DNA of 64,000 nt, from positions 1 to 64,000 of the forward strand of contig CANTFK010000979.1 of assembly GCA_947646735.1 (NCBI GenBank). The letters run 5' to 3'. The stretch comes from Peronospora farinosa (taxonomy: Eukaryota; Oomycota; Peronosporomycetes; Peronosporales; Peronosporaceae). Made by a program: the position numbers and the translations under genes. This document shows positions 1 to 64,000 of the stretch, one piece after another (position 1 is the stretch's first letter; the number at the start of each line of letters is the position of its first letter). The notes below the pieces were generated by a model. The model ran no database searches. It was not told the origin of the DNA and saw nothing but the letters and a program-made list of their open reading frames with translations.

Positions 1-634
1 ACATATCCTGCACAAATTCTTGCAGAAAGCGTTTCGCCTGTCGTGCTCCAAAGAAGCGCGCCATAAGCAACACTTCGTTGTTAGGCGGCTGATACATGGC
101 GCGAATGTTTGTTTTAACGATCACCCACAATGGAAATGCATCAGCATTTGCCATCAGCGCAGAGTATGCCCACTCTAACGCTTTGCCACGCAAGTTGGAC
201 ATGGCATACGACACCATTCTGGTGTCGTCTTCGATGAGCTGCGCCACTCCACATTGCTCAACTGCTAATAGCCAGTGAACAATCGTGTAAGGGCTAGTTC
301 CATCGAACTTCGGAGGGTCCATCCGAATGGGCCTCGGTTGAGTAGGCCAGGCAGAGAGCGTCTCAACAGTTCTGTTGAGCGCCTCATTACGTGCCTGCTC
401 AAGATTAAGCTCATCCTGAGTCTTATTGATGAACTCAGCGGTGGCTTGGCTGTTTACCTCGGACGCGTTTCTACGCTGTCCGAGCACAAACGCCTCAAAT
501 TGCTCCAACTGAGCAACATGTTGCTCAGGAGGACAATGCAAGAGGTTGACCAGGGCTTGTTTACCAAGTCCCTGCGCCATATGCTCTGCCAACTCCCCTA
601 TGATGTTGAGAGAGGTGAGGGGAGTTACTCCAGT
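1..634 (-). pseudogene. Gypsy gag (element E1), 5' part, runs off the window
   Basis: An open minus-strand frame runs from an in-frame stop at 635-637 to the window edge, so the gene is incomplete. Its translation contains PPKFDGTSPYTIVHWLL, then a block with LRGKALEWAYSAL. This is the pattern of the Retrotrans_gag capsid family of Ty3/gypsy elements: conserved aromatic residues, an 'F.G' opening and a W in the middle. Gag would package element RNA in cytoplasmic particles. The first in-frame ATG is at 578-580. A more upstream ATG near 665 lies in another frame, so the N-terminus is probably frameshifted. It follows the LTR and primer site at 690-1180 in the sense direction. Confidence 0.75.
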
Positions 635-689
635 CTATGTTAAGGACCATCTTAACCATACGCACGCTCGGAGAGACGGGTCGTGGGAA

Positions 690-707
690 GGACTACTAGT
701 GCTACCA
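690..707 (-). other. Primer binding site of element E1
   Basis: Read on the minus strand, two bases after the LTR end comes TGGTAGCACTAGTAGTCC. The same TGGTAGCACT..GTAGTCC string sits two bases after the LTR of elements C (44692) and E (59644). Position, the leading TGG (complement of a tRNA CCA end) and conservation in three elements support a tRNA primer site. I did not identify the tRNA. Confidence 0.6.
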
Positions 708-709
708 AG

Positions 710-1180
710 TGTAGACGGGCACTTCTATGAAGTTGCCTCGTGCTACTAGCACACACCTTCAGCACAAGCGAGGAAGCGGTTAGACCGTCGTACCTTCTCG
801 TGCGAGGGTGTTTATGCGGTTGGTCGGCTGCTTAAGCAGTCGTACTACCAGTTGCTTCTCGCTCAAGCGAGAGTGCAACAAAATTCTAGACAAGAAGTCA
901 CCGACGTCACGCAGAAGCTTTTTCAGCTTCTCGTGCGTGGTGGTTCGGTGTTAGCAAATCCAAGACTGAGCTATATTTAATGAATTATAATTAAATATAT
1001 ACTTAACTACTGATTGGCTATATATATATAGATCGGATACGCAGATCTTTAGAAGCGTATCCTGTCGCATGAACTTAAATCTAGATTTCAGTTTGCTAAT
1101 GACGTCCTTCTGAGACGTCGCGATGCCTAGCTTCAACTAGCGTCATCCCTTTCCATGTGAATTCATAAATGGGTATCACA
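710..1180 (-). repeat. 5' LTR of gypsy element E1
   Basis: The block begins TGTAGACGGG and ends GGTATCACA on the plus strand, giving TGT...ACA ends. It sits directly upstream (minus sense) of the primer site and gag. The 471 bp length is inferred from these ends; the partner LTR lies outside the window. A short TA-rich run at 1020-1032 might be promoter sequence. Confidence 0.5.
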
Positions 1181-1189
1181 TTTACGAGG

Positions 1190-2354
1190 GTGGATCATGT
1201 TTGTGTATCGCACCCAAGTGACAGGTCAAAAGTAATCTTGGATACTTTAAGACCAAACATTAAGTATATCTTATAATGTTTGCGTGTAACTGGATGCCCT
1301 GTTACAACTTCTGGCGACAAAGTCATGGACCATGTCCATAAGTTTGACGATTGTGCATTCGTCGAGTCTCGATCGGAGATGAGGTGATGGAAGACGAGAA
1401 TTTGGCCATTCCGCTGGAAAGCTTGTCGCCGGAGTATGACGCGATTGTTAAAATTATCAAAGCGCGCGAGCAAATGAATCTGTACGAGTACAAAGAGATG
1501 CTAAGGTGTGAGTGTGCTCGAAAGAGAGAAGCAAGAGACTACGTTTAAGGCTGACGGGGGCACCGGAATGTTGTGCGTGACTGTCACAACAACTGAAACG
1601 ACCTGAGAAGCGACTTCAACAGCGTCAAGAAAAGTAAGGAAGCAAATCTGCGCATGTTTTGATAGGTCGATGTTACGAATGTGATGAATTGGTCATAAGC
1701 GTGACCTGTGCAGCCAAGAGACGTGCAACAAACTCAATTGTGTTTTTAGTAGAAATGGTGGAGAGTTCGTAAACGTGTGGTTGCTCGATAGAGAGCCATC
1801 TCCATATGAAGTTTGATCGTCATGACTTTTGCGATATCCAGCCAGTGAGAGATGGTCAGGCGTTTATTTTGGCTAGTGGTGGTGTGTAGCACTGGATAGG
1901 TCAGCCTAATACTGGACTGCAACTGTCAGTAATGTGCTCTACATTCTGAGTTTGGACCGCCACTTATTATTCGTGTCGGCGCTCGCATCGCGCGGAGCAA
2001 ATACGCACTTTGAGGAAGAGATGTGCTTAATTTTATATGAACGTCAAGAGATCGCAAGTGGAAAACGTTTGGCAAATCTGTATGTGCATAGCTTAGCGAG
2101 TTCCACCGGGTCCAACAAAGGAAGCGAATTCGGTTACAACTTTCATGCATAAGTTGACGTCGTGACATGTTATACTGGTGCGCATGATCGCGTACCAGTA
2201 TTGAAAAAGATATTGGAAGGGTTCTGTTAACAACATCGTCAGAAGGCCCATTTGAGAGATGTGCATGGGGCAAGATATAAGCATTTAAATATGTAAGGAT
2301 GTGATGAAGACGAAGGTAATTTACAGCGACTTGATAAGACCGAATGACATTGCC
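1190..2354 (+). pseudogene. Copia relic, gag-protease-pre-integrase part
   Basis: A heavily decayed plus-strand Ty1/copia polyprotein. Around 1330-1500 the frames read GDKVMDHVHKFDD and then LAIPLESLSPEYDAIVKI, the UBN2-type copia gag pattern. Near 1671 CYECDEL..VTC is a worn zinc knuckle. Near 1770-1900 WLLDREPSPY followed by FDRHDF resembles the copia protease start, with the catalytic DSGA lost. At 1934-2150 the GAG_pre-integrase module is clear: LLFVSALASRGANTHFEEEM and ANLYVHSL. Many stops and frameshifts make it inactive. It is cut at 2354 by a solo LTR and resumes at 2669. Confidence 0.8.
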
Positions 2355-2668
2355 TGTAATGAGGCAACCTATTACATTACTAGCTATAGGAATAATACAT
2401 AACTACATAAGTAGACAGAAGGCAGTATCCGATTAGCGGATACTGCGAACTATTTTATTATTGGTTTATTGTTGGGGTGCTAAACCCAATAACTAGCCAA
2501 TAATAAATCGACTTCCATATTGAGTGGTTCCCATGAGCTAGGGAACATATTCGCCCTTACTGCGAATTGAATCGAGCAAAAAAAAAGAGTTATATTTACG
2601 AGTTAATTAAGAGCGCTTCCTCAACGCCCTTCTAATGTAAGACGGCAACGACCACTTATCCCGTTACA
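2355..2668 (+). repeat. Solo LTR of the C family inside the copia relic
   Basis: This 314 bp block begins TGTAATGAGG and ends CCCGTTACA and is clearly homologous to the LTRs of element C. It is flanked by TTGCC (2350-2354) and TTGCT (2669-2673), a 5 bp target duplication with one change. No internal sequence is present, so it is the product of LTR-LTR recombination after insertion. It keeps the hairpins of the family, for example CAGTATCCG..CGGATACTG. Confidence 0.85.
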
Positions 2669-3330
2669 TTGCTGCTGAGGTTGGTTTTCAGTACATCGTC
2701 GCGTTTATCGATGAGTGGTCGTGTTAATGATATATCTGGTTAAGATGAAATGTGAGATACTGGAGAATTTTAAGAACACAAGACATTCGAAGTCGCAGCT
2801 GGATACTCGAATTCACTGCATTCGAAGCGACAACAGCGGTGAATACTGCAGCAAAAGTTTTACACTCTCTGTGTGAAACACGGAAGACAACACAAACTAG
2901 TGCTTCATATCCGTTTCAGCATCCAGAAGAACTAATTATTTGCTTGCAGAGATGGCGCGTTCGATGCTTTACTGCCAGAAGAATGGAGGGTTGAAGCAAA
3001 TATGACGGCTTCATACGCTCAAAATCTTTACTCGGCGCGTCATGGCAATACACCTTACGAGTTACTATGGAAGTACAAGCCGTTCTTTGTATCGCGTGGC
3101 TATACCTCAAAGCGGAAAAATATTTGACGCCAAGGCCCATCGCTGCATGTTTCTGGGGTATGCTGGAGGTTCGAAAGTCAATCGTGTCTAAATAGTATCT
3201 CACAAACACTAAAGAACAATTGATCTTAACGAACGCCCACCATCTGCGTACAGCAACCAACCCTCGATCTCTACCTTTAAAGAAATCTTCGAATTGTTAT
3301 GATGATGATTATGAAAGAACCGAGCAACCA
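2669..3330 (+). pseudogene. Copia relic, integrase part
   Basis: Continues the copia polyprotein after the solo LTR. The frames contain VKMKCEILENFKN, then IRSDNSGEYCSKSF, which is the LRTDNGGEF region around the second catalytic Asp of copia integrases. Further on are NLYSARHGNTPYELLWKYK, matching the 'TPYE.W...KP' signature, and CMFLGYAGGSKVNR. Several frameshifts break it. The protein would insert the cDNA copy into chromosomes. The stretch 3330-3855 is an acidic, unconserved linker with no recognisable domain. Confidence 0.8.
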
Positions 3331-3855
3331 GATGATATAAGCGAAGACATGGAAGTGGATGACGTGGACAATACCGTTGATGGTACATGATCACGTAATA
3401 TATATAGTTTCTGAACAGTCGTCACCTTGGTTCAATCTTACAATACAGCAGACAGTTACTGATGTTGTGCTCCATCAATTCCCTTATTTTTTAACTAGAC
3501 TCTCTAAAAACAGTGTGCTCTTCCAGTTCAGCGTCATGACTATAATCGTATTGACCAAGGGGGAGAAGACTGTCTGGCTTTTGATGATCAATTTGAACCA
3601 CACTTTATGAAATCTCAATTAGTACCGCGACTCTCGGGTAAGTTCCTGCTCTAACACCGATGACTGAAGATCTTGTTGCTTAGTAGAGATCACGAGAAAA
3701 TAAAGTAGCACCATTGTATGATCTTGACATGTCCGAGCCAGATCCAAAGCGTCTTAGACTCACTCATGGGTACGATGTAGCATTGGCAGGTAGGCGATCC
3801 TTCCAACGTACAAAGAAGTACTTGCACTTTGAGGTGCAGCTAAGAAGATAAGCCA

Positions 3856-5140
3856 TTGTCTAAAAGCTCTGGCTGCAAGCGGGTGTTTGATATGAAACGA
3901 GATATTAATGGATATGGTGCCTGGTACAAAGCACGTCTAGTAGCCGAAAGTTTTGATCAAATGTATGATGTGAAATATTGGGAAACATATTCTCTGGTCG
4001 CAAGTCTCAATTCGGTTGGCACGCTCCATATGCTGCCAGTACGGCTACGTGGTACGTGAAGACTTTTTTCTTAACGACACGTTGGATGAGCAAGTTACAT
4101 GCGTTTAGCAGAAGTAATCTGCCTTCCAGAAAACACAGTGCGCAAGCTACGATGTATCCTGTATTGCCTTAAGAAAGAGGTAGCTGTTTGACACATAATT
4201 ATTTGCAAGGTGTGAAAAGTGTTGGGGTTCAAGCCGTGCATTGCTGACCCGTGTTTTTTTTGCTCGTCAATTGGATGGGGGGGTACTCTACGTAAATGAC
4301 CTGCTGGTTGCTTGTACGAGCGACCGTAATTACGCCGGCAAACTCTTGGAGTACTAGAAGCTCAAAGATCTCTGTGATGCTCGTTTTGTGCTCGGCATTG
4401 AGGTGAGTTATAAGCGCACGCTCGCGATTGTCAGTCCCAGTTTATCGAGCGACTTGCTGGACGGTTTGGTCAGAATTCAGTGTTTTTTTCAGCCGCAACC
4501 CAAATGTTAATGGACAGAACCTGAATGAATTTTATGGAGGTGGAAAGATCAGAAACCACGAAGTATCGTATAAGTATTGGGTCCCTGCTCTACATTGCTG
4601 GTGCGTCGCATCCTGACATCAGTGGTCAATATATGAATTATCGCAGTACCTTGAGTCGCTAACCAAACACGAAGCACAAGCAAGGTGCTTCGTTATCTCA
4701 AGATGACAAACAAGCTTGGTATTTGCAATAATCGTGATGACGAGAAAAGGGATTCGTGCCAACTGTATATGTTGATCCGAGTTAGGGAAGCGATGTTTTT
4801 ACACATCGGTTTGCATGTGACTATATGCGGAGATCTGAAGTCTACAAGTCCAAGCAGCAGATGACTGTCGCTCTCTTCTCTGCCGAAGCGAAGTTATATG
4901 GCTTTGTGTCTAACGGCGCAAAAAACAATGTGACCTCGTTATTTACTTCAAGAGCTCAGCGCGACCCAGCTACCTGCTACCGTCATTAATGTTGATATCC
5001 AAGCCGCGATAAAAGAGGTTGGTTATCAATCGCGCACAAATTTACGCCATCATTTCGAGCGAGACGCGGCTCAAAAAGGTGTGCTCGAGATGAACCTACT
5101 GCTCTTCCTAGGCCGCATTACATTAAGCTCGTACAGCTAA
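3856..5140 (+). pseudogene. Copia relic, reverse transcriptase and RNase H
   Basis: The start reads SGCKRVFDMKRDINGYGAWY then KARLVAESFDQMYDVKYWET, the N-terminal copia RVT_2 signature (KWVFK.K...YKARLVA.G). Near 4285 YVNDLLVACTS is the YVDDLLV catalytic box with the first Asp changed to Asn. CDARFVLGIEVSY corresponds to the following LGIE block, and KVLRYLKMTNKLG plus a later block ending in VDIQAAIKE mark RNase H. Stops and frameshifts occur throughout. It ends about 5140, and a purine tract GAAAGAGG precedes the LTR at 5182. Confidence 0.8.
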
Positions 5141-5181
5141 GTGACATTGTTTTTATCCTAGAGGTCAGCATTTGAAAGAGG

Positions 5182-6245
5182 TGTAACGTATGGTGAGTTT
5201 CTATCTGTCATCGAAGCAATTGCCATGGGTCATTTGTTTTGCAGTTGCAGACTGTACACGTTCTCTTCTTCCAGCCGTGGTTTTCAGAAGATTCGAATAA
5301 CGATAAGAGAATGATGGCTAACCGTTGCATATTTGACATAGTTTGGTCAGTTGCACCTACTTCCATTTTACCATGCAGTAAACAAGTATTTACATAAGTC
5401 TCTCACAAATATTACAATCCTATCGTACTAATGAGTAGAGAAGGTGGGCAAGATTCTAACAGCCCCGGCATTACTGACTGGCATATTCTTCGCAAGGGGG
5501 CACGACACGCATCTATATCATGAGACATCAACTTCGTTTTGCCAAAGCCTATATTCTGAACAGGGTGCCTTAACTTATCCTTTTTTCAGCCGAAGCAGGC
5601 CACATTGATGTAAGAACAAAAAAGTGTGGGCACCAGTTAAGAAAAATGAGATGTTGTTCACCTGCCCTCTCATCTCTATATCTTCCCTCCCGATGCAAGT
5701 TCATACCCTGTTCGCTCCCCTCAAATCGATTTTGTCCTTCTTTTGAACGCTTTTGTGGAGGCTCCTTGAATACAGCTTGAACTATGGTGAGAACACAACG
5801 CTTGATGCCTATTTAAGGTTTGATTCGCAGTCTTCCCTTTGTAACTAATAAAAGAGCGTAGGATCACTTACTAAACGTTATAGATGTAATGTGAAATCTC
5901 TCCAAAATGGACGTGTGAAGGGAGAGGATTAAGAAGCAAGTGCAAGGCTTTGATAAAAGGTTTCGTAAGGTAGTCGAATTGTGGCTTATCGCGAAGCTAT
6001 ATCACGTCAGAATTCTAGCACGAGATTCTCCCACTACCAAGAGCGAAGACTTTTCCCTGCTCTGTTAACCAGTCTGGGGCGGTTTGCCTTTCCTTAGAGA
6101 CCTCGGTGCACTGACTTACGTTAATGCCCCAATGTCTACTCCTGATTTGAGATGGACGCGCCTTCCACATCCTGAGAGTAGTGATATACCGATGCATACC
6201 ACAACCCTCATACCTTACTACCCGGACAGAAGCGTATCCGTTACA
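5182..6245 (+). repeat. Putative copia LTR at the outer edge of the left arm
   Basis: The block begins TGTAACGTATGG after a purine tract and ends GTATCCGTTACA, so the ends are a 7 bp inverted repeat TGTAACG/CGTTACA. Three bases after the end comes TGGCGCCACCCAACCCGG (6249-6266), a plausible primer binding site. The LTR could thus be the 3' LTR of the relic to its left and the 5' LTR of the copia in the arm, as expected after LTR-LTR recombination. Boundaries are inferred without a second unrearranged copy. Confidence 0.45.
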
Positions 6246-7960
6246 AGTTGGCGCCACCCAACCCGGTGATTCATGACCAAAACAAAGTGCATACTAATCA
6301 TTTACTTGGTGCACACCTCGAGAACCATTTTGACTAAAAACCAAGCTTGACGCATAAAACAAGTGCATCAAAATCAGATTCATGTGAAAGGGTGCGAGAA
6401 AACGTTACAGGAATGTGAAAACGAAGTGAGCTTCACCTTCTGCTGATGGATGCTACATAACGCGAGTACCTTTATAGGTGCGCTTGCCAAAGCATATCGT
6501 ATGAAATAGAACGTGTGTGTATCGTCAACGCGTCCTCCCGCGCTTTCGCGCTCAGACATTTCCACACACTCAGTACTTCCTCGCCATTTCACTTAGCTAG
6601 TTTCGCGCTCAATTTTTTCTTTCAAGCTCGTTCAGGTTCACGTCCACACTTTATCACTTAGTTTATATTCAAACACTCACTCAATTACTACCATTAAAAA
6701 TTATTACGCACTCGTGAAGTGTAATTCTGAAATTATATTGATATGTAACGGGAAATGGTATACAATGGAGATGCAAGATATTTGATACATCGTGAACACT
6801 ATTTGTTATCTATAGAAAAGCTCAAAATATTCTAATAAGAACAACGTTTATCCGATGTAATCGTTCAGCCAGGATACATCATTATTTGTGGAGAGTACAG
6901 GCTGGTTCCGTTGCTACAAAAAATAATGTTTAGTTGTTTTGGATACCTAGCGCAAATCGAGATATACCAAAACCATTTACAAAGCGATGTGGGTCTCAAA
7001 TTTTTTATATCTAACGCGCAAAGATGTGAGTGTCGCGTTAAGCTGTTGTGAAGTGTGTAATGCGCGTAAAATACGAACGTTTGAGCTAAATTTCGCCTTG
7101 ATTAGCGGCAATTGCGTTTTAATGAGCCATTCAGTTGCGCGTGTAAGGAGCATTTTTTTAATTGCTTCTATTGCCTCCAAAAGACACGTCTGTATTATAA
7201 GTAGGTAGGCTTTGGATCTGCCAAAGGCGTTGGCTACACCGACATAACCTTCCCAAATACTAAGTAAATGGGCAATACATGGTGGCACCCGATAGGTTGA
7301 CGTTATCCATCAGATAAACTATTTGTTACATCGATATAATCCAACTATAAAATAAATTTGACACGGTAAAAACGGCAAAAAGACGTGAGACTTTTTTAGC
7401 TTCTCCGGGAATGAGACCTCTTTACATGCCCGCCGAATTTGTAATTGATACTTGCTATGCCATGTAGACCAATCCATTTACACGATTTGACTTGCATTCC
7501 AATGATTTGTAGCACATTTTATCTAGTTTAGCGACGGTGCGCCCCATGGTGTTACTATTGATTATGAATGACATACTCCTGTCAAGCATTGCGTTAGCAT
7601 CTGTGGTTCCAACACCAAGAGCCACATCAGGTAAAAAGCGTGTACCTTCGAAATGTTGTCGTTCATCGACCAAAGGTGTTTGTCGTCGTTGTGCATGTGT
7701 ATTTCCAGGATCGACTATGTTTATGACACTGCTTTACCTTATACTTTAACGCTATGTCAATACAACAAACCCCTTTCGTCAATCTAATCCTCTCTATAAT
7801 TAACTCATTTTTATGTACAATCCTGTAAAATGTTGTTATGCTGGACTGGAAAATGCGCAGATGTACCATTATGCTTCTCCATCGCGTGACCCTCGCGTTC
7901 TCTAGCTTCCTCTTCAAATTCGTGAAGACGAAGTTCCGACAGAAGAACATTCAGTGAAAA
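6246..7960. other. Left arm, no recognisable gene
   Basis: This stretch should hold the gag and integrase part of the arm's copia element, but I cannot recognise a domain in any frame. Short frames such as 6977-7288 and 7455-7673 on the minus strand have no family signature. A TATA-like CCTATAAAGG on the minus strand near 6470, followed by a transcript-leader-like region, may mark a decayed LTR promoter. Confidence 0.4.
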
Positions 7961-7968
7961 TGATGTAA

Positions 7969-8747
7969 TTATACCGTTACTGTGCATATGTGATTCGACT
8001 CAAATACTCCTTAGTGGCTTTAGCAATTACCAAAGACCGAAAAATTGACTTTGAAGACACGTTTGCCCCGGTGGCAGGATGTCATCATTTCGTTAATTGC
8101 TGGTGTAACGGGGCTAGCACATACCGTCACAAGCTCACATGTGCGCTTAAGGAAGACGTAAGGCCGACTTTTAGGTAGTAAGTAATTTTAACGTTGATAT
8201 CTATGCGTTTAATTCGTACTAATTGCGAAAAAAGATCTTCAAGTCGTAATAGATACGACAGTGTTCCCGCCTTTCGAGAGCCACACATTTTCAGGTTGAT
8301 TTATCATTGGTCCATATTGGGTCCTTAGGCCACAATAATAAATCGATAATTAATTGCCACGCTGTGCCCGCTATTCGGGCACAGCACCTGCCTACATATA
8401 TAATTGCTTATTTTCTGTTTATGTTATATATATGCAATGTGGCCAATTACAGCTGGCACTTGTCGCAGAACAGGATTTACAAGTGTATGGCGGGGATGAT
8501 TATACGCTTATCTTATAGCATGGCTTGGCAATAAGCAGTACATCAGTAACATTGACTAAAAGTCCTGCGAAACATCAGGTCAGATGTATGTGCTGCATCA
8601 AGACATTTACGGATAAGGGCAATCTGGGAAGTAAATGATACATAACTATATGAATAGTATGTCAGCGTGGATATCAGCAATCACTGACGGAGCCTTGTTC
8701 GTACTTCCGACTCGATGGAGAGGATATTTTGTATGTCCTCGTCCACT
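7969..8747 (+). pseudogene. Copia reverse transcriptase fragment, left arm, split by a solo LTR
   Basis: Before the LTR the frame reads LVALAITKDRKIDFEDTF then APVAG, the copia 'KARLVA.G..Q..GIDFEDTFAPVAG' signature. After the LTR (8452 on) it continues LALVAEQDLQVYGGD and DIYG.GQSGK, matching 'LAVA..l.v.qlD' and 'LYGLKQSGR'. The fragment stops at the arm boundary 8747 before the catalytic YVDD region. Its mirror on the minus strand (10265-9487) continues beyond the arm, so this left copy is the truncated duplicate. Confidence 0.8.
8104..8451 (-). repeat. Solo LTR (E-family relative), left arm
   Basis: This 348 bp block begins TGTAACGGGGCTAG and ends GGCCAATTACA, homologous to the 338 bp LTRs of element E. 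It is flanked by a perfect 5 bp target duplication GCTGG (8099-8103 and 8452-8456), and removing it restores the copia RT frame. It contains the hairpin GCTGTGCCCG..CGGGCACAGC at 8361-8385. Confidence 0.9.
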
Positions 8748-9486
8748 GTTATCACAAATGCAGCATGGCTATTAATACCGAGGTAAAACGTGAGCTGCTT
8801 GTGTAGCAATAGCCCCTACAATATTTTTCGCATTGCCATTGCCTTCATGTTTGCCTCACATGCCATCACATACTCGGCTTTGGTTGTTAATACAGTAATG
8901 AACTGTCGTCGTACTATGCACGCAGTACTTTTCCACAAACGTAACCTCAAATCCTGTGGTGTTCTTTTGAGTATAAGAAGTTCTCGTACAATCGATTTCA
9001 CAGAAGCCCTCTATTGATAATGGCATCGGACGCTTGTGGCGTTTTCGTGTATGTGATCCATGATTTTTCGTACTCACTTTATACAGCAGCACTTTTTTCA
9101 CTATACCAACACATGTTTGCTCGGCGAACGCGCTACAAATTGACTTAATTGTCGTAAAGTGAAGCTTAAATTAGGTGGCGAAATGCATACGAACTCCAAA
9201 TGTCTCGCAATATGAGAATTTCTTAGTCGTCTCCTCACTTGCAACAGCCATTGCAAGATGAGCAATCACATCCATCGAGTTGCCGACTGCATGTGCGCTC
9301 TCGTTTTCAAAATGCGTGTAGAACATCCCGTGCATATATTTGCTTCGCCGATTTGTGACGTGTTCTTAAGTCGGTTCAGTCTTGATTCTGAGATATCGTA
9401 TCAAGAGCTCTAGGTCTTCAATACCTTAAGCGTTGTTCAGCGTTTCGAACAACAATACTTTGTAGTGCACTTTGTTTGCCGCAACT
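8748..9486 (-). pseudogene. Palindrome spacer: end of copia RT and RNase H
   Basis: On the minus strand the RT of the right arm continues without a break into this spacer: LVAANKVHYKVLLFETLNNA, then GIEDLELLIRYLRIKTEP, the copia 'FGMEDLG.l.yfLGi' block. Further on come SIEGFCEIDC, an 'NTTGFEV' stretch and VLTTKAEYVMACEANMKAM, the RNase H 'LSTTEAEY.A..EA.KE' signature. A frameshift separates the last two. The element is cut at about 8748 by the inverted duplication junction. Confidence 0.8.
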
Positions 9487-10265
9487 AGTGGACGAGGACA
9501 TACAAAACATCCTCTCCATCGAGTCGGAAGTACGAACAAGGCTCCGTCAGTGATTGCTGATATCCACGCTGACATACTATTCATATAGTTATGTATCATT
9601 TACTTCCCAGATTGCCCTTATCCGTAAATGTCTTGATGCAGCACATACATCTGACCTGATGTTTCGCAGGACTTTTAGTCAATGTTACTGATGTACTGCT
9701 TATTGCCAAGCCATGCTATAAGATAAGCGTATAATCATCCCCGCCATACACTTGTAAATCCTGTTCTGCGACAAGTGCCAGCTGTAATTGGCCACTTTGC
9801 ATATATATAACATAAACAGAAAATAAGCAATTATATATGTAGGCAGGTGCTGTGCCCGAATAGCGGGCACAGCGTGGCAATTAATTATCGATTTATTATT
9901 GTGGCCTAAGGACCCAATATGGACCAATGATAAATCAACCTGAAAATGTGTGGCTCTCGAAAGGCGGGAACACTGTCGTATCTATTACGACTTGAAGATC
10001 TTTTTTCGCAATTAGTACGAATTAAACGCATAGATATCAACGTTAAAATTACTTACTACCTAAAAGTCGGCCTTACGTCTTCCTTAAGCGCACATGTGAG
10101 CTTGTGACGGTATGTGCTAGCCCCGTTACACCAGCAATTAACGAAATGATGACATCCTGCCACCGGGGCAAACGTGTCTTCAAAGTCAATTTTTCGGTCT
10201 TTGGTAATTGCTAAAGCCACTAAGGAGTATTTGAGTCGAATCACATATGCACAGTAACGGTATAA
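9487..10265 (-). pseudogene. Copia reverse transcriptase fragment, right arm, split by a solo LTR
   Basis: Mirror of 7969-8747, with the same residues read on the minus strand. Unlike the left copy, it continues across 9486 into the catalytic and RNase H parts in the spacer. Stops and the inserted LTR at 9783-10130 inactivate it. Confidence 0.8.
9783..10130 (+). repeat. Solo LTR (E-family relative), right arm
   Basis: Mirror copy of 8104-8451 with the same target duplication, read here as CCAGC at 9778-9782 and 10131-10135. Its presence at the same site in both arms shows that the LTR inserted before the inverted duplication. Confidence 0.9.
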
Positions 10266-11988
10266 TTACATCATTTTCACTGAATGTTCTTCTGTCGGAA
10301 CTTCGTCTTCACGAATTTGAAGAGGAAGCTAGAGAACGCGAGGGTCACGCGATGGAGAAGCATAATGGTACATCTGCGCATTTTCCAGTCCAGCATAACA
10401 ACATTTTACAGGATTGTACATAAAAATGAGTTAATTATAGAGAGGATTAGATTGACGAAAGGGGTTTGTTGTATTGACATAGCGTTAAAGTATAAGGTAA
10501 AGCAGTGTCATAAACATAGTCGATCCTGGAAATACACATGCACAACGACGACAAACACCTTTGGTCGATGAACGACAACATTTCGAAGGTACACGCTTTT
10601 TACCTGATGTGGCTCTTGGTGTTGGAACCACAGATGCTAACGCAATGCTTGACAGGAGTATGTCATTCATAATCAATAGTAACACCATGGGGCGCACCGT
10701 CGCTAAACTAGATAAAATGTGCTACAAATCATTGGAATGCAAGTCAAATCGTGTAAATGGATTGGTCTACATGGCATAGCAAGTATCAATTACAAATTCG
10801 GCGGGCATGTAAAGAGGTCTCATTCCCGGAGAAGCTAAAAAAGTCTCACGTCTTTTTGCCGTTTTTACCGTGTCAAATTTATTTTATAGTTGGATTATAT
10901 CGATGTAACAAATAGTTTATCTGATGGATAACGTCAACCTATCGGGTGCCACCATGTATTGCCCATTTACTTAGTATTTGGGAAGGTTATGTCGGTGTAG
11001 CCAACGCCTTTGGCAGATCCAAAGCCTACCTACTTATAATACAGACGTGTCTTTTGGAGGCAATAGAAGCAATTAAAAAAATGCTCCTTACACGCGCAAC
11101 TGAATGGCTCATTAAAACGCAATTGCCGCTAATCAAGGCGAAATTTAGCTCAAACGTTCGTATTTTACGCGCATTACACACTTCACAACAGCTTAACGCG
11201 ACACTCACATCTTTGCGCGTTAGATATAAAAAATTTGAGACCCACATCGCTTTGTAAATGGTTTTGGTATATCTCGATTTGCGCTAGGTATCCAAAACAA
11301 CTAAACATTATTTTTTGTAGCAACGGAACCAGCCTGTACTCTCCACAAATAATGATGTATCCTGGCTGAACGATTACATCGGATAAACGTTGTTCTTATT
11401 AGAATATTTTGAGCTTTTCTATAGATAACAAATAGTGTTCACGATGTATCAAATATCTTGCATCTCCATTGTATACCATTTCCCGTTACATATCAATATA
11501 ATTTCAGAATTACACTTCACGAGTGCGTAATAATTTTTAATGGTAGTAATTGAGTGAGTGTTTGAATATAAACTAAGTGATAAAGTGTGGACGTGAACCT
11601 GAACGAGCTTGAAAGAAAAAATTGAGCGCGAAACTAGCTAAGTGAAATGGCGAGGAAGTACTGAGTGTGTGGAAATGTCTGAGCGCGAAAGCGCGGGAGG
11701 ACGCGTTGACGATACACACACGTTCTATTTCATACGATATGCTTTGGCAAGCGCACCTATAAAGGTACTCGCGTTATGTAGCATCCATCAGCAGAAGGTG
11801 AAGCTCACTTCGTTTTCACATTCCTGTAACGTTTTCTCGCACCCTTTCACATGAATCTGATTTTGATGCACTTGTTTTATGCGTCAAGCTTGGTTTTTAG
11901 TCAAAATGGTTCTCGAGGTGTGCACCAAGTAAATGATTAGTATGCACTTTGTTTTGGTCATGAATCACCGGGTTGGGTGGCGCCAACT
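10266..11988. other. Right arm, no recognisable gene
   Basis: Mirror of 6246-7960. No family signature is visible in any frame. A TATA-like CCTATAAAGG lies at about 11757 on the plus strand. Confidence 0.4.
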
Positions 11989-13053
11989 TGTAACGGATAC
12001 GCTTCTGTCCGGGTAGTAAGGTATGAGGGTTGTGGTATGCATCGGTATATCACTACTCTCAGGATGTGGAAGGCGCGTCCATCTCAAATCAGGAGTAGAC
12101 ATTGGGGCATTAACGTAAGTCAGTGCACCGAGGTCTCTAAGGAAAGGCAAACCGCCCCAGACTGGTTAACAGAGCAGGGAAAAGTCTTCGCTCTTGGTAG
12201 TGGGAGAATCTCGTGCTAGAATTCTGACGTGATATAGCTTCGCGATAAGCCACAATTCGACTACCTTACGAAACCTTTTATCAAAGCCTTGCACTTGCTT
12301 CTTAATCCTCTCCCTTCACACGTCCATTTTGGAGAGATTTCACATTACATCTATAACGTTTAGTAAGTGATCCTACGCTCTTTTATTAGTTACAAAGGGA
12401 AGACTGCGAATCAAACCTTAAATAGGCATCAAGCGTTGTGTTCTCACCATAGTTCAAGCTGTATTCAAGGAGCCTCCACAAAAGCGTTCAAAAGAAGGAC
12501 AAAATCGATTTGAGGGGAGCGAACAGGGTATGAACTTGCATCGGGAGGGAAGATATAGAGATGAGAGGGCAGGTGAACAACATCTCATTTTTCTTAACTG
12601 GTGCCCACACTTTTTTGTTCTTACATCAATGTGGCCTGCTTCGGCTGAAAAAAGGATAAGTTAAGGCACCCTGTTCAGAATATAGGCTTTGGCAAAACGA
12701 AGTTGATGTCTCATGATATAGATGCGTGTCGTGCCCCCTTGCGAAGAATATGCCAGTCAGTAATGCCGGGGCTGTTAGAATCTTGCCCACCTTCTCTACT
12801 CATTAGTACGATAGGATTGTAATATTTGTGAGAGACTTATGTAAATACTTGTTTACTGCATGGTAAAATGGAAGTAGGTGCAACTGACCAAACTATGTCA
12901 AATATGCAACGGTTAGCCATCATTCTCTTATCGTTATTCGAATCTTCTGAAAACCACGGCTGGAAGAAGAGAACGTGTACAGTCTGCAACTGCAAAAACA
13001 AATGACCCATGGCAATTGCTTCGATGACAGATAGTGGCTCACCGTCCATTACA
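11989..13053 (-). repeat. Putative copia LTR at the outer edge of the right arm
   Basis: Mirror of 5182-6245. On the minus strand it begins TGTAATGGACGGTGAG, differing from the left arm over about 20 bases, and ends at 11989 with CCGTTACA. It would be the 5' LTR of the minus-strand copia that ends in the spacer. Confidence 0.4.
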
Positions 13054-14030
13054 GAGATTGCTCTTCGGGTAATCATCTTGAAGTGCAGTATCTCGTCAAG
13101 GAAGTTTGTCTTACCAGTACGAGTTCAACTTTGTCATGAAAGAGCAAGTGGCTCTCCTGGTTGTACTGGGCATCCGCTAAAAGCATCGAATTCTTGCTTT
13201 GTCATCGTCGACAATTGATTACAATTTGTTTTTCTCACTTGACGCAATTCCCTTAAATTTTGGGCATGATGCCATCGTTAGTAAATTCGCAAGAATACAT
13301 GCGCTCGCTCAATATTTTTTAATTTTTTAGCTTCCTCGCTTGGTGAAGCCATCGACAAACTTGATAAGCATATTTATAAGTTTGGCGTTGGCTGATACCC
13401 TCTCAGAGCCAAGCTTCTCTATATTTGCTTGGTTATCCTCGCGCAAAGGTATCCGTTTTAAAACTTAAATCTTAATGTCCGCAACAGTTCAATAACGTTC
13501 CCGAGTCATGATTGACGCATTCAATCAAAGTTAATTTATTTGGTGTTGATAACAAGCTGGATACACATGAAACAACTAGAATGCGCATACCATATTCTTG
13601 ACCGCTGATTGGATAATATTATCACGTGTAGACCATACTATAAAAAACCCCTGCTCTGGGCGCTGTTTCAGCTCTTGTATCGGATCATTGTCTTGAAACA
13701 CATTATCTTAGCCTTCATATCCTCTGAAACATGTGGCATTCAAATGTAAATTTTTAAATTTGCGAGGTGGAGGTACGTACGGTCAATGCTTCGCATGCAC
13801 TTCATTTTTTTTAGCCAAATTATAATTACAACCACGCTAGACATGTCGATCACAGCCGCAACAATATGCGATGCTAAAAACTTGTTCATCGTATTTCTGA
13901 TGTGCCCAAGCTTCCTATGAACCTAGAGTGTTTTTTCTAGACTCCAATAGCGTCGACCGCTGTCTGGTTCTTGACCTGGATGCGAGATACGATCTTATCC
14001 TAAGCATCACAAGTATATGATGACTGATAG
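13054..14030. other. Unrecognised stretch with a possible LTR
   Basis: No domain can be recognised. From 13544 a block begins TGTTGATAAC and carries a TATA-like CTATAAAAAAC near 13640, followed by a GC-richer leader. This could be the promoter part of an old LTR, with an uncertain end near 13738. Minus-strand frames at 12837-13218 have no signature I know. Confidence 0.3.
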
Positions 14031-15227
14031 TGTGGTGAGGTCGATCGAAAGATTTTTGATCAACGGAGGTAAATGATTGGAGTGTAGACCACATACATTG
14101 CATGGATCGATATTATGGGATTACGCTTGGTTATACTATGGGGCTCGATCAGGTTTTATTGGATTGATCAATTGATCGTCAGAATTACTTGGTTATAGTA
14201 TGGGATCGATCTGATTAAATCAGATCGATCAATCGATCGTCTAGGATTGTTATTGACCAAGTAGAGATTACAACTAAATGTTGACCTTTTATGCTCGATC
14301 ATGATCGTATCTACAATAATAATGGACTACGATCGATATCACTTTGCTATTGTGAGGATTTCCGATCAATCGCAACTGCAATCGTAATCGAGATTGTAAT
14401 TGGTTACAATCGATTATACCCGAGATCGGTATCGCGGTCAGCCAATCGGCATGGATATAATTACGGTCAGATCAACATGCCCGACACAATTGCGATCAGA
14501 TCGATAATTGCGATCACGATCGACATCGTGACCAAGAGTGAGATCGCGGCTATATTGGAGTGGGCCACACATCTAGATCTGATTTTTCGGAAAGAACGAC
14601 ACGGTACCGAAGACCTGGTATATAGATAGGCAGTATCGTAGGTTTTAGTATTTGATTGGTTAACTTTAAACAGAGTTTCTTTTACTTCTAACTACGCACG
14701 CAGACTTCTCTTCCAGGTGGGATAGTTTTGGCCCCCAGCGATCAAGAGCTTCTGACACCAGTACCTACGAGTAATATTCCTAAATTGTTTGGCCAGGGAT
14801 CACAAGATATCTCACAGACAAACTTCGCCTGCGATTGGACGCAGACACGTAAAGGACAAGGCATAAGATTGCGAGAGAGCTCAAGTGGTCAGAAGGTCAA
14901 GTGTGTCAAGTGGATCAAGTATCTACATTTTGGACAAGGCGATCTCAAGAGAGATCAGGGAAGCTCATAAAGAGTGCCCCCAGTAAATTGTGATCGCGTG
15001 AAGATTTCCGCGCGATCGAACTTCCAACCAATCCCAAACACGGTTAAGTTTAGCATCGACTAAAGTCCACCGAGAAGAGTGCTACCCGCCCTACAGACGG
15101 GTACACAACGTGAGGAAGGAATTGCTATACACGGAAACGGAGTACCCCATCCGATAGTCGGTTGTCTGTGAGCGCCGTTGAAGAGTCGAAATCACATCAG
15201 AAAATTTGAGAAACTCGCTCCACCACA
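14031..15227 (+). repeat. 5' LTR of element A
   Basis: The block begins TGTGGTGAGGTC and ends GCTCCACCACA, the inverted ends typical of this family. An inverted, nearly identical partner is at 27162-28325 (element A'). It is very rich in GATC. The gag ATG follows with no gap. Confidence 0.8.
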
Positions 15228-17560
15228 ATGGTGCGTATGCCCGGATCTTCTGGTGACTCGGGATTTCACCGTGTGTCCCTGAGAGAAGATGTCACGATTA
15301 AAAGTGAACCTGGGATTGAAGCGTCAGAGGGAAACGGATCGCCGCAGACGCATGAAAGAAAAGGATCCCAGATCGTAAGCGTTTGGGAGGGGCGCAAAAG
15401 AGAAAAAGAATAAATAGGAAGAATAAGAAATTGATCTGGAAGAAAAACCTCTAGGTCCCTTCGGGGGCCCCTGCGGATCACGTTGCAAAACGAGATTCGC
15501 GAGATGAAAATCTTTCAGTTAAAACTGAGAGAAATTTATCCAAACCGCTTCTACAAAACCTAAGAAGAAAGAGTCGACGAATTCACAAGTGCGGATAAAG
15601 GCACCACGATCACAACTCAACTTTCAGACGAAGAAATCGGAAGATCGTGGTGTCCAAGGAAAAGAGTCGGCCGATCACGGATCGAAAACCGAAAAACCGA
15701 CGAACATGGAAGAATTGGAACGGTGTTTTCACCAGAAAGAACTAAAGACTTTGCTATCTAGCGATCCAATTCTCAAGATATTGAAGCCAAAGCTAATCGG
15801 ATTATTACAAATACCGGTATCAGCTCCGGTAGAAACACCGAATCAGTTGGAAGCGATTCGTCGTTTGTTGAAGCTGCTCAAGGAGGCAGGATTCACTGCT
15901 GGAGCGTTTGATGCGGCCACATTTTTGGAATGTGATCACGATCAAGTGATCAAGGCAGGACGATCGTTGTTCGAGGCGTTAACCCCTCTTACTGGAAAGT
16001 ATCAAGCGATCGTACCGGCCGCTGAGTCATATCAAACGGGCTCATCACAGTATGCATCGGCATAATCGGAGGCGGATTCGGAAGAATCAATTTGAATTCA
16101 ACGGATGTCGTTGGGACCGTCTGGTGCGGCGTTTATACGTGAAAGATCGACGCCAATCGAAACGGAAGCGAAATCGACCGATGTACCCATGGTTCGAGAA
16201 ATGAATCCATTTGGACCAAACCAGCTGGATTCTTATTTCAAAGCAGCCATGAAGAAGTACGAAGACGATCAATGGATTTTAGCTCTACAAAATGCTGATC
16301 GATCAAGGATCAACGCCACTCCTCAAATGATGAATATTCCAGACGTGGAGATGGAGTCAGTTGGATCGCGTCATAGTCGGTCCAATATTGGCAATCCGCT
16401 GGATTTAGGACTCGAGGATTTTAAGGCGACCGTTGGTGGCAGCTGCAGAAGCTATGCCAAGTGGTGGGTTCACTACACAACGAATCCGAGTATCGGCGAT
16501 CGCAGATTTAAAAGAGTTCACCGGGCGTGACAGATACGAAGATCGAACCAGAAGCTGGATCAGTAAAGCCAAATCTGCCTTCTTACGTGATCAAGCTCCT
16601 GACAGCGAAAAGTGTCTCGTATTTAGAGATCTATTGACGGGACCAGCGAGAAACTGGTATAGCCAGCTGAGCCGATCGACTCGTCACCCTGGAAATCTCT
16701 ATTGGAAAGTTTCATGATACAAAACGGAGGGTATGGCGTGTCTGTTGGAAGACATTATTACCATACAAGGAAACAATCGAATGAAACTCCATTGGAGTAT
16801 CTGTATCGGCTAAATCTGGCAGCGATTAGAGCAAAAATTTCAGTTCGAGAAGGAACGCCAGACGTGAACATGTGGAACATTTTATTGAGACACTGGATGA
16901 TCGCGATCTGGCGAAACAACTGACTTTATTACGTTTGGACGATGCTGATGACATGGAAGAAACTCTACGTGCGTATCAACGTATGGAGATTCGTTAAGGC
17001 AAGGCATAGATGGGATTCACTAAATTTCGTCAACGAGCCGCCCCTGTACCCGATCAAGCGTCATCGAAATCGGCTCGCGCAGTGAGAGCGATCCACATCG
17101 AAAACGGTAGTAGTGGATCAGAGTCGGAATCGAGTGGATCCGAAGTAGAAGTGGACTGACGCCGCGTGTTTGCCGTAATGACGCATGCTCCAGCAGAAAA
17201 GCCGAGAGATTTTCGTGATCGACAGAATGAAAGTGACAATCATGATCGACAATCGTGATCGACAGAATGTGATCGATCAAGGCAAAGGTCATGGTCACAC
17301 TTACCCACCAAGAGCCTGCACCCATTGCGAATCGAAGAAACATGACGATCGTGGGTGTTAAAAACGGTTGGCCTGCATGAAGTTTGGGCGTAAAGTACAT
17401 CCTTCAGACAAGTACTTTTTCGTGTGTACCGCCTATGGTGAGATGCACGAAGGAGATAAATGCCCATTAAAAGCATTTTATAATCTGATTCGCAATGGTA
17501 CGTGCCGACCAAACACGCTGGGATGCTCCCGCCGAAGGCAGAGGAAATGTTAAACTAGGA
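15228..17560 (+). pseudogene. Gag of element A (Chronos-like)
   Basis: Gag starts MVRMPGSSGDS at the first base after the LTR. The frame stops at 15413. From about 15480 the DNA becomes nearly identical to element B and encodes a helical block with LKTLLSSDPILKILKPKLI, a capsid-like segment LEYLYRLNLAAIRAKI, and a zinc knuckle CTHCESKKHDDRGC (C-x2-C-x4-H-x4-C, about 17313-17358). A second Cys/His cluster FVCTAYGEMHEGDKC follows. In-frame stops at 16063 (TAA), 16093 (TGA) and 17359 (TAA) are shared with B, so the gene is a pseudogene or depends on readthrough. Gag would form the RNA-packaging particle. Confidence 0.8.
15229..15246 (+). other. Candidate primer binding site overlapping the gag start codon
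   Basis: The LTR ends in CACCACA at 15227 and the next bases are the gag ATG. The TGG of ATGG opens TGGTGCGTATGCCCGGAT. The same string, with C or T and A or G variants, follows the LTR of N (22058 downward) and B (41645 downward). Its complement in N and B, ATCCGGGCACGCGCACCA, has the layout of a tRNA 3' end: a five-base T-stem half CCGGG, a seven-base acceptor half, one base, then CCA. Inference from layout only. Confidence 0.5.
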
Positions 17561-17744
17561 AGATTGCCAGGTTGGAATCTGGTACGAGCAGAGCGTCCTA
17601 GGCTCTGCACCAATGCATTTTGAAAAGGATCAACGGATCAAGAAGTTAACAAGAGGATCGATCCGATCAATACATGTGAGGATTCAAATTATTTGCGTTA
17701 CATTTCAAGTGTTGAGAGAGTTGACGAATTTTTCCGATCGCCTG

Positions 17745-19274
17745 CTAAGATGGAGCCCGATCTAGCGCCAGGTGAATCACGGGGGTATTGGAAATATCAT
17801 ACCCCAGGAAACGGGCAAGATTAACAATGAAAAAGCGACTATGTTGTTTGATTCTGGAGCCGAAGTCTCGATCGTCGACATCATCTTTGCTCGTAAGGTA
17901 GGGTGTGTCATTGATGAAAGCCAGAGGCAAGATGTGTGGGAATTGGTGAGAATACTTATATGACCGAAGGACGAACCAAGATAAAAATCCCACTGGATGG
18001 ATCACTTGTGTATTATTTTGACGCCTGGGTGGGCGATCAAGTTGGTCAAGAAGCGATCTTGGGTATGTATTTTATGGTCCCAGCTGGGATTCGCTTGGAT
18101 CTAGCAGATGGAACACTTTGTTTGCCGGATGAAGTAAAAATTCAATTTGCTGGACGAAGACCTCAATACCAATCGAACAGACAGCCGGTCACGATCAAAG
18201 ATCAACATGTAGTGATCCCAGTAGGCGGATCGACGGCAATCAGTACTGGTGCACCGAAATCTAAGCTTTGGGTGAGACGAGACCTGAGATGGATACCAAC
18301 AGTCACGACAGGACCGGGAATATTAAATATCGACAGCTAACTAGTCTTAGTGATTGAGAAGTGATTGTGAATCACGGAGATCCGATAGGTTGGTGGATGG
18401 CTGCGGATATGATACCTCGATCACCTGGATATGCTTCGGTGCGGTTGCGTCAACTAAAAGAGTGACAGACTTCGGCCTATTTAGCAATTACAGATTGGAA
18501 GGAAAAGTTCACGGATGAGCCAACAAGACCGCTAATTGATCGTCCATCTTATCCACTACCGACTAAAATGTTGATGCATCCAAGGAAGGGAGAGAACGAG
18601 AAGATCGCAAAAGTGGAGAAAATTGCATCGAATTCGGATAAAGTCACGATCAACGTGGGAGTAAATCAAGATGGTACAGAAGACCAATATTTTTGGGGCA
18701 GTGAGGATCATCAGTCGCGACGATCAAACTTTGCGATCATATGCTGTAAGAAATCTACAAGGTGGATGTTGTACAAGATCGATCAGGTGAAACAATCGGT
18801 GATATGACGAGGATAAAAATCGACAATAGGGAACAAGAAGTAGCACGCCAAGATCAAAAACAGTGCATATTTGCGATCAACGCGAACAGAGAAGTGGGAG
18901 AAGTCGATCGGATACCAGATCGATCAGATGAAGCAATTGACGATTTTATAAATTCAATCGGCGACAACGATCAAGGACAGTCCGATCGATTGAAAGATGA
19001 GTCCACTGCGATTGCGACTGAAGATGCCCCTACAGAAGAACCATCATCTGAAGAGGCAGTTTATTCTAACGAAAGTGGTGACCTGTTTGCCGAAGATGTC
19101 GATCAGCATATGGCGGTGTTGCCAGAATTTGTAATTTCTACGGTTGAAGTATCAATCGGCGATATTCAAGTTGGCGACCCTGGAATACCATTAGCCGAGG
19201 ATCAAGAAAAGCTACGACAAATAATTTGGAAGAATTTCCACTTACTCATAGGAAAAAAAGAGTCAATACCCTAC
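17745..19274 (+). pseudogene. Protease and acidic linker of element A, truncated before RT
   Basis: The frame contains ATMLFDSGAEVSIVD, the catalytic DSGA loop of a retropepsin, and downstream ILGMYFMVPAGIRLDLADG, the second conserved block. A one-base frameshift near 17935 separates the two and is also present in B. A long acidic linker with EEPSSEEAVYS and VDQHMAVLPE follows, then LRQIIWKNFHLLIGKK, the lead-in to reverse transcriptase. The element is cut at 19274 by the LTR of N, so RT, RNase H and integrase are missing here. Confidence 0.8.
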
Positions 19275-20592
19275 TGTGGTGGAGTGGGTTCTCAACTTTG
19301 TATGATGAGATATCAAACCACTCACTGTGCCGGACTGCCGACTGTCGGAGGAAGTACCCCGATGCTGCGTATGGACCTTCTTCTCACCTTGTGTACCCGT
19401 CGGCTGGCGAGTTACACTCTTTGGAAGACATAGTGAGGATATGGACGTCTGCTTTGAGGGAGTTACACCTGGGGGGGGGGGGGCTCGAGTGGATATGCTT
19501 CACTCGGTGGGCCGGTAGGTGGCCACTCGATCGACCTTGTCGAGAGTGAGCCAAATTCTTCAGGGGCGCTTGTCGTCCCTGGCCTTTTCCTTCTGTTTCA
19601 GGGGTATTAACCACCTGAACTTTACTTTGCTCCCGGACCGTGAGGTTAGGGAGACCGCTTCCGATGGCGGGTCTTGGGTGGTGTTGCTACTTGAACGAGC
19701 TCACCGGCCAAATATATCCTGGAGCTCTATTCGCACTTGAACTTTGCTACACAACTGTCTTCGACGGGGGGGGGCCAAAATATATCCCTTCCCGGAACAG
19801 TGAGTAGCTTAGAGAAAGTTCTTCTTAGGTGACGGAGTTGTGCCACGTAGATTGCATTTGTGTCTGACCACACGCCTGTCTTCAACGGGGGGGCCAAACA
19901 TATCCCTTTCCCGGAACAGGCGTGTGGCCAGACTCGAGTTCTTTTACAGCGCGACGAAGACTTGCCAAGTAGATCGCAAATTGAGTAGTATTTAATATAG
20001 TCCTATCCTTTTAACTCCTTTACTTTATCCTTGCCTGAAGCTCTGATTCCTTGCTTCGACTGGTCTGATCCTTGTATTAATTGGTCAGGAGTGGGTGAAC
20101 CCCGAGGGGCCGAGGTCGACCAATGAGGGACCCAGGTCTACCAATGAGGGACCGGGTCGACCAATGAGAGACCCAGGTCTACCAATGAGGAACCGGGCCG
20201 ACCGATGAGGGACCGGGTCGACCAATGAGGGACCCAGGTCTACCAATGAGGGACCGGGCCGACCGATGAGGGACCGGGTCGAGCGACGAGGGACCCAGGT
20301 CTACCGATGAGGTGGGTGACAATGAGGGCCGGTCGACCAATGAGGGACCGGGTCGACCAATGAGGGCCATGGTCGACTCCCTTCGGTACAGGTTAAACGT
20401 TACCCTGGTAATGACCTCTCCTTTGTTTGTCTTTCACGTTCTCAGCCAACTGTCGCTTCACTCCGAGGTTCCCTTTATCTCCGGTCCCTTCTCTCTGGTG
20501 CATGGGTCCCTTCTCCCTAGTCCACGGCCCCTTTACCCTTCAATCCAACTGGCCCCTGGGTTCTTCACAATTTAGGAAAGCACTTCACCACA
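19275..20592 (-). repeat. 3' LTR of element N
   Basis: This 1318 bp block runs from TGTGGTGGAGTGGG to GCACTTCACCACA. It contains a run of 13 G near 19481, two G-rich tracts near 19770 and 19886, and a minisatellite at 20101-20370. Next to it on the internal side is a G-rich tract (minus strand GGGGCGGC), the likely polypurine primer for plus-strand synthesis. Confidence 0.85.
20101..20370. repeat. Minisatellite in the N LTR
   Basis: Tandem units of about 20-21 bases alternate between GGGACCGGGTCGACCAATGA-like and GGGACCCAGGTCTACCAATGA-like sequence. The number and order of units differ from the other LTR copies (22871-23050 and 48711-49125). Confidence 0.9.
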
Positions 20593-22058
20593 GCCGCCCC
20601 TTGCGCTTGCTCAGCCGTACAGCGGCTTGAGCATGGGCATGTATTCCCTCGTCAATCACGTAGGGTTATTTGCTAGCTCTTTGGTTGGTAGTTCGTGGCC
20701 AACATGGGTCACTCCAGCTGTGGTTTCAATCTTCGATACAGTGAGCTGCATTCTTGAGTGAACCAGGTCTACTGAAGAGGGATCGGATCTACTGAAGAGG
20801 GATCGGGTCTACTGACGAGGGGCCGAGGTCGACCGATGAGGGACCGGGTCGAGCGACGAGGGACCCAGGTCGACCGATGAGGGACCGGGTCGACCAATGA
20901 GGGACCGGGTCTACCGACGAGGGACCGGGTCGACCGACGAGGGACCATGACCAACCATCTAAGGAGCTTTCTATTGGCTGAAAATTCAACCAATCAGAAA
21001 CCCTGATTTTCGTTGGTCGTCCACGCGTCACCGTTTCGTGAGCTCGCTGTTCCTGCTTCGCGCTCCTTGCTCGGGACTTCAGCAGCGCCTCCCCTGTCGG
21101 TCCCAGTAGCCTCCTAGTGACTGATTTAGTCGAAGACGATCCTGGTGACCACGGTGCTGCTTCCCTCTGGCCGCTTGGCATCCGGTGTTGAGATGGATCT
21201 TGATTCGCCCCTGGGTGGCCGGCGGCTCCGTACATGTGGGGACCCACCGTGATGTCCTGAAGCGTCATCTGGCTGTCGTTGGACCGCATGTGTGTAGGTG
21301 TCACCAGAGGTGGGTGTTCCGTTGCTGGTGTGGTACCCACCAGGATCGACAGACGCTTGTGCATATGCTCTAACGTTGTTGTGATTCTGTCGAACCCCAG
21401 GGATAGCAGATCGTCCGGTCGAACCGACCTGCGACCATGTTCGCTTCACGAAGCATGGTGACCAGCGCTGTGATCGCGTCCGTGACGGAGTGCAGCCGTG
21501 GCAGGGTCGACACCGGCCCAGTGAGTTGACCCAGCTTCCGGATCTCCAGGATCTTCGCGACGGGGTCGCTCTCCAGGAACGCGTTCAGCTTGCGTTGGTG
21601 GTAGGCCCTCGTGACATCAGCGTCTGTCCATGACGCCAGTCCTGCCTTCTCGGGGCCTATCGACTTGGTGTTTCCGGGTGCCTTCATCCGGAACTTCGTC
21701 GGCTTGGACTGCGCGATCTTGTTTTTTTGTTTTTTGGGGACCTTAGCCTCTCGGTTTTCACCGTCGGCTGATGGTCTTCTGGATCATGATAGGCGTCATC
21801 ACCCAAGGTGTCCTCAACGAGGACATAGGGAGGGTATTTAGATTTCTCTTCAATGAATTCAACCTCGACCATGTTGCCCGGGCCCCTCCTAAGGCCCGGT
21901 CGGTCCTTCGATCCTTTGTTTGTTTCTTCTTGAGTCACTGGCGATCGGTCTTCCAGTGGCTCTTCGGTCTTGTGCTCCTTCTTGACATGAACATCTTTAT
22001 CGTCTTGGGACTCGCGGCGAAATCCCGCGTCTTCCGAAGATCCGGGCACGCGCACCAT
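20593..22058 (-). pseudogene. Truncated gag of element N
   Basis: The minus-strand frame starts MVRVPGSSEDAGFRRES at 22058, immediately inside the LTR, and reads to a stop at 21684. A second frame (21687-21370) carries YHQRKLNAFLESDPVAKILE and ITALVTMLREANMVAGRFD. These align with the HQKELKTLLSSDPILKIL and LLKEAGFTAGAFD blocks of A and B. After about 21370 the homology is lost and the sequence leads into a further minisatellite at 20757-20950. The zinc knuckle and all of pol are absent, so movement would depend on proteins from a full element. Confidence 0.75.
20757..20950. repeat. Minisatellite in the internal part of N
   Basis: Same unit type as in the LTR, for example GAGGGACCGGGTCGACC, but between the gag remnant and the 3' LTR. 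A piece of LTR sequence was probably captured during template switching. Confidence 0.85.
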
Positions 22059-23270
22059 TGTGGTGGAGTGGGTTCTCAAAATTGTATGATGAGACCCCAA
22101 ACCACTCACTGTGCCGGACTGCCGACTGTCGGAGGGGGTACCCCGATGCCGCGTATGGACCTTCTCTCACCTTGTGTACCCGTCGGCTGGCGGGTTGCAC
22201 TCTTCGGAAGACTTGGTGAAGATGTAGACGTCTGCCTTGAGGGAGGTAGACCTGGGGGGGGCCTCGAGTGGATATGCTTCACTCGGTGGGCCGGTAGGTG
22301 GCCACTCGATCGACCTTGTCGAGAGTGAGCCAAATTCTTCAGGGGCGCTTGTCGTCCCTGGCCTTTTCCTTCTGTTTCAGGGGTATTAACCACCTGAACT
22401 TTACGTTGCTCCCGGACCTTGAGGTGAGGGAGACCGCTTCCGATGGCGGGTCTTGGGTGGTGTTGCTACTCGAACGAGCTCACAGGCCAAATATATCCTG
22501 GAGCTCTATTCGCCCTTGAACTTCGCTACACACCTGTCTTCGACGGGGGGCCAAAATATATCCCTTCCCGGAACAGTGAGTAACTTAGAGCAAGTCCTTC
22601 TTGAGTGACGGAGTCGTGCCACGTAGATTGCATTTGTGTCTGACCACACGCCTGTCTTCAACGGGGGGGCCAAACATATCCCTTTCCCGGAACAGGCGTG
22701 TGGCCAGACTCGAGTTCTTTTACAGCGCGACGAAGACTTGCCAAGTAGATCGCAAATTGAGTAGTATTTAATATAGTCCTATCCTTTTAACTCCTTTACT
22801 TTATCCTTGCCTGAAGCTCTGATTCCTTGCGTCGACTGGTCTGATCCTTGTATTAATTGGTCAGGAGTGGGTGAACCCCGAGGGGCCGAGGTCGACCAAT
22901 GAGGGAACCAGGTCTACCAATGAGGGACCGGGTCGACCAATGAGGGACCGGGTCTACCGACGAGGAGCCGAGGTCGACAGATGAGGGACCCAGGTCTACC
23001 GATGATGGACCTGACCAATGAGGGACCGGGTCGACCAATGAGGGCCATGGTCGACTCCCTTCGGTACAGGTTAAACGTTACCCTGGTAATGACCTCTCCT
23101 TTGTTTGTCTTTCACGTTCTCAGCCAACTGTCGCTTCACTCCGAGGTTCCCTTTATCTCCGGTCCCTTCTCTCTGGTGCATGGGTCCCTTCTCCCTAGTC
23201 CACGGCCCCTTTACCCTTCAATCCAACTGGCCCCTGGGTTCTTCACAATTTAGGAAAGCACTTCACCACA
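22059..23270 (-). repeat. 5' LTR of element N
   Basis: 1212 bp with the same ends as the partner at 19275-20592. It is about 100 bp shorter, mainly from fewer minisatellite units (22871-23050) and shorter G runs. The gag ATG lies directly inside its inner end. Confidence 0.85.
22871..23050. repeat. Minisatellite in the 5' LTR of N
   Basis: Tandem 20-21 base units GAGGGACCGGGTCGACCAAT and GGTCTACC variants, fewer than in the other two LTRs of the family. Confidence 0.9.
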
Positions 23271-24420
23271 CCATCGCCGTCACGGACTTTACGTGTAATG
23301 GCTGATCGCTAATCGCTCATCCACAAAGTGCTGAGCTTCGCCCACGCTTTTAGCATCCAGCTCGCCTATGACGCCTCCAAGAGGTCGTTCATGGGTCGAA
23401 GCTGTTGATAACATTATAGTGTCATCGTCAAGGAGCGCAGACATTGCTTGCCGTACCTCTTTATTGACATCGTGACCACTGCTAAATTAGCAGTGTCACT
23501 ATGACAATCTTGACCCTCTTTGGCATTCGGACCGAGCGAAGTGAGGGGCCCTCCCCCACTAAGACTCGGGCTGCGCACAAACGAGACTGGCGTCTGAGGA
23601 TGACGCAGTCTATTAATAAATGAAATGATGCTTCACCTAAATTGGCGTAGACACTGTTATTACTTGCAAATTCCACGAATTACAATTGTTTGCTCCATTC
23701 TTTAGGAGTCGCTACTGTACGCAATACATCCGCCACGACTCGATTGACACGTTCTGTTTGGCCATCGGTCTGGGGATGATCGGCTGTTGACATGTGAAGC
23801 TTTCTTCTCAGCAACTCAAACACATGACGCCAAAAACCCAACGTAAAACGCGAATCCCGGTCCGATACGATGGACTCTGACATCCCATGTAGACGATCCA
23901 CGTGATACAGAAACAAGAGGTTAGCCTCTTTTCCTGAGATCTTGGCGCTACATGGTGCTAAATGCATCATCTTGCTCAGTCTGTCTACAAAGACAAACGA
24001 GCCCTCTACTGCCTTTATGGTCAGTCGGTAAGCCAAACATGAAGTCCAAACTGACCGACTTTTAGCATTCAGTTGGAATCGGCAGTGGCTTCAGTAGCGC
24101 ACTGTTCGAAGGTGAAGGCTTTATGCGCTGACACTCTTCGCAAGAGCGAATATAGTTGGCCACCAACCGATATAGACGGGGCCACCAAAATCCCTCTGAC
24201 ACTCGTAAGAATGCCTTTTCACGGCCCAGATGCCCACTAGATGATGCATCATGGCACTCGTGAAGTATCAGCTTGAGATCTATGTCATGAGGGACGGGAC
24301 ATAGATTCTCAAGGGATCACAGGGTGACAGTTGATGCCATGGTAGGCCATCACTGTAGCTAAAGCGATTTAACTTCGCTTTCAGGAGCGACGTAAGGGTA
24401 ACATTTCGTCCACTAAAGCG
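23271..24420 (-). pseudogene. Integrase of element D
   Basis: Minus-strand frames show the zinc-binding front: ILHECHDASSSGHLGREKAF followed by SCEECQRIKPS (H..H..C-x2-C). The catalytic core follows: SFVFVDRLSKMMHLAP with the first Asp, ESIVSDRDSRF with the second Asp, and HPQTDGQTERVNRV with the Glu. After 23676 the core continues in broken frames (EFASNNSVYANLG, then ELDAKSVGEAQHFVDERLAI) to 23271, where the LTR of N cuts it. Stops and frameshifts inactivate it, although the DDE residues are all present. Confidence 0.85.
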
Positions 24421-24422
24421 AT

Positions 24423-26041
24423 TCAACAGCAGGCGACAATGTTCGTCCTGACTGTAACACTACTTATATCGGAGGCCATTGAGCTCGTCACATAGTAGAC
24501 CTTCATGGCTGCCAGTGTTGACGACTCAACTTGTGCTTTCGCACGAGACACACTTTCCTGATGTCTTGCCTCGAAGTCTGGTCTGCGCGATAACGCGTCA
24601 GCCAAGACATTCGACTTACCCGGCTTATATCCAACTTTGAAGTTAAATTCAGAGAAGAATGTTAGCTATCTCGCCATCCTAGGCGAAAGGTGCGGTGAAT
24701 TTTTAGCGGTCCGCAGTGTTGCGTGATCCGTAGAAACCACAAAAGGCTCGGAGCCCAAGAGGTGCACCCGAAACATAACAAGGGCATACTTAATTGAAAG
24801 TAGCTCCTTGTCATGCACAGGGTAAATCAGCTCTGCGGCTTTCAAAGACGAGACTGATACGATATGACACGGTCAACGCCATTGTCATCCTTATGCATTA
24901 GCGCGCTGCCGATTGCAAAATTGCTTGCATCGCAGACAACGCTAAAGGGCTTATCCGCATCTGGCAATGCCAAGACCGGTGCCTCGACAAGAGATTGCTT
25001 CACTGAAGTGAACGCATCTTCTTGTTCCTTTGACCAAGTCCATTCTGTATCCTTTTTCAAAAGGTCAGACAATGGCTTGGTCTGCTCCGCATAATTCTTG
25101 CTGTACTTATGCAAGTAATTAGCGAGCCCAAGGAATTGGCGCAGATCCTTCACATTACGTGGGACTGGCCATTCCTTTACAGCCTTCACCTTTTCTGGGT
25201 CTGCTCGTACACCATGTGCACCTACGATGCAGCCCAGTACAGGTATCTCGGGGACCCCTATTACGCACTTTTGCAAGCTAACGTATAAATGGGCGTCACC
25301 CAGAGTCTGCAACACAGCGTCTAAATGATGCTTGTGCGACTCTATCGCGCTCAGACCGCCCTCCACCCTACTATGCACGAATACATCGTCAAAGTAATGG
25401 GGCGCGTAGGCACGGTGCTGACGCATCACGTGATCCACTACTCGGTTGAATGTTGCCGGAGAATTTTTCAACCCTTGTGGCATCACAAGCCACTCCAACA
25501 GCATACCGCTTGGGGCGCTTACTGCCGTTTTGGCTACATCGGTATCTCTCATGAGAACCTGATAGTAGCCATCCTTCAGATCCAACACGGAAAAGATAGT
25601 TGACTTTCCCATGAAATTCAACAAGACATCTTTCCGCGGGATCGGCGTTTGAGCCGGAATGGTGGCCGTGTTCAGCTTATTATAAGCATGAACCATGCGC
25701 CATCCACATGTTGCTTTACGCACACAGAAGTTCGGGCTGCAGTGAGGCGACTTTCTCCCACGTACATGTCCCGCCTTAGCTCGCTTGTCGAAGAACTCAT
25801 CGATGTAATCGAGTTGTTCCTTCGGCAACGGCCATTGCCTGGTCACACAATACTTGGTGCCAGGCTCCAGGTCAATCTCGTGCCTGATGCCCCTATCGGC
25901 CGGTAGGCGGCTCGTCACTTCTACTGGAAACACATCACGGTGTTTCCACAGAACATCATAGAACGGGCTGTCCTTCAAGGCTTCCCAGCCTTGAGCAGCG
26001 AAACGTTTCTTCTTGTCGGTCTCCAAGACGCTCTCATCCAT
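24423..26041 (-). pseudogene. Reverse transcriptase and RNase H of element D
   Basis: A 399-residue open frame (26041-24842) carries a nearly whole gypsy RT: LPADRGIRHEIDLEPGTKYC, CGWRMVHAYNKLN, STIFSVLDLKDGYYQVLMR with the first catalytic Asp, and APHYFDDVFVHSR with the YFDD box. The thumb shows QFLGLANYLHKYSKNYAEQT. RNase H begins FSVVCDASNFAIGSALM. A stop at 24842 interrupts it, and the rest to LADALSRRPDFEAR follows in broken frames. This is the best preserved RT of the window together with that of E. Confidence 0.88.
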
Positions 26042-27161
26042 TGTGGATGACGAGCATGGTCTCTTCTGGAACTGGTGCGACTATCTCGTGGATCTTTCCT
26101 TCCTTTAGTTCGGACAGGAACAGATCCCACGTCATATCCGAGAGATTTACTATCTCCTCGGCAGATGCCAAGATAAGGTAAAGCACCTCAACTGAGGATG
26201 CCTCCGGCATTTTGTTTTCGACGAACTCGAACAACTCGTTCGTAGGTCCTTCCTCTTGGACCGAGACTGATCCAAGGGTCACTAGTTTTGACGTGCCCTT
26301 GATCGTCTTAATACGTCTTGTGCTCGTTCTTCGATTCACCACGACCTTTGACCTGGAAGAAGGTGTCGTTGCTGTATTAGCCAACGCACTCCTTCCAACC
26401 GCACCAGGCTCTTGGCTCTGTGCCGGTTCTTGTGGCGCTTGACTTCCTGTCAGCCCACCATCAACTGCCACAAGCTCTCGGCCCTGTGCAAGACCATTGG
26501 ACGCATGACTACTTGCATCTTCCCATTCATTACACCAATCTCCTCGATCTGGGTAGGAATATGTGACACCTCGCTTTCCGCCAGTGCACTTCCAACTACA
26601 CCACTCCTTTCGAGCTGGGTAGTTCCTGGTGTCGATTGACATACCGTCATCGCACCCTCGACTGTGTTGGATACAGCATCAGTCACATAAGCCTCTCGCA
26701 AGAGCACATTCTTTCCGGTGTCTTGCGTAGAGCTAGCGACTGTGCGTGTACGCCAGTCTATCCATGGTTGGTGTTTAGCCAACCAAGGCATGCCTAGGAT
26801 GAGGTCATACGGACTCTCCATACCTAGCACTGTGAACTTCTCTTTTACAAGAGAAGTCACTGAAACTGAAGGCGAGTTCAGCTTGAACTCCATCCGATTT
26901 AACGAGCGCGCTGTTCGCTAAACGAACGATCGCCTCTTTTCGCTTGCCATCCTGGTAAAGCGACTCATAACTCGCCGGACTCGTTTTCAGAGCCGCGAGT
27001 TTCACAAAGTGTTGTAATGCACCCGAATCCACGAGAAGGGTCATCACTTGGTCATAGCCTCGTACTCGAGCGCTATAGATCAAAAGGGTTGAGGTCCGAC
27101 CTTTCAGGAACCTCAGGGAATATGCTACCCATTTGTTCGACCACTCTGAGCTTAGAGGTAT
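26034..27161 (-). pseudogene. Protease and linker of element D, truncated at the 5' end
   Basis: The frame reads TLLVDSGALQHFVKLAALK, the DSGA catalytic loop of a retropepsin, then YDLILGMPWLAKHQPWIDW, the conserved C-terminal block of gypsy proteases, in another frame. A proline- and serine-rich linker follows (26642-26034) and leads into RT. The element has no gag: at 27161 it meets the LTR of A', so the 5' half is lost. Confidence 0.8.
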
Positions 27162-28325
27162 TGTGTTGGAGCGAGGTTATAAAATTTTCTGATGTGATTT
27201 CGACTCTTCAACGGCGCTCACAGACAACCGACTATCGGATGGGGTACTCCGTTTCCGTGTATAGCAATTCCTTCCTCACGTTGTGTACCCGTCTGTAGGG
27301 CGGGTAGCACTCTTCTCGGTGGACTTTAGTCGATGCTAAACTTAACCGTGTTTGGGATTGGTTGGAAGTTCGATCGCGCGGAAATCTTCACGCGATCACA
27401 ATTTACTGGGGGCACTCTTTATGAGCTTCCCTGATCTCTCTTGAGATCGCCTTGTCCAAAATGTAGATACTTGATCCACTTGACACACTTGACCTTCTGA
27501 CCACTTGAGCTCTCTCGCAATCTTATGCCTTGTCCTTTACGTGTCTGCGTCCAATCGCAGGCGAAGTTTGTCTGTGAGATATCTTGTGATCCCTGGCCAA
27601 ACAATTTAGGAATATTACTCGTAGGTACTGGTGTCAGAAGCTCTTGATCGCTGGGGGCCAAAACTATCCCACCTGGAAGAGAAGTCTGCGTGCGTAGTTA
27701 GAAGTAAAAGAAACTCTGTTTAAAGTTAACCAATCAAATACTAAAACCTACGATACTGCCTATCTATATACCAGGTCTTCGGTACCGTGTCGTTCTTTCC
27801 AAAAATCAGATCTAGATGTGTGGCCCACTCCAATATAGCCGCGATCTCACTCTTGGTCACGATGTCGATCGTGATCGCAATTATCGATCTGATCGCAATT
27901 GTGTCCATGTTGATCTGACCGTAATTATATCCATGCCGATTGGCTGACCGCGATACCGATCTCGGGTATAATCGATTGTAACCAATTACAATCTCGATTA
28001 CGATTGCAGTTGCGATTGATCGGAAATCCTCACAATAGCAAAGTGATATCGATCGTAGTCCATTATTATTGTAGATACGATCATGATCGAGCATAAAAGG
28101 TCAACGTTTAGTTGTAATCTCTACTTGGTCAATAACAATCCTAGACGATCGATTGATCGTGATTTAATCAGATCGATCCCATACTATAACCAAGTAATTC
28201 TGACGATCAATTGATCAATCCAATAAAACCTGATCGAGCCTCATAGTATAACCAAGCGTAATCCCATAATATCGATCCATGCCATGTATGTGATTCAAAT
28301 TTATCTTTCAAACGATTTCACCACA
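27162..28325 (-). repeat. 3' LTR of element A'
   Basis: 1164 bp, reverse complement of the LTR of A with small differences; the frame at 14728-14970 matches 27419-27661 exactly. The minus-sense start is TGTGGTGAAATCG at 28325. Next to it the internal side reads, on the minus strand, GCAGGGGACGGC, a likely polypurine tract. Confidence 0.85.
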
Positions 28326-28935
28326 GCCGTCCCCTGCGCTGATAATCGGCATACAGAGCTGGTGTATCCGTGCATCTTTTGATCAATTACCCATACCCAG
28401 ATTGACATCCCAATTCGAACATACGTCACCATCTGAGTCATCTGATCGAAGTGATGTTCTCCACGATCAGTCAATCGCAGCAGTCGATCAATCTCCATCG
28501 ATTATCGCGTCCCCACACTTTGCTGAATATGTATAACGATCACGGGCAATGTATCCTTTACTTTTATGTCCCTTCCCATTTCGTTAATTGATTCGTCGAT
28601 CGTAATTAATCATTTAAATCGTTCCCATTTGCCTGATTTTTATACATAAAATTTTTATATGTTCCCCGTTGATCGTGTCCACAATTTCCCTTTTCTTTCT
28701 TCCTTTTTTGTCATGATCAGATTATATCTTCGTCGATCTCTTAAATTTTCGATCATAATCAATTAATTTTTGCTTTTCGTAATCAAGTCTGTCGATCGTC
28801 GATTACTTAATTTTTTTGATCGTGAAAAAATCTGTCGATCGTTTATCTATGATCACAATACTCACCATTCCACTTTCATCTTACACATCTTCACCACTCT
28901 TAACAGCCCAACGCCGTTAGTCATGACTTTACTCC
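28326..28935. other. 3' non-coding part of A'
   Basis: It begins with the same GCCGTCCCCTGCGCTGAT as B next to its 3' LTR, but the antisense gene present in B at this place is not recognisable. The sequence is AT-rich with scattered GATC. Confidence 0.5.
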
Positions 28936-30034
28936 TCGTGTGATGGCATCACCTCGAAAACGATTCACACTTGCTCGCAATCGAGCAAGTGTCAATCGTA
29001 CTCTTCCAGCAAAGCGCCGCAATTTAAATCGGCCTCATCTATCCAAAACGGGTCGTCATAGCCTTTCCAATACACCAAAAATGACGGTGCACCCGACCAA
29101 AACGTGACTTACGGCCCTATCGTACATCTGCAATCCTTTCCACTTCGAATTCACCCTCCTCCAGATCATCTTCCCAGCTATCTTCCGGCAATAGTGCTTC
29201 ATCGAAATCCATTCGATCTGCCTCGTCAACATTCAGCAGATTCGTAGGCCATTCCGAAAAATACTTTGACTAGTTTCAATTTCGAAACATGGACTAATGG
29301 AAACAGCCTATACGGCGTACCCGCGATTTCCAATCGTACAGCGTGATCACCACATTTTTCGGCTACACACGAAACTGTCCATGCCACATGTGATCCATAT
29401 TTCGAGCGTTTATCCTTGACCCCATCTAGATAGAGCCATACTTGCGATCCGCAGATTATTTACAATCGATCGTGATCTGCATTATGGCGATCGGCTCGAT
29501 CTTGAATTGCAAGTTTTAGTCGATCATTCACCACTGATCGTGCTCTTTAATATTGGAGTTGTATACCATATCGCCATCGTCTTGGATCTCGATCCCGTGA
29601 TTCCGTGCTTCCTAACGGCAGAGTGGCCTCCAAAGCTGATCGTGGGTCCCAACCGTGAACCAGATAGAAAGGTGTATCCCCACGGACACGATCTTGCGCG
29701 GTGTTAATCGCAAAAGACAATCGCTCTGCAATTTTTGTCCCAGTCTTTTTTTATCTCATCCGTCACATACATCTTGATTGATCGTGTCAGAGTTTGAAAT
29801 ATTTGCTCGGCTGTGCCAATTGCTTGCGGGCTGTTTGCCATAGTAGCCCGTTATTTCTGTCCTGCCATCTTATTAAAAGCTCGGAAGAAATCCGAATAAA
29901 ATCCTGGGTCTCGATCGTGGCGGATTGCTTCAATTGCACCAAATCGTCGGAATACGCATTCTTTGCAATTCTCTGCAATGATTTGTGCAGTTCTAGACAA
30001 ACTAGCCTTCGCAATCACGTAACCAGAGAAAAAA
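28936..30034 (-). pseudogene. Integrase C-terminal part and chromodomain remnant of A'
   Basis: DNA homologous to the integrase end of B (33738-34830), in the same order but with many indels. Near 30000-29840 minus-strand frames show KASLSRTAQIIAENCKE and IRHDRDPGFYSDFFRAFN, with the second catalytic Asp; near 28960-29200 is the worn chromodomain tail. The copy is interrupted at 30034 by the insertion of B and continues at 42869. Confidence 0.75.
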
Positions 30035-31255
30035 TGAGGTGGAGTGGCGATCACAAAATTTTCTGATGTGATCCCGACTCTCCACTGGCGCCCAGACGAC
30101 CGACTAACGGAGGGGGTACCCCGTATCCGTGTAACTTTCCTTCCTCACCTTGTGTACCCGTCGGTAGGGCGGGCTGCACTCTTCTCGGTGGACTTGAGTC
30201 GATGCTGAACTTGACCAGGGTTGGGGATTGGTCGGGGGGTCGATCACGTGGAAAATCCTCACGCGATCGAAAGTTGTATGGGGGGTGCTCTATGAGTCAC
30301 CCTGGTCTGCCTTGAGACCGCCTTATCCAAATGTAGATACTTGATCCACTTGATTTCACTTGATCTTCTGACCACTTGAGCCGTCTCGATCTTGTGCCTT
30401 GTCCTTTACGTTGTATACTGCGTCCGATCGCAGGGGGGTTTTGCTTGGGTTGAGAGTTCTTGTAATCCCTGGCCAAACAATCCAGGGATATCACTTGTCG
30501 TAGCGTAGCAGAAGCTCTTGATCGTCGGGGGCCAAAGTTATCCGCTCGGAAGAGAAGTCTGCGTGCGTGCTTAGAAGTAAAAGAAACTCTGTTTAATGTT
30601 AACCAATGAAATACCAAATCCTACGATTATGCCTATCTGTATGAAAGTACCTGCTGCCGCGTGTCGTCTCTTTCAGATAAATCAGATCTCGATATGTGGT
30701 CCACTTCGGATACCATCGCGATCTTGATCCGTCGATCGAGGTTACGATCGATCTGTAACCGGTTACATCTCGCGATCGGCTTTCTGGATCGAGGTTACGA
30801 TCGTCGATCACACTTGTTGATCACGATCGACGATCTACTTGCTGATGCGATCGTCGATCACACTTGCTGATCACGATCGACGATCACACTTGCTGGTTAC
30901 GATCGTCGATCAAACTTGTTGATCACGATCGACGATCACACTTGCTGATCGAGATCGTCGATCAAACTTGTTGATCACGATCGACGATTGCGATCGAGCG
31001 ATCTCCCACCCTGATCGTCATCACAGCCGCGTAATCCTCGGCCAACCGTGGCCATCACATGATCGATCCAGATAAGTTGTCATTCCAATACAATAGCCAA
31101 GTATAAACTATGCGATCATTCATCGATAGATCTTGATCGCTCCCATACAATAGCCAAGTATAATCCATAGGATATGACTTCCGCCTTGTAAGTAGTCCAC
31201 ATTATGATCACTTTCGATATTGTCGATCAAATTTTTCTTGATCGACTTCACCACA
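30035..31255 (-). repeat. 3' LTR of element B
   Basis: 1221 bp from TGAGGTGGAGTGGCG to CGACTTCACCACA. The second base pair of the usual TGTGG start is changed to TGAGG. It holds the GATC-rich array at 30790-30990. Next to it, in sense, lies GCGCAGGGGACGGC, the probable polypurine tract. Confidence 0.9.
30790..30990. repeat. GATC-rich tandem array in the B LTR
   Basis: Units of about 35 bases such as CACTTGCTGATCACGATCGA, each internally near-palindromic (GATCGTCGATCA), repeat with small changes. The 180 bases 30841-31020 contain 18 GATC sites. A matching array lies at 42400-42610 in the other LTR. Confidence 0.85.
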
Positions 31256-31338
31256 GCCGTCCCCTGCGCTGATCACCGGCATACAGTGCTGGTGTGTCCG
31301 TGCATATTCTATTCCTTCGCTCAAATTCCCGTTCTCAA

Positions 31339-33156
31339 CATGTCGACATTCCAACGTCAAGTTTCTGTTCCATCTAACCGGATCGCGAATTCCCACCAAC
31401 CGTCGATCGCGCCCACTCCACGATCGCTTGCAAGTTTTCCTGGTGGTCGGGCGAGGGTCATTCCGACCATGGATCGGGCTGCTCTGAAGGCCCAAATTGA
31501 CCAACTCTACGACTGCTTGGACACCCAGCAGGACGTATTGGACAATTACGAAGCACTTTACGATGCATTGCACTCTCAAGAAACTCGCTGCGCTCGTTTG
31601 GAACGCGAGATTCAAGCTGATCGTGAATTGGCTGGAAGTTTCGCGAAATTCGTGTCATACAAGTATAATTCCTTGTGCTGCGAATTGCAAATTGCGACTC
31701 GATCGGCAGAGGAGTATCGCCAAGAATTGGAACAGATCGGCCAGCTGGAGATGGAGATCGCGGATCTGCGTTCCTCTCTACTCGACGCCACCGCAGCTCG
31801 CCACAAGGCCGAGGAGCGTTTTCAATTCCAGCTGGCTGCCGTCCAGAAAAAGCTGGCAGCTGCGCTTGATTCAGCCAAGTCGGCCAATGAACAGGCTGCT
31901 CAAGCCAAAAATTCCGAGAGCCAATTTAAGTCTCGCTACATCCAATCCAATCCAAACAGCAACTCTATGATACCCGACTTCAGCTTGACGCGATCCGTAT
32001 TGAGCGCGATCAACTTGCGCAGGAAGTTAAGGATCGGAATTCTCTCTTCTCTCGTTTGTCATGTATATTACACCAAACCGGGTCGCCGCCCTCAACGTCG
32101 TCACCAGCCGCTGCTTCTAGTGAAGTACCTCCACAACGGAACAAGCGCCAGCGAAAACCTTCTGACTAGGATCAGCCTGTGCTCAAGCGCATTTGAAGAA
32201 CATCTACGTCCCCAAGTCTCCATGATTCAAGTCCCAACCATTCCCCAACCTCGGCCCGATCAAGCCTTAAAAATTCCATAGCTTCAACACGATCAGGTCC
32301 AGACAATTCGAGATCGAGATCGCGTTCGCCCAGATCAAGATCAAATTCCCCCGATTTTTCTGGGTCACCAACCCCAGAACCTCCCCGAAACTCTCCTTCA
32401 TCTTCTACAGATGCGAGTGAAGAAGATCCTTTTGGGTATGGTTCCGATCAGACGGACGACTCTCTGCTGGCTGCGTTATCCTCTTCTCGATCGTCTTCTT
32501 GACGACGCACTGTGGCTCGGTCACCGGTATTTCTACCTTCTTCACCGATCGTGGTGGACTCATCTAGTCCAGTTACGTCCCCTCATGAATCTCCAACACG
32601 AGTGTCGATGACGGATTTATTTGGCGAACCCTCAAGTAAATCTGAATCTGAGGATAGCCTCAGTATCGACAGCGAACCTCGGATTCACTGCAATCAATTG
32701 ATGACCGCGGAAGAATTCTCGGATCTCCCCGATACCACAATCTCTCGTGATCTCTGGATTACAGGTTATCGTGATCGAGTCCTTCGAGCGTCATCCGATA
32801 CGCTTCCTTGGTCCGCTCGCAGAATCAGCTTGTTGTGCGTTTCTGCATTGGATCTGGATACACTCTTCCACCATTATTCGAAACCGAGGGGTTACATATT
32901 CCCTGCTCCCTCTGGAAAACTCCAGAAACCTAGTGATTCCGAGTGGTCTTCCGGGTTGATCACCTCCTCTCAAATCAGCCAATTATACGCTCGCCAACCC
33001 TGGCTGCTGTATGAACAACTGGTCGATCCGATCTCTTTCGAGTGTACTGGATGGTTCCAAGAATTGGTACGCTTGTATAACGATTTCAAAGTCCGTCATT
33101 GCCAGGCAATCTGGGAGGCGACAAATTTTTTGCCGATATCGACCCAACACCGTTGA
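31339..33156 (+). pseudogene. Antisense accessory gene of element B (coiled coil, RS-rich)
   Basis: The plus-strand frame starts MSTFQRQVSVPSNR 83 bases inside the 3' LTR, opposite to the element's own sense. It encodes about 200 residues dense in heptad leucines and charged residues, for example YRQELEQIGQLEMEIADLRS and HKAEERFQFQLAAVQKKL, a long coiled coil. Around 31970 the frame shifts; the next frame carries QRNKRQRKPS and an arginine-serine run NSRSRSRSPRSRSNS. A C-terminal region (32512-33156) is folded-protein-like with many W, Y and L (DLWITGYRDRVL, QPWLLYEQLVDPISFECTGW). No enzyme family is recognised. The gene could be read from a promoter in the 3' LTR acting backwards. Confidence 0.6.
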
Positions 33157-33737
33157 TCCGATCCTGCCTTGGCCACATTGGCTCAAGAGAGAAAACAACG
33201 GCGATCACGATCAGGTCCCATGTGGAAAAAAGTGCTTGGCATGATTTTTCAAGGCATGATGGATGGTCTGTGTGATCTGGACATTTTACTGGACCCGATT
33301 TTCCTTCGATTTCCTCTCGATTTCCTCGTCTAAACGAGGTCAGGATATGGTATCCTGGTTTGCCCACGAACCAGACCAACATACCCAATCTGATCACCGC
33401 ATTATCCATAAGTACTGTGAAAGAGCCGTGAAGGGACCAGTATCGTCCTTCCATGACCGACCATCCCGGTTATTCGATCCCTCGCTTGGTTGGTAAGTTT
33501 GTGAATCGTGAGTAACCTTTTGATCCATAACATTAACACGATCTTCATATAGTTTTCACCTTTTCTCCGTTGATCGCGTTCAAAATCCTCCTCTTCTTCT
33601 TTCTTTTTTCTCTTCATAGTGATCCTCTTTCTCCATCTTTGATTTCGTGACCACTATACTCACTCCACATATAATCCCTTCCACCTACATATGTAACCCT
33701 CTTACATATTTTCACCACTCCAACAATCCGATCGTCC
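33157..33737. other. Stretch between antisense gene and pol end of B
   Basis: No domain seen. The sequence is AT-rich with pyrimidine tracts and separates the convergent ends of the antisense gene and the chromodomain frame. Confidence 0.4.
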
Positions 33738-35315
33738 TTAACCACGAGACTCCTCCTCGTGCGATTGCATCACCTCAAAACGATTTCGGCTAGCTCGATC
33801 GCGATCGAACTCTTGCAACAAAGCACCACAATTCAAATCTGCTTCATCGACCCATTCAGGATCGTTATAACCCTTCCACTTCACTAAAAGCTGGCGATGC
33901 ACCCGACCATAGCGCGTTCTTTTACCCGATCGCACATCCACGATGTTTTCCACTTCGTATTTACCTTCCTCTAGCTCACCATTCCAGCTGTCTTCCGGCA
34001 ATAACGCTTCATCAAAATCCACTCGATCTGCTTCATCCACATTCAACAAATTTGTAGGTCGGTCTGGGAACACTCTAACTTGTTTCAGCTTAGACACATG
34101 GACCACCGGGAATAGCCTGTATGGCGTACTCGCGATCTCCAATCGTACTGCGTGATCGCCACATTTATCGGCTTCCCGAAACGGTCCGTGCCACATATGG
34201 GCTAACTTCCGAGCATATCCCTCTTTGACGCGATCCAGATAGAGCCACACCTGTGATCCATGATCCACCTCAAAACGATCGTGATCTGCATTATGTCGAT
34301 CAGATCGGTCTTGGATCGCAAGTTTCAACCGGTCGTTCACTGCCGATCTTTCCCGTTGATAGTGGCTTTGTATGCCGTTTCGCCATCGCCTTGGATCACG
34401 ATCACGCGCTTTGATGCTCCCTAACGGTAGGGCCGCCTTCAAGGTCGATCGCGGGTCCCAACCGTGAATTAGATAAAACGCGATATCTCCATGGACACGA
34501 TCTTGGGCAGTATTGATCGCGAAGGTCAGCCTTTCTGCATACTAGTCCCAGTCTTTCTGGTTCTCATCCGTTACATACATTTTGATTGATCGTGTCAACG
34601 TTTGGACCATGCGCTCTGCCGTGCCATTTGCTTGTGGTCTATATGCCAAGGTAGCTCGTTGTTTCTGCCCCGCGATCCGATTAAACGCACGAAAGAAGTC
34701 AGAAATGAATCCTGGCTCTCGATCGTGACGTATCGCCTCACTTGCACCAAACCGTCGGAAAACACACTCTTCGTAGTTTTATGCGATCGTCTGTGCAGTC
34801 CGGGACGAACTGGCCTTTACGATCACATAGCCTGAAAACAGATCAACCCATAGTAACAACTCCGTATTTCCTTTAAAAGATCGCGGTAGTGACGGAATAT
34901 GATCCATAGCCAAAATTTGAAACGGATAAGTCGCCTGTAAATTTCCTGGTGATCCTCCATGATCAGATGGCCGCCCTTTGCCTGTTTCACAATCCACACA
35001 TTCGCCTACATATCGCTGCACACTGCGGTACAACCCTCGCCAGTGGAAATTCATTTTGATCCGTTGGTAGGTTCGACCAATCCCTTGGTGACCACCTTCC
35101 AGACTCGTATGGTAATGATGTAAAACATCCTGCTGCAATAACTCCGGAATTACCAAGCGAACCAACTCGTTACGATCTTCAGATTTCGCGTTCGCTCCAT
35201 GGCAGAAAAATAATAGTCCACTTAGGTCCACTTCGTAATCGGATGCGATCCGGGCACAGCTCTTCGCTTCGTCCGCTGTTAGCGTCGCAACATCCCCGAC
35301 CAAATATATCTTCAA
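33738..35315 (-). pseudogene. Integrase with chromodomain of element B
   Basis: The zinc-binding part reads HHYHTSLEGGHQGIGRTYQR then YVGECVDCETG (H-H-C-C). In the core, WVDLFSGYVIVKASS holds the first Asp. After a frame break near 34780, IRHDREPGFISDFFRAFN holds the second Asp and RPQANGTAERMVQTL the Glu. The C-terminal frame (34442-33738, 234 residues) has the GPFREADKCGDHAVRLE region and VVHVSKLKQV, then a chromodomain with YGRVHRQLLVKWKGYNDPEW. Chromodomains bind methylated histone tails and steer insertion to marked chromatin (established for chromoviruses). The frame break and a stop near 34543 make it defective as shown. Confidence 0.85.
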
Positions 35316-35316
35316 G

Positions 35317-36408
35317 TTAGATATCCAACATTCTTTCGTCTTGAGCTTGTCTTATGCGATCGACCCGCACTTGCTGCACGATTTCTTCCTGCCAAATTTC
35401 TGGCTGACAACGTCTTCTCACAGCTGATCGAGTGATCGCAGCCACTTTGACTACCTGATCGACTTGGCTTGGGATCAACAGCTCGTCTAACCGATTTAAA
35501 GTAATCAAGTCTTGGCGGTCTTCATCCGAAATTACCATTGTACCCTTTTCTCGCTGTAGAGCTTCACTTGCTAGTCGATCAGCACTTTGATTCCAGTCCC
35601 GCTTCATGTGTAACAATTCGTGGTTTGGCCACGATCGGAGTTTCTCCATAGCTTTATGACGCAGCAATTGTAGACCCGGTGCTTTACAGTCGATCTCTCC
35701 ACGCATTTGCCTGATCACCAAATTCAAGTCACCGCAAATGATTACACGTCCCCTGGTCTGATCTGCAAGCAGATCCAAGCTGAGAAGTAATCCTCGATAT
35801 TACGCTTCATTCACCGTCAAATTAGTAGCGAATTCAGAAGCGGCAGCCACGATCGTCCATTCAGGTAATTTCCACACGATCGCGATTTATGCCCCGCCCT
35901 TCCTTTTCACTCTAGCTGACCCATCGAAACTAACTACCAACAGATCTTCACCTGCTTCAACCGTGGGTGGTGGCATACTGATTGTTTGCCGAGGCTGCTT
36001 ACGCGGGGCGATTGCGATCAACATCTCGTCCACTTCTTCACGGAGAGTTATACTCGCAGCTAGGGTACCTAATATCTCGTTTTCGCCTTTCTCACTCCGG
36101 CGGATCTCTAATGTTCAATTTGATAGGAGAGCAGCCCATCTTCATAACCTCCCGTTAAGGCCCGAAGATTGCAATAACCAAGCCAGCGTCGAATGCCTCG
36201 TAAGCACTGTGATCGTTCGTGAGACCAGCATAGTGTAACAGATATCCAGAATCCAGAGGAGAGCTAATACCTCTTTCTCCACAATCCCGTAATTAATCTC
36301 GTTAGGCTTCAGCGTGCGACTAGAGAAAGTGACAAGCCAATAGATTTCATCGTGTTCTTGAAGTAACGCCGCTGATATGGCCCACTTACTGGCATACACC
36401 ACAATCAC
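35317..36408 (-). pseudogene. Two RNase H domains of element B
   Basis: The first domain (36408-36142) is the gypsy RNase H: VTFSSRTLKPNEINYGIVEK and EVLALLWILD. The second (about 36050-35550) is a separate type I RNase H: LLVVSFDGSARVKRKG, LTVNEA*YRGLLLSLDLLAD, VIICGDLNLVIRQMRGEI and WNQSADRLASEALQREKG. These give the catalytic Asp, Asp and Asp, and the Glu just before a stop. The second domain is the one shared with plant Tat elements and oomycete Chronos/Archon elements. Together they remove the RNA strand during cDNA synthesis. At least two stops interrupt the pair. Confidence 0.82.
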
Positions 36409-36424
36409 AGGCGATCGTTCTGGA

Positions 36425-37620
36425 TCAAAATGTTTCAGGATCGGTGTCGCGGCTATTTGACTTTAATAGAGTGAATGCGATCGTTGCCTTTTCCCATCGG
36501 TTTCTTCCCTCGCAACCATGATCGTACCCAGTTTTCGACTCTGGATCGATAATGTAGCCATCTCTCGATCCATTTATAAAATCCTGATCGATCTTATACT
36601 TGTCATGAGACTGGCGATCACAATTTGGTCCAGCATCATTAGTAACCATCTGAACATCCCCAGCCCGGCTGATCTCATGAAAATCTGCCTCTCGCAGCTC
36701 ATAAAGTACATATGCATAAATCGCAAAATCCTCAATAAATCGGCTGTAGTAATTCAGACTCCCCAAAAATGACTGCATTGATCGCAACGTCCGAGGAAAT
36801 GGGACGTTCAGTAGAGATTCTAAACCTTTTGGATGAGCTTCTAAACCTGCAAGCGAAACCTGATGACCCAGGTAATCCACTTTACGACGTCCCCAAAAAC
36901 CCTTAGCCACACTGATTGATAAATTTCACGTATTGCACGCTTCCAACAACCGTTCTACCTTCTCATAAAGAGACGTCCACGATGTAGCAGGTATCACTAT
37001 ATCGTCAATATATGATCGCCGACCTAGCACCGATGGTCTCGGATCAGTATCTGGTTCACCTTCAGTAAACATGTCGATCGGCTTTGACAATTCAGCTGGA
37101 ATTGAATCAGAACTTGTACCGATTTTCAAATACCCATATAGAGCATTGTCAATCAATCGCTGGTAGATTTGAGGAGCATTTTTCAATCCGAATGGCATTC
37201 GTAACCACTCAAACAAACCTGACGGTGTAATAAATGCAGAAATCATCCTCGCCCTCTCTGTCATTTCTACCACCCAGAATCCACTCGCCATATCTAGGGA
37301 GCAATACCACATCGCCTTATACATATCTTGCAGTAAATCACTGATCAGTGGCATAGGGTATAACCATCAATCGTGTCAACTGGCTCACTCTACGATAATC
37401 GATACATAATCGAATATCTTCGCCATTCTTCTTGATAATCACTACAATTGGTGAAGCCCACGGCGACGTAGATGGCCGAATGATCTTGGCAGACAATAAT
37501 CCCTTAATTAAGTCGGCTAATTTCTCCCGGAATTTGGGTGCCACAGGTCGCACTCGCTGTGCGATCGGGTTAGCTCCTCCAAAATCAATACCACAACTGC
37601 TCCACGTGCTGCGGGAGGTA
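36425..37620 (-). pseudogene. Reverse transcriptase of element B
   Basis: Sequence order fits a gypsy RT: VRPVAPKFREKLADLIKG, WASPIVVIIKKNGEDIRLCI then DYRRVSQL, WYCSLDMASGFWVVEM with the first Asp, LRMPFGLKNAPQIYQRLID, and RRSYIDDIVIPATS with the YIDD box. An insertion rich in P, D and S (about 37050-37110) sits before YIDD. The thumb reads VDYLGHQVSLAGLEAHPKG and SFLGSLNYYSRFIEDFAIYA. Frames change at 37340 and 36915. Confidence 0.85.
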
Positions 37621-39082
37621 AGGCATCACCTTTCCCTATGAGTAAGTGGCGATTCTTCCAAATTATTTGTCGTAGCCTTTCTTGATCTTCTGTCAATGGT
37701 ATTCCAGGGTCGCCAACTTGAATATCGTCGATCGATATTTCCACCGTAGACATCACAGTTTCTGGCAACACCGCCATATGCTGATCGACATCTTCGGCTA
37801 ACAGATCGCCACTCTCGTGAGAATATACTGCCTCTTCAGATGATGGTTCTTCTATTGGGACATCCTTGGTTGCGATCGCTGTGGACTCATCTTTCAATCG
37901 ATCGGATTGTCCCTGATCGTTATCTTCGACGATCTTCGTAAAATCGTCAATTGCTTTATCCGATCGATCTGGTATCTGATCGACGTCCCCCACTTCTCCG
38001 GTCGCATCGATCACACCTGTGGACTGTTCTTGATCGTGTTCCGTTATGTTTTCATCACGAATATCGGTTCTTTCACCTGATCGGTCTTGTACACCATCCA
38101 CCTTGTCGATTTATTTCAGCATATTGATCACAAATTGTGATCGTCTTGACTGATGATCTTCACTGTCATGATAACCTTGATCTTCTGTACTATCTCGATT
38201 TACTCCCACGTTGATCGTGACTTTATCCGAATTCGGTGCAATTTTCTCCACTTTTGCGATCTTCTCGTTCTCTCCCTTCCTTGGATGCATCAAAATCTTA
38301 GTTGGTAGTGGGAACGACGGGTGGTCCTGTTGGCTCATCCGTGAACTTTTCCTTCCAATCTGTAATTGCTAAATAGGCCGAAGTCTGTCACTCTTTTAGT
38401 TGACGCAACCGCACCGAAGCATATCCAGGTGATCGAGGTATCATACCCGCAGCCATCCACCAACCTATCGGAGCTCCGTGATTCACAATCACTTCTTGAT
38501 CACTAATATTAGTTAGCTGCAGATATTTACTCTTCCCGGGTCCTGTTGTGACTGTTGGTATCCATCTCAGGTCTCGTCTCACCCAAAGCTTAGATTTCGG
38601 TGCACCAGTACCGATTGCCGTCGATCCGCCTACTGGGATCACTACATGTTGATCTTTGATCGTGACCGGCTGTCTGTTCGATTGGTATTGAGGTCTTCGT
38701 CCAGCAAATTGAATTTCTACTTCATCCGGCAAACAAAGTGTTCCATCTGCTAGATCCAAGCGAATCCCAGCTGGGACCATAACATACATACCCAAGATCG
38801 CTTCTTGACCAACTTGATCGCCCACCCAGGCGTCAAAATAATACACAAGTGATCCATCCAGTGGGATTTTTATCTTGGTTCGTCCTTCGGTCATATAAGT
38901 ATTCTCACCAATTCCCACACATCTTGCCTCTGGCTTTCATCAATGACACACCCTACCTTACGAGCAAAGATGATGTCGACGATCGAGACTTCGGCTCCAG
39001 AATCAAACAACATAGTCGCTTTTTCATTGTTAATCTTGCCCGTTTCCTGGGGTATGATATTTCCAATACCCCCGTGATTCAC
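37517..39082 (-). pseudogene. Protease and acidic linker of element B
   Basis: The same layout as element A: TMLFDSGAEVSIVDIIFARK carries the catalytic DSGA, then after the shared one-base frameshift ILGMYVMVPAGIRLDLADG. The linker (38338-37640) is rich in D, E and S (EEPSSEEAVYSHESGDLLAE). It ends LRQIIWKNRHLLIGKG and passes in frame-shifted form into RT. Confidence 0.82.
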
Positions 39083-39300
39083 CTGGCGCTAGATCGGGCT
39101 CCATCTTAGCAGGCGATCGGAAAAATTCGTCAACTCTCTCAACACTTGAAATGTAACGCAAATAATTTGAATCCTCACATGTATTGATCGGATCGATCCT
39201 CTTGTTAACTTCTTGATCCGTTGATCCTTTTCAAAATGCATTGGTGCAGAGCCTAGGACGCTCTGCTCGTACCAGATTCCAACCTGGCAATCTTCCTAGT

Positions 39301-41645
39301 TTAACATTTCCTCTGCCTTCGGCGGGAGCATCCCAGCGTGTTTGGTCGGCACGTACCATTGCGAATCAGATTATAAAATGCTTTTAATGGGCATTTATCT
39401 CCTTCGTGCATCTCACCATAGGCGGTACACACGAAAAAGTACTTGTCTGAAGGATGTACTTTACGCCCAAACTTCATGCAGGTCAACCGTTTTTAACACC
39501 CACGATCGTCATGTTTCTTCGATTCGCAATGGGTGCAGGCTCTTGGTGGGTAAGTGTGACCATGACCTTTGCCTTGATCGATCACATTCTGTCGATCACG
39601 ATTGTCGATCATGATTGTCACTTTCATTCTGTCGATCACGAAAATCTCTCGGCTTTTCAGCTGGGGTATGCTTCATCGCGGAAAACACGCGGCGTCGATC
39701 CAACTTCTACTTCAGATCCACTCGATTCCGATTCTGATCCACTGTTACCGTTTTCGATATGGATCGCTCTCACTGCACGAGCCGGTTTCGATGACGCTTG
39801 ATCGGGTGCAGGGGCGGCTCGCTGACGAAATTTATTGGATCCCATCGATGCCTTTCCTTGACGAATCTCCATACGTTGATACGCACGTAGAGTTTCTTCC
39901 ATGTCGTCAGCATCGTCCAAACGTAATAAAGTCAACTGTTTCGCCAGATCGCGATCATCCAGTGTCTCAATAAAATGTTCCACATGTTCACGTCTGGTAG
40001 CTGGCGTTCCTTCTCGAATTGAAATTTTTGCTCTGATCGCTGCCACATTTAGCCGATATAGATACTCTAATGGAGTTTCATTCGATTGTTTCCTTGTATG
40101 GTAATAATGTCTTCCAACAGATATACCATACCCTCCATATTGTATCATGAAACTTTCCAATAGAGATTTTCAGTGATGACGAGTCGATCGGCTCAGCTGG
40201 CTATACCAGTTTCTTGCTGGTCCCGTCAGCAGATCTCCAAATACGAGACACTTTTCGTTGTCAGGAGCTTGATCACGTAAGAAAGCAGATCTGACTTTAC
40301 TGATTCAGCTTCTAGCTCGATCTTCGTCTCTGTCTCGCCCGGTGAACTCTTTTAAATCTGCGATCGCCGATACTCGAAATAGTGTAGTGAATCCACCACT
40401 TGGCATAGCTTCTGCAGCTGCCACCAACGGTCGCCTTAAAATCCTCGAGTCCTAAATCCAGCGGATTGCCAATATTGGACCGACTATGACGCGATCCAAC
40501 TGACTCCATCTCCACGTCTGGAATATTCATCATTTGAGGAGTGGCGTTGATCCTTGATCGATCAGCATTTTGTAGAGCTAAAATCCATTGATCGTCTTCG
40601 TACTTCTTCATGGCTGCTTTGAAATAAGAATCCAGCTGGTTTGGTCCAAATGGATTCATTTCTCGAACCATGGGTACATCGGTCGATTTCGCTTCCGTTT
40701 CGATTGGCGTCGATCTTTCACGTATAAACGCCGCACCAGACGGTCCCAACGACATCCGTTGAATTCAAATTGATTCTTCCGAATCCGCCTCCGATTATGC
40801 CGATGCATACTGTGATGAGCCCGTTTGATATGACTCAGCGGCCGGTACGATCGCTTGATACTTTCCAGTAAGAGGGGTTAACGCCTCGAACAACGATCGT
40901 CCTGCCTTGATCACTTGATCGTGATCACATTCCAACAATGTGGCCGCATCAAACGCTCCAGCAGTGAATCCTGCCTCCTTGAGCAGCTTCAACAAACGAC
41001 GAATCGCTTCCAACTGATTCGGTGTTTCTACCGGAGCTGATACCGGTATTTGTAATAATCCGATTAGCTTTGGCTTCAATATCTTGAGAATTGGATCGCT
41101 AGATAGCAAAGTCTTTAGTTCTTTCTGGTGAAAACACCGTTCCAATTCTTCCATGTTCGTCGGTTTTTCGGTTTTCGATCCGTGATCGGCCGACTCTTTT
41201 CCTTGGACACCACGATCTTCCGATTTCTTCGTCTGAACGTTGAGTTGTGATCGTGGTGCCTTTATCCGCACTTGTGAATTCGTCGACTCTTTCTTCTTAG
41301 GTTTTGTAGGAGCGAGTTTGGATAAATTTCTCTCAGTTTTAACTGAAAGATTTTCATCTCGCGAATCTCGTTTTGCAACGTGATTCACAGGGGTCCCCGA
41401 AGGGACCTGGGGAGGGGGTAGAGGTTTTTTTTCCAGATCGAGCGATCGATCTTCCTCTTTTGTTTTCTGCTCATCTGCGCCCCTCCCAAAACGCTGATGA
41501 TCCGGGGATCCTTTTTCTTCACGCGACTGTGGCGATCCCTCTGCCTCTGACGCTTCAATCCCAGGTTCAGTCTTGATCTTGAGATCTTCTCTCAGGGACA
41601 CACGGTGAAATCCGAGTCACCAGAAGATCCGGGCACGCGCACCAT
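39301..41645 (-). pseudogene. Gag of element B
   Basis: Starts MVRVPGSSGDS directly inside the LTR, then loses frame through a one-base deletion near codon 12 relative to A. The main frame (41601-40795, 268 residues) is charged, then helical with CFHQKELKTLLSSDPILKIL. The next frames hold LEYLYRLNVAAIRAKISIRE and REHVEHFIETLDDRDLAKQL (capsid), then the knuckle CTHCESKKHDDRGC followed by a TAA at 39493-39495. In-frame stops at 40795 and 40765 match those of A exactly. Confidence 0.8.
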
Positions 41646-42868
41646 TGTGGTGAAGTGGCGATCACAAAATTTTCTGATGTGATCCCGACTCTCCACTGGC
41701 GCCCAGACGACCGACTAACGGAGGGGGTACCTCGTATCCGTGTAACTTTCCTTCCTCACCTTGTGTACCCGTCGGTAGGGCGGGCTGCACTCTTCTCGGT
41801 GGACTTGAGTCGATGCTGAACTTGACCAGGGTTGGGGATTGGTCGGGGGGTCGATCACGTGGAAAATCCTCACGCGATCGAAAGTTGTATGGGGGGTGCT
41901 CTATGAGTCACCCTGGTCTGCCTTGAGACCGCCTTATCCGAATGTAGATACTTGATCCACTTGATTTCACTTGATCTTCTGACCACTTGAGCCGTCTCGA
42001 TCTTGTGCCTTGTCCTTTACGTTGTATACTGCGTCCGATCGCAGGGGGGTTTTGCTTGGGTTGAGAGTTCTTGTAATCCCTGGCCAAACAATCCAGGGAT
42101 ATCACTTGTCGTAGCGTAGCAGAAGCTCTTGATCGTCGGGGGCCAAAGTTATCCGCTCGGAAGAGAAGTCTGCGTGCGTGCTTAGAAGTAAAAGAAACTC
42201 TGTTTAATGTTAACCAATGAAATACCAAATCCTACGATTATGCCTATCTGTATGAAAGTACCTGCTGCCGCGTGTCGTCTCTTTCAGATAAATCAGATCT
42301 CGATATGTGGTCCACTTCGGATACCATCGCGATCTTGATCCGTCGATCGAGGTTATGATCGATCTGTAACCGGTTACATCTCGCGATCGGCTTTCTGGAT
42401 CGAGGTTGCGATCGTCGATCACACTTGTTGATCACGATCGACGATCTTACTTGCTGATCGCGATCGTCGATCACACTTGCTGATCACGATCGACGATCAC
42501 ACTTGCTGGTTACGATCGTCGATCAAACTTGTTGATCACGATCGACGATCACACTTGCTGATCGAGATCGTCGATCAAACTTGTTGATCACGATCGACGA
42601 TTGCGATCGAGCGATCTCCCACCCTGATCGTCATCACAGCCGCGTAATCCTCGGCCAACCGTGGCCATCACATGATCGATCCAGATAAGTTGTCATTCCA
42701 ATACAATAGCCAAGTATAAACTATGCGATCATTCATCGATAGATCTTGATCGCTCCCATACAATAACCAAGTATAATCCATAGGATATGACTTCCGCCTT
42801 GTAAGAAGTCCACATTATGATCACTTTCGATATTGTCGATCAAATTTTTCTTGATCGACTTCACCACA
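41646..42868 (-). repeat. 5' LTR of element B
   Basis: 1223 bp with TGTGGTGAAGT and ACTTCACCACA as exact inverted ends. Translated frames of the two B LTRs (41908-42228 and 30297-30617) differ at one residue, so the insertion is young. The GATC array is at 42400-42610. Confidence 0.92.
42400..42610. repeat. GATC-rich tandem array in the 5' LTR of B
   Basis: Counterpart of 30790-30990 with the same near-palindromic units (GATCGTCGATCA, GATCACGATCGACGATC). A few bases differ between the arrays. Confidence 0.85.
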
Positions 42869-44380
42869 AAATCGATCCATAATAACAGTTCGGTGTTTCC
42901 CTTGGATGATTGTGGCAACGACGGGATATGATCCATAGCCAAAATTTTAAAAGGATAGGTTGCCTGCAAATTTTCCTGGTGATCCTCCGTGATCAGATGG
43001 TCTTTCGTTACCCGTTTCACAATCCACACAATCTCCTACATAGGGTTGCACACTCTTGTACAAATCACGCCAATGGAAATTCATCCTGATGCCATGGTAT
43101 GTCTGACTAATTCCTTGGTGACCACCCTCCAGACTCGTATGGTAATAATGTAGGAAATCTAGCTGCAATAGCTCTGGTATCACCAAAAGAGCTAACTCTG
43201 CACGACCTTCGGATATCGCACCCGATCCATGGCAAAAAAAATAATTCACTTTGATCCACTTCGTAATCGGATGCGATCAGCGTGCAGGACTTCTCTTCTT
43301 CTGCTGTTAACCTGACAACGTCCCCGATAGCGATGTGTCGACGACGTGCAAGTCTGAGAGAGGCTCCGGCCAATATGACCGCATGCAACATCCCAACGTT
43401 TTTTGTCGATGTCTTGTAGCGCCATCATCGCAAGTTGGATATCCAATTCTCTTCATCCTGTGCTTGCCTTATTCGATCGATCCGCACTTTCTGCACGATC
43501 TCCTCCTGTAAAACTTCTGGTTGACAGCGTCTTCTTACTTCCGATCGAGTGATCGCAGCTACTTTGACTAATTGATCAACTTGACTCGAAAGAAATGCAT
43601 CCAATCGATTAAGTGTGATCAGATCGTGGTAAATCTCGATCGGAAACGACGGATGTACCTTTCTCTCGCTGTAGAGATTCGCTTGCTATCCGATCAGCAC
43701 TTTGATTCCATTCTCGCTTCATATGAAGATAATCGTGATTTGGCCACGATCGGAGTCTTTTCCATAGATTGACGACGCAGGAATTGTATACCGGGTGCTT
43801 TGCAGTCGATCTCGCCACGCATTTGTCTGATCACCAAAATTGAATTACCGCAATATTTACACGTCCCCTGGTATGATCAGCTAGCAACTCGAAACTGAGG
43901 GGTAGTCCTCGATATTTTGCTTCTTTTACCGTCAAATTAGTCGTAAATTCAGAGGCGGCGGCTACGATCATCCATTCTGGTAATTTCCATATGATAGCGC
44001 TGTATGCTTCGCCCTTCCTCTTTACCCTACCGACCCATCCAAACTGGCCACCAGGGGGCTTTCTCCTTTTTCCACTGTGGGTGGTAGAATACTCATTGTA
44101 TGCCTGGGCTTCTTCCGTGGAGCGATCCCGATATATACTTCATCCACTTCCTCACGGGGAGTTATAATCACGTCCAGTGTACTCAATATCTCATCTTCGT
44201 CCTTCTCACTACGGCGGATCTTTAATTTCCAATTCGAAAGTAATGCAGCCCATCTTCTTATCCTCCGGTTGAGACCTGAAGACTGCAGCAACCAAGCCAA
44301 AGTGGAATATCTCGTAAGTACTACAATCGCACGTAAGACCAACATAGTGTGACAAATTTACAGAATCCGGAGAAGGGCTA
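42869..44380 (-). pseudogene. Integrase front and RNase H part of A' (right half)
   Basis: Resumes the A' pol after the B insertion. HYYHTSLEGGHQGISQ and YVGDCVDCETGNERPSD are the H-H-C-C part of integrase. Further right are WNQSADRIASESLQREKG of the second RNase H and a first RNase H remnant (44345-44022, LVLRAIVVLTRYSTLAWLLQ). Many indels. The copy ends at 44380, where the LTR of C begins, so its RT, gag and 5' LTR are missing. Confidence 0.8.
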
Positions 44381-44689
44381 TATAAGGGGGCAACCTATTG
44401 CATAAGTGATTATAGGGGATCAATACATGATTACATAAGTAGGCATAGGGCAGTATTCGATTAGCGGATACTGCGCGTCATTTTTATTATTCGTTTATTA
44501 TTGGGGTGACAGACCCAATAATTAGCCAATAATAAATTGATATTGAGTGGTTCCCATGAGCTAGGGAACATATTCGCACTTAATGTGAATTAAAACTAAA
44601 ACAAAAATAAAACAGAGTTATATTTCATTAAGAGCGCTTCCTCAACGCCCTTTTAATGTAAGACGGTAACGGGTCCTTAGCCTGTTACA
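44381..44689 (+). repeat. 5' LTR of element C
   Basis: Begins TATAAGGGGGCAACC, the TGTAATGGGGCAACC of the family with two changes, so the canonical TG end is lost. It ends AGCCTGTTACA. Same length as the 3' LTR and similar over its whole extent. The primer site TGGTAGCACTTCGTAGTCC follows from 44692. Confidence 0.85.
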
Positions 44690-44715
44690 GCTGGTAGCAC
44701 TTCGTAGTCCTTCCA

Positions 44716-45754
44716 ATGACCAGATTCGAGATGAACATGAAAGAGTATTTGTTGGCTCTAGCGGTCTCGCTGGAGCATTCTTATTTTCCGCATCTCACCT
44801 CGGTGGAGTGGCAGGCACTACATCGCCTCGCGGCGGTGTTTGGTAAAACTATCGTGACGTTGCTTCTGAGCACAGCGATGCCCGATGCTCAACGTGCCGC
44901 CGTTCAAGATTTTATGTTGCACGAGCTCGCCGAGGCGAATCGGCGAGTATTGACTCCCTCGCGTACTTCGCACCATGACGCTATCAAGATGGAGACGTCA
45001 ACATACTCTGGTGATGTTCCTTATCGTATCCCCCTCAATCGCTAGTTTCGCGAGGTGGATATTGAAATAGCGTCAAGATTTATTGACGCTCCGACGGCCA
45101 AGGTCAATTTCCTGTTGTCTCGCCTTGCCGGCAAGCCAAGGAATGGCTCTCGGAAAGCTCGTCGTAGATGAGTCGGCGTTTCCTACGCTGGACGATATCC
45201 AGCGTGACTTACGACTGGCTTTCGAGCCTCCTCAAGATGAATCTCGCTTGCGTGCAGATTTCTTCTCACTCCGACAGGGCAAGATGTCGATGCGTGACTA
45301 CGTACAGAGGACACGTCATCTTGCTTCGTGCATTACCACGCAGCCAATTGACATGGCTTCACAAGTCCATGTCTTTATTTTTGGTATGCAAGAGGGCATG
45401 ACGCGTTACTGCCTTACACGTGCTGAGCCAAAGTCCCTCGAGGAGGCATTTGCCCTCGCGCTTCGTGAGGATTACACTGTCGCGTCGTCGTACCTGCACG
45501 CAGCGTCACAACATCCCCGGACGTCTGGCCCAGAGCCAATGGAAATTGATGCAATTGAGCCCTCTCGTGGTCGCGGCAAATCATTAAGCCGCGACATTCG
45601 CAATCCTAACACGATGAAGTGTTTTCGCTGTGGTAAAACAGGCCATCGTGCGGCTGTCTGTCGTGCACCTGCGCCGGTGACGATGAACATAGCTGTCTCA
45701 CGAGGGGACGCTGTGTCGTCGGTGGTCCCGCCAAAAACCGAGCGGTTCCAGTAG
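44716..45754 (+). pseudogene. Gag of element C
   Basis: Starts MTRFEMNMKEYLLALAVSLE. It aligns with the intact gag of E (LTSVEWQALHRLAAVFGKT against [19 protein letters not shown]). A TGG-to-TAG change (LNR*FREVDI against [10 protein letters not shown]) stops it at 45045, and a frameshift follows near 45130. The second part has [20 protein letters not shown] and the knuckle [16 protein letters not shown] (C-x2-C-x4-H-x4-C). The stop is TAG at 45752-45754, inside a hairpin that may serve frameshifting. Confidence 0.88.
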
Positions 45755-45773
45755 GCGTGGGGCGCCCTACTGG
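45733..45773 (+). promoter_or_regulatory. Degenerate gag-pol -1 frameshift signal, element C
   Basis: AAAAACC at 45733-45739 in the gag frame, eight bases, then the hairpin CCAGTAGG/CCTACTGG (45748-45773) that contains the gag stop. The -1 frame is open across the site and continues as GRPTGINGASS into protease. The heptamer differs by one base from the canonical A AAA AAC present in E. Confidence 0.5.
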
Positions 45774-46842
45774 CATAAATGGAGCCTCGAGTACTCAGGT
45801 GGCAGATCGGGCTCCTAGCCCCAAAGTGATTCATACCCACTTCAATGCCACCACCATGCGCGATGATTCGAGACTGACTATTATCAGTCTCATCGTCGCT
45901 GGAGTGAAGCGACCACTTCGAGCGTTGTTGGATTCTGGCGCTTCCAACAACTTTTTTCGTGCATCCTGTTTGTACCTTTTCCCGTCGACTGTCACGGTTT
46001 GAGAAGGTCCAGGTGACATCGTTGTCAAACTTGCCGATGGACAACCAAAAGGCGTCCCGCGTAAAACAGTGGTTTTACCGTACACTTTTGACGGTTTCCA
46101 GAGCAACGACGAATTTTTGGTGTACGAGATGAACTATGCATTTGATTGCATACTTGGGATACCGTGGCTGTCACGGTATCAGACAAGAATAGATTGGCTA
46201 TCTCGGTCCATCAAACGACGAAGCGGTTATGACGTCAGTGAAGTGTTTACTCGTTTGTTGGTCGCTTCATCCGATTGGCCTCACGTCAGGGTCGTGAACG
46301 AACTCGCCACGACTAGTAGTCAACAGAGAGAGAGCTATGGCCCTCTGTGCGCAGTATGTTCCGTTACACTGACGGAGCCACAGAATGAAGCGGTCGAACA
46401 GCGGTTCCCGCACACACAGACATCGGTCGAACAGGGGTTCCCGATTCTCAACGAGGCGGTCGAACAGCGGTTCCCGCACACACAGACATCGGTCGAACAG
46501 GGTTTCCCGATCGATGTCGAGGCGGTCGAGCAGGGTCTCCCGCGTACAAGCACATCGGACGAGCAGAGGCTCCCGATCAATATCGAGGCGGTCGAGCAGG
46601 GGATCCCGCAAACATGTGAGGCGGTCGAAGACGAGCTCCCACCTTTAATTGACGAGAATGGACGGACTATGGATCCGCTTGAGACCGACGTGGTGGAGAC
46701 AGAGCTTCCACGCCTAGAGGGGGTGCATCCTCCTCATGTGATAGCGACGTGCCAGTATATAGCAGGGGCTCGAGACGCAAGAGAAACGCAAGAAAGGAGC
46801 ACGCCGATCACCGAGACGACGAAATTCACGTCAACATGCTGA
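45740..46842 (+). pseudogene. Protease and VEQ-repeat linker of element C
   Basis: Protease shows RPLRALLDSGASNNFF with the DSGA loop. A stop lies at 46000. The frame from 46069 continues FDCILGIPWLSRYQTRIDWL, the second conserved block. A tandem-repeat linker (about 46385-46630) follows, made of 14-residue units such as EAVEQRFPHTQTSVEQGFP. It ends near 46842 with a stop before RT. Confidence 0.85.
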
Positions 46843-47023
46843 TGCATTTGATTCCGTAGTGACGGAATCCGTATGCGCGCTTGAACATATGGAGAGATCT
46901 CCACATCGTGGCCGCTACATCGAGGTAGCGAGCCCACCGTGCACTGCTCCAGACATCACATCTCTGCCAGACCTTTAATGGAAAGATTTCTTTCACGATT
47001 TTAAGGCCGGCGACATCGAGCAA

Positions 47024-47878
47024 GTGCGCATCGTTTCAGTCTCCGAAACAGCCAGTGAAGAAGCTCCGGAGGCTCGCCCAAAGAGCGCCAATCCTAAATC
47101 AGCGCGCGAAGAACGCTTCACGGCACAGTCTTGGGATGCTCTTCGTGCTTCGGGCAACCCTGTATACAATATCGCCCCTGAGTACGCAGATATTTTCCCG
47201 GAGAACATTCCAGCTGAGCTTTTGGCGGATCGTGGTGTGCGGCACGAGATAGATCTCGTGCCAGGATCGAAATATCGCGTGACACGGCAGTGGCCGTTAC
47301 CGCGTGATCAAGTCATCGCTATTAATGAATTTTTAGAGGGTCGCCGCAAGGCTGGCCATGTCCGCGAAGTATCTCGCCGCACTGTGCACGCTTTCAACAA
47401 GCTGAAGGACGCCACGATTCCGGCTCAAACGACCATCCCTCGAAAAGACATGGTATTGGATACCATGTCCGGGAGCGAGATCTACAGCGCCATAGATCTG
47501 ACAGACGGTTTCTATCAGATCCTCATGAGGGACAGCGACATTCCTTTCACTGCGTTCAGCACCCCAGGAGGGATACTTTGAGAGTGGTTAGTCATGCCAC
47601 AAGGTCGTAAGAACGCTCCAGCTACCTTTAATCGGATGGTGACACAAGTACTTCGTCCGCTTCTCGACTTTGCACCGAGCTACTTTGACGACATCTTTGT
47701 TCACAGCCGCGTTGATAAAAAGCTCAGCGCTTTTGATCTTCTCTCGTAGCTCAGCGCTACGGAGGTACACCTTCGACACTTGAAGCAGGTGTTTCAAGTT
47801 ATGCGCGAAAATAAATTGTACGCGAATTTGAAGAAATGTGTCTTCTGCGCTCCCGAGATTCCAGTACTCGGTTGCTAC
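47024..47878 (+). pseudogene. Reverse transcriptase of element C, first part
   Basis: SAREERFTAQSWDALRASGN, RGVRHEIDLVPGSKYRVTRQ and SGSEIYSAIDLTDGFYQILM give the palm with its first Asp. About 16 residues are deleted after GHVRE compared with E. After a stop at 47579, frames continue with FAPSYFDD-type sequence near 47680 and KLYANLKKCVFCAPEIPVLG. A 1.47 kb solo LTR then interrupts the gene. Confidence 0.85.
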
Positions 47879-49345
47879 TGTGGTGGAGTGGGTTCTCAAA
47901 ATTGTATGATGAGAATCCAAACCACTCACTGTGCCGGACTGCCGACTGTCGGAGGGGGTACCCCGATGCCGCGTATGAACCTTCTCTCACCTTGTGTACC
48001 CGTCGGCTGGCGGGTTGCACTCTTCGGAGGATTTGGTGACGATGTAGATGTCTGCCTTGAGGGAGGTAGACCTGGGGGGCCTCGAGTGGATATGCTTCAC
48101 TCGGTGGGCCGGTAGGTGGCCACTCGATCGACCTTGTCGAGAGTGGACTTAGAGCCAAATTCTTCAGGGGCGCTTGTCGTCCCTGGCCTTTTCCTTCTGT
48201 TTCAGGGGTATTAACCACCTGACCTTTACGTTTCTCCCGAACCTTGAGGTGAGGGAGACCGCTTCCGATAGCGGGTCTTGGGGGGTGTTGCTACTCGAAC
48301 GAGCTCACAGGCCAAATATATCCTGGAGCTCTATTCGCCCTTGAACTTCGCTACACAACTGTCTTCGACGGGGGGGCCAAAATATATCCCTTCCCGGAAC
48401 AGTGAGTAGCTTAGAGCAAGTTCTTCTTGGGTGACGGAGTCGTGCCACGTAGATCGCACTTGTGTCTGACCACACGCCTGTCTTCAACGGGGGGGGGGGG
48501 GGGCAAATATATCCCTTCCCCGGAACAGGCGTGTGGCCAGAATAGAGTTCCTTTACAGCGCGACGAAGACTTGCCAAGTAGATCGCAAATTGAGTAGTAT
48601 TTAATATAGTCCTATCCATTTGACTCCTTTACTCTATCCTTGCCTGAAGCTCTGATTCCTTGCGTCGACTGGTCTGATCCTTGTATTAGTTGGTCCGGAG
48701 TAGCTGAACCCCGAGGGACCCATGTCTACCAGCGAGGGGCCGAGGTCGACCAATGAGGGAACCAGGTCTACCAACGAGGGACCGGGTCGAACGATGAGGG
48801 ACCGGGTCGACCAATGAGGGACCCAGGTCTACCAACAGGGACCGGGTCGAACGATGAGTGACCGGGTCGAACGATGAGGGACCGGGTCGACCAATGAGGG
48901 ACCCAGGTCTACCAACAGGGACCGGGTCGAACGATGAGTGACCGGGTCGACCGACGAGGGACCCAGGTCTACCGATGAGGGACCGGGTCGACCAATGAGG
49001 GACCGGGTCGACCGATGAGGGACCGGGTCGACCGATGAGGGACCGGGTCGACCGACGAGGGACCCAGGTCTACCGATGTGGACCGGGTCGACCGATGATG
49101 GACCGGTCTACTGACGAGGGCCATGGTCGACTCCCTTCGGTACCGGTTAAACAGTACCCTGGTAATGACCTCTCCTTTGTTTGTATTTCACATTCTTATC
49201 CAGCGGTCGCTTCACTCCGAGGTTCCCTTGATCTCCGGTCCCTTCTCTCTGGTGCGTGGTCCTTTCTCCCTAGTCCACGGCCCCTTGTCCTTTCAATCCA
49301 ACTGGCCCCTGGGTTCTTCACAATTTAGAAAAGCACTTCACCACA
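47879..49345 (-). repeat. Solo LTR of the N family inside C
   Basis: 1467 bp from TGTGGTGGAGTGGG to GCACTTCACCACA. It is flanked by an exact 4 bp duplication CTAC (47875-47878, 49346-49349); removing the LTR and one CTAC restores the RT frame as VLGCYDSKEGVRAD. It carries a run of 15 G at 48489-48503 and the longest minisatellite of the family (48711-49125). Confidence 0.92.
48711..49125. repeat. Minisatellite in the solo LTR
   Basis: Roughly twenty 20-21 base units of the GGGACCGGGTCGACCGATGA and GGGACCCAGGTCTACC types. Higher-order repeats are visible where the same block of units recurs near 48800-48860 and 48890-48950. Confidence 0.9.
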
Positions 49346-49349
49346 CTAC

Positions 49350-50254
49350 GACAGCAAGGAAGGTGTCCGCGCTGATACTGAAAAGATCTCATCGATCTGT
49401 TCCTGGCCAACGCCCAGGAACCAAACTGAATTACGTCAATGGCTCGGTCTTGCGAATTACTTGCATAAGTATACGAAGAACTATGCTGAGCTAATTCAGC
49501 CATTATCGACTTTGCTCAAGAAAGATGCAGTATGATTATGGAAGACAGAACATCAATCTGCCTTCGACTTCGTGAAGGTGATCTTGTCCGAGGCACCGGT
49601 GCTGATGTTACTGGATGACTCTAAGCCATTCCACGTCGTATGTGACGCGAGCAATTTCGCTATAGGATGTGCCCTCGTGCAATTTGATGACGAAGGTCGA
49701 GAGCGCGTCGTGAGTTTTCAATCACGACAGATGAAACTGCCGAGAAAAATTATCCGGTACACGACAAGGAACTTTTGGCTATGCTTTACGCTCTAATCAA
49801 GTTTAGAGTATATTTGCTCGGCGAAAAGATGTTTTCTATCTACACAGATCACGCATCATTGCGTACCGCCGTCAAGAGTCCTCACTTGTCTCAGCGTTTG
49901 GAAAGGTGGTTGTCATTTTTCGCCGAGTATAATTTTGTAGTGCATTACAAGTCTGGCAAGAATAAAATTCTCGCTGACGCGCTTTCTCGTCGTCCTGATT
50001 ACGATCCTCGGCGCGATATGGGTCATCAAACGGAGTATGTTGATGACGACGAAGATATCTGTGCGTGTTGTATTGAACTGGGGCTTAATGCGATGATTTC
50101 GACCCTTCTGCTGCCGATCCGAACTCATATCGCTGAATCCTACGCGAATGATTCCTTATATGCAGGAATCATCAGTATCTCAGGGACCGAGCGAAAAATT
50201 ACTCGCGAAGTTGACGAAACCAACACGCGACAACTTCGAGCGTCTCGCGCTTGA
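49350..50254 (+). pseudogene. RT thumb and RNase H of element C
   Basis: Resumes with TELRQWLGLANYLHKYTKNY, then PFHVVCDASNFAIGCALVQF, the RNase H start with its Asp. After a frameshift the frame from 49775 reads FSIYTDHASLRTAVKSPHLS, RWLSFFAEYNFVVHYKSGKN and LADALSRRPDYDPR. From about 49675 onward the DNA is repeated in inverted orientation at 64000-61328. Confidence 0.88.
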
Positions 50255-50286
50255 CGGTCCGTTGCTGACGTACATGATGGACGTCT

Positions 50287-51600
50287 TTGATTAATGAATT
50301 TTACGACAGCCCAGCTGGCAGACACCTGGGTCGCGAGAAGACGTTTGCGGCTATTTCTCGCGTATTTTTTTGGCCGCAAATGTATAAGTACATCCAGAAA
50401 TGGGTGCGCTCCTGTGAAACCTGTCAGCATGTGAAGCCCGCGCCGTCTTCACAAGCCCCGTTGCGTCCGCTTTTGATTGCTACGAAAGCCTTGCGTTCGG
50501 TCAGTATGGATTTATCTTTGGTCTTCCACCGGATGAACAGAAACGCACGGGCTTATTGGTTCTAGTGGATCGATTCAGCAAAATGGTGCATTTTGCTCCG
50601 GTCTCCGCCAACATTACGGCGGATACGACAGCGAAGATCTTCATTGATCTTATCTTTAAGCATCACGGCTTGCCAGAATCTATTGTTTTGGACCGTGACC
50701 CACGCTTCACTTCGGCTTTCTGGGCCGAGTTATTCCAGCTATTAGGCACGCGGTTGCTTATGTCTACGGCGGCCCATCCCGAGACGGATGGGCAAACGGA
50801 GCGTGTGAACAGAGTGCTCGAAGATGTCCTGCGCAGTGATGCAACATCGTTCTCGTCATGGAGTTCGCTCCTTCCACTTGCAGAGTTTGCAATCAACAAT
50901 GCTGTCCATGCGTCGACCGGATTGACGCCCTTTTTCGCTCACAACGCGAGGCATCCTCGCGTTCCGGAGCTACTTGCTCTCTCAGCTTCAGAGCACCTAG
51001 TCTCTAAGCTTGATGGGGGAGTATCTACTGATGGAATTGCGCCACAACTATTGCTGATTGACGATGCGAATGAGGTTGCTGCCGATGCACCTAATGCTGG
51101 TAATTTTGTGGCCAACGGCATATCGACTCCTGACGCGATGCTTTCCATCGCGTCTCCCGTTGCTAATTTTACGCCAAAAGAGAATACGTCGCCTGTAAGT
51201 TCGGCTGCAGTAACCGAATTTCTTCTATTACGACAAGGAATTACGCGTTTTGTGCGTGATGCATTACAGGAGGTAGTCTATAAGCAAAAGGAAAATGCAG
51301 ACAGAAGAGGTCGAAAGAATATGTCCATATTTCGAGAAGGTGACAGAGTATTTTTATCAACAAGTGAATTACCGAACACCTCAGTGACGAATTTTGGGCG
51401 CTAACAAGTTAGCGCCAAGATATATTGGCCAATTTCGGGCTGTCAAGGTGCATGGTTACGCTTACACGCTAGACATACCTACATCTATGCGTTTGCACCC
51501 AACGTTCTACGTCGGGCGCCTCAAGGCTTACCTACCGGCGGATCTCCCTTCGAATCTTTCCCGCTTCTTCTGTGCCGGCTCGAAATCCGACATCCCTTGA
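50287..51600 (+). pseudogene. Integrase of element C
   Basis: The zinc part reads EFYDSPAGRHLGREKTFAAI and SCETCQHVKPA. The core frame (50556-51404, 282 residues) has VLVDRFSKMVHFAPVSA, ESIVLDRDPRFTSAFWAELF and AHPETDGQTERVNRVLEDVL, a complete D-D-E set. The C-terminal part continues in the next frame after an extra G near 51400, with APRYIGQFRAVKVHGYAYTL and LHPTFYVGRLKAY. The frame changes at 50565 and 51400 are also in the inverted copy, so they predate the duplication. Confidence 0.88.
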
Positions 51601-52324
51601 CGACGACGTTGACGACGACTGGAACCAAGTCCTGCCCGAAAGCGTGCAGACTCGATCTGCTGGGGTCCTCCGAACGCAGTCGTCTCAAGTTGACGTAGGC
51701 GCTCAACCAGTACCAGCTGCTCACGTCGAATCCGCTCAGCAGCCTCAGTCGAAGCATCCGCACGATCTTGAGCTCTCTCAGCCATCTCGCGAGTATCAAG
51801 TAGGGCATTCTTCGATTCCTCGGCTTCAGCGCGAAGTAGGCGCAGCTCATCATTCGACTGTACAGGCGCCCGATTGCGAGAATCGGCGCTCATCGCCAGA
51901 GGTTTTCCGTCGTGATGCTCCTCCTCCCTTAGTTGATGCATCGGGTGCGCGACGCTGGATTGTCGACCGAATTGTCGATCACGAGGATCACAAGCCACAG
52001 GCGCCGAGTAATGACTCGGCGCCCACGAAGAACCATGTCGAGAAACATTACAGGGCTCGGTGGTTGGGATATTCCCCGGCGGACGATACATGGGAGCCAT
52101 CGAGTACGCTGTCCCAAGATGTCCCGGACGTGGTTGAGGACTATGAGTCCCGTAGAAAGACGGTGATCGCGACCGACGCTGCCGGTTCCATTCCCGATCT
52201 CGCGAGCCGTAATGCTCGCGAGAAACGAAACCACGACGACCTCCCGAGCGACTCCGAGACCGAGACCTATTACGAGGCTCGGGAGCATACAGATGATACG
52301 GTTGACGACCTAGGCTACGTGAAT
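51528..52324 (-). pseudogene. Antisense accessory gene of C, C-terminal part
   Basis: A minus-strand frame open from 52319 to a stop at 51528, opposite to the chromodomain. It begins with an arginine-serine run (NRSRSRSRSGGRRGF, then RQRRSRSPSFYG). It passes a proline-rich part (APMYRPPGNIPTTEP) and ends in a coiled coil (LRLLRAEAEESKNALL, IRREQLVLVERLRQLE) and a basic tail. The frame is continuous with 59990-60012 and with the N-terminal part at 60320-60903 once the inserted E and solo LTR are ignored. Confidence 0.65.
51572..52324 (+). pseudogene. Chromodomain end of C pol, cut by element E
   Basis: The frame carries ARRWIVDRIVDHEDHKPQ and EKHYRARWLGYSPADDTWEP, then PDVVEDYESRR: a chromodomain with its aromatic residues. 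An acidic tail follows (SDSETETYYEAREHTDDTVD). At 52324 element E interrupts the codon run. The remaining residues (NALGDRKEA) are at 59985-60012. The whole segment is overlapped on the other strand by the antisense gene. Confidence 0.85.
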
Positions 52325-52662
52325 TGTAACGGGGCTAGAACGTACCGTCACTAGCTTACACGCGCGCTTGAGGAAGACTCAAGCCCAAGTATTAGGTATT
52401 AAGTAAATTTAACTCTGATTTTTATTTTGGTTTTAATTCGTACTAATTACGAAGATTTTAGTCGTAATAAATACGACAGTGTTCCCGCCTTTCGGGAACC
52501 ACACAATTTCAGGTTGATTTATCATTGGTCCATATTGGGGACTTTAGGCCCAATAATAAACCAGTGATAAATTACCACGCTGTGCCCGCTATTCGGGCCC
52601 AGCACCTGCCTACATATGTAATTGTTTATTCATATTAATACTATGTAATGTAGCCCATTACA
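52325..52662 (-). repeat. 3' LTR of element E
   Basis: 338 bp, TGTAACGGGG to GCCCATTACA as printed. It differs from the 5' LTR near 52545 (CTTTA/CTTAA) and 52563 (CAGTG/CAATG). Carries the hairpin series described for the 5' copy. Confidence 0.95.
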
Positions 52663-52675
52663 TCACCTCCTTCTC

Positions 52676-54111
52676 ATGACAGCACTCACCAACCGTGAGT
52701 GCTCAACTGTCGAAAACCCTTTGCTCACAAACGAACAAGCAATGTCTGGAGACCCAACACCCAATCCAGCAGGACGCCCAAGATACATCAGCGGGAATGC
52801 ATCAACCAGCATCATGGCGCGGCAGCTCATACCTTGGTCGCTGTACGACTTGTCCGGAGCTCACGCTCCGGACTCACTGGACATGATGCGGGAATACTTC
52901 CGCCGATTTCGAAAACTGCGCGGGAAAGGTCTTGATGGAATCGAGCATGAAGCTCTACAACGTTCTTGGTGCGCCTTCATCCAACGTTGGAATCGGATGC
53001 TCTAGGATGGTAGCAACTTCCAGTTATGGCTCGCCAATCGAGAGGAACTTCGCGCCGATCACTCCATCGGCGCGCTACGCGAAAGAGTGTGTGAGGAAGC
53101 TTGGAATGAGGACCGTCTCTGCTTCGTCCATGTCAATGAAGGATGCCGATCTTGTGACTCGACTCCACGCCCAACTCATGACGAATGGCGACGACACATC
53201 GCTGAGTGTCCACTCAGCGATCGCGAACGAAGTTGGATTGCAAAGTATGAGCGAAGTCTGGGCAAACGGAGAAGCGCAGTTATTCGTGGTGCGCCTCGCT
53301 GGCAGCACCACTCGCGACAGCGGAGTCAATCTCCGCGGGATCATCAGCGCAGGGCAGCGACACGTTCGCTTGTCCGTCCTGCTTCGCGATTCTCGCCTCG
53401 CAATCGTGATATGTATTCACCGCGACGTTCTCGTTCACGGCGTCGTTCTCGTTCGCGACATCGTTCTCGTTCTGGTCATCGTTCCCGTTCCCGACAACGT
53501 GAATCTCCTTACCGCTCTCGTTTGTCACGAGAGCGTTCGCGTGCTCGCCCGCCTTGGAATAGTCCGACTTCGTGGCTTCATACGACAGAACCACATCTGG
53601 AACGTCACGAAGGAGCGAGGAACGTGGTTCCCATGTATCCTGATCGGGAGGGAATCCAAGCCAACGTACTCGGTATCTACGCACGGATGGAACCGCACGC
53701 TTCTCATGAGCCGTGGTTGAGGAGGGTCCTCGTGACCCACAATGCGGTCTACAATCCAGCGCACATGTCCCTCCGCATCAACAAGCGGAGGAGGGCTCTC
53801 GCGGTGGTAGAGCTGGCGTCCTGGTTGCTCAGGACGATGTTGATCAGGCCGTGAATATAGCTGCCGATGCTCGGCTGGAGGCTGAGGCTGCCAGTGAACG
53901 TGCTGCCCAGGCGGAGAAGACTTCGAGTGAGACCCGACAGTCGAACCGTGAACTGCTCGAGCGGATAAGGATTCTGGAGCGCCAGATGCTTGGTCAGGTT
54001 CAGACGGGATCGAGACCCCGCCCCATGTCATCGGCGCGTCGAGCGCGACGGGAAGGCCGTTCGACTTACGAACCCCTGAAGCCGGCGTCGGAGCCAAACC
54101 GTGAAGCGTAG
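52676..54111 (+). pseudogene. Antisense accessory gene of element E
   Basis: The plus-strand frame opens just inside the 3' LTR, against the element's own sense. The likely start is MSGDPTPNP near 52742. The N-terminal domain has PWSLYDLSG and ALQRSWCAFIQRWN, shared with element C. Next is a Cys/His module CFVHVNEGCRSC (C-x2-H-x4-C-x2-C) with further H and C in HDEWRRHIAECPL, then WIAKYERSLGKRR. A long arginine-serine run follows (SPRRSRSRRRSRSRHRSRSG) and, in a shifted frame from 53713, a coiled coil (RQSNRELLERIRILERQML). Defects: one in-frame TAG at 53003-53005 and one frameshift at about 53690-53740, which also breaks the chromodomain frame opposite. The features suggest an RNA-associated or nuclear-speckle-type protein (inference). 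Confidence 0.7.
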
Positions 54112-55470
54112 CCGGACGATATTCCTTCAGCCGCCCGACATAGAATGTCGGGTGGAGTCGCAGTGAAGAGGGGACGTCGAGTGTATAAGCGTCGCCAATT
54201 GCCTTCAGAACCTTGAATGGACCGATGAAGCGTGGCGCGAGTTTACTCGCGCCCAGATTAGTGACCGCAGAATCCCTTAAACCTTCCGTCGATAATAATA
54301 CACGGTCACCTTTCTCAAACTTGCTCATGTTCTTTCGTCCATGTTTGTCAGCGTTCTCCTTCTGTAGGTCTACAGCAGTTTGTAGTGCGTCGCGTACAAA
54401 CCTGGTGATGGCTTGACGTTGGAGTATAAATTCCGACACGGCCATGTCATCAATTGGTCGTGCTGACTCAATCGGCGCGTAGTTGGCAGTAGGGGAACGC
54501 TTACCAGAAGACGGGTCAATCAATGTCTGCGCAGTCCATCGAGCTAATGGGGACGCCACGTCTGATGGCGTCAAAGTAGCCGTCTTTGCCTTGGATCGGG
54601 TTACTGCATTCGCGCTCAAAATACCGTGAGCTGCACTCGATCCTTGTTTATCACCTTTATCCCCCCCCAGAGTGGAGCCACTAGGTGTTGTGGGTCGCCC
54701 CACGGCCAGGACAGTAGGAACACGAGGGTGACGAGCCGAATTTACAAAAAATGGCGTCAACCCTGTTGACGCGTGTACGGCGTTGTTGAGTGCGAACTCA
54801 GCGAGTGGTAAAAATGCACTCCAACTTGTAAATGACATAGCATACCTTCGAAGAACGTGTTGAGGACCCGGTTCACGCGCTCGGTCTGCCCATCCGTTTC
54901 CGGATGGGCCGCAGTCGACATTAGCAGTTTTGTCCCGAGGAGCTCGAAAAGTGATGTCCAAAATGCGGACGTAAATCGCGGATCACGGTCCGAAACAATG
55001 TTTTCTGGAAGGCCATGATGACGGAACACAGCGTCGATGAAGTGCGCCGCGGTCTCTGCCGCGGTGACCTTAGCGTGAACAGGCACGAGATGTGTCATCT
55101 TGCTGAATCTGTCAACAAAAACCAAGATGCCCGTTCGAGCTTGGCTATCGGGCGCAAGCCCGAAGATAAAGTCCATCGAAACTGATCTCCAGGCCTCTGC
55201 TGCAATTGGCAACGATCGCAAGGGAGCCTGTGACGATGGAGATGGCTTCACACGCTGGCATATTTCGCACGTTCGGATCCAGTTGCGTACCCACTTATAC
55301 ATGTGGGGCCAGAAGAAGTCTCGAGACACAGCCGCGAAAGTCTTTTCGCGGCCTAAATGGCCGCCAGCAGGAGCATCGTGATACTCGTGAATGATTCTTG
55401 CACGCAAATCCATGTCATTGGCAATCACCGTGCGAGGAGCATCGAATTGGTCGATGCTATACAGAAGCAA
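53280..55470 (-). pseudogene. Integrase and chromodomain of element E
   Basis: The first frame (55470-54757) holds HEYHDAPAGGHLGREKTFAA, IRTCEICQRVK, VFVDRFSKMTHLVPVHA, ENIVSDRDPRFTSAFW and AHPETDGQTERVNRVL: zinc site and all three catalytic residues. A frameshift near 54850 leads into 54961-53525, with ALNNAVHASTGLTPFF, SKLAPRFIGPFKVLKAIG and LHPTFYVGRLKEY. The chromodomain starts VRWIVDRIVGHEDPP and, after a second frameshift near 53700, continues RRYRVRWLGFPPDQDTWEP. It ends in an acidic tail, opposite to the arginine-serine part of the antisense gene. Confidence 0.88.
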
Positions 55471-55590
55471 ATCGCCATCTAAACTGTATCGATGAATATG
55501 GTCGCGCTTGGTACGGGATAATGCTCCCAGTGCAGCATCGCTGGGAGCACGCAGATACTCGATAATGTCTGCATAATCTGAGTCACCCTT

Positions 55591-57402
55591 TTACGCTGCG
55601 ACGATCTCATCAAATAAACACGGCTCGGGTGTAACCCGAGTTAAGTTCAGCGATACACACATTGCACATCGGTCATCATCGTCCTCGTCATCAGTAGCCT
55701 GGCGACTCAGAGCAGTCCGAGGATCGTAGTCAGGACGTCGTGACAAGGCGTCAGCGAGAATATTGGTCTTGCCTGGCTTGTAATGCACGACGAAGTTGTA
55801 CTCAGAGAAGAATGAGAGCCATCGTGCCATCCGTTGGGACAGGTGTGGGCTCTTCATCGCTGTGCGCAGCGATGCATGATCGGTGTACAAAGCAAACGTA
55901 CTTTCACCAAGGAGATGCACGCGAAACTTGATGAGTGCATAGCGCATCGCTAATAACTCCTTGTCGTGAACCGGATAGTTCTTCTCAGCTGGCTTCATCT
56001 GTCGCGACTGATAACGCACGACTCGTTCACGGCCCTCACCATCAAATTGCATGAGGGCACAGCCGATTGCAAAATCACTGGCGTCGCAAACCACGTGGAA
56101 CGGCTTGGAATCGTCTGGTAGGACCAGGACTGGCGCTGACGCTAGGCTCTTCTTTACTGCTTCGAAGGCTGCTTGGTGCTCGGGACGCCACAACCACGTG
56201 GCGTCTTTCTTCAAGAGTGACGACAAAGGCTGGATAGAACCAGCATAATCCTTTGTATACTTGTGCAAATAATTAGCCAAGCCGAGCCACTGGCGCAACT
56301 CCGTAGGGTTCTTGGGCGTGGGCCAAGAACAGATGGACGACACCTTCTCTGGATCAGCTCGAACTCCCGATTTACTCACATAGCAACCTAACACCGGAAT
56401 CTCCGGTGCACAAAAGACACACTTCTTGAGATTCGCGTACAACTTGTTGTCCCGCATAACTTGAAACACTTGCTTCAGGTGTTGAAGGTGAACTTGGACA
56501 TCGTTGAGGTTGCCCTCGGCGCGACTATGGACGAAGATATCGTCAAAATAACTTGGGGCAAAGTTCCGAAGAGGTCTCAACACTTGAGACACCATGCGAT
56601 TGAAAGTGGCCGGAGCGTTCTTCAACCCTTGTGGCATTACCAGCCACTCCCATAACATGCCACTCGGGGTGCTCACCGCGGTAAGTGGGATATCGCTCGG
56701 GCGCATTAAAATCTGGTAAAAGCCATCGGTCAAGTCGATGGCACTGAAGATGACACTACCTGACATGGAATTCAGCACCACGTCCTTCCTGGGAATTGGC
56801 GTTTGCGCAGGAATAGTGGCATCATTCAGCTTATTGAACGCATGCACTATCCGCCAGCCTCCCGTAGCCTTCTTCACGCAGAAGGTTGGACTCGAATGTG
56901 GTGAGATACTCTCCCGCACATGACCCGCTTTGCGGCGGCCTTCAAAGAATGCGTCAATAGCTTCGACTTGATCTCTAGGAAACGGCCACTGCCGTGTCAC
57001 ACAATACTTCGACCCTGGCACGAGATCAATCTCGTGCCGAACACCGCGGTCCGCAGGAAGTTCAGCCGGGATCTTGTCCGGGAACACGTCTGCATACTCA
57101 CGAGCAATGTCGTAGACGGGGTTACCAGACTCTCGCAGGGCCTCCCATGACTGTGATGCAAACCTTTCTTCACGCGCAGACTTCGGCTCAGCGCTTTGAG
57201 GACGCGCCATATGCTCCTCGTTTGCCACGGTAACCACCTCGTTGGTGATTAGACACAGTGCCTCCCTTAAGGTCACGTAGGAAATGCTTCCAGGAAAGCC
57301 CTGGAAGACTTGTAATGGAAGACGCATTACGAGGAGGACTCTCGACCTCGATATATTGGCGCCTTTGTGGCCTCCCTTCCACGTACACGATAGCGTGGAC
57401 AC
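55591..57402 (-). CDS. Reverse transcriptase and RNase H of element E
   Basis: A 603-residue open frame, the longest of the window. RT landmarks in order: RGVRHEIDLVPGSKYCVTRQ, ATGGWRIVHAFNKLND, SVIFSAIDLTDGFYQILMRP (first Asp), WLVMPQGLKNAPATFNRMV, FAPSYFDDIFVHSRAEG (YFDD), RQWLGLANYLHKYTKDYAGS. RNase H: FHVVCDASDFAIGCALMQFD, YPVHDKELLAMRYALIKFRV, FALYTDHASLRTAMKSPHLS and LADALSRRPDYDPR. The first 65 residues are outside the true protein, because the linker frame enters after a one-base shift near 57250. The catalytic residues are present. Confidence 0.9.
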   Translation of the reverse strand: MSTLSCTWKGGHKGANISRSRVLLVMRLPLQVFQGFPGSISYVTLREALCLITNEVVTVANEEHMARPQSAEPKSAREERFASQSWEALRESGNPVYDIAREYADVFPDKIPAELPADRGVRHEIDLVPGSKYCVTRQWPFPRDQVEAIDAFFEGRRKAGHVRESISPHSSPTFCVKKATGGWRIVHAFNKLNDATIPAQTPIPRKDVVLNSMSGSVIFSAIDLTDGFYQILMRPSDIPLTAVSTPSGMLWEWLVMPQGLKNAPATFNRMVSQVLRPLRNFAPSYFDDIFVHSRAEGNLNDVQVHLQHLKQVFQVMRDNKLYANLKKCVFCAPEIPVLGCYVSKSGVRADPEKVSSICSWPTPKNPTELRQWLGLANYLHKYTKDYAGSIQPLSSLLKKDATWLWRPEHQAAFEAVKKSLASAPVLVLPDDSKPFHVVCDASDFAIGCALMQFDGEGRERVVRYQSRQMKPAEKNYPVHDKELLAMRYALIKFRVHLLGESTFALYTDHASLRTAMKSPHLSQRMARWLSFFSEYNFVVHYKPGKTNILADALSRRPDYDPRTALSRQATDDEDDDDRCAMCVSLNLTRVTPEPCLFDEIVAA

Positions 57403-58550
57403 ATTCCAACGCTAAATTCTCGGTGCTGTTGTCCCCATCGTGCTTCGAGTCACTACTCGAAGCTGGCGAACCGCAGTCAGGTGATAAACCATCACCCCCC
57501 TCTAGGCACTGGATGTCGTCATCCAAGATGCCGGAAACACTGGACGGGAGTACCCCAAACTCGACCGTCGACACTTGATGCGGGAGCTCCTGCTCGGCCG
57601 CCATAAACCCGCGTGGGAGCCCCTGCTCAACCACAGTATGCCCATGTGGGAACCTCGGTTCGACCACAGTGGGTGATGATGGGAACCCCGGTTCGACCAT
57701 CATGCTCTCGCGTGAGGACTCCTGTCCGTCCACGTCACACTCGCTGGCGAGCTCTTGCTCGTCGCCACAATGCCCTTGTGGGAGCCCCTGCTCGACCACA
57801 ATAGGTGCAGATGGGAACCCCGGTTCAACCACTGCATTCACGTGCGGGAACCCCTGTTCAACCGCATTAATGACGCGCGGGAACCCCTGTTCGACCGCGT
57901 CGTTCTCGTTGTCCTCTTCGCTCTGTAGTGAGGAGTCACTTGTCACTTGTGTCCCGAAGAACAGCACAAGCAGTGCAGAGAGGGCCATCGCTCGCTCTGT
58001 GCACCGCCAACGTCGTGGAATCGCGATCCACGACTGTGACGTTTGGCCAGTCACTTGGAGATACCAAGAGATGGGTAAACACTTCACTGACATCGAACTT
58101 GCGTCGACGTCTCGCTGATCTGGCTAACCAGTCGATCTGGGGCTTATAACGTGCCAACCATGGCATGCCCAGTATGCAATCGAATGCATAATTCATCGCG
58201 ATCACCAAGAAATCATCATTACTGCGAAAGCCATCAAACGTATACGGCAACGACACTTCGCGCCGCGATACGCGGTGTGGTTTCCCGTCAGCCAACTTGA
58301 CGACGACTTGTCCAGGTCCCTCACGGACCTGAATGCTGGGAGGCAGCATCGACAAACAAGATTCACGAAAGAAATTGTTTGTTGCTCCTGAGTCCAGGAG
58401 TGCTCGCAGAGGTCGCCAGACGCCGGCGACATGTAAACTGACAATAATCAGACGTGAATCACCACTCGTAGTGGTGGCATTTAACCGTGCGCGTAGCGCA
58501 GGAGGACTGGAAGGTTGGGCTGCCACCGGGGGACCCGGACCTCCGTTCTA
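57188..58550 (-). pseudogene. Protease and VEQ-repeat linker of element E
   Basis: Protease (from about 58550): WRPLRALLDSGATNNFFRES with the DSGA loop, then DCILGMPWLARYKPQIDWLA. A frameshift near 57940 leads to a linker made of repeats such as NAVEQGFPRVI, VVEQGLPQG and VVEPGFPSSP, about ten copies. It continues RRQYIEVESPPRNASSITSL to a second frameshift near 57250. The -1 frame entered from gag has one TAG just before the protease, absent in C. The linker composition (G, P, E, V) suggests an unstructured spacer. Confidence 0.82.
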
Positions 58551-58551
58551 A

Positions 58552-58592
58552 CCAGTAGGGCGCCCTGCACCTACTGGTCCCGACCGTTTTTT
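58552..58592 (-). promoter_or_regulatory. Gag-pol -1 frameshift signal, element E
   Basis: On the minus strand the gag frame reads CCA AAA AAC GGT..., giving the canonical slippery heptamer A AAA AAC (58592-58586). Eight bases later comes an 8 bp stem CCAGTAGG/CCTACTGG with a 10-base loop (58577-58552). The gag TAG lies in the stem. A -1 shift leads towards the protease frame. The hairpin is conserved in C. Confidence 0.7.
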
Positions 58593-59620
58593 GGACGTGC
58601 GGCCGGTACAGCACCCTCATGATGGGCGTCCACTACTTGCACCGATAATGGGGCTGGCGCACGGCACTCTGCCGCGCGATGTCCTGGCTTGCGACAACGA
58701 AAGCAAACTATTGGACGCCCGGTGCGAGCGTCACATTTATTATGAAAGATACGTCGCCGGTCACCCGACGACTCAATAACGTCGATCTCCATAGGTTCTG
58801 GGCCAGAAGGCCGGGGAACGCTGACGACCGAGGGTTTGGCATAGGCCTTTGTGACCCTAAAGTCTTCACGGAGTGCGATGGCGAATGCCTCCTCCAATGT
58901 GGCAGGCTCGGCGCGCTCCAGCGATAAGCGGGTCTGCCCCTCACGCATACCATCCACAAAGACATTCACCTGTGTGTACATGTCCATGGGGTGCGTGATA
59001 ATACACGACGCCAGATGCCTAGCCATCTGTACGTAGTCGCGCATCGCCATTTTACCCTGTCGCATCGACAGGAATCTTGATCGCACCAGTTTCTCCTCTT
59101 GTGGTGGCTCGAAGGCAAGACGGAGATCGTCCTGGATGGTATCCAAGGTGGGAAATGCGTGCTCGTCCACAACGAGTTTACCAAGGGCCCACTCCTTGGC
59201 CTTCCCGGTGAGGCGGGAAAGAAGAAAGTTGACCTTCGCCTGTGGAGCCTCAAGAAGTCTCGAGGCGATGGCGATATCAACTTCTCGGAACCACCGGTTC
59301 AGCGATAACCGGTCCTTACCTTCTCCAGAGTAGGAGGAGGTTTCCATCTTCACGGCCTCATTACGCGAAGGACGCGAGGGAGTTAAGCCTCGCCGGTTGG
59401 ATTCGGCGAGCTCGCGTGCCATAAACTCATGTATGGCGAGACGTTGCGCGTCAGGGGTCGCTGATCTCATCAGCGACGCGACGAATGCCTCTCCCGATAT
59501 CGCCGCGAGGCGATTAAGGGCATCCCACTCAACACCAGTAAGATGGGGGAAGGTCGCGTGCTCCAGAAATAAGTCTGGAGCGTCAAAGTACGACGATTCG
59601 CTCATCCCAAACTCGGGCAT
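58571..59620 (-). CDS. Gag of element E, intact
   Basis: A 349-residue uninterrupted frame starting [18 protein letters not shown], seven bases downstream of the primer site. The capsid part has [40 protein letters not shown] and [20 protein letters not shown], typical of Retrotrans_gag. One zinc knuckle [16 protein letters not shown] (C-x2-C-x4-H-x4-C) near residue 320 would bind element RNA. It ends RPKNGRDQ and TAG inside the frameshift hairpin. The ATG is chosen because it is the first after the primer site and the homologous start in C lies at the same distance. Confidence 0.93.
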
Positions 59621-59646
59621 AGGAAGGACTACAAAGTGCTACCAGG

Positions 59647-59984
59647 TGTAACGGGGCTAGAACGTACCGTCACTAGCTTACACGCGCGCTTGAGGAAGAC
59701 TCAAGCCCAAGTATTAGGTATTAAGTAAATTTAACTCTGATTTTTATTTTGGTTTTAATTCGTACTAATTACGAAGATTTTAGTCGTAATAAATACGACA
59801 GTGTTCCCGCCTTTCGGGAACCACACAATTTCAGGTTGATTTATCATTGGTCCATATTGGGGACTTAAGGCCCAATAATAAACCAATGATAAATTACCAC
59901 GCTGTGCCCGCTATTCGGGCCCAGCACCTGCCTACATATGTAATTGTTTATTCATATTAATACTATGTAATGTAGCCCATTACA
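59647..59984 (-). repeat. 5' LTR of element E
   Basis: 338 bp. As printed it contains five hairpins in order: CTTGAG..CTCAAG (59689-59705), TTCGTA..TACGAA (59759-59775), GTTCCCG..CGGGAAC (59803-59821), a long TTTATCATTGG..CCAATGATAAA with an inner ATTGGG..CCCAAT (59840-59893), and GCTGTGCCCG..CGGGCCCAGC (59901-59925, one mismatch). Several have sequence-different but pairing equivalents in the C-family LTRs. Confidence 0.95.
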
Positions 59985-60012
59985 TGAATGCCCTCGGCGA
60001 TCGTAAGGAAGC

Positions 60013-60319
60013 TGTAACAGGCTAAGGACCCGTTACCGTCTTACACTAAAAGGGCGTTGAGGAAGCGCTCTTAATGAAATATGACTCTGTTTTATTTTTG
60101 TTTTAGTTTTTATTCACATTAAGTGCGAATATGTTCCCTAGCTCATGGGAACCACTCAATATCAATTTATTATTGGCTAATTATTGGGTCTGGCACCCCA
60201 ATAATAAACGAATAATAAAAATGACGCGCAGTATCCGCCAATCGGATACTGCTCTATGCCTACTTATGTAATTATGTATTATCCCTATAACTACTTATGT
60301 AATAGGTTGCCCCATTACA
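60013..60319 (-). repeat. Solo LTR of the C family inserted in C
   Basis: 307 bp, opposite in orientation to the LTRs of its host element C. Exact 5 bp duplication GAAGC at 60008-60012 and 60320-60324. It differs from the C 3' LTR at several bases in the half towards 60319 but hardly at all in the half towards 60013. Confidence 0.92.
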
Positions 60320-60903
60320 GAAGCGCTTTCACTCGCCGTAGCTCGGACATCTGGAGCTTAGAAAGGCTTCTCTCATAACGGGCAATCCATGGACGAAATA
60401 TTCTGGCATGCCTCGCCACACACCAAGTCGTCCCATTCCTGCTGGACCGGTTGCGATCTGCCCACGTTGCACGTTGGACATTCCTCAAGAATGTGGACGT
60501 AACAAAGGTGATACTCGTCACAAGTCATACGACAAATGCGCCGGCGCAGGTCGCCAATAGCGTGTCTATCACGCGTTTCCTCGCGACCGTCTAACCAGGA
60601 CGTGAAGGACGTTCCTTCACGTCGACTCGCGTTCCAGCGTCTGATGAAGGCACACCAAGACCTCTGCAACGCATCGTCGGTATATGCGTTTTTCGTCGCC
60701 TTGCCTCTCACTGTACGGTATCGCGTGAAAAGGTCCTTCATGACCTCCAGTGACTCGGGTTCGACAGCACCTTCAAGACCATACAAGCGCCACGGTTTCA
60801 AGTCCCCATCCATGACCTGCGGCGCCTGCTCTCTACGGATTGTCGCTTGGTGTTCCCAGTTCTGGTTGTCAGATACATTGTTTCGTGGACGCCTAGGGTC
60901 CAT
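60320..60903 (-). pseudogene. Antisense accessory gene of C, N-terminal part
   Basis: The minus-strand frame starts MDPRRPRNNVSDNQNWEHQA, 115 bases inside the C 3' LTR. The domain has KPWRLYGLEG and ALQRSWCAFIRRWN, about half identical to the same region of E. It is followed by the Cys/His module CYVHILEECPTC with spacing identical to E. After a one-base shift near 60430 it continues RPWIARYERSLSKLQ. The solo LTR then interrupts it at 60319. The 60904-61018 leader has no other feature. Confidence 0.7.
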
Positions 60904-61018
60904 GCTGCTCAGTTACGTCTAACTGAGCAGGTTCGGAGTTACGCCGTTGGTCGAGAAGAAACTGCGAATCTGCGATTCGTACTAACGTTGAGGTAAGTGC
61001 CACTAAATAGGGGAGTGA

Positions 61019-61327
61019 TGTAATGGGGCAACCTATTGCATAAGTGATTATAGGGGATCAATACATGATTACATAAGTAGGCATAGAGCAGTATCCGATT
61101 GGCGGATACTGCGCGTCATTTTTATTATTCGTTTATTATTGGGGTGCCAGACCCAATAATTAGCCAATAATAAATTGATATTGAGTGGTTCCCATGAGCT
61201 AGGGAACATATTCGCACTTACTGTGAATTAAAACTAAAACAAAAATAAAACAGAGTCATATTTCATTAAGAGCGCTTCCTCAACGCCCTTTTAATGTAAG
61301 ACGGTAACGGGTCCTTAGCCTGTTACA
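61019..61327 (+). repeat. 3' LTR of element C at the palindrome hinge
   Basis: TGTAATGGGGCAACC to GCCTGTTACA, 309 bp, preceded by the purine-rich GGGGAGTGA. It serves both as the 3' LTR of C and, read on the minus strand, as the LTR that follows the chromodomain of the inverted copy. Confidence 0.9.
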
Positions 61328-62103
61328 GCTTCCTTACGATCGCCGAGGGCATTCACGTAGCCTAGGTCGTCAACTGTATCATCTGTATGCTCCCGAGCCT
61401 CGTAATAGGTCTCGGTCTCGGAGTCGCTCGGGAGGTCGTCGTGGTTTCGTTGCTCGCGAGCATTACGGCTCGCGAGATCGGGAATGGAACCGGCAGCGTC
61501 GGTCGCGATCACCGTCTTTCTACGGGACTCATAGTCCTCAACCACGTCCGGGACATCTTGGGACAGCGTACTCGATGGCTCCCATGTATCGTCCGCCGGG
61601 GAATATCCCAACCACCGAGCCCTGTAATGTTTCTCGACATGGTTCTTCGTGGGCGCCGAGTCATTACTCGGCGCCTGTGGCTTGTGATCCTCGTGATCGA
61701 CAATTCGGTCGACAATCCAGCGTCGCGCACCCGATGCATCAACTAAGGGAGGAGGAGCATCACGACGGAAAACCTCTGGCGATGAGCGCCGATTCTCGCA
61801 ATCGGGCGCCTGTACAGTCGAATGATGAGCTGCGCCTACTTCGCGCTGAAGCCGAGGAATCGAAGAATGCCCTACTTGATACTCGCGAGATGGCTGAGAG
61901 AGCTCAAGATCGTGCGGATGCTTCGACTGAGGCTGCTGAGCGGATTCGACGTGAGCAGCTGGTACTGGTTGAGCGCCTACGTCAACTTGAGACGACTGCG
62001 TTCGGAGGACCCCAGCAGATCGAGTCTGCACGCTTTCGGGCAGGACTTGGTCCCAGTCGTCGTCAACGTCGTCGTCAAGGGATGTCGGATTTCGAGCCGG
62101 CAC
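61328..62103 (-). pseudogene. Chromodomain end of pol in the inverted copy
   Basis: ARRWIVDRIVDHEDHKPQ, HYRARWLGYSPADDTWEP and the acidic tail end in DLGYVNALGDRKEA at the LTR. Uninterrupted here; the site where E sits in the other arm reads as a single ATTCA at 61351-61355. Confidence 0.85.
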
Positions 62104-62147
62104 AGAAGAAGCGGGAAAGATTCGAAGGGAGATCCGCCGGTAGGTAA
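61328..62147 (+). pseudogene. Antisense accessory gene, C-terminal part, in the inverted copy
   Basis: The plus-strand frame is open from the LTR edge through LPYDRRGHSRSLGRQ, the arginine-serine run and the coiled coil to the stop at 62147, without the E interruption. It shows that the frame is continuous in the uninterrupted ancestor. Its N-terminal part is missing in this arm. Confidence 0.65.
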
Positions 62148-63388
62148 GCCTTGAGGCGCCCGACGTAGAACGTTGGGTGCAAACGCATAGATGTAGGTAT
62201 GTCTAGCGTGTAAGCGTAACCATGCACCTTGACAGCCCGAAATTGGCCAATATATCTTGGCGCTAACTTGTTAGCGCCCAAAATTCGTCACTGAGGTGTT
62301 CGGTAATTCACTTGTTGATAAAAATACTCTGTCACCTTCTCGAAATATGGACATATTCTTTCGACCTCTTCTGTCTGCATTTTCCTTTTGCTTATAGACT
62401 ACCTCCTGTAATGCATCACGCACAAAACGCGTAATTCCTTGTCGTAATAGAAGAAATTCGGTTACTGCAGCCGAACTTACAGGCGACGTATTCTCTTTTG
62501 GCGTAAAATTAGCAACGGGAGACGCGATGGAAAGCATCGCGTCAGGAGTCGATATGCCGTTGGCCACAAAATTACCAGCATTAGGTGCATCGGCAGCAAC
62601 CTCATTCGCATCGTCAATCAGCAATAGTTGTGGCGCAATTCCATCAGTAGATACTCCCCCATCAAGCTTAGAGACTAGGTGCTCTGAAGCTGAGAGAGCA
62701 AGTAGCTCCGGAACGCGAGGATGCCTCGCGTTGTGAGCGAAAAAGGGCGTCAATCCGGTCGACGCATGGACAGCATTGTTGATTGCAAACTCTGCAAGTG
62801 GAAGGAGCGAACTCCATGACGAGAACGATGTTGCATCACTGCGCAGGACATCTTCGAGCACTCTGTTCACACGCTCCGTTTGCCCATCCGTCTCGGGATG
62901 GGCCGCCGTAGACATAAGCAACCGCGTGCCTAATAGCTGGAATAACTCGGCCCAGAAAGCCGAAGTGAAGCGTGGATCACGGTCCAAAACAATAGATTCT
63001 GGCAAGCCGTGATGCTTAAAGATAAGATCAATGAAGATCTTCGCTGTCGTATCCGCCGTAATGTTGGCGGAGACCGGAGCAAAATGCACCATTTTGCTGA
63101 ATCGATCCACTAGAACCAATAAGCCCGTGCGTTTCTGTTCATCCGGTGGAAGACCAAAGATAAATCCATACTGACCGAACGCAAGGCTTTCGTAGCAATC
63201 AAAAGCGGACGCAACGGGGCTTGTGAAGACGGCGCGGGCTTCACATGCTGACAGGTTTCACAGGAGCGCACCCATTTCTGGATGTACTTATACATTTGCG
63301 GCCAAAAAAATACGCGAGAAATAGCCGCAAACGTCTTCTCGCGACCCAGGTGTCCGCCAGCTGGGCTGTCGTAAAATTCATTAATCAA
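62075..63388 (-). pseudogene. Integrase in the inverted copy
   Basis: Identical in layout to 50287-51600, with the same two frame breaks (63110-63119 and about 62275). The zinc site reads SPAGGHLGREK here against SPAGRHLGREK in the other arm. The D-D-E residues are present. Confidence 0.88.
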
Positions 63389-63420
63389 AGACGTCCATCA
63401 TGTACGTCAGCAACGGACCG

Positions 63421-64000
63421 TCAAGCGCGAGACGCTCGAAGTTGTCGCGTGTTGGTTTCGTCAACTTCGCGAGTAATTTTTCGCTCGGTCCCTGAGATAC
63501 TGATGATTCCTGCATATAAGGAATCATTCGCGTAGGATTCAGCGATATGAGTTCGGATCGGCAGCAGAAGGGTCGAAATCATCGCATTAAGCCCCAGTTC
63601 AATACAACACGCACAGATATCTTCGTCGTCATCAACATACTCCGTTTGATGACCCATATCGCGCCGAGGATCGTAATCAGGACGACGAGAAAGCGCGTCA
63701 GCGAGAATTTTATTCTTGCCAGACTTGTAATGCACTACAAAATTATACTCGGCGAAAAATGACAACCACCTTTCCAAACGCTGAGACAAGTGAGGACTCT
63801 TGACGGCGGTACGCAATGATGCGTGATCTGTGTAGATAGAAAACATCTTTTCGCCGAGCAAATATACTCTAAACTTGATTAGAGCGTAAAGCATAGCCAA
63901 AAGTTCCTTGTCGTGTACCGGATAATTTTTCTCGGCAGTTTCATCTGTCGTGATTGAAAACTCACGACGCGCTCTCGACCTTCGTCATCAAATTGCACGA
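63421..64000 (-). pseudogene. RNase H in the inverted copy, runs off the window
   Basis: FSIYTDHASLRTAVKSPHLS to LADALSRRPDYDPR, matching 49775-50254 residue for residue. The frame upstream continues towards RT beyond 64000. Confidence 0.85.

Follow-up and report, generated by a model that had tools for sequence, protein, structure and literature searches.

An RS-rich gene antisense to pol in chromodomain Ty3/gypsy elements of oomycetes

Antisense genes lying 3' of pol are described, in the cited sections of three papers, for Grande (gene23), RIRE2, Retand and PvRetro13 (PMC7264820, PMC11963269, PMC8365987), and the Grande antisense product is nuclear according to the cited section of PMC7264820. 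In Cer1, CERV is reported in the cited part of PMC10309623 to be needed for export of the genomic RNA. The gene analysed here has two attributes of antisense additional ORFs: it lies 3' of pol and antisense to gag-pol, and it is conserved across copies and species. It occurs in two elements, E and C, in a window of 64,000 nucleotides (the whole stretch of DNA that was analysed).

The antisense gene and its protein

The LTRs of element E are 99.41% identical over 339 bases, and the element matches the Pfam models gag, zf-CCHC, RVP_2, RVT_1, RT_RNaseH, Integrase_H2C2, rve, SH3_Tf2-1 and Chromo. A first-pass annotation had proposed a frame opposite E gag-pol, and both its strand (+) and its place (52676..54111) are correct. 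The proposed location between pol and the 3' LTR holds for residues 1-202, whereas residues 203-481 are encoded opposite the last part of pol (copy L004). The features of E are as follows.

52325..59985, minus strand (gag-pol): element E, Ty3/gypsy with a chromodomain ending pol (LTR pair and Pfam)
52325..52663, minus strand: 3' LTR of E (LTR pair), presumed to hold the antisense promoter region
52676..54111, plus strand: antisense gene of E, with ATG at 52676 and a stop codon ending at 54111
52814..53281, plus strand: N-domain (residues 47-202), outside pol and under purifying selection
53090..53155, plus strand: cysteine motif C-x9-C-x7-C-x2-C (alignment rows)
53282..53590, plus strand: RS-rich stretch, opposite the pol tail
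53833..53994, plus strand: coiled coil, in another frame in the window copy, facing the linker that joins SH3 to the chromodomain in pol
53280..53684, minus strand: end of E pol with the chromodomain (Chromo, E 2.5e-07), antisense to the gene

The complement of a purine-rich stretch immediately precedes the ATG, which stands 12 bases past the end of the 3' LTR at 52663. Because the ATG is so close to the LTR, the antisense mRNA would be expected to begin within it. The LTRs were scanned with the consensus of the oomycete start-site motif: the best match in the E LTR has 3 mismatches and is equalled in 272 of 500 shuffles of E (chance level), while the best match in the C LTR has 2 mismatches, equalled in 49 of the 500 E-derived shuffles. 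Two lesions break the E copy in the window, a TAG at 53003-53005 and a frameshift near 53,700.

The same antisense gene is present in element C, into which E is inserted, and here it is found in pieces.

60433..60903, minus strand: N-domain of the C antisense gene (tblastn), with frame changes further on
51528..52324, minus strand: RS and coiled-coil part of the C gene, cut by the E insertion
61351..62147, plus strand: second, inverted copy of the C-type RS and coiled-coil part (sequence comparison)

The C copy in the window is also broken, with a frame change after the N-domain and interruptions by E and by an inverted LTR. In both elements a chromodomain ends pol (Pfam). The antisense proteins of E and C share 58 of 128 residues by tblastn (E 8e-33), in line with the roughly half identity claimed for the N-terminal domain, and the ALQRSWCAFI block is identical in the two.

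Window positions 49675-52324 together with 59981-60319 form an arm that is nearly identical to an inverted arm at 61018-64000 (99.8% over 2650 bases; LTR parts 97%), which could reflect an inverted duplication, auto-integration or an assembly effect. The 698-base spacer between the arms (60320-61017) contains the C-type N-domain, of which a 100% identical copy lies outside the window at C259:69304-69720. Units of about 20 bases (GACCGGGTCGACCAATGAGG-like) are arrayed at window positions 48712-49131, and also at 20104-20946 and 22879-23055; the first array belongs to a segment (47875-49346) that breaks into the C pol and is repeated at other places in the window. In C as in E, 33-base repeats are found between protease and RT (46384-46647 and 57551-57898 in the window).

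The protein is built of a helical N-domain with four cysteines, a disordered RS-rich stretch and a coiled coil, the latter two having been correctly recognised at the outset. The motif C-x2-H-x4-C-x2-C is indeed present in E and C, but its histidine (CxxH) is kept in only 20 of 32 rows, and four cysteines, C-x9-C-x7-C-x2-C, kept in 32/33, 32/32, 29/31 and 30/31 rows, describe the motif better. The density of RS/SR dipeptides in the best 80-residue stretch exceeds that of all 200 shuffles in 29 of 35 proteins; the run is not significant in the other six (P0004, P0005, P0016, P0020, P0021, P0022). In the structure model of the P. capsici protein P0003, helices span residues 36-186 (block means 67-86 for residues 41-180), a low-confidence stretch at 188-352 includes the RS run, and a long helix follows at 347-409 (confidence up to 94). 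For the coiled coil, the window copy gives a match to Alanine_zipper with an E value of 3.4e-05, just above the cut-off. No Pfam match to RRM or another RNA-binding domain, to TRP28 (PF04195) or to bZIP was found in the window pieces and 10 N-domains scanned.

Copies across the genome and relatives in other species

A search of the genome (46.85 Mb, 274 contigs) with N-domain queries gave at least 151 matches for each of the E-type and C-type queries, the two lists overlapping. At least 30 genomic copies are open over at least 460 codons (stop to stop) with no stop in the match; in L004, L007, L009, L011, L019, L020 and L025 the frame runs open from the same ATG for 479-493 residues. We fetched 100 loci (69 E-type, 31 C-type) in a non-random manner, 60 being the best-scoring matches and 40 being hand-picked, mostly stop-free rows plus diverged ones. 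Among loci with a recognised frame, one of at least 440 codons (stop to stop) is present in 32 of 64 E-type and 10 of 29 C-type loci, counts that are biased upward by the choice of loci. A stop interrupts the N-domain in 17 of 57 core E copies. Pol lies on the strand opposite the antisense gene in 67 of 69 E-type and 29 of 31 C-type loci. Within the family, copies differ in how many RSRSRH-like units the RS stretch holds (L009, L020 and L025 versus L004), and the DNA of this stretch, read in the pol frame, gives an Asn/Asp-rich tail.

Three protein searches, the first two of which scored 8000 candidates each, returned at least 33 related proteins. All 30 named relatives come from Phytophthora, Peronospora or Hyaloperonospora and are annotated as hypothetical, uncharacterized or unnamed, and N-domain residues are conserved across the genera in the alignment. 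In a tree of 31 N-domains, P. fragariae proteins join the C-type copies found in this genome (100/99), and two further contig sequences join its E-type copies (99/94), so that the two types split before, or moved between, these host lineages. The sequence PDVERRV stands near the ends of the P. ramorum protein P0007 and the P. megakarya protein P0031 and resembles PPDIECRV, encoded by the strand opposite the E pol motif HPTFYVGR, so that these two proteins also appear to be antisense to pol and are probably retrotransposon genes rather than host genes.

These relatives bear on the idea that the gene is a captured host SR-like gene carried as a passenger. Its RS stretch is like that of SR proteins, but a capture is very improbable given that the gene is common to two old families, that its C-terminus is read from the strand opposite pol, and that no named non-element relative, and no cellular relative of a protein with four cysteines, RS stretch and coiled coil, was found among the matches listed.

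Division of constraint between the antisense frame and pol

The stop of the L004 pol frame faces antisense residue ~203, so that residues 203-481 share ~840 bases with the last part of pol. The N-domain lies outside this overlap; that of L004 was compared with those of 11 diverged copies, rows under the coverage limits being excluded. In these copies, which are not independent of each other, N-domain dN/dS is 0.23, 0.24, 0.29, 0.29, 0.31, 0.33, 0.36, 0.36, 0.36, 0.56 and 0.65, and the upper 95% bound is below 1 in 10 of the 11, the exception being L081. When only residues 47-202 are taken, nine of the 11 comparisons fall at 0.14-0.36, with L093 at 0.49 and L081 at 0.80, and the neighbouring pol has dN/dS of 0.08-0.52 (nine copies measured). 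The other two frames of the same strand give 0.84-1.70 and one value of 3.12. The selection claimed in the first-pass annotation is thus borne out: dN/dS is not near 1 in the diverged copies (0.23-0.65), and conservation does not come solely from the overlapping chromodomain frame, as the selected N-domain lies outside pol. Stops are present in the N-domain of eight of the diverged copies (1-4 each) and absent from L082, L090 and L092; tail alignments are noisy for L081, L082 and L090. Among the 57 core E copies pN/pS is 0.53 (1596 pairs), as expected if private mutations acquired after insertion dilute the signal. Residues 1-46 vary freely in L004-type copies with no codon-position bias, unlike the N-domain, and since they bear no sign of selection Met47 (52814) may be the working start of the E antisense protein.

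The geometry of the overlap allows the two frames to be separated. Antisense positions 1, 2 and 3 face pol positions 1, 3 and 2 (by coordinates). Selection on the antisense frame can therefore be read from differences at antisense position 3 (pol position 2), and selection on pol from those at antisense position 2 (pol position 3). Differences at antisense positions 1/2/3 were counted by segment in six diverged copies (five opposite the chromodomain).

L092: N-domain 22/25/54; opposite chromodomain 9/21/11; opposite linker 25/36/37
L097: N-domain 25/20/37; opposite chromodomain 13/14/8; opposite linker 21/29/28
L089: N-domain 19/19/38; opposite chromodomain 12/21/11; opposite linker 5/17/16
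L082: N-domain 6/5/20; opposite chromodomain 5/7/7; opposite linker 47/33/53 (noisy)
L094: N-domain 27/19/53; opposite chromodomain 7/14/5; opposite linker 20/26/31
L096: N-domain 16/17/39; opposite linker 7/12/12

In the N-domain the excess of differences is at the third position; opposite the chromodomain, L092, L089 and L094 have an excess at the second position, the wobble position of pol. Constraint is on the antisense frame in the N-domain, mostly on pol opposite the chromodomain, and on both opposite the linker. Within the core E copies alone (minor-allele count of at least 4) a significant position bias is found in the N-domain only (2/3/14), the overlap segments having none. In the C-type copies shared variants have a third-position excess (11, 9 and 22 columns; 24 copies), and in L100, a diverged C-like copy, such an excess is absent (39/40/46).

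E was also aligned with C segment by segment. The N-domain aligns strongly in the antisense frame (z 61.5, 69/151), the chromodomain in the pol frame (z 38.1, 47/75; antisense z 3.5), and the segment opposite the pol linker in the antisense frame (z 13.2, 45/125) and not in pol (z 0.7, 23/82), while the RS stretch and the pol tail are unaligned (z 0.1, 0.5). The coiled coil faces a disordered pol linker, and the pol chromodomain faces a poorly conserved antisense stretch, a measurable case in which two opposite-strand genes share out constraint segment by segment.

A reading in which the antisense RNA alone matters, with the frame there by accident, or conserved merely because pol is or because the copies are young, can draw on the youth of the copies and on the reverse frame that shares wobble positions, which has dN/dS of 0.28-0.59. 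That frame, however, contains 3-9 stops, and we read its low dN/dS as a mirror. Selection on an N-domain outside pol, together with the linker that aligns between E and C in the antisense frame only, indicates that conservation is no shadow of pol; mere youth of the copies was also tested and is unsupported. With the N-domain residues conserved across genera as well, this reading is largely contradicted already and deserves next to no credence, and it is nearly certain that the frame is a selected antisense coding gene.

Proposed role and comparison with known systems

What this coding gene does may be approached from its parts and from precedent; the first-pass annotation had put forward RNA export, control of splicing and antisense regulation as possible roles. 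The RS stretch would bring the protein into the nucleus and have it join SR-type RNA-protein complexes, oligomers would form through the coiled coil, and the cysteine-bearing N-domain would confer specificity. On the model of Rev and Cer1 CERV, the protein would then handle the RNA of its own element, most probably by promoting nuclear export of the unspliced full-length RNA or by curbing its splicing. From the RS stretch, the coiled coil and the precedents of Grande and CERV, we consider that it may well be a nuclear handler of element RNA. For the broader statement, that this is an accessory gene of oomycete chromodomain Ty3/gypsy elements, antisense to pol and handling element RNA, we judge the case evenly balanced. 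A more elaborate version, offered tentatively, is that of an SR-like regulator (four cysteines, RS stretch and coiled coil) that would switch element RNA in the manner of Rev or HBZ. It would have evolved in an old lineage of oomycete retrotransposons, with the two genes interdigitated so that what is folded in one frame faces what is disordered in the other.

The same domains could serve the DNA stage. Nuclear import through RS-like domains has a precedent in HIV-1/CPSF6, and the RS stretch could bind a transportin-SR-like importin while the coiled coil or the N-domain holds on to the integration complex, aiding nuclear entry or targeting along with the chromodomain. The presence of an RS stretch and coiled coil, and the finding of the gene only with chromodomain elements in the loci read, are compatible with such an accessory, but antisense expression would be an odd supply of a particle component, and we regard this role as unlikely. 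Alternatively, the gene could protect the element from RNA silencing triggered by its overlapping sense and antisense transcripts, since transcription of both strands would produce double-stranded RNA over the ~840 bases shared with pol. For P. infestans, the cited section of PMC3522703 reports small RNAs of both polarities from Gypsy elements, spread along whole elements; the pieces scanned hold no known suppressor domain, and protection from silencing seems distinctly improbable. Handling of element RNA remains the role that we propose. Cer1 CERV and retroviral Rev are likewise encoded by their elements and serve to export unspliced RNA. CERV is made from a spliced sense mRNA (cited part of PMC10309623), whereas the gene here is antisense.

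HTLV-1 HBZ is a bZIP protein, and no bZIP match was found in the pieces scanned here. Like the present gene, that of HBZ is antisense and lies at the 3' end; it is expressed from an antisense promoter in the 3' LTR, and its product is nuclear (cited sections of PMC7264820 and PMC11963269). SR proteins have an RS-rich stretch in common with the protein described here, which shows no RRM in the pieces scanned. The chromodomain at the end of pol, in E and C, is that of chromovirus-type Ty3/gypsy elements. Chronos of Peronosporales is likewise a Ty3/gypsy element with a chromodomain ending pol and, in the cited section of its description, carries a second RNase H (PMC5348765), a paper in which the word antisense occurs 0 times. 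No second, archaeal-type RNase H was found in E, where Pfam and reading of the RNase H-integrase stretch gave only RT_RNaseH types, so an identification of E with Chronos is rejected.

Antisense genes are closest in placement among the plant elements Grande (gene23), RIRE2, Retand (TRP28) and PvRetro13, in which, as here, the gene lies between pol and the 3' LTR and is kept across copies and species (cited sections of PMC7264820 and PMC11963269). The gene described here differs from them in its RS stretch, its four-cysteine domain, its long overlap with pol and its residence in an oomycete chromodomain element, and the pieces scanned gave no TRP28 match. Outside plants, the brtn gene of Boty in Botrytis is also an antisense gene of a Ty3/gypsy element (cited sections of PMC7264820 and PMC8365987); brtn was compared by description only, and no Botrytis protein is among the matches listed. 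Among the open-licence PMC papers listed, judged by title and start of abstract, none treats an antisense gene of an oomycete LTR element. Given the known plant and Botrytis genes, and no oomycete case among the papers listed, the present gene is a new RS-type variant of the antisense accessory gene, in oomycete elements that, unlike Chronos, show no second RNase H. It adds oomycetes to the plants and the one fungus in which LTR elements carry such genes, accounts for a set of unnamed proteins from Phytophthora and downy mildews and, as a family that matched no Pfam model here, suggests that antisense accessory genes were invented repeatedly and independently.
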